From the NCBI GenBank assembly GCA_034670405.1, contig JAXDDX010000004.1:3826001-3890000 (forward strand): a stretch of 64,000 bases of DNA, given 5' to 3'. The stretch is from Hoplostethus atlanticus. Taxonomy: Eukaryota; Chordata; Actinopteri; Trachichthyiformes; Trachichthyidae. Made by a program: the position numbers and the translations under genes. Below are positions 1 through 64,000 of the stretch, piece after piece. Every line of letters starts with the position of its first letter. The stretch's first letter is position 1. The notes under the pieces were generated by a model. The model had not been told where the DNA came from. It saw only the letters and a program-made list of their open reading frames with translations, and made no database searches.

Positions 1-334
1 AGACTCAGAGGGTTCTGTGGCAGCAGGATATCAAAGAGGATGTTTGATGTTTTTCCTTTGCTCTGGCCTGTGGAACTGGATATGTGGATCAGCTGTATTT
101 CTGCTGGACCCCAGGGCTTTGTGAGCAGGAACTAGCATCAAGGCTTAACAGGATCTGTCTTGCCAGCAGAGGCCTAGGACGCACTTTTACTGACCTCAGT
201 TTATTAGATTTAGCAGCAGAGATTTTATGTCGATGGCTCATGGAAAATCTTAGGGCTGTTTTTGCTTGTCTGCAATGTATTAATGTTCTTTAACAAACAT
301 ACTATAAACGTTGTTCTCCAAATGTTCTGCGCAG

Positions 335-2438
335 GTTGATGGACATCGCTAAGGAGATGACGAGGGAGGCTCTACCAATCAAATGTCTGGAGGCAGTGAT
401 CCTGGGGATGTATCTTTTCACCAGCAGAGCATATTGCATGACACTTAAGATGGTTTGAATTTGTAATGTGATATGTCTGCGTCATCATCATTACCAGTCA
501 TTCCACTGCAAAGATTGTAAACACTCTGACAGATGTATGTGTAGTAGATGTGTATGGTCCATTGGTATGACAAGGCCAGCCAAGCATTCCTCGATTTGAT
601 TGGACCTTCTTGCCAATAGTCTTGCAAACATTGTCAATTGAATCCCTGTAGCATGCAAGCGCATCTGAACTGGTCTTTGTTTTTATTTATTTCATGACCT
701 TCTAGGATCGTGTTCCATTTAGGATTATACGATCAGAGTAGAGTGACATCTAGACTTAAGAGTGAGAGATCGAATGTCCCAGCTTCCTTGACCCAGCTTG
801 TGGCAGTTACCTCACCAACAACATGCCGGGTGTGGAGCGATTCCCCCTCAGCTTTAAGACTCAGTTCTCAGGGAACCACTTCCACCACATCGTGCTGGGA
901 GTGCACAGCGGGGGGCGCTTCGGCGCACTGGGCATCAGCCGGAGGGAGGACCTCATGTTCAAGCCCCTCGAGTTTCGAACGCTGATGGACCTTTTGCAGG
1001 AATTTGAAGGAGCCTACCGGGGCTACTGGCACACCCTGCGCAAGGTCAAGATTGGCCAGTATGTGTCCCACGACCCTCACAGTGTGGAGCAGATAGAATG
1101 GAAACACTCCATACTGGATGTGGATAAACTGTCCAAGGAAGAACTGAGGAGGGAGCTCGAAAGACATACTCGAGACATGAGGCTGAAGGTACGGTATGAT
1201 GGGAGCCGGGACCGAGAGTAAGAGTGCGAGCAATCAGGAGGGATGTACCGTCACCTTTCTGTGTGGATTCTCTCCAGTTGCCGAATTCCAATCCTGGTGT
1301 TTAAAGCTTCAGTATCCAACTCTGTGACTTGAGGCAGGAAGCGTATTGTTAGTCCCGCCCTCCTCCCCTCAGTTGGTCAAGTTCACGCTGATAGCCACAA
1401 CCCAGCTCACCACTGGCTGCACCCATACGACATACATCATTTAAAAGCCAACTTCAGGCATTTAGACATGTACCCACACTGTCACAGACTGATAGTGTAT
1501 AATATATATATATATATATTATTTATTTATTACTTTAATATAGAAAAAAAGACATGCATATTGTAGCTTTAAGTCCCACTCTCTGTAACTCACAACAGTA
1601 CAAGTTTATGAAGCCTTAATAGCATGAAATTAAAGTGGGATGTATCTGATCTTTAGCGATGATGATATTATTCTATTCGACCTGCTGTTCCTTCACGGTG
1701 ACACGGAGTTGACCCGACATTTGCGGAGCTATTGTTTTCAAATGATGATCTCTCATTCCTAGCAGTAATGAAAACAGCCTTGATGCTGCACTCCCATGTC
1801 TAATAAAGCTAATGTGATGGCGTAGCTCTGTTCTGCTGTGCTTCATGCACGGCTGGCTCTGCTCATCACTGGCTCATCTTTTATACAGAGGGCTCTCCAC
1901 TGTCGGCTGAACACACAATCACATTACAGACGTGAACAGATTTCACCGCGAACACTGCCTCCTCGCGTAGACTGATCATGATCACAGTTCAGTTTGCCAC
2001 CAGGGTCTGTTTAGCCAAAGAGATTCCACCTAGGAGTAATGTAAACTTTTTTCTTGCAGATAGGAAAGCCTGCACCTCCCTCTCCCACCAAAGACAGGAG
2101 AAACAGCATGGGTTCGCCCCTCAGAGGCCCGAGCAGCCCCATACGCAGGATCAGCCGCATTGAGAGACGGTATGATTTATTATGTGCTCTAGATCATTTG
2201 TTTCTTGACTGAAAATAGAAGTGCTGGCTGTTAACATGGGATCTCTGTGCTCAATGGAAGATATTTGTACTACAGATGTCGCATGATGTGAGGAAAAGGG
2301 GAACTGGTTTCATTCATGCAGGAGTTACACTTGATGTCTCATATGTCTGTGTTTGTTTGTTATAGTCCCTCTGCAGAGAAGAAGGTTTTGGAACAGAAAC
2401 CATCTGGAGACATGAACGGATATCAGATTCGAGTCTGA
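335..2438 (+). CDS. vash1: vasohibin-1, 3' part (four terminal exons; 5' end lies outside the window)
   Basis: Exons read as 335-409, 807-1188, 2060-2169 and 2366-2438, with GT-AG borders and matching phases; the stop TGA is at 2436-2438. Vasohibins, bound to SVBP, are cytosolic transglutaminase-like cysteine proteases that remove the C-terminal tyrosine of alpha-tubulin; VASH1 is also described as an angiogenesis inhibitor. The catalytic triad is visible: Cys in 'LPIKCLEAVILG' (exon 335-409), His in 'FHHIVLGV' and Ser in 'GALGISRREDL' (exon 807-1188). Vash1 rather than vash2 is indicated by 'SHDPHSVEQIEWKHS' and the C-terminal end 'MNGYQIRV'. The basic Ser/Pro-rich tail (exon 2060-2169, 'SPTKDRR') is typical of the family. 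The first exons and the start codon are upstream of position 1; I see no further exon in 1-334. Splice signals: donor gtatct at 410, acceptor ag at 805-806, donor gtacgg at 1189. Confidence 0.93.
1496..1533. repeat. TA/TATT microsatellite in vash1 intron
   Basis: A run of TA dinucleotides followed by TATT units lies in the 871-bp intron between vash1 exons 807-1188 and 2060-2169. The rest of that intron has no recognised feature. Confidence 0.9.
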
Positions 2439-3930
2439 AGAGGAATTTCAGTTTGCCTGTGAAGTTACGAGACTTATTTACACGGATACCGGACACTTAT
2501 TTCACGTGGCCATTGATTTCAGGCATCATCCATTGTGCAAATTGACCTATTCACGAGATCTGTTGTTGAATAGGTCACCAGCAACTTTTTACTCCCAAAA
2601 CAAATGGGCCATTCATTCCCCGAGACTAGATGGTTGCAATGCTTTTCTGGAGCGACCAGTGTGGTTACCGATTGGTGCTGGCAATATTTCCAAATTCTGA
2701 AGGGGCTCAAAAACCTAGTAATTTGTAAACATTTTTAAATAGGAGTTTTGCTAATTATATACAATGTGGCTCTTCTCCAAAGCTGGAAAAGACAACCACC
2801 TACTGTAAATGTGCTACTGGACATATCAAGGGCATGGAGCCAGCGGGGCCAAAACAAATAGTGGACCTAAACGGGTCTCCTGCAAGAGCCATTACTTGAT
2901 ATAAATCTCATCTATCTCATTTCCTTCCGGCTCCAAGCCCTCAACGTCATAGGTGTCCATGTTGTCGGTAGGCTCTCCAAAACAACTCTGTTGAGGCTTG
3001 TGTGCAATTTGTATCGTCATGTTGTACTGTAAGTGTGCAAATCCCTGTAATGGCATTTTAAACCTTTAGCTCTGCTGGGCAGCAATTGCTTTTGTAGTGA
3101 CTAGTTTGCAAACCACTACCCTTGTGCCTTGTAGGAAGATTGAAAGAGAAGAGGAAAAAAAAACGTGCTGCACTTATAGGTGGAGTTTCATGTCCAATTC
3201 GATATTCCCATTGCCTAACTAAACATACAGCAGGGCAACCTCTGCTCTCCCAAATAGCCATGAAATGAACAGTTATGTATGCCACATTTTTGTTATCCAA
3301 TACACAGAGGTTAGCATGTTAAGCATGCTATTTACTGCATTTAGATGATGGTTGAATATCGGGTCATATACAATATACACAAGTATATTTTCTGAGCATG
3401 AAAGCACATCTGTTGAGAGATGTTGAGAAACTCGGCTACTGAACACGAAAACAAGACGGTCGTCGAGGTGAGCGATGGCAATGCAGCTGACTGACCTCAT
3501 CTGCACTGTTTGTCCAAGTCCCTATGCCTTTGTAGGGAGATACTGAGTCAGTTTTTATATACAACTGCTTTATATATGACATTGTTTCTTACTTTTATTT
3601 GTAGCAACTTTATTCAGTTGTTCACTAGCCTTAAGTGATACCCTAGCGACTGATTTCCATTTTAGCCAAGGTGCAAAGGAATTTGTTTACAGCACTTTTG
3701 TCTGCATTTTGTATTTTTTAAATGGAGATTCTGTCATTTTATACCTCTTTCAGTACTGATAATCACCAGTAGACCACTTAATATCTACCATGCACTGTTC
3801 TGAATATATTGCCACAGTCAGCATATTTCTGTCTAGATGTTGTCCATTTTCATTTCAGTGTTCTAAAACAATTGTTTTGTACCAAAAGATTGCTGTTGAC
3901 CTACAGTATCAGAATAAAGACTCATTATGG
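2439..3930 (+). other. probable vash1 3' UTR
   Basis: No coding segment is recognisable after the vash1 stop. An AATAAA is at 3913-3918, and the AT-rich stretch before it would fit a long 3' UTR. The real end is not fixed by sequence alone. Confidence 0.4.
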
Positions 3931-4135
3931 ATGTGGCAATAATGGGTTTTTTCTGCGATCAAATATTATGATAAAAGGGATTTTTATGAATTTGTGCCTA
4001 TTGATTTGATTACCATGAACTTATTTGAGATCCATAAAACACCATGGTGGACAAAATGGTATATGTGAGATTAATAGATCATGTAATTAAATGAGGTTCT
4101 GGGATCAGCCAGTCTTCATGCCAACAAAAAGTTAA

Positions 4136-4137
<2 letters not shown>

Positions 4138-4166
<29 letters not shown>
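4138..4166. repeat. ATT trinucleotide microsatellite
   Basis: About nine ATT units abut the start of the interspersed repeat that follows, as is common at the tail of a retroposed element. Confidence 0.9.
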
Positions 4167-4640
4167 ACCTTTATTTAACCAGGAAGTCCCTTGAGATTGA
4201 AATCTCTTTTCCGAGGGAGACCTGGCCAAGACAGTTTGCCAGTTACAGTTTAAAATGAAAATAAATAAAAACACAGACAGGGAATACAAACAGCAAAATA
4301 CAAAAATAAAAACACACAGACAAGGAATACACACATCAAGCACACAAGGGAAAGACTAAATCCAGCTCAATTAAAGCAGGTGCAATTCTCAGTTACATGG
4401 ACCTTTAACATGGCTATATATTTTTCCAATGAGACTAAATTAGTCAGATGTATTATACTCTGCAGATTATTCCAAGTCCAGGGAGCACAGTAGGAGAAGG
4501 CGTTTTTCCTTCTCCTATGATCTCAGGGTGAGGGGCAGCCTCTGGCACACAGACAGACGGTGAAGAGAGCAGACTAGGGAGATCTCCAAACACTGCCTCT
4601 GCAAAATGTATACAAAGACAAGTTAATAGCAACAACACTA
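4167..4640 (-). mobile_element. interspersed teleost repeat (probably LINE 3' region)
   Basis: The segment beginning 'CCTTTATTTAACCAGGAAG' and continuing through the 'GAGGGAGACCTGGCCAAGA' motif is a very common dispersed sequence in fish genomes, usually seen next to a simple repeat as here. I infer a truncated non-LTR retroelement in antisense orientation; the family cannot be named without a repeat library. The rest of 4641-5580 shows no gene. Confidence 0.6.
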
Positions 4641-5586
4641 AAAAAGGACTGCATGAAGCTCAGTGTGCTGCTCAGCCAAACAGTTAAAGCCAGTGGGACA
4701 ATTTCTTATCTTCTCAGAACATTGTCTATGTAAGGGCACCAAATAAATGCCGTTGACAGTGTAATTATTCCATTTATCATATAGTTTTTTGGGGGTCTTG
4801 CAGGACCTACTCTATGTGTACTATGTGGGCTGTATCTGTGCAATCTGTGCAAAAACGATTAAGTCAAATGGATCCCTTCACTGGGTGGATAGGTCCACCT
4901 CACAGCAATCTGCTACCGAGGCTTCAGATCTACAGCCTGCCGACATCCTTCATAATATCAGTGGAGGCTGGAGTGTAATAGCTGCTGCACGCCATTAAAA
5001 CCAGCCATCGATAAACAGAGACAAACTGTTTACATCCTGTGCCGTGCATACGTTTATGATGTGGCTCTGAAAAGGCTGCTCAACGAACATGAGCCTTAGT
5101 TGTTTAGTCCAGTAAAATAAACTGTATGTGATACTGTAAAAACAAGAGATTTCAGAGAGGTGTGATTTAAGTGAAAAGTCTGTTTGTTTGTGTTGGTAAT
5201 CTGTGTTGCCTGGGTCGAAGCAGGGGGAAGCCATGGGAAACAGTTCCTTATCTCACTTTCCACTGGATTCCAGATGTTCCAGATGTCCACGGTTTGTAAG
5301 GTGAAGAGACAGAAGGCATAGTGGCCCATTTCCAATCAACCTACTGACACATTTCCTTTACCCACAGGGGGAGTAAAGCTGCACACAACCTGATTCCTTG
5401 ATAGACAAACCTTTTCAACTCACTAGTAATTATATAATATGGTGAAATATTTGCAATGTTTTTGGAAAGGGGAGGAAAATAGATTCACACAGCATGCAAA
5501 AAAAACATACACAAAGCTCCCTGGCTGAGCCGATCACACATGAACACACTCCACTATCGAAATCAATTATTCATTCATGTCTCAAC

Positions 5587-5609
5587 CACACACACACACA
5601 CACACATAT
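5587..5609. repeat. CA microsatellite
   Basis: A run of CA dinucleotides in intergenic sequence. A possible noncoding exon end follows at 5785 (CACAG|GTAAGT), perhaps the 5' exon of the remnant gene downstream. Confidence 0.85.
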
Positions 5610-6215
5610 ATTCTCCCTGACCAACTGACTGTCTCATTGGGGCAAGATGGGTGGGGTAGTGCCAACATTTAGGTCATAATCTCAGCACTGGGCCAGGCAG
5701 GCGGAACAAGGAGCTAGAAACTGGAGTATTACTGTAATAGAAGCAGGAATTCAAGTCAGTGAAGAGGAAGCACAGGAATTCACAGGTAAGTTGTGCAGCA
5801 CTTTAGGTGCAGTTAAAGTTTTCAAAATCAATCTGCATGCTAAATACATTGGCTTAACAACGCAACGTTAGTCTAGCTAGGATAGTCTAGCTTCCAAATC
5901 TTAGTACTAGTAGTGTATTGGAGGCTGACTTTGCTAACGTTAGCCAGATAACAAGCATGTAAAATAACATTTGATGACGCTAACATTAGAATTAAAGTTG
6001 GATAACTAGTTTTAGACTTCTTGCTCCAGTTAGCTAACACTGTTATCTGTTTTGGCGGGCAGACTTTTAGCTCTTGCAGTTTGCAAAGGTTGTTTCTCTT
6101 ACTTACTTGTTAGCTAACGTTAAAATATGAGCAGACAGTATTATGTTATGTCATAGAGAACACCGTTAGCAAATTATTTAGCATAACCTCATAAGTAATT
6201 TAATAATTTTCTAAT

Positions 6216-6247
6216 CTGCGTGTGTGTGTGTGTGTGAGTGAGAGAGA
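6216..6247. repeat. GT/GA microsatellite
   Basis: GT dinucleotides passing into GA dinucleotides just upstream of the acceptor at 6298-6299. Confidence 0.85.
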
Positions 6248-6299
6248 CACGTGCCCACGACGGTGGATTGTCTCTGTGCGTGTCCATTCTCATCCCCAG

Positions 6300-8175
6300 A
6301 CAATGAAGTTGATGGAGAAACAGTGCACTGCGGCCTGACAGAGAGCATGGTGTCATACTTGTTCACGGGGTCCTTCAAGAAACAAGTTAAGTTCATTGAA
6401 TTTGTGCGCCAGTTGAGGGATCCTGTCTTGCAGGGTTCCCACGCGTCCTGGAAAACCTGGAAAACCTGGAAATTTAGAGACTAGTTTTCCAGTCATGGAA
6501 AACACCTGGAAAATTATAAAAATGACTAAATGTCCTGGAAATATCTATGTTGTCCTGGAAAATTTTAACTGTATTCTAGGCCCTCAGACCACATATGTAT
6601 TTAAACCTATATTTTAGCTGTTCGAAACACGACTGATGGTAGGCGAAGCTGACAGCTGCTGTGCTGTGAAACTTCAAGTGTTTGATCAGCGTGAACATAC
6701 CAAGTTCGACAACGTCAGTGAGAAGTAGTATAAGATCAAGTAATGTACGACGGTGCTGCTGATAAATGAACCCCAACCTTAAAATATATCAACTTCATGT
6801 TGGCAGATTTTCTTCAACATAATGCATCGTTTTGGCTAGGTAATGTTACATTATTGATGGTTATTGAATCTGAGAGCAGACTTCACACTTCATCATGAAC
6901 CCTGTAGGAATACAACTTGTTAATACTAGGACCACCGGTAAATTATATGACCATTTGCGAGCAACTTCTATCCTGTATTGTCAAGAAAAACTCTGGAAAT
7001 GTCCTGGAAAATGATTTCTTAAAAAGAGTGGGAACCCTGTCTTGACATTAACGTTAGAACCCGTGCCTCCAGAATGCTATGAGAACCTGTCAACTACAGC
7101 AAGGCAAGTGTGAGATTTGTTTTTGTAATATCAGGGTAATAGGTAGCCATTGTCTAAGGAATTTCCCCCCATGCTTTTATTAATTATTCTCATCACAGAA
7201 CTAGGAAAAAAACAATATCTCTGTTTATTCCTACACATAACTATTAAGACATTCGCCACACATTTTGTTTTAGGGTGGATTAATACTTGAAAGGATACTT
7301 GTTCTATTAGCACCGAGACCAGTGGGAGACTGCCTGCTTGCTTTGCCATTCCACCCTTCCCCAGAGATCTCCAGACCAAACTGGATAACAAAGAGCCATG
7401 CCAGAAAATCCCGAAGTATAGACATGCAATTATAAGAGTTCTCCATGAAGCTGTTATGCAATATACAATGTAAGTCTGCCATTTTCCTTAGCTATGATTT
7501 GTGAACTGGTCAGGTCAAAACATTTCAAAGCTATATGTTCACCATCGCACCATTGGCCTGACTGATATTGATCGGTTTTATTTAACTTGCCTAATTTAAC
7601 ATCAAGGGTTAGTGTTTTAGGACTATCCTAAAGGCCATGGTACTCAGATAATGCTAAGTTAGCCATACAGATTTTATCGCAGTTACCAATTAAAGGTGCT
7701 GAAGGCAATATTTGCCCATCTTTATTGCCTCAGACATTTTCCCATGAACAGTACCATGGCCTTCAGATAGTTTGTAGCTTCTACTTTTGTAATCTAGCTT
7801 TTTTTTAAATAAATACTACTGCTTTATTTCCAATTTATTTACATTCTACTCATATTTTTGTTTTTCTGTTTTGAATAGCAGGATCCTGACACACCATACC
7901 CAACTGTACAATTGCTTGACAAAGACTGGAAAATGGCTTTTACCAGGAGAAGTCCAATTGTGGTGAAGGTGTATGGCACTGAGGTGTGTCAGGGCACAGG
8001 AGTGGAGGAGGGAATCATTGCAGCCTTCTGTGTGTACTTTGTGTTTAATTTGGCATACCCACCACATCTGAAGAATACTCTGACCTTCCTCCAACGTTCC
8101 ATTGTCAACATCATTGAAGGCAGTGAGAAGCACCTACCAATAACTGTGACTAGGGTAATCAATCTCCTATATTGA
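6300..8175 (+). pseudogene. remnant of a multi-copy teleost gene with a SAMD3-like C-terminal region
   Basis: Several exon-like pieces share a style. 6300-6430 plus 7045-7106 form one open frame interrupted by a transposon. About 7303-7472 reads 'SGRLPACFAIPPFPRDL'. About 7881-8175 reads 'VYFVFNLAYPPHLKNTLTF' and ends with TGA. I recall a multi-copy fish family, often labelled sterile-alpha-motif-domain-containing-3-like or simply uncharacterised, that has 'AYP...NTLTFLQ' near its C-terminus. This identification is from memory and moderate at best. The pieces are separated by plausible splice sites, but the first exon is broken by the element at 6431-7039, so I call the gene broken unless that element is spliced out. 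No function is claimed. Confidence 0.5.
6431..7039. mobile_element. non-autonomous hAT-like DNA transposon inside an exon
   Basis: The terminal inverted repeats are CAGGGTTCCCAC at 6431-6442 and GTGGGAACCCTG at 7028-7039. The flanks repeat TCTTG (6426-6430 and 7040-7044). If the right boundary is set 3 bp earlier, the duplicated flank becomes the 8-bp CTGTCTTG (6423-6430 and 7037-7044). Both lengths occur among hAT clades. The subterminal part contains several 'CCTGGAAAA' motifs, typical of a widespread fish repeat. There is no transposase ORF in 609 bp, so it would have to be mobilised in trans. Confidence 0.8.
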
Positions 8176-8189
8176 CAACCAGCCTCAAT

Positions 8190-8700
8190 ATCAGTGCTCA
8201 AAATGCAGAAGGAGAACTTTCACCTTGATGAAACTGATGCAACACTTATTCACTTATTCATGCCCATGAAGCCAACTTCAACATTACGTGTGGACTTAAT
8301 GACTGCCAGTCAACATTTACCAAATATAAATCTTTCAGACGCCATGTGTATCGTAAGCATAAAGCCTGTGTTTTACCACCGGCTGGTGAAGATGATTTTA
8401 GGGATGATGTAAATACTGACAATGTCAGGTATGCCGTTGAAGATGTATTTATAGTGGATCTATTGCAATCTGAGAAAATTCCGCTATTTTGGCAAATCAA
8501 GTACATTTTCAACATAAACACTATGTGGCTTCTTTGTGGTAAAATGTTATTTTATTAATGGTAAATATTCCTGTGTGCTATCACTCTCACTTTCATGCAT
8601 ACAGTGTCAAAGTTGATGCAGAATGGACTTTGTTGAATCCAGGGGAAGAACTAGACATCCAGGCCCTTGACACTTATTCTGTGGATGATAGTTTGTATGT
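8190..8700 (+). pseudogene. 5' piece of a second copy of the multi-copy C2H2 zinc-finger gene
   Basis: The frame 8256-8420 encodes a C2H2 finger: 'CGLNDCQSTF' followed by 'SFRRHVYRKH', giving C-x4-C-x12-H-x4-H spacing. An acidic stretch follows ('GEDDFRDDVNTD'), and another open piece lies at about 8608-8695. In-frame stops upstream (for example at 8235) indicate a frameshift or a missing exon. Because the finger comes after the stop of the preceding remnant (8175), it looks like the N-terminal part of a second, tandem copy whose 3' part was lost or replaced by the MITE at 8740. The family assignment is tentative. Confidence 0.45.
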
Positions 8701-8739
8701 TACTGTCAAACATTGTGTTTGAAGATATATCAATAAATT

Positions 8740-9063
8740 CTGTCAGAAGTAATTTTTTTATGACTGTCTTGAAACTGTCACTTACAGGTACACATTTGCC
8801 ACTATTAAGGTACAAAGGGCTTGTCACTGGGGCAGTACCCTTAAAAGGCCAAATTTGTTCCATTTTAAAAGGTATATTTTTGTACCACACATTGAAGTAC
8901 AAATGTGTGGTACATAATTGCCCCCCTAAAAGGTACAAACTATAAGTCTATCCAAATAAGTACCCATGTCGGGTACAACGGGTGTACCTTTAGAGGGTAC
9001 TGCCCCAGTGACAAGCCATTGTACCCCTAGAGGTACAAATCAGGGGTATTTTTTCTGACAGTG
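8740..9063. mobile_element. fold-back MITE, GGTAC-rich family (copy 1)
   Basis: The right end carries 'TTTTTTCTGACAGTGTA' and the left a related 'CTGTCAGAAGTAA'. Internally, an inverted repeat of about 24 bp pairs 8819-8841 (GGCTTGTCACTGGGGCAGTA) with 8994-9017. Many GGTAC/GTACC motifs lie between. Such elements are abundant in fish genomes. A second copy is at 16231-16421. Confidence 0.7.
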
Positions 9064-9075
9064 TACATACAGATA

Positions 9076-9078
<3 letters not shown>

Positions 9079-9147
<69 letters not shown>
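9079..9147. repeat. GT microsatellite
   Basis: About 34 GT dinucleotides with a single TC interruption at about 9115. It directly follows the MITE. Confidence 0.95.
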
Positions 9148-9148
<1 letters not shown>

Positions 9149-9149
9149 A

Positions 9150-10497
9150 TGTGTGCTTTACTCTTGATATTACTGCTTTGCACAAAGGTTACCAGACAAG
9201 GGTAGGTACTGTGGGTGGATGATTTGTTGATTGATCAACTGATTGATCAACTGATTGATTGATTGGCATACACTGTACAGTGTGAAATCCTGCTTCCTGG
9301 CTATGAGCTTGTGTAACAGTCTGAACTTGTCCTTTGGTAGCAATGAAGTATTGCCCCCTGGCACAATCGTGCAGAGCCACAGTGAGACTCCAGCATTGGA
9401 CCTCAGCAGGAACTATCATGACACTTCCATTTGTAAACCTGTTTGTAAACCAGACACTGTATTGAATTGTAGACCTTGTATATTTCATAAAAAGTTCTCA
9501 CTTGTTTTGCTAAACAAACCTTCATAATTCTCCCTCCAAAAATAAACTCATTCACTCAAAATCAGTGTTTCACTGTAATAAGTGTCAGTATCATGTGTCA
9601 GTATTTTTGTCAGTGTTTTAGGATTAGAATATATTTGTTTTTATACTGCTAGTCTATATAGCTAGTAGTGGTGTAATGCTTCATTGGGCCTCCCACACTA
9701 CCCCATCAAATAGGTTAGGCAAGTTAGTCATGCTTTTTAAAATTTAATTCACCATTTCACCAATGTTCATATTCTTCTTCTTAGTTCTTTATCTTAAATG
9801 TTCTTTTTCTCCTTACAGTATATCATTTTGCAGTCCTAGTTATTATTATATAGAAATCCTGCCTGCTGTGTATTTGAGGAGTTCCATGATCAGTGCAGAG
9901 TTGGATTATGACCTAACAATGGTTCCATAGAATCAAATGATGCCATAGAACGTCCAGAGACTGAATCCTGGCTGTGATGTAGACGTGAAACCTTTCAGCT
10001 TTGTTGGCGTGTAGCAGTTGAGCGAGTGAGTCAGAAGTTGAGAGAGCATTGTAATCCGCATTTGCATTGATCACATTTGAAATTGGCTGGAGAGCTTCGC
10101 TGATCTCAAGTGACATCAAGTGACATCAAGTGACATCAACTGACATTGATGGTAAGTTTATTTATTTTGCTGATTCTAGTCTAGCACAAATGAATCCTAA
10201 CACTCTCATCAACTGCTGGATACAACTTAAATATAACTGACATTAGTTCCACATCATTCACATCTGGTGTAGAGCCCAGTGACCCGCTGGTATCAGCAGT
10301 AAGAAGGGAATAGACAGATTGATCCACACATATATAGGTAAGTAGATTACTGTCACAGTTGTCATCTGTAGGTACTCTATCCATAGATGCAGGGATGTGT
10401 TATTAGGTGATGAGGTCTATGGGACAAGATGTGACTTGATGTTGTGTCCATATCCAACCTCTCCTCCTCTCCTTCCCAGCAGCAGGTGTCTTCTTCC
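9150..10497. other. intergenic, no gene recognised
   Basis: This segment contains a short GATTGATCAACT tandem (9226-9263) and an imperfect 10-bp repeat (AAGTGACATC, 10107-10146) just upstream of the HIPK-like gene. The acceptor-like CCTTCCCAG at 10471-10479 suggests that the kinase has at least one upstream noncoding exon here or further 5'. Short ORFs show no family features. Confidence 0.5.
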
Positions 10498-12804
<2,307 letters not shown>

Positions 12805-12832
<28 letters not shown>

Positions 12833-13308
12833 GAAAAGGAAGAGGGTTGATGCTGAACCTGGAGAGAGCGTCAACAGGTAGGCATTGTATGATCTCCCTA
12901 TACCGATTGTTGAAATTCAAGAAATTCAAACAAAACTTCTCATCTTAGCAGGAGGTCAGACAACACCACCCAAGAAAAAAAGAGGAGGAGGGGTGGATGT
13001 GATGAGCACAGAGGCAGGTAGGTTCACCTACGGCAACACACACAGTTGGAGTCAGTTCCCTTTCAGTCAATTGAGAAACTGGATTTCAAAATCCAAAAAC
13101 TCCGTCCATCAGAGGCATCGCCCAGGTCGAGTCCAAGAAAAGGAAGAGGGTTGATGCTGAAGCTGAAGATGCTGGGAGTGGCAACAGGTAGGCATTGTAT
13201 GATCTCCCTATCCTGATTGTTGAGATTCAAGAGATTCAAACAAAACTTTTCATCTTAGCAGGAGGTCAGACAACACCACCCAAGAGAAAAAGAGGAGGAG
13301 GGGTGGTG
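12805..13308 (+). repeat. tandem duplication of two small basic exons
   Basis: The block 12813 to about 13005 recurs, slightly diverged, at 13110 to about 13306. Each copy holds 'AAGAAAAGGAAGAGGGTTGA', a donor AACAG|GTAGGC, a short conserved intron ending CATCTTAGCAG, and a second exon-like piece reading PPKKKRGGG or PPKRKRGGG in one frame. One frame of the first piece gives a PKKRKR cluster resembling a nuclear localisation signal. The kinase frame stops in copy 1 (12830). Confidence 0.8.
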
Positions 13309-13312
13309 TGAT

Positions 13313-13706
13313 GTCTCAGGTCTCCTACCAAACGGCATCAGACGAAACGGCCACTTTGCAAATGTTATACGGGTTAAAATCTTACACTGGAGAACACACA
13401 ATATATAGATTTAGTGTTTGCCAGTGTTAATGTTTACTTAGCTCGTCTGCAATAGTTTTGTAAGCTAAAGTTAGCCTAGTAGATGTAGCTAACGTTAGCC
13501 ACCTAGCTAGCTAACTTTGGATATCTTTGGTGGCTAACGTTAGCTACATCTAACTACGTAAACACTAAGTAAACAAGTGAATTAATGACAACAGACATTA
13601 CTCACCTCTGCACTCCACGCAACTTTGGAAGAACAGCACCGTCAAAAAAAAAAACAATTCATGCGAGGCCGTTTGGTCTGATGCCGTTTGGTAGGAGACC
13701 TGAGAC
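13313..13706. mobile_element. long fold-back element (palindromic MITE)
   Basis: The ends are perfect inverted repeats of about 30 bp: GTCTCAGGTCTCCTACCAAA at 13313 and its complement ending at 13706. The interior is also palindromic: GTAGATGTAGCTAACGTTAG (about 13478-13497) pairs with CTAACGTTAGCTACATCTAA (13533-13552), and GTTTACTTAG pairs with CTAAGTAAAC. I cannot assign a clear target duplication. Related, decayed pieces (GATGCCGTTT, CTGAGGTCTGAGG) continue to about 13830. Confidence 0.8.
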
Positions 13707-13828
13707 TTGACAACTTTTGGCCAACAACTGAAGGATTTTAGTCCGAGGAACGATGACGTTTACTGTGAGACACGAGAACTGACAACGTTTAGTCCGAGGA
13801 ATGATGCCGTTTACTCTGAGGTCTGAGG

Positions 13829-14040
13829 ATGTCCTATTATGGACACCGTACTGGCGGTCTGGACCAGCCTTGGTGCTCCGCGGCTGACCTGCCGGGAGGG
13901 AGGAGATGCGCGCGCCGAGGACAACGCCGGGCCGGGTTTATTGCTGTGATGTAATAAAACGGCCTGCTGGCCAGTTAACTCTCCTCCTGTCTACGTCTCT
14001 GTCTGTCACGGACCCAGGTACTGTGGCGAGCCCGCCACAG
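13829..14040 (+). mobile_element. possible LTR-retroelement fragment (solo LTR-like)
   Basis: The segment is GC-rich, unlike its surroundings, and begins with TG. It contains GTAATAAAACGGCCTG, a poly(A)-signal-like stretch followed by pyrimidine-rich sequence, and ends near CGCCACA. This resembles the R/U5 end of fish LTR elements. No convincing target duplication or coding part was seen. Confidence 0.35.
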
Positions 14041-14263
14041 TCCTTATATCTGATTTATTTAGTTACTGGGAATGATGGGTCTGTCGTTATCATGTTAAAT
14101 ACAGTTTCAACTTACATTTGTCTTGCGTGAATTGAAAGGGAATGAACTCATTCCTTCAATCAGGGGTATATTTTCATACTCAGGTTTGGTTTTCGATGAT
14201 GGTGATCTCTGTTACTGAGAAACAAATTTATAGAATCAGTAAATTAACCTTATGCATCATTGC

Positions 14264-14500
14264 TCAGCAACTGCAACTGCTTCCACCATGGTCACCGCCC
14301 AGCCTGTCCTCACCTCGGACCTCCCCAACTCAGTGGCCATCACTCAAAAACTGTCTGGTCAAGGCAAAGTCAGCACCCAGTTTGAGGACAAAAGAGCCAT
14401 GGTGCAGGCTGACGCCAATAGGCCCACGTTGCTGGTCAACTGGTCCTCCACTAGGCCCACGTCAACTGGTCCTCCACTGTGGGACAACCCTGCCACTTGA
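14264..14500 (+). other. unassigned open segment, possible terminal exon
   Basis: After an acceptor-like TTGCTCAG at 14259-14266 there is an open frame ending with TGA at 14498-14500. It starts 'ATASTMVTAQPVLTSDLP'. The segment includes a tandem duplication of about 26 bp (GGCCCACG...TCCTCCACT, 14429-14478). AATAAA-like signals follow at about 14620 and 14752. It may be a 3' exon of the HIPK-like gene or of a degenerate neighbour. I recognise no family. Confidence 0.25.
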
Positions 14501-14866
14501 TCATAGTTCAAGGACCCTGGCCTTGTTCTACTTTGCTGAACTAAAACAAGACTCATCCATCGTATCACAACCATTACAATGTATTATGTATTGTGTTATG
14601 TATTATGTCTTGAAAAAAATAAAAAAATGTAATGAACAAATGTAATGAAAATGGCTTACATTAAATGCAAATACATTTAATGGAGCCCCTATTACAGGAA
14701 TTTCATTGTTACTCCATATATATATATATATGTGTGTGATCAAATATGTTTAATAAAAACATTGTTCAAATTTGATGTTGTTTGAGTGGGTACATTTATT
14801 TATTTTTTTAAATCCATAATTTTTAATAGGCAGTTCTGGACTAACTCCACTAAGCCAATAAGAACA

Positions 14867-14889
14867 TTATTATTATTATTATTATTATT
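14867..14889. repeat. ATT microsatellite
   Basis: Seven TTA/ATT units in a noncoding stretch. Confidence 0.9.
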
Positions 14890-14899
14890 CGAAATAACA

Positions 14900-16062
14900 T
14901 GGGCCCTGTAACAAAAGTAGTTTGATGGTGGAGGATTGCACGTTCTTGCTGGAGGAGAAGAAAACAATTGACGTTTTAATTGAAGACAAAAATAACTGCA
15001 ATAACTGCCAAACAATATATATTTAATGAAATACATCACTTTTACCATCAGCTGCTGAGATGGTTTCCATACTCACATCTCACCAACATCGGTATCAGAA
15101 ACACTTCGTTGGGTCGTTCATGTGCGCACTATTCATAATTACGATATTTCCTGTGACTTGAAGGTAGCATAAAATCTCCATCCCTGTAAAAGAGCTGGCT
15201 CGTTGATGGCCGACAGCAGGGTCAGGTGACATACACCACTGTAACACTGGGCTAAGCCCCCATAGGTTTGTGATGCTACCAAGCTATGGAGCTACAACAG
15301 TGACTTTAAATTTTGGCATAGAAAAAAAAATGTATCATTGAAAACAAAACCTGAACTGAAAAAGGAAACATCGGCATTGAAACAGCACTGAAAAAAGTTC
15401 CACTGAAAAATAAAGTTTTACACATTTGAAATAAAAGTCTCTGTAATTCCAGTTTGAATACTTGTGAGAAATGTTTTGAATGCTTGTAACTTGATGTTTG
15501 CATTAGTCTGATTACACCCTCACCCAGGCGAGCCAGCTGAGACAGATCCCACTGGTAAAATCCTGCTTTAACTAGAGCCATCTGAAAGCTATACACTAAT
15601 ATGGCATCAATTAAATTATTGAGAAATAAGTATGTAGGCTTGGGCGAGGGACACCATGTATGAATGGAGTGAGAACAGCTAATGGTCAAATGTTAGCCCG
15701 CTTTACTTTTCCTCCCTACAATTGTCTAGTATCAGTTTGCCAGATAGTAAATGACTGAATATCTGCCGCTGACAAATTCTGACAATGCATTTCACACAAC
15801 TTTTACCAAGGAAGGTAATACAATTTAAAGTTTCATTACCAGACCTCACTTGTGTTCAGCCAATGACAGCAGTTTTAGTATGAAAGACTGTATATGATTG
15901 GCTTGAATTTTGGGCAGAGGGCAGATAATTGGTCAAGAGCATATGACCTTGCCCCAGGCTCCACTAGTTTATACTAGTTATATAATGTACAGATGACAAA
16001 ACCTAGAAGTTATAAACTGTTCCCGAACACTGACAGAAGTACCAGGAACCAGAGCTGTGAAA
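14900..16062. other. intergenic, nothing recognised
   Basis: No exon, repeat family or RNA gene could be supported. The minus-strand open stretch 15306-15689 is Phe/Leu-rich without domain features and is treated as chance. Confidence 0.5.
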
Positions 16063-16188
16063 ATGAACTGCTTCAACAAGCACTCCATGCCAACGCTGAA
16101 GGATACTTTGCCTCCTAATGAAGAGCCATCCAGCAGCTCTGACAACTACATGGTACTAGGTGTGCTGGGAGAGGGCGTCTTTGAGTGA
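16063..16188 (+). pseudogene. truncated second HIPK-like kinase copy
   Basis: An ATG at 16063 opens 41 codons ending at TGA 16186-16188. After a Ser-rich lead ('EEPSSSSDNYMV') the frame reads 'LGVLGEGVFE' and stops within the glycine-rich ATP loop, where the intact copy reads 'LGEGTFGKV'. The structure (short leader, SS..NY, then LGEG) parallels the kinase beginning at 10498. No catalytic-domain exons follow. The downstream DNA is instead a MITE (16231) and non-homologous sequence. I call it a truncated tandem duplicate. Confidence 0.7.
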
Positions 16189-16230
16189 CTCCAATGAAAG
16201 GATGGCTGGAAAGGTCCTTAAAAGAAACAG

Positions 16231-16421
16231 ATACACTGCCAGAAAAAGGGGTACGGAAGGGGTCTATTTGTGTACTTTAAGGCACATAATCATACCTCAA
16301 GGTACTAATTTGTACCTTTTTGGGTCTGAAAAGGTACATCTAAAGCCCGATTGGCAAAGGCTACATGTTTGTACCATTTATCTCACATCTAGAGGTACAA
16401 TCAGTCTGGTACAGCAGTGAA
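16231..16421. mobile_element. GGTAC-rich MITE (copy 2)
   Basis: The left end ATACACTGCCAGAAAAAGGG and right end GGTACAGCAGTGAAT are related to the terminal sequences of the 8740-9063 element, with the same GGTACTAATTTGTACCTTTT style interior. It lies 42 bp after the truncated kinase stop codon. Confidence 0.65.
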
Positions 16422-16930
16422 TATGCATACTAGACTATTGAAATAAATACTAATAGGTCTACTAAAATATGGGGACCAGTAAATGAGGAAAAAAAGAGAA
16501 AGGAGGTGATGAGAACATCAACGTGAAAAGAATGGAATACTGACAGGGACCTCTCTAGACCTTACTTCTTCCAAGCTCTATTTCAAAAACAAAAATAAAT
16601 TGGTAATTGCAAGTTGTTTTCATTTTAAAGATCACAACTTCCTCTTTAATTTGGTACCAAACATATGGCAAAATAATGAATGTATTGTGTGTCAGAATTT
16701 AATTTATTTCATTACATTTTAGAAAATTGATAAAACAATAACACAAAAACAAATAACACTAAATATCTCTGAAAATTTGTAAATACATTTATAATTTAAA
16801 CCATGTGGTCTTATCAGCTCACTTATTATCTATCTATCTTATCTATATTTACACAACCCTAACTACAGATTACTAGTATATGATCCACTACATTTCTCCA
16901 TTCAGTGTCAATTTGACAACAAAACGTCCC
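16422..16930. other. intergenic, AT-rich, nothing recognised
   Basis: No coding or structured element could be supported between the MITE and the acyl-CoA-binding-protein fragment. Confidence 0.5.
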
Positions 16931-16931
16931 G

Positions 16932-17039
16932 TTCCAGCAGGCCACCGTGGGCGACGTCAACACCGATCGTCCTGGGACGTTTGATTTCACCGGGAAAGCC
17001 AAATGGGACGCCTGGGAGAAGGAGAAAGGAAAGAGACAG
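16932..17039 (+). pseudogene. fragment of acyl-CoA-binding protein (ACBP/DBI) sequence
   Basis: The frame reads '[15 protein letters not shown]' then '[16 protein letters not shown]', which is the signature centre of acyl-CoA-binding protein, a small cytosolic carrier of long-chain acyl-CoA esters. No upstream 'YGHYK' part and no C-terminal part follow: after EKEKG the frame continues with unrelated residues and stops at 17067-17069. The fragment crosses the position where the human DBI gene has an intron (after 'VGDINT') without a break, which favours a retroposed copy. It starts at an acceptor-like TTCCAG, so an exonised fragment cannot be excluded. No stop disrupts the retained stretch. 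Confidence 0.8.
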
Positions 17040-17439
17040 CTAACGCTGGGCTTTCAAAATACAAGATAAAACAGTCCGCGTCCGTACTTCACACAGACCC
17101 ATAAGGAAGTCTAATAAGATCAGACAACAAAAGTCGTCAAACTTATATGGCGAAAACTCGGCATAAACTGGTCAGTCCTGCCGACGGACTCTTCGATACA
17201 CTGGCTCCCGGGAAACAGTGTCCCTCTCCGGCAGTGACGACTAGGTAGTTTCCGCTATGTAGTGAAGTTGATTTGTGGCTTGTTTTATCATGTAGCATGC
17301 TCCAACCCCCAGCTGTGATTCTGTCTCTTTTTCTCACTCACTCAGAGTTTTCAAATTTTTAAATTAAAAATATAACAACCTGTAGAGACTACAGTGATTG
17401 GTTGTGGGTATTTGAGCAGACAAATCTGTAACACCTTCA

Positions 17440-17620
17440 ACCTCCACATCATCTAGTCACTTGTGCACATCATAAAAGCAGCTTCTCATTCTTTTGAACA
17501 AATTGCAAATGCTTTGGCACATTCAGGCAAATGATTATGTACAACTGTCTGCTGTTTCCTACATTATCAATTGCTTCTGTCATGTTGATCAAAATGTATT
17601 ATATTGGTTCTCTGTTGAGT
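17440..17620. repeat. diverged relative of the mariner-like element downstream
   Basis: The stretch around 17460-17540 (GTGCACA, AAATGCTTTGGCACATTCAG, GCAAATGATT) matches 17870-17935 in the following element (GTGCACA, GAATGTTTTGGCACATTTAG, GCAAATGAAT). This indicates an older adjacent copy of the same family or an internal duplication. Confidence 0.6.
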
Positions 17621-17773
17621 AGTCTTACCCCCCAGAACATCTAGGCACCTAGTTCATTGCATAAGTCATTACATGCAAAATGGTTGAACCAGTTGTCATA
17701 ATCTGTCAAGCACATTTTCTACATTTCTATTTTTTTGTAAATGTGTCCTGAATTGATGAATCTTGACTTTCAC

Positions 17774-18334
17774 TACAGTTTCTCAGTTGCTTTGGCTCAA
17801 TTCTCCAATGACAGTTGAAGTCGTCAAAACAATGTGAAATTCTTCACAACATTTTGTTACCTGTGCACAACAGAAAGAGCATTTCTCTTTGTTACCATTT
17901 GCGAATGTTTTGGCACATTTAGGCAAATGAATAACAATTATGACTGACAATTTGAACAATTATTGGTTGTATATGTCTTTTGAAATTGCCATACAGAAAA
18001 AGTGCAGCCTTGTGCATTTTCAATCATTGTCATCAAAACCTTCACCATAGTTTCCATCAGAGTACACTGTTGTATTGACAACATGGCTAAGCATTTTGAC
18101 TATCTTGTACTCATTGACACAAGGACTTGTCATTCTGATGGCACTGACATGTTCATTGACATAAAGATTTACTTTTGAGAGCTGAACTAAGGATTTTGAG
18201 CAAGTTATGGGCTTTTGCAGGTAATCCATTGTGTGGTGCTGTTTGTACCTAGTTGTTTCAAGAAATGCGCTCACTGTTTTGCAAATCTAAAGGATGATTC
18301 GAGAAATGTACCAAAGCGACTGAGAAAAACTGTA
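17774..18334. mobile_element. non-autonomous mariner-like element
   Basis: Imperfect terminal inverted repeats CAGTTTCTCAGTTGCTTTGG (17776) and CCAAAGCGACTGAGAAAAAC (ending about 18330) are bounded by TA on both sides (17774-17775 and 18333-18334), the target duplication of the Tc1/mariner superfamily. The interior has no transposase. The 84-codon minus-strand ORF inside has no recognisable feature. Confidence 0.7.
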
Positions 18335-18862
18335 AAAGGCAGTAGATGTAGTGCAGATAAAGTAGTTGATGTATATCATTTCCTACATCATTAATCCAGG
18401 AAATAACTGATGACAGATGAGTTTCTCATTTCAAACCTGAGGCATCTTGTGTAACAGTGGGAACAAAAGCATGAAGTAGTCACAAATGAATGGAAAATAT
18501 TTATTCAATATTTTGACCAGCTGAAAAAATATAACTGAGCCATCAGCAGAAGAATCTATTTACCATTAACACAAAATTAATTTAAAATAAATAAAAATAT
18601 GATATAATTCTCATAATCAATGGCAAAGTAAACTGTGGGTCTGTGCATTATCACATCGATTCGTCTAATAAAAGCCATTTGGAACAGGACTGAATATTTT
18701 ATCCTGGCACGTTTCAACAAAAATCTTAAATTTACCACTCAGTCTGACAATTGAGATGACCCGCTTCCAGGATGGCCCTCCAAGTAACAGTGTCCATCCA
18801 TACTTAAAAGAAAAGAAAAACAGTTCCATGGAGAGGCCAGCATCACTTGAAGGGACATGTGC
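18335..18862 (-). other. probable angel1 3' UTR
   Basis: On the minus strand, downstream of the angel1 stop, there is an AATAAA (complement of 18500-18505). No gene is seen on the plus strand. Confidence 0.5.
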
Positions 18863-21800
18863 TCATGCAGGGCTCAGGTCCAGCTGGAATTTGGCCAGAA
18901 GACTGAGATGGTCAGAGGGGAATATGTGATTGGGTAAGCCCTTCAGTGACCAAAGGTCGTCCTCTGATAGGAGGGAGAGACAACCAATCAGCTTCAGACC
19001 TCCATTCACCATGTGGACACCAGCTGAGAAAAACATTAAATTGTCATCCACAGTAGCAAATTCACTCAGACCTGCAACATGTCAAGCAAACTAGTAGGAA
19101 GAATTCTTAGTGGGCAGCAACACCAACTTCATTACGTGTCCCCATACCGTTTTGATCAGACGTTAAGTCGCATTTCGGGGTGTAGAAGATGTAGTCAACT
19201 GTAGCCCCCACGTCAGAGTGCAGGGTCGTGATCTCTGGATGTCCAGAGCCTGGGAGAATGTGTTTGTAGACTGAGCGCAGGTTCAATCCATGACTGATAG
19301 TGGGTCTGAACCTGTGACACATAAATGTTACTATCATATCCCATTTCTATTTCCATTCTATTTGACATCATGTGTGTCATATGGTGACGCGTCAAAAGGC
19401 CGGGTGACTGTACAGGGGGTGAATACAGCATTTCTTTATTACAGTAGCTTTTATTTTAGCGTTTTGTTATGTTGTGTATTTGTTGCTGCTGTGACCAACT
19501 ATTTGCCATCTGCTTATCTATCTATGAATGCAATACAGGTCTGACAGTAAGAAGCAGTAACAGTTGACAGAACATGAAAGGCAGTTGAACTGACCGTTGA
19601 ACGTTTTTCCTGGAAGTATCTATGGAAAATAAGAGAAGGCAGAACGCCAGATTTGTGAACCATCATGACAAAGGAAGGTGGCTTTTGTAAATGGCAGCAC
19701 AACCTAATGTAGGCAACACTGTGGTTTCTGCAATGTGTTCCAGCTGTGTGTGACTGTACCTGGCGTGTTGTCAGTCACGGCGTGGATCAGCTCCATGTCC
19801 GGCGGACGGACGCATGCAGCTGGACAGAAGCGCAGCTGCAGCAGGAAGTCGTGGTTGTACCGGAGTTTCCCTACACAGGAAGGAGGAGTATAAAAAGAGA
19901 CAAAACACAATAGACTGAAGTTCATACCCAAAAAAAAAGTATACCAACACATTCACAATACTGGGTGCACAACATACTGACCCTTCAAACACTGACCTGA
20001 TTCCTGATGCTGGCTGTCAAACAGTCTCCGTACCGGTGGTGTACCGGCAGGTGTCCGTGATTCCCAGAGAGTTGGGCCACGGGGGAGCAAACAGTCTGTG
20101 ATGGTAGGTTTTGAGGGACATGTCCTCCTGACCAGATATCTGATGTCCATAGAGAATACACACATGGTTACAGAGGCAATTACTGCAAACATCATGACAT
20201 GAAACCGGAAACAAAGAGTCTAACAATGGCCTCGTATGTAACATAACTGTTAACAAGGCAACGGGAAGTCACATGGGAGCAACTAGATCTTTTCCAGGTA
20301 GTATGCCAAGCATTTATCATGGGCAGTGTACTGTTGTACTTCAGTGCTGCCGTCTCACCATCCAGGTTGCTAGACCCTGGTAGTAGAGCTGGCCGGTGGT
20401 GATCAGCTGGTACAGAGGCATGTGGTGGACAGCGTTGAAGTCCCCACACAAGATGGTGTTACAGTGCTGCCCTTTGGCCTTACACGACTTGACCACGCGG
20501 TCGATCTCCGCCAGCATTATGGCTAACTGAGCCAACTTCACGTCACCCCTCCTTGGGTTGAAGAGCAGGTGGGTGTTAGCCACGCAGAGAGGCGGGCCCT
20601 TCGCCTGGACCTCTGACCCCCGGGTGACAACTGGCTGAAGCAGCAGGACAATGCCCACGTTGTCCCGGTCCAGCAGCTCCGTCTCGGGCCTGAAGAACTC
20701 CAGCAGGCTCACTGAAAGCTCGGAGAAGAGATCGCCATGGTAGCAGGTGGCACAGCCGTCGCTCTTGGTGCCCGTTCGCCGCTTGTACACACAGGTGTAG
20801 CCTAGCAACACAGAGCAGAGGTAGATTCAAGATTCAAGATTCAAGAGGTTTATTCGTCACATACATACACGGGGTGTGCAGTGAAATGAAAAAGTGGCAG
20901 TGCTCAACAGAAATGTGCAAAGGGCAACAAGTTCACACTATTTACAATAAAGAAAACCAATACAATATTTACAGTATTAGAGTAAGAGCTCTATATAAAA
21001 GAAATACAATATCTACAGTAAGAGCACTTAACAATATAGAAATAAGAGAAATTGTATGTATAATATAAATTATGTGTAGTCTTTACCTTAGTGTGTGTGT
21101 GTGAGTGTGCTGTAGTCAACTGTAGCCCCCACGTCAGAGTGAATATAAAAGTGAATATACAGACCGTTTTGTCATATTGTCCCCAAAGTAAAACCAACAT
21201 TTTCCATGATTATTCCACTATATTTTTATATTATTATCATTCACATTGCATTGACACTATGGACTTACCCATCTGAGAGAGGACAGGATGCAGGTGTTCC
21301 TTGTAGTGGTTCTCCTGGACCTCTTGGAGACACAGAATCTACACATGGGATACAAGCACAACACTTATCGATGAGAATGAAAACATCTGTACTTGCAACA
21401 GAAGACGAATATATACTGTTTCCAAACAACTGGCTTTCTGACTCACATCTGGTGTCCATTTCAGGATTTCCTCTCCGAGGAGGTGGCAGCGGTAGCTCCA
21501 GTCCAGCACCTCCAGGGGGCAGTGGGAGTACAGCTCCTGGTTGGCCTCCAGCAGGTCCTGGGCCAGGATGTTGTAGGACATGACAGTGAAGTCGAACAAG
21601 GTCTTGTTATCTGGCCAGGAACTCTGGGAAGGCTCACCCACTTCCTCCCATACTCTCCATATCACTGGGAGGAAGACGTACAGACACAGCTGAGCAAATA
21701 AATGCTGGGAATTAAGATAGTTTAGAGTGTAAAAGAACATACAATCCCAGATAACCGGATTAGCCCTGCATACGGTGCTGATTTACAACTATTGTACACA

Positions 21801-23245
21801 TAGTATTCAGATAGCATCAAGACTCTCACCTTCAAAGGGCTGCGATGGGGGGTAGTAGCTCAGAGCAGGGAACTGCCACAATGGGCAGTGCATCACCTCG
21901 GTCAGGCCGGGGCCTACAGGGAAGTGCCAGCCCGCCTGCGCCGAGCTATCTTTGGGGTGAGTCTCTGAGAGAAGGGAGGCCAGATCCAGCTTAGGACTGC
22001 TCGTCTCACCAAGCACTATATCGGTACCAGCAACTATGTATTCATCCCAGCATTCAACTTCTGCAACTGCTGCTTGAGCTGGAGCTACTGACGCTTCAAA
22101 GCTGGGCGCGTGTGTTTGTTTCTCCATTGGACAGGTGGTTTCTGGTATGCTGTCTTCAGCTGACAGACTCTGTAGATGTGTCAATAGATATTGTGCTGGA
22201 TCGATTTCCTCAGTGGGTACGATAGTTTCCTTCTCCACATTACGCTTCATATGCAACTCCTCATCATCGATAGAGAGTTCCTGGTCTTCTTGCTTGGGAG
22301 CTTCCTCTTTATCTTTTTGCTGTCCATCACTCATCTCTGCTTCTTTCTCATCCACTGCACTCTGCACCTCACCCTTCTTTAATGTAGGCTCGTTCTCAGT
22401 CTGCTCATGCAGGACGGCTCTCAGCTGTCCTTCATCCAGGTCAGGCCTTTTGCTGTCTTCCTTTCCTCGGCCCTCTTGCTTCAGCCCTTCTCCTGTTTGT
22501 CCCCTTGGCCCACCGTTTGTGCTGCGCCACTGGTCCAGCAGGGTTGTCTGAGACTTGGTGAACCTGGTCCTGGTCCTGGTCTGGACACCACCACCATCCC
22601 ACACGGCCTTGCCATCAACCAATGCAGGAGAGAGAGCCTTCTCTGAGGCCTCTGTGTGAGACAAGTAATTAATAAGAAGACACTTGTGCATACAGTCTAA
22701 GTTAGAGCTTTTTGTCTCAGAGTCATTGAAACACGTTGCCTATATAGTGATAACCACTGTAAATTACATTAATCAGTCTCACTGACCAAAAACTACACAC
22801 CAACACATTCACACGTGGTGACCTCCTGACGTCACGAGGGGCGTCTAGACTTTTAAAGTTGGAGAGTTGACAACATGTGAGCTAGTACACACGGTTACCG
22901 GAGCTAAATGCAATATGGGCAATCCGTCACCATTTTCACCAGGGTAGAAATATTAACTCACACTGTGCAACCGCAGGCAACACCTCACGTTGTGCATGAA
23001 ATGAAAAAAAGAGCCTCAACTGAACCGCTCGGTCTGCAGCTAATATTAGCTCCCCGCTAGCTGCTGGACAGCTGCTCACAGGAATAGCACACATGCGATA
23101 AGTTAACCAAGTTAACCAAACGCTGCTCGGCCGACTCTGACGCCTTTATAATACTCACGTTTACAATATGAGCTTTACCTGAGGGTCGTTTTGTGAAGTA
23201 GCGTGATAATGGGTAAAGCCCATAAAATAACAGGATGCCAATCAT
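18863..23245 (-). CDS. angel1: ANGEL1, CCR4-type endonuclease/exonuclease/phosphatase family protein
   Basis: Ten exons (complement): 23245-23179, 22651-21830, 21664-21447, 21338-21269, 20801-20359, 20139-20034, 19870-19760, 19619-19595, 19311-19148 and 19071-18863, in phase, giving 744 residues. The N-terminus is hydrophobic ('MIGILLFYGLYPLSRYF'), as in human ANGEL1. The large second exon is Glu/Lys-rich and poorly conserved. The EEP domain starts at 'FTVMSYNILAQDLL'; key motifs are 'LCLQEVQ' (catalytic Glu), 'YKRRTGTKSDGCATCY', 'DNVGIVLLLQP', 'ANTHLLFNPRRGDVKLAQ', 'LCGDFNAV' and 'SDHLSLLAKF'. ANGEL proteins are related to CCR4 deadenylases; ANGEL1 binds eIF4E, and 2',3'-cyclic phosphatase activity is reported for the ANGELs. 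All catalytic motifs are present. An exon of only 25 nt (19595-19619) is needed to keep the frame. The gene is head-to-head with lrrc74a. Confidence 0.94.
20826..21010. mobile_element. retroposon fragment in an angel1 intron
   Basis: GATTCAAGATTCAAGATTCA followed by AGAGGTTTATTCGTCACATA and a CAGTGAAATGAAA stretch is the typical 3' tail (here antisense) of a common fish non-LTR retroposon with its short tandem end repeat. It sits in the intron between exons 21269-21338 and 20359-20801. Confidence 0.6.
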
Positions 23246-23623
23246 TATTTCTGTCTGCTGAAGTTAGCGCATGCGTGTTTTGTGTATGTGTCTGGAGAGG
23301 AGAGGAGAGGAGAGGAGGGGGGGGGGCGGGTTACTCATGAGGGTCCCTCTCTTTGTGATTTGTTCTATCTGAATTGAGAATATGACAACAGCAGCGGGCT
23401 GTACCACATGCCACTAACCTATACCATACCATAACATACTACACCATGCTGCACCATACCATACACAGATATTTAACCATGGTGATGTGTAAATTATTCA
23501 CATCACTTCATAGGACATGCTGCCTCAAGGGTAGAATTACCTGCTGGACAGCCCAGGCCTATTTGATTTCACAGTACCAGCTCTTGTGCTCAGCTGGTGC
23601 GAGTGAAACGCAGACAGAGAGCA
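23246..23623. promoter_or_regulatory. divergent promoter region of angel1 and lrrc74a
   Basis: The two start codons are 378 bp apart and point away from each other. GCGCATGCGTG at 23267-23277 matches the palindromic NRF1 site, which is frequent in bidirectional promoters. A GGAGA-repeat purine tract with ten G's lies at 23293-23327. ACCATACCAT-type short repeats are at 23404-23465. No TATA box is evident near either start. Confidence 0.6.
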
Positions 23624-28055
<4,432 letters not shown>

Positions 28056-28399
28056 CTGAGCTTGAACCCTGTGTAATGCAATATCTAAAAACATACTTGC
28101 AGAGTTTTTTGACTGAGATCTCTGGCGACTTTGTTATACACAATTACTCAATAAAGATTAGAGAGAGAAGACATGTTTTAGTGTGACTTTGTACTCCAGC
28201 TCAAAAGATGACCTATCTGACCTGTCTATTTAGTTTCAGTCTATCTTTTCACTCAGTTTACTACTGAGAACTCAGTTAATGTCTGTTTGTTGAAGATAAC
28301 GTTAAGTGGTACGTCTTGGGCTGGTGTGACATTTGCCTTCGCTGATGATACTGTGAATTGGGACAGGTGTTGTGTCCTCCAGGATGATAAAAACCGGGC

Positions 28400-28407
28400 T
28401 ATATAAG
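28400..28407 (+). promoter_or_regulatory. TATA box of the first olfactomedin-4-like gene
   Basis: TATATAAG lies 48 bp before the ATG at 28455, a normal distance for a short 5' UTR. The stretch GATGATAAAAACC just upstream resembles the GATAAG motif of the other two copies. Confidence 0.6.
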
Positions 28408-28454
28408 CCTGAAGATCCAGCTTTCTCGATCATAACCGCTTTGACTGCACCAGA

Positions 28455-30237
28455 ATGATCGGCACTCTGTATTTCTTAGCTCTGCTGAGCTCCACAGTGG
28501 CCTGGGGGGTATGTATGACATGACTCAGATTCATTCAGTCATCGTTGTAGCCTCTACAGACATTGTAGGTAAATTGACCTCTCTATCTGTCCCTTTCTCA
28601 GCGTGTCAGCCTGTGGGGTGAGGGGAGTGAGAGGAATGGGACACAAGGTGGAGGTGGGGACAAGTGTACCTGTGATGCCTTCTTGCCTAGTTCCACCACC
28701 TTTCCTTTGAAAGACCTGGTGCTGGTAGAGCAGACTTCTGTGGAGATCTCCCACAAACTGGAGCTGGAGATGGGCAAGGTAACTGAGACGTACTGAAAGC
28801 TTCTGCAATAGGTGATAAGCAATACAAGACAGACCAGCAAAGTGTGTTATGACTTTTAAACGTACTTTATTTCAGCTGGAGACCTACGAGAGCAAGCTGA
28901 CAGCATATGCGGAAAAGATTATAACCTTGACAGTGGAAATAGAGAAGATGGAGAAGAACCCTGACTCATACAATCAAGCCAACTTTGTGGACATAAAGGT
29001 AGAGATCAAACAAGTAGAGGCTCTGATTGTAGAGCTCCAGGCTTCCATTCAAGGCTCCACCACTGTCTTCCAGTCTCTGCGTGTACAGGTAAGTCTTAAA
29101 CTGCTCTGAAATGTCTTGTCTCTGATTCATCATCAATATTTTATGACGATGGTCCATTGGATGCTGTGTTCGCTTTCAGATCACGACCATAGTTGTGACC
29201 CTGACCAAGCTGGAGAAGACTTATGACAAGAACCTGGTTCTGGTGACCCGCCGTGAGTACATCAAGCTCCAGCTGCAGCTAGAGGAGTGCGAGAGACGCC
29301 ACCAGGAGCTCTTCAACCCCAACATCGGTGAGACCATTCACACTGTAGTACACATCCAAGTACCAAGCCCTCTGCACACTCTTCTAACTCTGTACTCACT
29401 TTTTCCTCAGGGTCCTGTGCACACACGGGTATAATCAGGATCAGCAAGCCCATCGTCAGCCAGCTGAACGCCCACCTAAATGCTGGTTACAAATATGGAG
29501 GTTGGGGGAAAGATTCAAAGCCTGTTCCTGGTAGTGAATCTATGTACTGGTACTCTGGGTATAGTAGTGGCTCCATTGTCGACATTAGACTCTACACCAA
29601 CTACAAGAATCTTGTTTTGAGAAACCACTACCAGCATCACAACTTACACAGTAGCTGGATTGGTACAGGGAACAATTTCCTTATTCGTGACAGTACTCTG
29701 TATTATCAGTTCAACAACCCGTTTAGCATGGCCAAACTGAATTTCACCACAATGAAATATGAATACAGGGTGGTTTCCAAGGCTAGCCCCAGATTCTCCT
29801 ACACTAACTCACCCAATCAGAACTTTGACTTTGCTGCTGATGAGACCGGGCTGTGGGTGACTTATGCTACAGAGGAGTCCAGTGGTCGACTGGTTATTGC
29901 TAAAATCAATGAGCCTTCTTTTGGGATAGAGGAGGAGTGGCAGACTAGTGTGTACAAACCAGGAGTTAGCAATACCTTCATGGTGTGTGGGGTCCTCTAT
30001 GCTGTTAGGACTGTTGATATCCAAACTGAGGAAATATTTTACACGTTTGACACCAAAACCAAACAAGAAAGCTACATCCGTATTCCCTTCGAGAGGTTCC
30101 AGGAGACCTTTTCCAACCTGGACTACAATCCCACTGACCAGAAGCTCTATATGTACAATGATGGCTACTATGTTAACTACCATCTGTGGATGAACCACAC
30201 AACAAAAGCCATTGAATCACCACCCCTCTTGGAATGA
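28455..30237 (+). CDS. olfactomedin-4-like secreted glycoprotein, copy 1
   Basis: Five exons: 28455-28508, 28602-28778, 28876-29088, 29180-29327 and 29411-30237, in phase, giving 472 residues. Exon 1 is a signal peptide (MIGTLYFLALLSSTVAWG). A conserved CxC ('KCTCDAFLP') follows, then a coiled-coil region (exons 2-4, for example 'LETYESKLTAYAEKIITL'). The last exon is the olfactomedin beta-propeller: 'YGGWGKDSKP', 'FDFAADETGLWVTYATEE', 'MVCGVLYAVRTVD', 'TEEIFYTFDTKT', '[19 protein letters not shown]'. OLFM4-type proteins are secreted, form disulfide-linked oligomers and bind lectins or cadherins; in mammals OLFM4 marks gut crypts and neutrophils. The C-terminus ('LWMNHTTKAIESPP') differs from that of copies 2 and 3, which end in SYxVxFN. 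An orthologue name is not assigned because three tandem copies exist. Confidence 0.92.
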
Positions 30238-30539
30238 TCATGACCTGTGGTCTACTGAAGGATCACAGCTTATGAATGAAACACCAATCACTGTATCTCT
30301 CACTTTATTTCTTGTAGTTGATGTAGTGCCTCATCTATCTCTCATCTACTTGATTGATAATAAATTCTTTCTGAAGCATTATAATTTTGTCAAGTGTTTC
30401 CTTGTACAAATCCTCATGAAATTGAGTGCATTTTTTGAGTTTCTAAAGAGTAAAAATGACAACATACACTCACTCACTTATCTATTGTCCTGCACTTTAG
30501 ACACTTTAAGGCCACTCTCATTCCCCTTTCACATTCATT

Positions 30540-30765
30540 CACCCATTACCATTCTTTAACTCTGTATACATGTACCATCTATTCATTCGCTTTTTTATTT
30601 AATTTTTTAGTATTTAGTTTTTAGGCCTTTGTTTTTTGTATTTTGTATTTTGTACCTTGCCTTTGTATTTTGTACATTCTTGTGATACTATTATGCTGCT
30701 GCAACCCCAGAATTTCCCCCCGAGGATCAATAAAGTATCTATCATCATTTATCTAATTCTACTGA
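30540..30765 (+). mobile_element. LINE 3' tail
   Basis: 'CTGCTGCAACCCCAGAATTT' followed by CCCCCCGAGGATCAATAAAG and short TATC repeats is the conserved 3' end of a widespread fish non-LTR retrotransposon (CR1/L2-like type). Only the tail is present. Confidence 0.65.
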
Positions 30766-31884
30766 AGGTCTTATCTGCATTTAAAGTACAGCAGCAGCTG
30801 TGGTGCCAAGATTGTCCCACTACTGGCTTTGTTTATTTCACTGGGTTCAAGATTTTTCTCTCTCACATTAATTGACTGAGCTCATGATACAAAGACTGAT
30901 ATTATGTGACAGTATTCACTTTTGAATCTATACATGGTGTGTTTGTAATGGTAAAAGTTGCTTTCATTAAAAGAAAATAGTTAGATAGTTATGATGGGAT
31001 GAGGAACTTGTAAAAGGTCTATTTTTTATTTATCAGTCCAAATCTTCTATGAATCTCTGCTTAAACATCCATGCTCAGTTTGTCCAAACATTCTGGGTAA
31101 GGGCTTTAATACAGTGGGGTCCAAAGGTCTGAGCCTACTACCAAGAACTTATCAAAAACACAATGTTTTACAACAGTAATACCACAGTAGTGATTAATTA
31201 ATAGGGTACTCTATGTGCATAGAGGATGTTATAGGGGATAATCATTTAGTCAATATCTGGTTGGTAAAATATCAAAAATAATTCACACTGTGTATTAGGA
31301 GCGTACATGTGTTCATTTTTAATAAAATATATAGTGTGACAACAGACAACAGAAAACTTACCAAATAGTAAAAGATATTCAGATATATATCAATTTCATA
31401 TGGACATTTCTCACAGATCTAAACATTAGGATTTGTATCAGTTCTAAATTCTTGAATAATAAAAGTATCAACTGAGTGAAGAAATGTATTAGTTTTTGAT
31501 AAATGAATAATTAAAATATGAACTAAATAAATTATGAAAACAATTATATACATGTATATAATGTAGTGCCATTTAATGTTTCATTAAATGTTTGACTAAT
31601 GTAAGCTGATACATCAATATGGACAAATACATCTAACTGACACTTGTACCAGTGTCAGTAAAACACGTCTGACTGTGGGTATGACAGTTAAACGCAGATA
31701 ACAGCCCATAAATGACAACATATGACACTTTTCTCATGTTCACATCGTCACATCATCCGGAGGAGTTCTCAAATGTTATCACAAGCAAACAAGAATAATG
31801 CTCAATCATACTTGTCAATAGACATCTGTGCTTCTCTATCAGTAACTAAAGTAATAACTATGAGAAGAGGGAAGATGTTTGTGA

Positions 31885-31907
31885 CGATCTGATAAGAGTT
31901 GTATTTA
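31885..31907 (+). promoter_or_regulatory. GATA motif plus TATA-like box of olfactomedin copy 2
   Basis: CTGATAAGAG (about 31889-31898) is followed by TATTTAAA (about 31902-31909), roughly 60-75 bp before the ATG. The same CTGATAAGAG with similar downstream bases recurs upstream of copy 3 at 35411-35420. Confidence 0.5.
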
Positions 31908-31965
31908 AAAACCCGCTGACAAGGCCACCGGGGAGACATTTGGAGTTTGACAGGTAAACTGAGAC

Positions 31966-33687
31966 ATGACGCTTCCAACTCTCCTGCTGCTCCTACCCGT
32001 CCTCAGCCCTGCTTGGGCTTGGATAGTAAGTGACTCTCTCAATTCCAATGATTGTCATCCATTACAATCGATTAAAGTGCTGATTAAATCTTTGTTTGGC
32101 CAGCCACTGGAGGACTGGGGGTCTGGCAATGTGAATGCGTCTGTGGGTGAGTCTGGTCAGTGTGTTTGTCACGTGTATGTGCCGGACACCACCTTCCCTG
32201 GCGACCGGGTTCAGCACATGCAAGAAATCACAAACGATCTGATCCTGGAAGTGGAAATCCAAATCAACAAGGTACTGTAGAGCTTCTTAAAACTATCTAG
32301 ACATATGCTGACCTATTTATTTTTCACAATGATAACCAAAAGTGTGTCTCCTTCAGATGGTAAGCTACAAGGGTAAGTTGGAGATCTTTTTGGGAGAACT
32401 GACGGACCTGACCGTGAGAGTGGCCATGCTGGAGAGTGATCCTGACAACTACATCAAACTGGACTTTGAGCTTCTCAGGATTGAGCTGAGGGAGTTTGAG
32501 GTTCTGGTGTCCCAGCTGAAAGAGTCCCTTAACTCCTCCTCACCCATGTTTGACACTCTCTACACTGAGGTAAAGGAACAATTTAGAGGCAAGGTATAGA
32601 GGCTTACTGCATTAATGGAACAGTAGGATTTTTTTTTTCAATTTGGGGTCTGTTTTTTCTTAGATTCACAACATGAGCCTCATTGTGGACCAACTGGAGA
32701 CCTATGACAAGAGCAACCTGGAGGTGATCCGCATTGAGTTTGCTAAACTGCAGAAGAAACTGGAGGCGTGCCAGAAAGAAGGGGGCGTCATCAAGCCAGA
32801 TCTCGGTAAGGCCCCCTAGCCAGTTGATAGTGCTGGACAATAGTTGAGAGTAGAGATGGACAGTCAATATCAACGTTTTTCTTCTCTTCCCAGGCAACTG
32901 CAATCACACAGGCATCACCAGTATCGGCAAGCCTACAGTCATGCAGCTGAATGCTCACTTGAATGCAGCTTACAGATTTGGAGGCTGGGGAAGAGACTCC
33001 AAACCTGTTCGAGGCCATGAATCAATGTATTGGTATGGTGCATACAGCTCTCCCTCAGTGTACGACTTCTATTTGTACTCTAATTATGATAAACTGATCC
33101 TGAGGTCCTCGTTCAAACACCACGACATACCAAGTGGATGGGAAGGTACTGGAAACAATTACATTGTTCACGGTAACACCATATATTTCCAGCACAACAC
33201 TCCTTTCAGTATGTCTAAACTGAATCTGACCAGTTCCAAATATGACTACAGGGTGATCCCACAAGCTAGTCAAAGGTTCTCATACAGTTATTCAGCAAAC
33301 CAGAACATGGACTTTGCAGCTGATGAGAAAGGATTGTGGGTAATGTATGCCACAGAGGAAGCCAAGGGCAAAATCGTCATTGCTAAGGTAGATGAGCAGT
33401 CATTCGGTATTGAGAATGAATGGAAAACCACTGCGTACAAGCAGTTGACAGGCAATGCTTTCATGGTGTGTGGCGTCATGTATGCCAGTAGATCAGTAGA
33501 TCTGAAAACAGAGGAGATCTTCTACTCATATGACACCAAGACCGGGGAGGAGAAACACCTCAACATTCGCTTTGAAAAGTTCCAGGAGAATTATGTCAAC
33601 CTGGACTACAATCCCACCGACCAGAAGCTCTACATGTACAACAACGGCTACTATGTTTCCTACAGTGTGAAGTTTAACAAAAAATAA
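31966..33687 (+). CDS. olfactomedin-4-like secreted glycoprotein, copy 2
   Basis: Five exons with the same architecture as copy 1: 31966-32025, 32104-32271, 32357-32569, 32664-32805 and 32894-33687, giving 458 residues. The signal peptide is [19 protein letters not shown]. '[16 protein letters not shown]' holds the CxC. Exons 3-4 form the coiled coil. Exon 5 is the olfactomedin domain with '[19 protein letters not shown]', '[18 protein letters not shown]', '[14 protein letters not shown]', '[15 protein letters not shown]' and a terminal '[12 protein letters not shown]'. Poly(A) signal AATAAA is at about 33815. From exon 3 to the 5' part of exon 5, introns included, it is almost identical to copy 3, while flanking parts are clearly diverged. 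Secretion and oligomerisation are inferred from the family. Confidence 0.93.
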
Positions 33688-35475
33688 GATGTCTCCTCTT
33701 TGTGATCTGCCGTATTGTGATTGATACGATTGATCAATATTTACCCTCTTTGACGTTGGCACTTACATCAACACACCAACACATGTATCCAACCATGTCT
33801 ACTGTCTTTTCCTTAATAAAATCAAACTGAAGCATTCAAATCATCTTCGTTTTCTATTTTCTTATAACAAAGTGTATAATATTAAATTGTACAAAACAGT
33901 TTTTCATGACTGCAATGAAGCAGATTCAGATCCAGAAAATGATAATAACAAAAAACAAAAGCAGAAAATGATGTGTAAAATCCAATATAAGTTGCCACTA
34001 CAGACACAACAATAAATGCACACATAAATACAGAATCCAGTGATTGTACTTGGCTTCAAATTACTCTGAGGCAGAGAGAGCAGTAGGAGAGGGTGAATCC
34101 TACAAGTAAACAAGAGTGTGATCAATGTGACTCCTTATGCTACTGCTACAGAGCTTCAAGATGGGCGTTTTTGCTCCCTACTGATTGGACCGCTGACTTC
34201 CACAGGAAGCGTAGAAAAACTGCTGCTGTGAAGTTCTGAAACTCAGTCACAGGACATGATGATTCAAAGATAGATTGCTTACTTTGACACCTGTTCACTT
34301 TTCAGTTTTTCCCCAAGTACTATCTTGCCTCTGATTCATTTTCATCCCAACTGCCACAGCTGAATGCTCATAAATACATAAAAACTGCAAAACGGCTAGA
34401 AAGAAAACTTTAAGACTATAAGAAATCAAGAGTCTGATGATGTTAACAGATTAATTTGTTGTCAAAGGGGAACAATGACTACTGTATTCAATGTATTCTA
34501 AAACCCTTCAAACGGCGTCAAGTGAATGAACAACTAATAGTTTCTGCTGTCTTTTGCCGCTGTGGTGAAATATACAGTATACGTGTCTACTAACATTCAT
34601 CAAACCAACGATCCAAGCAGCTCAGCAGCATGGTGCTTAAAGTATCTCTCAGGTCGTAGTTTAGTGCTCAACATCATAAACGTGGGTGAGACCAACCATT
34701 TGGTGTGCAATTACTGTAACAAGAGATAAAGTAAGACCTAACAGTGTGTATACACTTCAGAAGCAAAAGCATCTCCACTTTCGCACATCACCACTCGGTT
34801 ACATGTGTCAAAGCAATCAATTGTTCTTTCAAAGTACTCTGATTTAAAGTCTGAGACCGCTTCATGTTTCAAAACCTTTTATATTGAATGCCAACATTGC
34901 ATTATTTGTGTGCCACAAAAACCCACCAGCATTAATCTGTTTCCAAAATGAACTCAAATAAAATGAAAAAGCATTTTTACGTTCACTCATGCAGCTGGCG
35001 TGACTCTGGAGTGGCTGTTCAAAAAAAAGTAGTAAATTAACTCTGATAGGTGTGGACTTATTTCAACACAGTGATGACACAGTTTACTGTCTCAGAGTGA
35101 AATTAACAGTGTTTATTTTGATGTGTAATGTAAGAGAAACGGAGAGAGAATCCTCCTGATGAATGTACCTAGAAAACCTATCAGCACTTTGATGCATACT
35201 GTGCTCGTCCAAGTTTCTGTCAGTATGTACACAAAGCAGTTACTACCTAAAGTAGTAACTAAACTAAAACGTACGTAAAGATAAAATAGCTCGGGAAACA
35301 AATGAGAAGTCATAAAACTATACCCCTGATGCACTGGAGACATCTGCACTCATCTCAAGGAAGGTAAATAAACTGTAACTATGGGATGAAGTCATATGGT
35401 TTTGGTGAGCTGATAAGAGGTGTAAAACCCCACAGACCAGACTAGCAATCAGACCTACTGTTGGTTAGAGACAAA
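33688..35475. other. intergenic between olfactomedin copies 2 and 3
   Basis: After the 3' UTR of copy 2 no exon or repeat family is recognised; the sequence is AT-rich. The upstream region of copy 3 (CTGATAAGAG at 35411-35420) closes the interval. Confidence 0.5.
35411..35430 (+). promoter_or_regulatory. conserved GATA motif upstream of olfactomedin copy 3
   Basis: CTGATAAGAGGTGTAAAACC lies about 65 bp before the ATG at 35476 and aligns with CTGATAAGAGTTGTATTTAA of copy 2. No canonical TATA box is retained; TGTAAAA takes its place. Confidence 0.5.
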
Positions 35476-37660
35476 ATGCCGCCGACTCTACTGCTACTCT
35501 TCCCACTGCTGAGTCCTGCATTGGCCTGGCTCGTAAGTGGCTCTTCATTACAACATGAAGATGGAAGTTGAGTGACCATCTCCTTTGCAATATCTTATTA
35601 AAACCACTGTATCTGCTTGCAGCCCATGGAGGACCTGGAGTCAGGCAATGTGACCACGTCTGGTGGAGCGTCGGACTGTGTTTGCAGCGTGTATCTGCCT
35701 GACAACACCTTCCCTGCTGACCGAGTGCAACACATGCAGCAAGTCTCCAAAGACCTGATGCTGGAGGTGGAGATTCACATGAACGAGGTAGGAGCAGAAC
35801 AGAACGTCCTCTAGAAGAACATTCACAGCTACAGATTGTTTTGGGGGAAAAACAACCTTGTTGCATCCTGTTTGCATCAATCTGTTGTTATGTGGCTGTG
35901 CTGCCATTACAAATGAGAAATCACGTACGTATAATTGCATGGTGGTAATTGATTTGCAATATATAAGTTCATGGACCCCCCCCCCCCATGGACACTAGAC
36001 GTTACTTACTTACTTACGTTACGTAATGTGTCTAAATGCGTTACATTAACGCACACATTTACACGTACCCTTGCACATATATATGGCACATATTGTTTTT
36101 ATTTTATTGTTATATTTCTTATAATATCTTTTCATATATTTTAGTGTGAATTTTTCTATTTTATATTGTATTCTTTCTTTCTTTGCCTTACAGTACTTGC
36201 TTTTATTCTTGTTTTTATTGTTCTCTTGCTATGTTTATTGTTATGCACCAAACACCAAGTCAAATTCCTTGTATGTGAAAACATACTTGGCACTAAAACT
36301 GATTCTGATTCTGATTCTTTTAGCTTGTCCACTACAAAGGCAAACTGGAGATTTTCCTGGGAGAACTGAATGACCTGACCGTGAGAGTGGCCATGCTGGA
36401 GAGTGATCCTGACAACTACATCAAACTGGACTTTGAGCTTCTCAGGATTGAGCTGAGGGAGTTTGAGGTTCTGGTGTCCCAGCTGAAAGAGTCCCTTAAC
36501 TCCTCCTCACCCATGTTTGACACTCTCTACACTGAGGTAAAGGAGCAATTTAGAGGCAAGGTACACACAACATAGAGGCTTACTGTATTAATGGAACAAT
36601 AGGATTTTTTTCAATTTGGGATCTGTTTTTTCTTAGATTCACAACATGAGCCTCATTGTGGACCAACTGGAGACCTATGACAAGAGCAACCTGGAGGTGA
36701 TCCGCATTGAGTTTGCTAAACTGCAGAAGAAACTGGAGGCGTGCCAGAAAGAAGGGGGCGTCATCAAGCCAGATATCGGTAAGGCCCCCTAGCCAGTTGA
36801 TAGTGCTGGACAATAGTTGAGAGTAGAGATGGACAGTCAATGTCAACGTTTTTCTTCTCTTCCCAGGCAACTGCAATCACACAGGCATCACCAGTATCGG
36901 CAAGCCTACAGTCATGCAGCTGAATGCTCACTTGAATGCAGCTTACAGATTTGGAGGCTGGGGAAGAGACTCCAAACCTGTTCGAGGCCATGAGTCAATG
37001 TATTGGTATGGTGCATACAGCTCTCCCTCAGTGTACGACTTCTATTTGTACTCTAACTATCATAAACTGATCCTGAGGTCCTCCTTCACACACCACGGTC
37101 TACCTCAAGGATACGAAGGCACCGGTAACAATTACATTATTCACGGTAACACCATATACTACCAGGCCGGCAACCCCTTCAGGATGTACAAACTGAATTT
37201 GACCACTTCTGTTTACAGTTACAGACACATCACACAGGCTAGTGGGAGATTCTCGTACAGCTATTCACCCAATCAATATCTGGACTTTTCAGCTGACGAG
37301 AAGGGATTGTGGGTAATGTATGCCACAGAGAAAGCCAAAGGTAAAATGGTCATTGCTAAGCTGGATGAGCAGTCATTCGGTATTGAGAATGAATGGACCA
37401 CTAATGCATTCAAGCCGCTACTAGGAAATGCGTTCATGGCGTGCGGCGTTATGTACGCCACCAGGCCCGGAGATCTCAATACAGAGGAGATCTTCTACTC
37501 GTACGACACCAACACGGGCCAGGAGAAGTACATGAGTATTCCCTTTCAGAAGTTCCAGGAGAATTTTGTCAACTTGCACTACAATCCCACTGATCAGAAG
37601 CTCTACATGTACAACAACGGCTACTATGTTTCCTACAATGTGAGGTTCAACCAAGAATGA
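35476..37660 (+). CDS. olfactomedin-4-like secreted glycoprotein, copy 3
   Basis: Five exons: 35476-35532, 35623-35787, 36324-36536, 36637-36778 and 36867-37660, in phase, giving 456 residues. The signal peptide is MPPTLLLLFPLLSPALAW. 'DCVCSVYLPDNTFPAD' keeps the CxC. A coiled coil and then the olfactomedin domain follow ('[10 protein letters not shown]', '[18 protein letters not shown]', 'MACGVMYATRPGDL', '[15 protein letters not shown]', end 'YYVSYNVRFNQE'). Intron 2 is 536 bp against 85 bp in copy 2; the extra length is a retroposon tail that runs right up to the acceptor. AATAAAATCAAAC at about 37791 matches the 3' end of copy 2. The family role (secreted, mucosal or blood-cell expression) is known for OLFM4, not shown here. 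Confidence 0.93.
36050..36321 (+). mobile_element. LINE/SINE tail in intron 2 of olfactomedin copy 3
   Basis: AT-rich sequence passes into 'ATACTTGGCACTAAAACTGA' and then three TTCTGA units, the usual 3' tail of a fish non-LTR retroposon (consensus-like CTTGGCAATAAA...GATTCTGATTCTG). The repeat ends two bases before the TAG acceptor used by exon 3. Confidence 0.7.
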
Positions 37661-39673
37661 TGCCTCCTCTTCTTGATCTGATGTATAGTGATTGATACAA
37701 AGGTTCTCTTTCACTGACAGTCACTGACGCTCTATAAATCTATGTGATGAATAGAAACTTTGCTGTCATGGTGTGCCTTTTTTTCCCCGAAATAAAATCA
37801 AACTTGAGCATTCAAATACATGTGCTGTTCTGATTCATTTCAAGAAGATCTGTGCAAATTTAAAAAATCACCTTTGGGTGGGGCCATAGAATAATCCTGC
37901 ACTTATCTTATATGAGTCATGTTTCTGTGTGACACGTCAGTCCCCTCCCATCCTGGTTTTTGGGTAAGGTTGCGGCATCTGATACATCTCAGCCCCCATC
38001 CTCTCCCCCCTCGCCCCCTCCCCTCCCTGGTCCATGCTGGGGCTACCAACTCCCTCTGTAAGCCAGCCCTCCCATGGGGGACTGTCCTTTGTGCTCTGGT
38101 AGAAGCCTGGCTCCATCTGGTACTGAGGACCATGTCTGAGCTCATTACAGAGTCCAGGCGGGGTGATCCCCCTCCATTCATGGTGGAAGGCTGACATCAA
38201 AGAAATACAGTAATACATTATTGTTGCATGAATTGAACAATTATCACCGGGTTTTGTCGTAATTGTGCCAGTCAACCCCCGAAAGCTGAACACAGTCGGG
38301 TTTGAGAGTAAGGCTGAGGTGGAAATAGCCTGCGGCCACAGGACAAAAGCAGCGCTGTCTCTTTAAGTAGGCCAGCATCTGTCAGGATGAGAGGGGGGAA
38401 GTGAGCGCCTTGTGTGAAATGGTACCCTTTAGTGACATCACACTCAGCCAATGGGCAGCCTCCCCTGAGCTCTCTCCGCCTCTCCTGTTCCTGGGATGAG
38501 TGTGTGCAGGCTGCTGCTGATGCTGCTGCTGGGGTGGTGGGTCTAGGACATGCTCGCCTCACGTCAGGTAGGGTGTGTGTGTATCTGTGTGTGTTCTCTT
38601 CTGTTTTCGGTGCTATTTAGTGCAAATTTTGAACGTTTTGTTTTATAGTGAATCACTCATTCCTTAGCTGCGGAGGTACACGTTGAAGAGATGATGGATG
38701 ATGATGGAGGAGAGGGAGTGAAGATGGCTGTGTGTGTTTCATAACAATCCTTACAATGATGTCGCCTCCATGACTGTAACCAGGATGGGAGGTGTGTGTG
38801 ATGTTTATTTCCATCTTTAATTGAACTGCGGGAATAATAACACTATATTTGACATCGATGAGCTCTCACATTAGCATTAGCCGCCATTGTGTGTTTGCCA
38901 ATAACTTCCATAATGTACCAAAGGTTTATTTCAGATTGATAGGGAGGATTCTTGTCAGGCAGAACGTGTCCTCCTCAAACTGTGTCCTCAACAAAATGTG
39001 TCCTCCTCTTCATGTGGTTGATGTATGTGTGTGGGTGAGTCTTTGAGTGTAGAAGAGATTATTATGATGCTATAGTGAGATTGAGGCATCAAAATCTTCT
39101 TCAGTGCAACCTTGAAGTGTTCGTCCTGCTGTAGGGACGTAAAACAACACTACTAAGTAACATAGTATTTCATCTGAGAATAAAGGAAATGCGTCTCAGT
39201 GTTCTGAGTCACCTCACTGTCATCTTGTACGTTTGCAGCTCTGCTTCTTTCCATTCATCAGCAATAGTAGCCACAAGCTTGTACTCACTTCCTGCGCTAG
39301 TCTGAAGGTTAACCCTTTGTTTACACCGGCTCAGATCATCATGCTCTGCTACAAAGACTTCAGCCCTGGAGTGACTGGGGGCAGGCACACACCGAGCCCA
39401 ACAGACAGAGATGAATCCCGCTGTTGATAAGACCAGGGAACAAAGGTGAGTTGCAACCCTAAACAGAGGAGGAGGAGACAAACATGAGCTGTAGTGTTAC
39501 TCAAACAAACAGTTTCTGTTTCTAAATTGAATGACTATCATATGATGGTTCAGCCCCAGAATATCTATGTTCCATCTGAATCTGTGTTAGTGAGACCAAC
39601 AGCGGTTGCTTACGAGTCTTTTACGCTGTGCTCAGGCCCATCTGGACCTGGACGAGTCCGAACCTGGGCAGCC
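37661..39673. other. intergenic and probable rps6kl1 promoter/5' UTR exons
   Basis: A GC-rich stretch at 37930-38570 has a CCAAT box (AGCCAATGGG, about 38446) and ends at a good donor (GTCAG|GTAGGG, exon end 38567). A second candidate noncoding exon runs from about 39239 (after TTGCAG) to 39445 (CAAAG|GTGAGT). Neither joins in frame with the MAKRDYL exon, so they would be 5' UTR exons if real. Confidence 0.4.
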
Positions 39674-42600
39674 ATGGCAAAGAGAGACTACCTGGTGGAG
39701 GCAGCCAAGCAGATCCGCATGGCTCTGGACCGAGAGGTCAATGAGGACTACGAGGCAGCGTTCAGCTACTACAAGAACGGGGTGGATTTACTGCTGAATG
39801 GGGTGCAATGTGAGTGGACAGCACCTGGTTTTTCACGTCAGTATACGTAACCTGTGGCTATGTGTGATACTGAATAGGGCATTTGAAGAGGCGGGTTTAC
39901 AACACACTCATCAGACATGTGATGGGAACATGTGATGAACACAATGAAAGAATGCCCATTAAAACAGGAACTCACAAGCCAAAGGTTACATCCAGTTTTC
40001 TTATTGGCCAAAGATATCTCTTTTTTCCAGTTTGTCAATAGTCAGCTGTGTGTTACCAATCCTTATCCTAAGGATCCTAAAGCCAAGTGGTTCAGTCAGG
40101 ATATGAATAACACTCTGTCTTACAGTGGACCCGAACAAGGACCGTCGGGAGGCTGTGAAAAGGAAGACAACCCAATACCTGAAGAGGGCTGAAGAAATCT
40201 TTATTTCACACCTGCAGGACAACCTAGGGAAGGGAAGCTCTCATTTAGGGGTAAAACAATTCTACCTAATTCTAACATTTACACAAGTATGTTTTATTGA
40301 TGACTCCAAACAATGTCACTCAGTGAGATTGACCACAGCTGGAAACATTTGTTTGTTTGTGGTCTACCTGTTTGGTGAGGATATGACTGTGATGTCTGAG
40401 GAGGTGAGGTGTTTTTAGTGTTTTTGTCTCTATGCTTAACAGATGACCTTCTAATAGAAGATGAGTCACTTCAAAACATCACCATTTGTAGCTTTGTACT
40501 CTTGAGAGATTGTGAACACAAAGGAGCCCCTCCCATCCTGCTCCTTACATTAGTAGATGTATCACTTTGTGCCTCTCTCTCTCGTGGCTCTTTTACTTAC
40601 AATACAATCCTATGTGACAGACAGGGATTTAACTAGCACCATGAAATAAGCCTATTTTATCCATTTCTCATATGGGTGAAAAACAGAAATACTACTGTCG
40701 TCTGCACTGTGCTTGGCTGTAGCTAACGGCCGCCATGGCTTTTATCACCAGGGTTACAGCAGCCTGAGATTCCGTCCAATCAGACACCTGAGTTCCCCTG
40801 TGGAGGACCTGGAGATGTGTAAAGTGGTGGGGGTTATTGACAAGGCAAGACAGACTCTTTAAACTGTTTGCACTCTAGCATCTATGTTGTTTCCTTAGAC
40901 ATTTCATCAATAATGACACTGTGTTTTGACACGATGAAAATGTCAATCAGCGACTACGAGCATGACAGCTATTCGTGGTAAAATATGAATCATTTGTTCA
41001 CTTTCCTGGCCTGATGATGTTGTTATTTTTCATTTCAAAGGTCCTGACTGTCCAAAGTCTGGTCAATAAGGAGACATTTGTTGTAAAGGTGAGTTCTCAA
41101 ATCTACTCTCCGTCCTACACAGGAGACATGGGGCTCCAATAATAGGAGCAGAGGTACAATATGGGTGGGCGCCACGCTCTCGTACCCATTCATTTGGTAG
41201 TGATGCAGTATAGTAGACATAAATACAGCACAGGTCCACAGACAGACATTTATCCACTGATAGGGGAGATGTTTTGGGGGCTGCTGTGTGGCAGCGAGCC
41301 AACCATCATATGCTGTGGCAGGCCAGTCGATGAGAGCACTCTCCTTCCTGTCTCCCTGAGTATCCTGCTCCATTGATCTGCCTAAAAGCTCTCACCCTCT
41401 TAGCTAGTGCAATTGTACCTCCACTTTCAGTAACCAGAGAGCCATAGTAACAAAGAGGCAATTCTCTCAAAAGGAGCAATCCAAACAGTGGTTGATCCTT
41501 TTTGTTTAGTCCTTTTTACTAACATTTTTAAACATTTATTTTTTCCTTTCTACAATAAGATCAATATTGTTTAAATCAAGACCACTACAACCTGATAACA
41601 AACACGCTGACGTAGTTTGACAAGGAGTGATGAATGTTTGGTGGAATCGCTGTGGGCAGACATAGATTAGAAGTCACAGCAGTGCAATAGTCCTGTAACT
41701 GTTATGCTCTGTGCGTGTCCTCCCAGAGCCTGGCCAAGTCGAGCTGGGAGAGCAGGGACCAGCCCACCATCATTCCTCAGGGGGTGCCGTATATGGTGAA
41801 GCTGCTGAGGTTCTATGTCAGCGAGGACGCTGTGTACCTGCATCTGGAACATGTTCAAGGTGAGATCCAACAACGGCTCTGCTCCGTCAGTACTGCAGGG
41901 ATGTTTTATGCATGGCATGGCATGGCACTTGGTGGATTTTGCCATCATTGGTCTCCCATCATGTGGTGGCGGATTCTGAAGATTTGTTGTGCACCTTAAA
42001 GTGTTTTTTAACAATGATTATTGAAATTGTGTAACAGAGCTTAAGAAAACATTGGAAACAATGAAAATAATTATTAATATTTATTACTGATTATTGTCTA
42101 TCTTCCCAGGTGGGAGGCTCTTCTCCAAGCTGCACAAGGTGAGGGGCGAGGCCAAGGAACACCCAGAATGCTTCAGTCCCAACCAGCACAGGATCAAGCT
42201 AAAGACCAGCTACACATCTCCCACCATCAGCACAGACTACCAGCACAATGACGGAGGAGGCAAAGGCGTGACCCCTGTCCCGGAGAGAGTGAGCGACGAG
42301 AGCCCGGATACAGACTCCCTGACTTTATGGGATGAGACTCAGCAGCGTCTGGAGAGCTGCGGGACTCACTCCTACATCGAGGAGACAGGCTGTCTGCAGA
42401 ACACACGCTCTGCGGCGTCATTTTATGCTCGGCTAGAGCGGCCAACTTTGCTTTCGGGTCCAATGAGGACACACGTCAGCACCCATATCCATCCACCAGC
42501 CCCTAGTCTGTGTTTGCATTCCACTGAAACTCAGGAAAAGCCTGCTCTTCCTCTTTCTTGTGCTCGTGTCAGTCATGCTCTTGATGTCATGTCGGAGCTC

Positions 42601-44488
42601 CGTGAAAAGACGGCCGGGATGGGACTGATCGAGTGCAGCTCTGACTTTGAAGTTGCTTGGAAAGCTGCGGAACCAGCACACAACTGTGAGAGTGTAAACC
42701 CCTATGCAGTGACTGACACTGACTTACATAGCACTATAGGACAAACCGTACCTCATACAAATCAGACCTCATTCGGAAAAGCAGCATCAGCAAACGGTGA
42801 GAATAATGGTATGAGTCCTGGTTCCTCTCCTGCCATTTTACATCTTCCTCTCCATTGCCAAAGCCAGATCTGTGGCAGGGCATCTTGGACCAACAATGGC
42901 TCTCACCAAGGATCTATTTTAAGTGGGAACCTTGGGAAAACCACAGACATGGTGACTGAATCACTCCAGCAGAGCAGAGCAGAGGAGCAGGTCAGCAGCA
43001 GTCCCACCACAGAGGAAAGAAAGGCGATGCTAGTCATCAGGAGCACAGACAGAGCGGTGTTTTCTGACCACACAGACAAATGGACTGAAAGCACCCAGTC
43101 TCCCTCGGCCTCTCTCCGCCACAGCACTGCAGGAAAACAGGGGACATGCCTAGGGGTCTCCCTGGCCCTCTCGGGGGTGAAATACCACGGGGAGTTTCTT
43201 TCCAGAGAGTCAGGAGAGGCGGTGGAGGAGGCCTGGGAGCTGCTGAGCCCTGGAGGGAAGGACGCACCTCCAAGGGAAGGTTCACTGTGTGACCCGTACC
43301 TCTCTGGTCCTCCTGGGGCCCCACCCCAGAGTAGGAAAGGAGATATGGATGCTTTCCTGAAATCAGAGGGATCAGAAGGGCAGGGGGAAGACCAGCTCAT
43401 TGAGGTGGATGGCTGGTGTCACCTGCCTCGGTTCCCTGTCAAGTCTTCCAGGGCCAACGAGAAGGCCACCCAGGCCTGCTGGGGGCTGTCGGAGGCAGAG
43501 GTGCATGTCTGGGGGGCTCAGATCCTGCTGGCCCTCGAGAGCCTGCATCAGCAAGGCATCCTGTGTCGGGACCTCAACCCTAAAAACATACTGCTCACCA
43601 GCAATGGTGAGTTCATCAAATACCTGCAAGACTCTGGATGAGGAAAACCACAACTCTTTTGATTTTGACTTAACATAATATGTCTTCACAGGAAAGGTGT
43701 GTTTGACTTTTTTTGGTCAGTGGAGTGAAGTTCAGTCAGAGATCAGCTCCAAAGCAATGGAACAGATGTACTGTGCTCCAGGTAAACATATGTATTAAAC
43801 TCTTGGTATAACTTGCCACCTAGTGGCGAGAGACAGTCTGTCCACCATCATAGGTTAACTACTGAATGTATGGTGTGGAAGAAAAAAAAATTTGTTTAAC
43901 TTTTTTTTCCACATCCATTTTCAAGAAATACTGATCATGACTAAAACTAAACCTGATTTATTGTTGGCCAACAGAAATTGGGGGGGTCTCCAAGATTACA
44001 GAAGCTTGTGATTGGTGGAGTCTGGGGGCTTTACTGTTCGAACTTCTGACGGGAATGGTAAGCAAAGTCTCTGCAAAGCATGTTCGGTCCCATACAGTAA
44101 AGCCCATGACTATGCCATTCACATTATTCTTGCACGTTGTGCTATTGCTATGGCTACTCATGCAAACTGCGCCCTGTGCCTCCAGCCCCTGTGGCAGCTC
44201 CATCCTGCAGGAATACACTCTCACACCCAGCTGCTCATCCCCGACCACCTGAGCACTGCAGCTGCATCCCTGCTCACTGAGGTAAGGCTTTAGCGTTGGA
44301 CACACACACACACACACACACATGGCCCATTCGATGCTTGCCTATAGTAGCAACACTGTCCATTGTATGCTCCACAGTTGCTTCAGTTTGATGCTGGCTA
44401 TCGCCTGGGTTCTGGAGGAGGAGGTGTGAGTGACATCATGTGTCATCCCTTCTTCAGTGCTGTCTCCTGGAAAGCTCTGAGCTGCTAG
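39674..44488 (+). CDS. rps6kl1: ribosomal protein S6 kinase-like 1 (MIT-domain pseudokinase)
   Basis: Ten exons: 39674-39809, 40126-40250, 40752-40844, 41041-41088, 41727-41859, 42110-43606, 43692-43781, 43975-44057, 44186-44281 and 44378-44488, giving 803 residues. The N-terminal MIT domain ('[17 protein letters not shown]', '[16 protein letters not shown]') should bind ESCRT-type tails. The kinase part keeps the Lys in 'ETFVVK', '[19 protein letters not shown]', '[21 protein letters not shown]' and '[18 protein letters not shown]'. The DFG Asp is replaced ('[10 protein letters not shown]'), as in human (LTYFGQ), so catalysis is doubtful. A single 1.5-kb exon inserts about 400 poorly conserved residues between the lobes, which makes the protein longer than the human one. 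The exon ending at 40844 uses a GC donor (AAG|GCAAGA). The start at 39674 is by homology; an upstream start is not excluded. Poly(A) signal AATAAA is at 44928-44933. Confidence 0.92.
44302..44322. repeat. CA microsatellite in last rps6kl1 intron
   Basis: Ten CA units between exons 44186-44281 and 44378-44488. Confidence 0.9.
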
Positions 44489-46171
44489 TGGGTCTACCTT
44501 CAGCCCTGATCCCTCTGCTGCACAGGAGGAGAAGAGGAGCCTTCCCCAAAGCCCCAGCGTCCTCATGTGGCCAAAACGGATGCAGGCCCAGATCCCGGCT
44601 TCCTTTGCACTGTGCTTCCCAAAGAAAAATGACACAGTAAATACTGAAACCAGAATGAAACCAGTGAACCGAGTCCCTTCAACAATGTGTAATGAATGGG
44701 TTTGTTACTTCCACTTATCAAAGAGACTCTAGCCTCTTAATATAGGAACTGAAAGTAACTTTGAAGCAGCTTTGACATTATTGTTACATTGTACAGTAAT
44801 GTATCCATGCATATCAACTTCATTATCACCATGCATGAACACGGATGCCTCTTCTTGAATATTGACCATTATGAATTTTTGGACTGTCTGCCAATGAAAA
44901 TATAGTTGTCAAACAGGGGCATTAGGCAATAAAAAAGTACCTCTTTTGTGTTTCCCTGATATTCTGCTCTGGGTGTGTGTCTTTGCATGTGAAGATTAAT
45001 CTCATCAACAAGCCATGGTCCTGGGGAAGATCTGAAACCATTGTAATTTTATCACTGGAAATATAGATTTCACACTTAAACATTGTTAATATGTTGTGAT
45101 CTTGGACAGCTATGTATACAGCTAAGTATACAGTAGATTTGTGAACATGAATTTCTCCCAAAGCTAAACCCAGGTGACTGCTGACCATTTAGAGGAAACA
45201 AATTTTGCAGGAATATGAACACATTTTCTGGCTGCAGTTGTTGGCACTACAACAAATACTGAGTCCATTAAGCTCTGCTCTCATCTCATCACTGTGAAAA
45301 GGTTTTATCTCATGACATCACATGACTTTTCTTGGCCCTTCGGTTTGTAGCTTTTGGAGATGCTTGCGTTCATTTGTACCGAACTGTCTTAGATCACTGG
45401 AACATGAATTTTACTTCAGGATGGGGTCTGACATTTACGTATGCTCGACTCCAAATAATTTTCATCTTCTTCTTACATATTTCATGTGTCAAGTGAACCA
45501 ATTTTGGGGAATGGCAAAAATAATTCTGTTACATCTATGTGTTGGATCTATTCTTATAATCTCAGCTAGCCAGAGTGCCTATTTGTAAGCAGGCTGGCAC
45601 AAACAGCAACACTTATGTTGAGTAATGCAGCTCAGGTTTTATTGTTTAAAATGTTTTAAATAGTCACTTTCTTACACAGCATAAAGAGAATTATCCTCAT
45701 TTGTTGTTGAACCAGATGACAAATGCTCAGAGGAATTCTTTACTTAGGACATCTTAGGACATGTTTCTTGGTTTGTAGCCCAACTTGGGATAATTGTTCT
45801 TCTCTCACCAAAAATAATGAAATGATAATATGCAGTTTAGCTAAGTTTGCCATTCATCTCACAATAAGTTGAAAATTACTCCGTTGTATGTAGAAAATGG
45901 CATATGGCGCACATGAATTATACAATATCCTTTTTGATATAGAGACCAGTACCACTGAAACCCCAATTCACTCTCCAGAATAGCACCAAACCTTTAATTA
46001 TTTCCAGCCATGCAAAAGTCCAGTGCACACCTCACTTTCTCTCCAAAAATCCTTTTTTCTAGTTACCAATACAATAATAAATCAATTGCCATTACAGTAT
46101 GTTCATCCGCAGGGTACAGCCACTGTTTGCAAAGGGCGGTTTGTTTGTTGGGGCCTGGAGGTGCCAAGGGT
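44489..46171. other. convergent 3' ends of rps6kl1 (+) and dlst (-)
   Basis: The rps6kl1 poly(A) signal is at 44928-44933. A minus-strand AATAAA (complement of about 45637-45642) can serve dlst. Between them no gene is recognised. Confidence 0.5.
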
Positions 46172-49100
46172 TCACATGTCCAGGAGCAAGACTCGGGGGT
46201 CCTCCACTATTGACTTGATCTTGCGCAGGAAAGTGACTGCCTCTCTGCCGTCAATCAAACGATGATCGTACGTCAGGGCAACATACATCATGGGACGGAT
46301 TTCCACCTGGAGGACAGGAGGTGGTTGAGACAAGTTTAGAATGCGCTCAGCAAGTATTCTGTTGCTAAATGGGTTGCTAAATGTCTGTATACGGCTGTGT
46401 CTTGGCATGCTGAACATAAAACAAGCATATGCACGTTAAAATTGCGCAATCAAGTTGCGCAAACACAAACCTTGCCCCCGACAGCAACAGGCCTGTCAAA
46501 GATACCATGCATGCCCAAAATGGCAGACTGTGGGGGGTTGATGATAGGTGTGCCGAACATGGACCCAAACACTCCACCATTGCTGATGGTGAAGGTTCCT
46601 CCATCCATGTCCTCAACAGCCAGCTCGTTCTTACGGGCCTACAAACAAACATCCACAATATCAAGACATAAACATAAGGAAACTGCTTATTTGACTTTAA
46701 AATAAATAAATAATATAATATATATTACCTTTTCTCCCAACATATTGATGGCCTTCTCAATGTCGGTAAAGTTCATTCCTTCTGCTCCTCGGATTACAGG
46801 AACCACCAGGCCCTGAGAGAAAAAAAGTCAAAAGTCACATGACTGAGCTTGCTAGCTGTTACATTAGCGACAAGTGAACTATTAAGTACCGACACACAAC
46901 ATTACTGTCTACGTTTAATTTGTTTGTCTTACCTTTGGCGTGGCCACAGCCACACTGATGTCAACATAGTCCCTGTACACAATCTCTTTGGTTGTGTCAT
47001 CAATTACTAAACAGAAAAAGAGGGTGCAAAACATGTACATTGAATAAAAGGTCTGTACACACTGTAAAATCATCCATCATTACTTTAGCCCACAAGATTC
47101 ATTTATTTAATGCATGTATCATTTTCTGTTTCGTGCAAGTAAGCTGTGGGAGTTCAACCACGGGCTATTTCAGATGTTTAAAACCTAGCAGTAAAGACGA
47201 GCCCTGCTTCATTGTGGTTAGTCTAAATAGGTCAGGTGGTATCGGGGGAGTAAATAAGTCAGTGTGAGGTTTTGAGGCTTTGCAATGGAAGATACTGAAG
47301 CCTAAAATCATGTTCTTCACCACATGTTCTTCATACATCTCTAATGACTTGACACCACACATGTAGAGCCATATTAAAAGATCACAAACAGGGCTCTCTC
47401 AGAGCTGTTATTTAAGGTGAAATCCATACCAGCATTGACAGCGGGTTGGTCGACCAGTGCGTAGGCTGCAGCCTTCACAAACGCAGACATGAAGCCCAGC
47501 TTGATGTTATGCTTTTTCAGGAAGGCGTCTTTGTAAGTCTTCCTCATCTCTGTGATGTTGCTGTGGAGTGATTGCAACAAAATTAAAACATGGGCCAATA
47601 AATAACATTTCAATGTGAGTAATGATGCACAAACAGGGTCAAAGCCCACAGGAAACTAGAGCATGGGCTGTTTTTGTAACACTTTGGTTAATATTCTTGA
47701 CTTTTGAATTTAATAGTGGTTCTGACAAAAGATGAAAAACTAATGAAAACTAAACCAGCCAACTAGAGTACCAAGATGGGGGTTTAAATACAAATTCACA
47801 CAAACATAGAGAGTAAATGCTTATTAGGAGGCATTTATTTCCTAGTGCAGCTTACTCTTACTTTGAAAATCTGCATTTGATCACAATGAAACATAAATTT
47901 CATGTTCATGTTGTCTGTCATATATGAGGGTCAATCATTGTCAATTATGTACACTACTTGAAACTGGCTACAGATATTTGAGTAATATTCTCGAAATGCA
48001 TTTTCAAAATGGTTACGGGTTTGTTGTGTGTACAATGAACAACTTCTGAACTCATGTTCATTTAAAAATGCTATTTAATTGAAATATGACAATCTATGCT
48101 CTATGCTTAGTTTTGTAATCCATCCTTAATAAATGGTGTATTTAGCATTATTTAAGATAATTCGTATTTTATTGTTAACTATCAAATAATTAAAATATTT
48201 TTGTCTTTTAACAGTTTATTAAGGATTAGTAGATGCCATACATTATTTTATTTGAACATTATTTATTTGAACATTAATATAATAAAAAAAAGATATATGG
48301 TAACATAGCTGATAAGAGATGATAACAGCTTTCTGATTACGTTAGTATGATTAACAAATTATTTGTAAAACATTAATAAACATTTTTTGGGTCGCTATTA
48401 TAAAGTTGCAACTGATGTTTCCTGTAGTTAGTAAATGGTTAATGTGCCTTTGTAAAGCATCAATACACACTATTTTAGCCAACTTGGGGGTCTTCTTTCC
48501 ACTTTGGGATAATAAACATTAAAACAACGACCATGCAAAACGGAGTATAGCACCCACAACAGTAAGCACGCCAGCATAAATCACCAAAGCTGGGAAACAA
48601 TAGCACACTACTGAAATACGGATTAAATAAATGAAGCTTCAGGGTGCTTCAGGGTATGTTGTTGTTATAATAATAATAATAAATTATCATTTATTAAGGA
48701 TTAGGTTACTGTTACCAATGGCTCTTGTTCAAGTTGTATTGGTATATTAAGCCTCTCTGTGAAAACCTTTAAATACTGTAATCATTTTCTTTGAAATACA
48801 GGTGATACATTTCACATCATTTTCAAGAAAAAAATATATGTTATGGCTAAAAAATAAAGCTGGTACAGGTCATGGTGAATTAATGCTATTGACATTGGCC
48901 TGCTAATCGTTTCACCGTTGCTCACCGTTCTCTTGTATCTCTCTTTTTAATTGTTTGTTTTCCTGTCTCTAATCCTGTTGAAGCTCTAGGGTTTCTCCGC
49001 TAACGTAATTAGCCCCTCCCAAGACACACACTCTCCGAGAAAGGAGAGAAGAAGCGATAAAAATCTTCACTTTCTGGAGCCTGTAAATCTTATTGGGCTG

Positions 49101-52100
49101 TCATAAAAGCCCATATCGGTTGAGGCAGCTCTCCCACTCAGAGCGCAGGTCTCTGTGGGCCCCTGCAGATGCTCCAGCCTCCTGCTCTGACTAGCTCCTT
49201 CGGCTCCAGATGAGCCCTAGCCTGGGAAGTCTTCCTCCAGACCGTCAATGTCAATCTAATTAGGATACACAGAAAACCCTGAATAGCCGAAAGCTGACAC
49301 CACACATTTGCGGGGAAAAGAAATCCTCAAAGTGTCCTCTTCAGCACAGGGGGCAAGCGCGGACAATAACATTTCCTTGTAAATTAATAAAACCTGTTTT
49401 AACAATTCTTATCTTCGTTTTAGATGGCATTACGACCAAATATTTACATTCCAGTGTGTAAGAGGCTATCAGGTTTCAAAAAGCTTTTCCTATTGGGCAG
49501 ATTCCAATCTATAACCATTTGCGCCAGTGTTGTCTCAACTGTTCACACTTAAAACAAAAAGGGAAAAAACGCTCATATTTCCTAACTTTTCCACATAGAC
49601 TATCTTCTTTTACATTTTTCAGATACTTATAAAAAATATTTTTTATTCGGCTTAAGATTTCCAGACTCTAGTCCCTGTTGTAAATGTACACATTTTTACC
49701 TAATGGGTGTTACCTCAATGTAGTGTAATGTAGCAAGACTCATTGCCAATTTAACATCTCGAATAGTGTTGGTGGCTTGATATGTAGGTCAGCTAATCTT
49801 GAATTTCCTACCTCATGTCGACCTCATTAAATGTAGTCAACATTGCGCAGGTGTTCTGGGCTTCCTTCAGTCTCTGGGCGATTCTCAGTCTCATGCGGTT
49901 AATCTTAACCTGATGGACAAAATATAAGAGTGATAAAAAATGTCAATAGAATAAATCTTTGTCAACCGTTTTGCTTTGTTACTTCTGTTAACTGTGTAAC
50001 AAATCCTAGCCACTATCACATCCACCTTAACATAATTTGGATCATTTTTGCATCTTACCCTGCTCTCTGTCCTGGCTGCTTTAGTCCCTCCCTCTGCCTG
50101 GGCCACCGGGGCAGCTCTAGCAGCAGTGGGCTTGATGGCTGAAACTATGACAAAGAGGTGAAGAAGCTGTTAGTATCCCTTAACAGCAGTTTAGCGACAA
50201 GCCACTGTCTACAGAAAGAGGGAAAATGATTTATCATGTTCCCTAGATCAAGAGAACACACAGGTCAAGCCAAACACTTCTCACATGACACAGACCGTCT
50301 GTCTGATGACAACTAACCTGGTTTGGTGTCCATAGCATGTGCTGGCACAGGTGGCACCGGGGGCATAGTGGTGGGAACGGGGCCCACAGCCGAGGGGGGA
50401 GGAGGGGCAGCAGCAGGTGGTGGAGGGGCTGCAGCAGCAGGGGCCTCGGCTTTTGGAGCCTCTGCAGCTTTTGGAGCGCCAGCTAAGGGCACAGAAGTGC
50501 ACAGATAAATTAGTGAGAAGCACAGATAACTAACTTTAACATTTCCTTCTTTTCAGTACAAATTCAGTTTTACAAACCTCCTTTCCGAAGCTTGAAGAGA
50601 GGTGTTCCTCCCTCTACTTTCCCTCCATCAGGGATCAAAAGCTCCTCAATCACTCCAGAAGCAGGAGAGGGAACCTGCACTGATGTCTAATGACCAGGAA
50701 AGGAATAAATAAAATTAAATTGTAATTATTGCTTGTTTTGGATGGCAATGCAAAAAGTGCTTGGATGTTTGTTTACTCAAGTATGGCTGGATTTCATTTT
50801 GCCAACCAAACTGCTAGAATTCCAATGTGTGCAACCATTTATTTAAGCATAGGCTCATGTAACATCTTGAATCAATGTTTATGTTAGACAACAAAATTTG
50901 ATAACAAAAAAAATAAATATACACTGTCAGAGGGGAGGTTTGGAATGTTTACTGATTAGGGGACAAAGCAACATGCACAAATTATTTTATTCCTCTAGTC
51001 TGGGAGGCTTTGAACTTCCCATGCAAAACCCGGCTATTACCAGTTAGCACAAGCACAGTTAGTGTGTATGACATTAAATTGGCTATACCTTATCAGTCTC
51101 AATTTCGCACACCACCTCATCCTCAGCGACAGTGTCTCCAACAGCTGTAAGGAGAGAACACAGTTTCGTTGCTCAAGGGTCTTTTGTTTAGATATGCTGC
51201 GATGAGGCAAATCTCTGTTTAAGGTAACTAATATCTGAACAGAATACAAAATTACCTTTTTCCCACCTCACGTCCCCCTCTGTGACAGATTCTGCAAACG
51301 CAGGGGTCTTGACTGTGACAACTTCATTCCCTAGAGAACAACGACAAGAGAAAGCAAATGGGTTGATCACTCCATACATCAGTGGTGACGTTGCAAACTG
51401 AGACTATTAATTCAGACACAAGGGTAAAATGAAAGGCATGCAGGCTGATACATACCGTATGCTACAGATGTCCTGAAGTACTGGATTTGGAAGACACTGG
51501 ACCGTGGATCACTTTTACTGAAGATAAAAACACAGACAGTCAATAGAACTAAGGTTGAAGAATGGCTATCCATCCAAGTATACTGAAAAGAGTAAAGAAT
51601 AATAAGTTCACTCTGACTGTTTGGCTTGCATGTGCCATGGCACTGTCATGCCAAGGTCACACGCCTAGTGTGTGTGTGTGTGTGTGTATTGCCACATGCT
51701 CCATTTAATAAATCATTAAAATTATACAGGACGACTGGTGGACAGAGATGCTGATAATTGTAAGACAGACATGTGACAGTGTAAATGTGACAGGGTAATG
51801 AAAGTGATAGGAGGACGAGACAATTTGTGAGGCACAATGATTGCCTCAAGACTTTCCATGACAGCAAATGAATGACTCGTCCATCAGATCTGTGGAGTGA
51901 AGGGCTGTCAATTGAATACTCAAAACTCTCCTTACGAAACTACTTTATCTCTACAAAGAATATGGCGTTTGGTGTGTGTAGTACTTACACATTTTTGTTG
52001 AGAGTGATAGCATGGCTAGCAGACAGAGCTGAGGGTAACATGACAAGAGAAGCATGTGACTGACTTCTCAGAGAAGGATTACTCAGAAGCAAAAGGTCAC

Positions 52101-53248
52101 AGAAATGTTTACGTTTTAAGACTCAATCCCTGACCAGCAAGCACACATACCTGCCGTGGCCCGACGAGCTAAGACATTATTGCCCTGTCAAAAGAAACAA
52201 TCAAGCATTGCAGGAAATTTGTCATTTTCACTCTAAATGCAACATTATTATACACATGAACCTTATCATAGTATTTAGAGTGCTAACATTGTCAATAGAA
52301 TTAAGATGGTAAGCCTATCAAGTGTAAATAAAAACAGGGTATGCTTAGGTCATGAGCAAAGGGCAATAGGAAATTAAATGAATGACATAAGAAGTGAGAG
52401 AATTCAAAGTTCTGGGTCAAAGGTCATTACTATGCTTTGCACCATGCCCTTTGACATAATCAATAATACTGTGCATCAGGTAGCTTTTGTAGTTTTGCAT
52501 GAAACCCTAAAATAGCACAACATTAGGAACTGTTATTTAATCCGTGCAGTTTATCTATGTTAAAGTTCCCTGCTCTAGCTATCTTTGCCATGCAAACTAC
52601 TATAAACGGTGGTTTGCCGACATTTGACTTTGAACCACCGTCTTACTATCTCGCTAATATAAACATGAAGAGTTAACTTAATCAATACACATGAAAAAAG
52701 GCAATACGGTGCCGCCAGTTTTGCTATATTGTGTGGATTTGTCCCTGCATAAACCTCAAAATGACCTCAGCAAGCCAGCTAGCTGACCTAAGCTACCCAT
52801 ACATTTAGCTAACTGTGTGGCTTGCTATAGCTAGCTAAATAATGTTAGACAAGTTTATGTTCCTGTTTCATCAACATGGCCCGGTACCTACTACTAACCA
52901 AACACCTTTGATATTCATGTCAAAACACGAGACCAAACTGCACAGAGGACACTGCTTTCAACTTTAATAGACACTGCACCAAAGATTTGGGAAGAAAAGT
53001 GTCATACTGTCCTTGGCTCACAATGTTACGGCCTATCCGTGGCCTGCAGTAGCTAGCTGGCTAACGCTAGCTCTTCCAGCTGCCCAGGCAGAGGCTGTGC
53101 CTTCAGCCACCGGCAGCAACAGCAACGTGCCCTTTCACAACAAGTAACAATAACAAATCACGCTTTCTACGTGCTTGTTGCCTACCTGGCGGATGGCAGA
53201 GAGGGAACGACCAAAATTGCTGGTGAGACACCGGGAATGGGATAGCAT
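46172..53248 (-). CDS. dlst: dihydrolipoyllysine-residue succinyltransferase, E2 of the 2-oxoglutarate dehydrogenase complex
   Basis: Fifteen exons (complement): 53248-53186, 52184-52151, 52028-51989, 51517-51456, 51330-51256, 51144-51089, 50686-50578, 50482-50318, 50144-50059, 49909-49812, 47560-47430, 47006-46933, 46812-46729, 46638-46471 and 46306-46172, all in phase, giving 459 residues (human about 453). An Arg/Ser-rich mitochondrial presequence ('[19 protein letters not shown]') comes first. The lipoyl domain follows ('[19 protein letters not shown]', lipoyl Lys in 'CEIETDKTSV'), then an Ala/Pro-rich linker (exon 50482-50318) and the acyltransferase core ('[19 protein letters not shown]', '[19 protein letters not shown]', '[19 protein letters not shown]'). 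The active-site motif is '[10 protein letters not shown]' with His and Asp. It transfers succinyl from E1 to CoA in the TCA cycle. The complete motif set indicates a functional gene. The intron between exons 49909-49812 and 47560-47430 is unusually long (2.25 kb). Confidence 0.97.
51665..51690. repeat. TG microsatellite in a dlst intron
   Basis: About ten TG units in the intron between dlst exons 51989-52028 and 51456-51517. Confidence 0.9.
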
Positions 53249-53531
53249 GGTGGCTGTGTGACAGCAACCTGTCAGCGGGAGGAAGGCTCCGGTCACACGG
53301 AAAGGCTAATCCCACGCAAAAACTGAGGAAGTTGTGTGGGATGAACCAAGTGCTCCAGCTGGAGGGGGGGGGGGTCGCTGTCACTGACAGGTTGTACCAT
53401 AGTCAAGGCACCTGTTTCCTCACTCCACAGATCTCTCCCCTTCTTGAAATAGGCTACAGAGGAATCCAAACCCAACTCCAACCAGTCTCACAGAGGACTG
53501 ATAAAAACGGTGCGGTAAAGAACGCATAACA

Positions 53532-53566
53532 GAATAGAATAGAATAGAATAGAATAGAATAGAATT
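53532..53566. repeat. AGAAT pentanucleotide tandem repeat
   Basis: Seven copies of AGAAT/GAATA just upstream of the dlst promoter. Confidence 0.95.
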
Positions 53567-53635
53567 ATCTACTATGAATGATTGTTCTTATGATAGGCTT
53601 AGTCATGGTTAAATTCATACTTACACGGTCATTAA

Positions 53636-53730
53636 AAGATAAGATAAGATAAGATGAGATAAGATCACATCAGATCAGATCAGATAGATCAGATAAGATG
53701 AAACTTTATTGATCCTTTATTGACAGGGCC
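53636..53730 (-). mobile_element. LINE tail with GATAA/GATCA repeats (antisense)
   Basis: Degenerate AGATAAGAT and CAGATCAGAT units precede GATGAAACTTTATTGATCCT, the standard 3' junction of a fish non-LTR retroposon. Confidence 0.7.
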
Positions 53731-53984
53731 AAGAGTAGAAAAAGGATAACAATAAACCGAAAACAATGAAGATTAAAGATACAGCGTCCTCATCATGCTT
53801 ATATCGAGTTCCTATTGTCAAGAAACAATTCCCACGATGTTGGCCACTTACAGAGTTACAGATGAGTAATTAGTAGTAAGAAGTATTTTTCTACCATCGC
53901 TTCACAAGCTTTCATCAACTTTGAAACCCACTAGTTACTTCGACTACTACTACTTCTACTACCTCCACAGTACAGGGCATCCAC

Positions 53985-54161
53985 TCAACCTGATTCCCTC
54001 TGACACTATGAGGGTCTGCCAGAGACAGAGATTTGCCAATGGCCACCTAAGAGCTTTTAGATGGCCACGCCCCAACTCCGGTAGATGCATCGACGCTCGC
54101 GCACTCATCACTCAGCGCAACTCAGTCCGCGTGCAGGCCATCAGCTCGGCGGACGCAACAG
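53985..54161 (+). other. candidate noncoding first exon of prox2
   Basis: A GC-richer segment ends with a good donor, GCAACAG|GTAAGA (intron from 54162). The prox2 coding exon begins after an acceptor (TTACTTTTCAG, exon from 55920), so an upstream exon is expected, and this is the best candidate. It contains an open frame of about 50 codons ('MRVCQRQRFANGHLRAF') with no recognisable feature, so I treat it as UTR. Confidence 0.4.
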
Positions 54162-55974
54162 GTAAGATCTCAGCAGTGTTGCTCGATTCTCTGAAACAGG
54201 GGGACCATGGGAGGGTGTCACTGTGCATGCCTGCAGCTCGTTTTAGTGATATTTGATTAGTGAGAGGCTTCATTGGTTAATGTTTTTCCTACTATGATTT
54301 TTGTATGATTGGCAAAACAAAAAATAACATTAGTTTTCCCCCGCATAGGCCTTAAGGCAAATTGAGTTCCTCAGCTCAAATGTTTCAATTGTGTTTTTTA
54401 ACAATCAAAAACAGCAATTGTTTTTGTTTCAGTGGATTATCTATGACTTGAGTTCATTTTTGTAAAGGTATCAGGTCACATGGTTAAACAGAATAGCCTG
54501 TTCATTCATTTGATATAGTTCCACATATAAATTAGGGCTTAATTTACAATAGTTGAATACTGGTTTCCATCTTCGGGAAGTGGGCATCAACTAATTCATC
54601 ATTTTGCCTTTTACGGAAATAAACTGTAGGCCTATGGGCTGTTGTCTTGCAGGGAATTTTAAAAACCTAATAGAGTTGTAGAATAATGAGATTATATATT
54701 AATTCTCATGTAGCTTTACAAACAAATCATACGGTATTTTACTTTCACTTTTTACTTGATATTCTGCCAAGGCAATTACTTTAAAATTGCTCTTACTGAT
54801 TTTATGTTTATTTTCCATCTTTCAAACAGGAAAAAATAGAAGTTGGTCTTGTTGATTTTTGTGAATTATTGAAATAGAATCCACTGCCTAACTGAGAAAT
54901 GTAAAGTTTTGCCTGCTTTAAAGTATGAGCACAGCAAAAATAAATATAAAAAAAAATCTGAATGCTCTTTTTCTCTGTTCAGACATTATAATTGTAAGTT
55001 ATCATTAAAGATGGATATACCAGCAGCTTCATAATACATTTTTAAATGGGTGTCAATAATGCACTTGTAGCCCATTGTGTGATTCAGTATATCTAATAGA
55101 ACAGCAAAACTTGTACGCTCTTAAGGGGAATGGAGCCAGTGACCATAGTATTACAATCATTACAATCATTACAATCAAGGTCCATGAATCCATGAATTAA
55201 GTACGTTGTTTTTTTGTTTTTTTGTTTATCAGTTTTAAATCTGATCATTGAACCTGTTAGTCATTCATTAAGGTGAAAAGTATAAAAAGATGAAGAGATT
55301 TTCATGATACTTTCACTTGTTAATAATGTATGTACAGTGCCGTTTCTCATCCATGGTCTTTTCCTTTCATGTACTGAAATTTACGATTTATGGGTGTACC
55401 ACAAATACTCTTTTTATCCTTTGTGTTAACCAACATTGTGAACTGAAGGTGAAAGGATACATAAGAAGGCATTCCCTTATTCCTCAAGATCATGGAAATT
55501 TATTTTACAAATCTGAGGATCTTTGACATTCCAAACTATGAAGATAATTAATAATGTTGCTTGCTAAAGTAATTGTTATAATACCACAAAGGTAATTTCA
55601 AGTTTTCTAGATGAAATGACAGCATTGCCTGTGAAGGTTATAACCACTAGTTTTTTTAAATCTTTTTACAACTTAATATACTTCTTCATTGCTATTCCAG
55701 GCATAAAGAGCTGCTACACATTGCTTTTAAAATGGTATTACTGATAGACAGATAATGATGAAAGCAGATATTCAATAGATGAACAAGGAAGGGGGCTGCA
55801 CTTCTTTTTTTAACTTTCATGTTTCATGTTCATTATGTTTTACCTTACTTTATTTATTTTATTTATTGTGTTACATTGTGTATCAGATTAACGCTGTGTT
55901 GATGTTTCTTACTTTTCAGATTCTTACATTTTGCCTACTCTCAACCGAAGCCCTAAACAGTGTTCTCATTGAGC

Positions 55975-58900
55975 ATGAACCTCAGCCTCCCTGACCAGAA
56001 CATGCACAACCCCAGCGAGGGCTGTCTAGAGGACGACAAACCTGACCTCATGATACCTTGCTTCCGGAGAAACATGTACGACGAGCCTCTCGCCTCATAC
56101 TCCAACGGATCCATCATCTCGCAACTCCTCCGCAAGACCATCCACAACAAGAGGGCACTAGATGAAAGCCATTTCTACCTGTCCAGCTCCACCATCGCTG
56201 ATTCCGGCCAGGAGGATCAGAGCAGTGTCTCCTCAAAGGATAGCATGGCGGAAGCTGCCTCCCCCAGCTGTCACCTTTCTACAGGAGCCAGCCCGGACGG
56301 GGAGCGTCCCCTGAGTGATCACCTGCAGGCCAAGAGGGCCAGAGTGGAGAACATCATCAGGGTCATGGCAGGCTCACCCAGCAGCAGGCCGCATGGAGAC
56401 AGTGAGAGGTCTGAGACAGATGCCAGAGAGGCCAGAGAAACCAGGGAGACCAGAGATACCAGAGAGACCAGGGAAGCTAGAGAAGCGTACAGGGAGAACA
56501 AACGTAAACAGAGGTTGCCTCAGCATCAGGAGCACAGTGTTGGAGGCCCGGCAAACAGAAGAGCTGGAAGCAGTAGCAGTGGTGGTGATAACTGCAGCAC
56601 AAAGGATGAGGAGTGTCACAAGCTGAAAGAGCAACTCCACAGCATGCAAAGGCTCCTGCGGCAGCTCCAGGAAAAATTCCTTCAGGTCTACAACAAGGAA
56701 GATCCTGAACACGAAGACAGAGATGAGACAGCAGATGCCGTAGAGCATGACAACCTGGTACAAAGTACAGAGTCTAGCCACATAAACAATGAAGATTATT
56801 TTGAGAGGAAGTACAACAGGGTGACTGCAGAGTGTAAGGACAGAATGAAGGTGGAGGGTTATCTGGTACACCAAAGAGAAGGCCAGAACCTACAGGACAC
56901 TCTGAAGCAGGAGCTCTCCAGGGCTGTGAATGAATGTGTGGATAAGGTGTTCAAGAGGGTCTCTTCCACAGCGTTGGACCTGTCCCCTCAGCAGCGCATG
57001 TGCCCATCTCCAGAGATGCAGCTCAATGTGGGTCCAGACAAGAGGAGCCAGCAGGCGGGTTGTGCCCAGGAACAAGCCCACAGCTGAGGAGGCCACAGTC
57101 AAACCCAGGCCTCTGGAGTACTATGAAAGCACTGAGGCCCAAAGCCCACAGGACCAGACAGAGGCCCTGTCACTAGTGGTCCGCAAGCCGGCAATGACCC
57201 CTCTGAGCTCAGTCACCCCGACAGTGAAGAGGCCCTACCCTTTACACCAACCGCCATTTCAGTTCAGCTACAGCACCCCTCTGCATGACAGCCAGATCCT
57301 GGAGCACCTCCTCAAGTATGGGCCCCACACCAACTTTGGGGGTCTCCCTTGCATGGCCCCATCAATGGACAGGACCTCCCCAGATTCAGTGGACCTGCCC
57401 TGGGACACCATCGCCATGAGGTCCAAGGTGACATCCAGCCACCTAGGCCACCACTCTCGTCCCAGCGCCATGGGCCCAGTGTCAGTTGACAACCTGTGTC
57501 TCCCTCATGTCAAGATGGAGTGCGGTGATCTGCAGAGCATGGCTGAGCGAAACCCCTACATATCTCTCAACATATCCTTTCACTTTAAAGAAAAAAGTTA
57601 ATTTGCTTTGCATTTTTAGATAATATCGTCTTGATGCAGGATTTGGCCACACATAGCTCTAGTAATGTTGAAATTAATAACCATCTTGTTTAATAGTGAA
57701 GTTAAAGTATAATACAATTTGACAATTTGTTTAACAGGTGTAGCTTTAAATGGGAGTAGTGTGAAAATGATGTCATTCTATTACTAAGTACAAATCAATA
57801 ATGAATGAATGACTACATCCATACAATTTTGTTACAAAATGATTCACCAAAAAGCTTAAAAATCTCAACTCACATAAAGAAATGAGAAATTAGCAGTAAA
57901 AATCATAAATGTATACTTTGATATAAAATGTTTTTATATTGTACTATTACAGTTGTTACATGGCATTTTTGCCAATAGTTTATAATATTTTCATTGACAT
58001 TTTATACAAACTCCCACTCTTTCAGCTCTTCTATTTGAACAATGGCTGGTTGAGGTTCAATGCAGCATGAGCAGTTCCACTAACAAACTTCAAGGAGAAT
58101 TTTTTCTTTGATCTCGCTAACCCCACAGAAAATTATAGCATCTTCTTTAATCTGAGCAGAGTAATGACTTTAAGTCTAGAAAAAGACAAATAAAAAGGAA
58201 TACAAGGCTTTGATAAGAATTGCCAGGAACAAAAGCCAATTTTTCAAAGGCAGAGAAAGCATCGGTTTCTGTTTCAGGAAGCGGACTTGAAAAGGTGCAG
58301 GATCTATTTCTCCGTCATCAGAGTGATACGGGTGCATCTAAAAGGTCACATCTGAGTGCTGGTGGAAACCACAAGTGCCTCCCAACCATAACACTTGAGC
58401 TCTTGTCTTGAGCATTTGTTGTTAGATACCTCTGTCCAGAAGGACGCTATAGAATTAGAGTACAACCAAACATATTTCACCATATATGTAGGAACAAGGA
58501 GAAAATCACTCCAGGACAAGGAGTGTTGTTCAGGATATGTTTTGACCACTGCTTGGAAGATAAATTATATTGTCCAAATACTGTGATTGCTGATGTCCAC
58601 AGTCAGTATGATTATAACAATATCTCTATCTTCATCATCCACATAGTTAAGCCTAGTCTTTTCATAGCTACTCATCATAGAGAAAATGATCCTAAAATAG
58701 TCACAGAAGTGCTCAGCGTTGTTGATTGTTTGTCGCAATGCTTTGGAGAGCAATATTATCTGCTGCCTCTCAGGATTCGCTTTATCTTTACAGTGCAAAG
58801 AGCTCTGCTTCTCTTTGAACAATACCACATAAATCTTTCATCCTAACTTCCTTATTTCAAAGGTATGGTTCCCTAATAAATGTATGGTGTGGTGTGACCT

Positions 58901-61900
58901 GATAAGGAAATATTATGACCTAAGGCATGGTTGTGGACTACAGAGAAAATACTCCTGAGCATCTTCATTGCCATGGGGGAAAAACTTGAGAAGGAATTAA
59001 ATATATTGATATTTGCAATAGTTGACTACGCTATCAATACATGGTTTCTCTACACCATCTAAATTATTTTAACTATATCAAATAAAGAAAGACGTTTAAA
59101 ATCATCTATAATTTAATTTTATATGATTTACCCAAATAAACACTTTGTCTGAAGAAACATATAATGCAACATATGTTGTCTTGAAATCAACTTAATTATA
59201 TCTGAAAATCAACTCCCTTCTTTCACAACATTTCAAAACAAGCCGCCTCAACTGCCAGGCATGAAGTGCTTTGCTCTCTAATTAAAAATCCCTAATCTAA
59301 TTCGTAATGCTGTTTTGCCAATAAGCACATGTTAGGGTCATTATTGACTCCCTGCTTAATGCCGAGCTGTTCTTTAGTGAAATTCAATTTGGCTGAAGAT
59401 TGAGGCAACACAATACTCTGGTCTACTATCACTTTGCACTGGACTGTATGCTGTGCGTTGTATCTAATTGTCAGGTTTTGCTGCCTTAACTTAAACGTGA
59501 ACATCCAGGAGGGTCTCACCCCCAACCATCTGAAGAAGGCAAAGCTCATGTTCTTCTATACCCGCTACCCCAGCTCCAATGTACTGAAAACCTTCTTCCC
59601 TGATGTCAAGGTACGTTATTGCACTGTAAATGCCTTGCACGGTTTATTTAACATGTTAAACATCCTGCAAAATTGTTTGTTCTTTGTTTATCTCCCCAAT
59701 ATCTACTTGTTGATGTATGGTGGGGACAGAATCAGCAGTGTGTCGGAGGAGAGAAACAAAGGAGCAGAGGGTTTACAATAACAAAGCCACTAAGCTGCTA
59801 GTATGTCCTGGGGGCAGAGGGAGATACAGAGGCATTCTCTCTTTAAAAAAGCCACTCCAGTCAGCAAATGGAGTGACAAAGGACTCTGTAGGCAAGGCAT
59901 TGCTATTGAGTGTCAACATAGAGTTGGTATTAGACTTGTGCTGCAGCAACCAGGCTGTGGGCTGTGAGCACTCGCCCTAACCACAACATCCTGTGTATTT
60001 TGGCCCTGGGTGCCTCCTCTCTTGTCTCCTTATCTATGCCCTACCTCTCCCGATTCTTCCTATTCATCTCTGCTTCCTCTCCTAATTCCTTTCCTTGCTC
60101 CTTTCCCATAGGTATCCTTACTACTTGTAACACATCTCCCCACACATCTCTCCTGCCTCCTTTCCAATATCCTTTCCACCTAGTTCTTCCTGACCACTTG
60201 CCTACGTCCTCTCCTGTCTCCTCTTCTATCTCTTCTCCTTCCACTGTGGCCCCGGACTGCTGGGCCACAGTGGGCCCCTGCCCCTCAATCTGTTCTGACC
60301 CCTGGGGTCAGGGGGGAGGATGTGGTTGCTGCAGCCTGCGAACGTCTCCTCCTTGCCTACAATCCAGTGGTGGGAAGTGGCACTGAACAAAAGAGGGCCT
60401 AATCCTGGTGTCTGATTCCATCCTATCAGCCCGAGTCAGTGAGAGGGAAGCTTCCTTCTGTCCTTACGCTGCCGCTTTCTCACCCACAACGCCAGAGAGA
60501 AGAAACGTCTTTGATGCCTGCCCAGCCCTTAGGCATTTTTTTCTGTCTTTCTGGATGAAGAGATAGAATAACAAGACTAATGTCAAGACTGAGTTTAGAA
60601 ACACAGAGCTCTGACAGATGTTTTTACACCGCGGACATTGGTGGGAAAAGATCAGAGCAATTAATGTTGAGTAGAGTGACAGACCAATAGGTGGCATTTT
60701 GCCCGATAGGTACTGAATGTCGGTTTTGAGTCACTTGTGGGAAGGGTTTCTCATACCAAAAGCATTCGAGTGTTGCAGACTGAAAAACAGAGATTCATGT
60801 TTTTGAAATGACTCAATATGTTCTCAACAAATTCTCAAACTCAAATGCTTCATTAATCACCAAAGGGAAACTCTCTTTTTGCCTGCCCTCCTCTAGGGAG
60901 GTCAGAGGTCAGGGTACGCTACAGAGCGCCACCTCTGGAACTGCTAGAGATTCAGTGTCTTGCTCAAGGACACTTCAGCAGAGAGGCTGCTTGTCAACAC
61001 AGGGGCTTGAACCCGGGGCCCCTTCCATTGAGGGACGATCTCTCTAACTTGTTTCTCTCCATTTCCAGTTCAATCGCTGCATCACCTCTCAGCTGATCAA
61101 GTGGTTCAGTAACTTCAGGGAGTTCTACTACATCCAGATGGAGAAGTTTGCCCGCCAGGCCATCGTCGATGGCGTCAGTGATGTCAAAGACATTTCCATC
61201 AGCAGGGACTCAGAGCTGTTCCGGGCACTGAACATGCACTACAATAAAGCCAATGACTTCCAGGTACGTCCCCCTCTTTGTCTTCGGTGCTCCTCATTTA
61301 ATCACTACTCACTGAGGCATTGTTGCATTACATTATTTCTCTTTCTGTAAACTTCTAATCTAGAAAAGCTACAAGTTGATTTTGTATTTATTCATTTTTG
61401 TCAAAAGAGTGACCAGCATGGAGGGTTTGCTTGAGTTGGGAGGATGTGGTTTTATTACTGATTTTCATCCCTCCTCCTCTCGGTGGTGCACCTTGTGAAA
61501 ATGTCTTCATTCTGCTTATAATTAGAGGAAGAACAGCATTCAGACTACACGGATGCAGTTTAGTGTAGCTTAACCAAAGAATCTTGTACTTGTTTATCTG
61601 GAAGCCTTGGAGCTGATTAGTACAGTAAAGAAACATCCGTTACAGTAGCAGCAGCAGGCCCCAGACCTGCCGAAGTATCTCAGACCTCCAGCATGTGGCC
61701 GTGGTCACACATGTCCTTGTCCTGACCTATGTGTCACGCTGCACCTGTGGCTGCCCAGCCTTTACAGCCATTATCTAAACTCCAGAGTGATGCTTTATCA
61801 AACTGTGGGAAGAGGAAGCCGCAGAATCCCACTAAAACAACTCGGGATTAGAGGACCAGTACGCCTGAGCGAGACTCAGATTGCTACTGATGCGGAATGC

Positions 61901-62661
61901 TGAGAAAGACGCTGTGAATTCCGAGGGAGAAGGCCGTTTGGTGGGAAAGAGACGAGACCGTTTTCTTTACCTTGGGACCAAGACATTCCTTTCCCAGGGA
62001 TGCTTTGTGTCGGGAGATGAGGGGAAAGAAAAATAACTTATGCCAACAACTGTTGTGTTAACTGGCCAATGGATGGGAAACAAGGGCAGCGGCTAGGGCC
62101 TTCTCCCAGCATCCCTTGCATCCAGACTCCATCTGTCGATCGGTGCTGAGAGGACGGGGTAAAATTCCTGGGAAGGTGGAGTGCTCTGGCTTTCCCAACA
62201 GCTGGTGTCGGTCCAGGAAAACAAGGCTAGCTAATCAAAGGGGCCCCTCATTGAAAGTTAATAATTCTAGCATTTAATTTATTGTACGTGTGAGAACAAA
62301 GAGATGTGCTCCCTTTTATCAGGAAGAGTGTTTGAAGAATTGCACTACAGGTCTTCATGATACATTTTTGTCTGAGAGTGAACCAAAGAGAGAGCACATT
62401 AGTATGGGTTGTGCCAAAGCATTCAATATACTCCTGTTTCACAATTACAATAAGGTTCTTCCTCCTCATCATCCTCTTTTCCCTCTTTTCCAGGTTCCAG
62501 ACAGATTCCTGGAGATCGCTGAAATCACCTTACATGAATTTTACAACGCCATTTCCACAACCAAAGATTCAGACCCCTCTTGGAAAAAGGCCATATACAA
62601 GGTGATCTGCAAACTGGACAGTGACGTCCCAGACGAGTTCAAGACATCTTCCTGTTTATAG
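55975..62661 (+). CDS. prox2: prospero homeobox transcription factor, prox2 type (large exon carries an apparent frameshift)
   Basis: Exons: 55920-57571 (ATG at 55975), 59503-59610, 61069-61263 and 62494-62661. It is a nuclear regulator binding DNA through the fused homeo-Prospero domain: '[19 protein letters not shown]', '[19 protein letters not shown]', '[13 protein letters not shown]', '[18 protein letters not shown]'. Upstream are '[16 protein letters not shown]' (basic, family-conserved), an Arg-Glu-Thr repeat, a Gln/Leu helix ('[19 protein letters not shown]') and '[18 protein letters not shown]'. The name prox2 rests on position beside dlst, as in human, and on the short C-terminus ('FKTSSCL' without the QELLHE of PROX1). 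The coding frame switches between about 57030 and 57087; one surplus base in the GGG at 57057-57059 would explain it, so about 688 residues are expected otherwise. The first coding intron has AT-AC ends. Poly(A)-like ATTAAA is at 63364. Confidence 0.9.
57572..59502 (+). other. U12-type AT-AC intron of prox2
   Basis: The intron starts ATATCCTTT (57572-57580), the exact U12 AT-AC donor consensus. It ends with CTGCCTTAACTTAAACGTGA then AC at 59501-59502, containing a U12 branch site (CCTTAAC) about 13 nt before the AC. Joining AAC to ATC restores the family sequence [12 protein letters not shown]. No GT-AG pair gives this junction. Confidence 0.85.
60875..61040. mobile_element. dispersed repeat in a prox2 intron
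   Basis: 'CAGTGTCTTGCTCAAGGACA' followed by CTTCAGCAG and 'GGGGCTTGAACCCGGGGCCC' is a very frequent fish repeat. The GAACCCGGG part resembles a tRNA-like SINE head in antisense. It lies within 30 bp of the exon at 61069. Confidence 0.55.
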
Positions 62662-64000
62662 GCCGAATCAGAGAAAGAAAAAAGATGAAGAGGGGTCTTT
62701 TTTTTGGAGTTAGTCACTTGACAGTATTATTTCATCATTTCTTGTAGTGCATTTTAGTGAGACACAGTTTAGATCTTGGATAAATAATCATTTTGTAAAT
62801 CTGTAAAAAAAAACACACTTCATTTTGAAAGTTAAGAAAACGACCTATAGTCCGAAATACTGTATGTTCTGCTTTCACCGAGAGGCAGTTATTGTTCAGT
62901 TTCAATGCTCTTATGGTTTATTATGATGTTTAGTGTCTACTTGCATAATCTGCCTCACATTTAGAGAACGACTGAGTTCATAGGTGTGCCAAAATGTTTA
63001 CAAAATTGTGATCATTCTTTTCATATGAGGGTTAGTTTTAATCCGTAGACGTAGAGTAGCTAGTTTGAGATTGTTCAGATGGAAGAGAATCGTGGCATAC
63101 TATCGTCAGTATTAGTTTGCTTTTATTTCCATTTCATCTTATAGCTGTGTGTGTTGTGTAAGTGTACATGTGCTGCTAAATATTGTTTTATATTGCATAA
63201 TATTTTATAATTATGTTATAGCTATTAGCTTGACAGAATCTTCATGTTAAAATAATGCAGGTGACTATCATGGGTTTTATCATCATATATAAAAAGCCTT
63301 TTGTCATATAAAGTACAATCATTTTCAGATCAGTCATAGACGCTGTATTGGAGTGATAAAAGAAATTAAAGATGCACTAAATTATCTTATGAAACTACTG
63401 TCTTGTCCTTTGGTCTCCTTTGGCAGAAATCATTACATTTTACATGCATGTGGAATTAAATCCTCATATTTTCAATTCATACAAGCACCAATACACACCT
63501 TCTAAATGTTTTATTTTTAGTTGCAAATGTTTTCAACTCTCCACAGAAAATATTCTGGCCCAATTCAGAGCCCCTAAGGTGCCTCTAATCCACGTCCAAC
63601 CGCCAGCTGTTAAATGTCCCACAAACTATGCTGCTCACATTGTTAACTGAAGCCAATTCAAGTCAACTTTCTAAGGCCTGCATTCATTGTGTGGCCGATG
63701 CGGATGCGAACAACTGCCATGTCTTAAAAACAGCCACAATGCATTCCCTCCTAATGACTAATGCCCGATGTGACCTCATATCAGAGTTGTGCCACCAAAG
63801 CAAAATTCCACAAACCCGTTGACTCTTTCTTCCAGGCACCCACTCAAAGCATGCTGATCACTTTACAAACACACACACACACGTGCGCACACACACACGT
63901 GCACACACACACGCACACAAACACGCACACACATGCACATACGCACATACGCACACATGTGGTGACACCACAACTATCTCACAGATGGGCTACCTTTGAT
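62662..64000 (+). other. prox2 3' UTR and flank
   Basis: AT-rich sequence, with ATTAAA at 63364-63369 as the likely poly(A) signal. No further gene is seen up to the window end. Confidence 0.5.
63866..63958. repeat. imperfect CA/CGCA microsatellite
   Basis: CA dinucleotides interspersed with CGTGCGCA and CATACGCA units at the right edge of the window. Confidence 0.9.

Follow-up and report, generated by a model that had tools for sequence, protein, structure and literature searches.

A predicted U12-type AT-AC intron in prox2 of the fish Hoplostethus atlanticus and its counterparts in four further Prox genes

Introduction

The locus analyzed here raises the question of whether a fish prox2 gene keeps the minor-class intron of the Prox/prospero family beside its homeo-Prospero domain and, if so, in what form. 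We analyzed a stretch of 64,000 nucleotides of Hoplostethus atlanticus DNA (contig JAXDDX010000004.1, positions 3,826,001 to 3,890,000 of the forward strand), hereafter the window. A first-pass annotation of this DNA had placed an AT-AC intron in prox2, likened it to the intron of Drosophila prospero, and pointed to a second acceptor that might compete with the first. Zebrafish prox2 was reportedly the subject of a 2008 study by Pistocchi. Introns of the U12 type have the 5' splice site consensus RTATCCTT and the branch-site consensus TTCCTTRAY.

The intron found in the window is one previously described in the Prox/prospero family. For zebrafish prox1b, intron 2 has been reported as a U12-dependent AT/AC intron, and that report ascribes the feature to all vertebrate Prox genes (PMC2956630). 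Table 2 of Lin et al. (PMC2831892) gives Drosophila prospero as an AT-AC twintron and lists human PROX1 as a plain U12 intron of the same subtype.

Results

Identity of the gene

We joined the exons of the window gene at 57571/59503, 59610/61069 and 61263/62494 for protein searches (Table 1). The joined protein matched the homeo-Prospero domain PF05044 (Pfam HPD) at 3.6e-89 and human PROX1 (2lmd) at 8.7e-86. The best PDB match of the neighboring gene was a dihydrolipoyl succinyltransferase (DLST), at 7.2e-127. Zebrafish prox2 and dlst are placed within one small interval in PMC4335124, and human PROX2 is placed at 14q24.3 in PMC2211742. The window gene thus has two marks of PROX2, the homeo-Prospero domain and a DLST-adjoining locus, and the divergent DLST neighbor supports its identity as prox2. 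A tree of seven domain rows, built without a PROX2 reference row, left all four inner branches open, and the names of the paralogs below therefore rest on neighbors and local sequence.

Elsewhere in the window, other open frames gave an MIT domain match, a kinase match just below the cut-off and a vasohibin match; we take these frames to be RPS6KL1- and VASH1-like. An Rfam search over the 64-kb window at gathering scores returned 0 matches. A search for relatives in viral contigs found 6 stretches that matched a pattern, with 0 confirmed.

Table 1. Features of the window, and the corresponding introns of the other Prox genes in the same genome. Positions are those of the window unless a contig (C) is named; a slash marks an exon-intron border.
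Feature	Position	Strand	Basis or borders	Length (nt)	Branch distance (nt)
DLST exons, divergent neighbor	46175..51172	-	supports prox2 identity		
Large prox2 coding exon upstream of the intron; frame interrupted in the assembly	55975..57571	+	ATG at 55975		
Predicted U12-type AT-AC intron of prox2	57572..59502	+	LN/ATATCC..GTGAAC/IQEGL; phase 0	1931	13
U12-type 5' splice site ATATCCTTT	57572..57580	+	read in sequence		
In-frame stop on intron retention, after 9 codons	57599..57601	+	sequence		
Branch-site motif TGCCTTAAC	59482..59490	+	8/9 match to TTCCTTRAY		
Intron 3' terminus AC	59501..59502	+	read in sequence		
Next exon, homeo-Prospero domain starts within	59503..59610	+	exon joins, Pfam match		
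Exonic AG, possible competing acceptor	59507..59508	+	matches acceptor of C11 paralog near 0.970 Mb		
GT-AG intron within domain	59611..61068	+	exon joins, splice scores		
Coding exon	61069..61263	+	exon joins, PROX1 match		
GT-AG intron within domain	61264..62493	+	exon joins, splice scores		
Last coding exon with stop	62494..62661	+	exon joins		
Corresponding Prox intron	C102		GG/ATATCC..GTATAC/TQEGL; acceptor assigned by reading frame	101	16
Corresponding Prox intron	C11 near 1.468 Mb		GSN/GTATCC..CTCCAG/IQEGL	3872	16
Corresponding Prox intron	C211		GST/GTATCC..GTCCAG/IQEGL	4715	15
Corresponding Prox intron	C11 near 0.970 Mb		LN/GTATCC..TTTAG/EGL	547	15

Splice sites and borders of the intron

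On the + strand the donor context at 57572 reads AAC/ATATCCTTT, and the acceptor side at 59502/59503 reads TGCCTTAAC..GTGAAC/ATCCAG, or in fuller form TGCCTTAACTTAAACGTGAAC/ATCCAGGAG. The string CCTTAAC occupies 59484-59490, the intron end GTGAAC closes at 59502, and the AG of CATCCAG/GAGGG lies at 59507-59508; all of the letters and coordinates given by the first-pass annotation were correct against the sequence. The branch motif starts with TG, compared with TT in the consensus, and its second A lies 13 nt from the last base of the intron, the optimum between branch and 3' splice site being quoted as 11-13 nt (PMC3584512). Pyrimidines make up 11 of the 20 nt that precede the acceptor dinucleotide, with a longest run of 4, and 17/20 and 20/20 in the corresponding stretches of the two GT-AG introns of prox2. 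The window intron accordingly has the 5' splice site, the branch site and the branch distance of the U12 type, and no distinct polypyrimidine tract. These signals, together with the continuity of the protein, the DLST neighborhood and the paralogs, uphold the earlier call of a U12-type AT-AC intron in prox2.

The junction had been presented as the only one that gives the observed protein. Placements of the junction from -3 to +2 (n = 6) give the identical mRNA, and in that sense the junction is not unique, but AT-AC termini with a U12 donor occur at placement 0 alone among these six equivalents, and GT-AG ends at 0/6. Donor 57572 was listed with 6 AT-AC pairs in the ranges tested, and only the pair ending at 59502 yielded LN/IQEGL. 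In the query the junction precedes residue 24, and residue 27 is the first of the Pfam domain. The intron thus sits 3 codons before the Pfam domain, at its edge, and the earlier description of it as splitting the homeo-Prospero domain was inexact; the domain is split by the two GT-AG introns of prox2.

Chance level of the motifs

In the 64-kb window the occurrences were 3 for ATATCCTT (2.13 expected) and 4 for CCTTAACN{8,20}AC (4.90 expected). There were 8 loose donor/branch pairs with no more than 5 kb between donor and branch; 60 random sequences averaged 2.85 such pairs, with at most 14 in any one. Over 64 kb the U12 motifs by themselves occur at the level of chance, and for this reason the motif statistics were not used as proof. 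A second AT-AC-like pair, 45925 to 50198 (+), overlaps DLST on the opposite strand and was taken as chance.

The chance level of the motifs over the window as a whole would also suit a U2-type intron with other borders, its U12-like letters being accidental. Against this stand two results. The ranges tested yielded 4253 in-frame, stop-free pairs with only 5 GT-AG pairs among them, all with weak sites and an altered protein, and U12-type signals were found at the same place in 4/4 of the further Prox genes found in the genome. We regard such a U2-type intron as extremely improbable. The strength of the intron call comes from these same-place signals and from a position demanded by the protein; the joint chance of both U12 motifs where the protein demands the junction comes to roughly 7e-7 under a first-order Markov model, counted over 41 donor places and 4 AC ends.

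The broken frame of the large exon

Two open frames, 55957-57087 and 56930-57601, cover the large exon, and the last codons before the donor read ..PYISLN. The frame open from 55957 runs to a TGA at 57085-57087 and is not continuous with the frame leading to the donor, which places a frame switch between about 57000 and 57087. We looked for a mini-intron that would bridge the break and found many GT-AG pairs, none with both sites near the scores of the true sites; the splice scores used here and below are based on rounded U2 frequencies. The break is possibly an assembly error, a variant or decay, and as assembled the window copy of prox2, with its broken upstream frame, might lack a full protein.

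If the window copy were decaying, its intron would have no functional consequence here. Such a reading draws on the broken frame with no well-scoring GT-AG bridge, and on the existence of a probable duplicate on C11 in which the large exon is open (505 codons, with the frame running through the donor). We consider decay rather unlikely, since the domain exons of the window gene are open, with the PROX1 match given above, and since the large exon of the prox1-like gene on C211, in the same assembly, is also spread over three frames, so that both breaks are likely to stem from assembly indels.

Five Prox genes in one genome

We searched the genome to which the window belongs (632.8 Mb, 1161 contigs) with PF05044 and obtained 15 exon matches, which we read as five Prox genes: that of the window, one on C102, two on C11 and one on C211. 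U12-type signals stand at the same place in 5/5 of the genes found, two introns being AT-AC and three GT-AG. All five introns were read as phase 0 and carry CCTT[AG]A[CT] near the end, with a fit to TTCCTTRAY of 8/9 in four genes and 7/9 in the C11 gene near 1.468 Mb. The four paralogs have branch distances of 15-16 nt, outside the quoted optimum, and 13-15 of 20 pyrimidines before the acceptor. The residues that directly follow the intron are EGL in the C11 gene near 0.970 Mb and [I/T]QEGL in the other four (5/5 genes); that the codon position is the same as in other species rests on descriptions of the intron in the literature. The open frame of the C11 gene near 1.468 Mb has 686 codons.

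The C11 gene near 0.970 Mb stands head-to-head with a DLST copy at C11:977937-979788, as in the window; both DLST copies found in the genome are arranged in this way with a prox2-like gene. Because of the adjoining DLST, this gene is probably a duplicate of the window prox2. In this gene the acceptor is displaced downstream by 6 nt and falls on the counterpart of the window AG at 59507-59508. In both prox1-like copies an AG occupies the original acceptor place.

As read from these sequences, the position of the intron and its putative U12 signals are kept across the five genes and the subtype turns over. The AT-AC form is likely to be the ancestral state of the Prox/prospero intron, since it is reported in fly prospero, in human PROX1, in zebrafish prox1b and, as the description of prox1b words it, in all vertebrate Prox genes. 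The three GT-AG copies are then probable subtype switches, accompanied in one of them by a shift of the acceptor to an exonic AG.

The possible acceptor at 59508

The AG at 59508, put forward earlier as a competing acceptor, is weak in the window gene, yet the corresponding AG is the acceptor of the probable prox2 duplicate, so that the first-pass annotation had picked out a site of evolutionary interest. In the window this AG lies 19 nt from the branch A, compared with the quoted optimum of 11-13 nt, is preceded by pyrimidines at 10/20 positions, and falls at the 47.6th percentile of the AGs of the window by splice score. AT-AG introns are moreover described as disfavored (PMC3584512). These features make it doubtful that both AC 59502 and AG 59508 are used, which would give isoforms differing by the residues IQ, even though both ends are in frame, the duplicate uses the corresponding AG, and the choice of U12 3' sites is described as error-prone in the same article.

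We lean toward the reading that this one fish genome holds the ancient U12 intron in both subtypes across five Prox paralogs, with the tandem AC/AG as a stepping stone between them. The two ends would be held 6 nt apart by the IQ codons before EGL, and a change of the first A of the donor to G, as in the probable prox2 duplicate, would shift the acceptor to the exonic AG with the loss of two residues. If this is true, the paralogs form a natural series for testing the co-evolution of the first and last intron letters in the minor spliceosome.

The twintron question

The statement of the first-pass annotation that the fly gene has a twintron was correct (PMC8329584), but the parallel drawn with the window gene was not supported, no credible nested U2 intron being found in the ranges tested. 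An intron of this kind, in which a U2 intron inside the U12 intron would yield a longer isoform, might be expected from the fly orthologue prospero, described as a twintron in both PMC2831892 and PMC8329584, and one nested in-frame, stop-free GT-AG pair (57596/59405) does occur in the ranges tested, adding 41 residues. The pair scores -2.7 and -10.6, well below the U2 sites that the gene itself uses (5.3-5.5 and 7.1-9.4). Human PROX1 is entered in Table 2 of PMC2831892 as U12 only; the U2 sites of the prospero twintron are described as having arisen early in insects (Janice et al., PMC3564746), and the 18 human twintrons tabulated in that article include no PROX gene. A twintron in the window gene is therefore very unlikely.

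Discussion

Almost certainly, the prox2 gene of the window has retained the U12-type AT-AC intron that is ancestral to the Prox/prospero family. We infer from the type of its splice sites that its removal depends on the minor spliceosome. U11 and then U6atac would pair with ATATCCTTT, U12 would pair with TGCCTTAAC, and the minor spliceosome would join LN to IQEGL directly before the homeo-Prospero domain. If the intron were left unspliced, the protein would end 9 codons into it and the homeo-Prospero domain would be lost, so that retention may be expected to lower Prox2.

The comparison with known systems places the intron among its relatives. Drosophila prospero and human PROX1, as listed by Lin et al. 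(PMC2831892), share with the window gene an AT-AC U12 intron in an orthologous gene; the window gene gave no credible nested U2 intron in the ranges tested. The first homeobox intron of human PROX2 is reported as AT-AA, with mouse Prox2 likewise, as cited there (PMC2211742); from its description it is the corresponding intron, and it differs in its ends from the AT-AC of the window. Relative to zebrafish prox1b, the present case concerns a different fish species, and the GT-AG state of three of its five Prox genes is not covered by the phrase 'all vertebrate Prox genes' in the prox1b description (PMC2956630). Switching of subtype is itself known. Lin et al. (PMC2831892) report 36 clusters with both subtypes, and Syntaxin-6, which changed from AT-AC to GT-AG in fish, is a fish switch named there among the U12 introns conserved with fly. 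The switch proposed here is likewise one of U12 subtype; it concerns Prox genes, in three of five copies, and unlike the Syntaxin-6 case it includes a copy with a 6-nt shift of the acceptor. The new element is a modest one, namely that the Prox paralogs of a single genome carry both subtypes, two AT-AC and three GT-AG.

Judged from the sequence, the locus is an ordinary instance, securely anchored, of a conserved intron that was already known; what it adds is a modest observation of subtype turnover among paralogs. It provides a further fish with the minor-class intron of the family in prox2, in which the output of Prox2 should depend on the minor spliceosome, and the paralog series would offer a small example, open to direct test, of how a U12 intron changes subtype once its gene has been duplicated.

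Prox genes elsewhere in the genome

The fifth Prox gene of this genome, a divergent copy on contig C102, carries a 101-nt U12-type AT-AC intron, about half of which is a GT dinucleotide repeat; an additional intron seems to be present in its next domain exon. Contig C11 holds the second prox2-like gene and, in head-to-head orientation to it, another copy of DLST; this pair is consistent with a duplicated block.

Features located in the window and in its own genome, G000 (C, contig; L, sequence stretch)
Feature	Location	Detail
AT-AC U12-type intron, C102 Prox gene	L009 8936-9036 = G000 C102:1125535-1125635	
Decoy U12 donor	60112, within the next GT-AG intron of prox2	GTATCCTT
Decoy U12 donor	60167, within the next GT-AG intron of prox2	ATATCCTTT, perfect
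Second DLST copy	G000 C11:977937-979788 (L017, L021, L022, L024)	head-to-head with second prox2-like gene

Open frames in the window

The large prox2 coding exon (55957-57601) contains two open frames that overlap but are unjoined, the first stopping at TGA 57085-57087 and the second starting at 56930. No GT-AG pair with two strong sites was found to bridge them. The large exon of the prox1-like gene on contig C211 is likewise split, across three frames. A 9-base coding repeat lies at 56423-56483 of the prox2 exon, in a RET/REA-rich stretch.

Three mutually similar open frames occupy 29332-37657. One of them (32854-33684) encodes a complete olfactomedin domain (4.6e-72) and is identical to 36827-37657 at 712 of 831 letters; these two frames are a tandem duplication.

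Splice sites of prox2

The donor/branch pair scan found no partner for either decoy U12 donor. At the U12-type junction itself, six equivalent placements are available (57569-57573 and 59500-59504). An intron-sliding paper places PROX2 (human/cow) among cases without canonical sites (PMC7730772). Because of the six placements in the window's prox2, we suggest that such calls could stem from alignment ambiguity.
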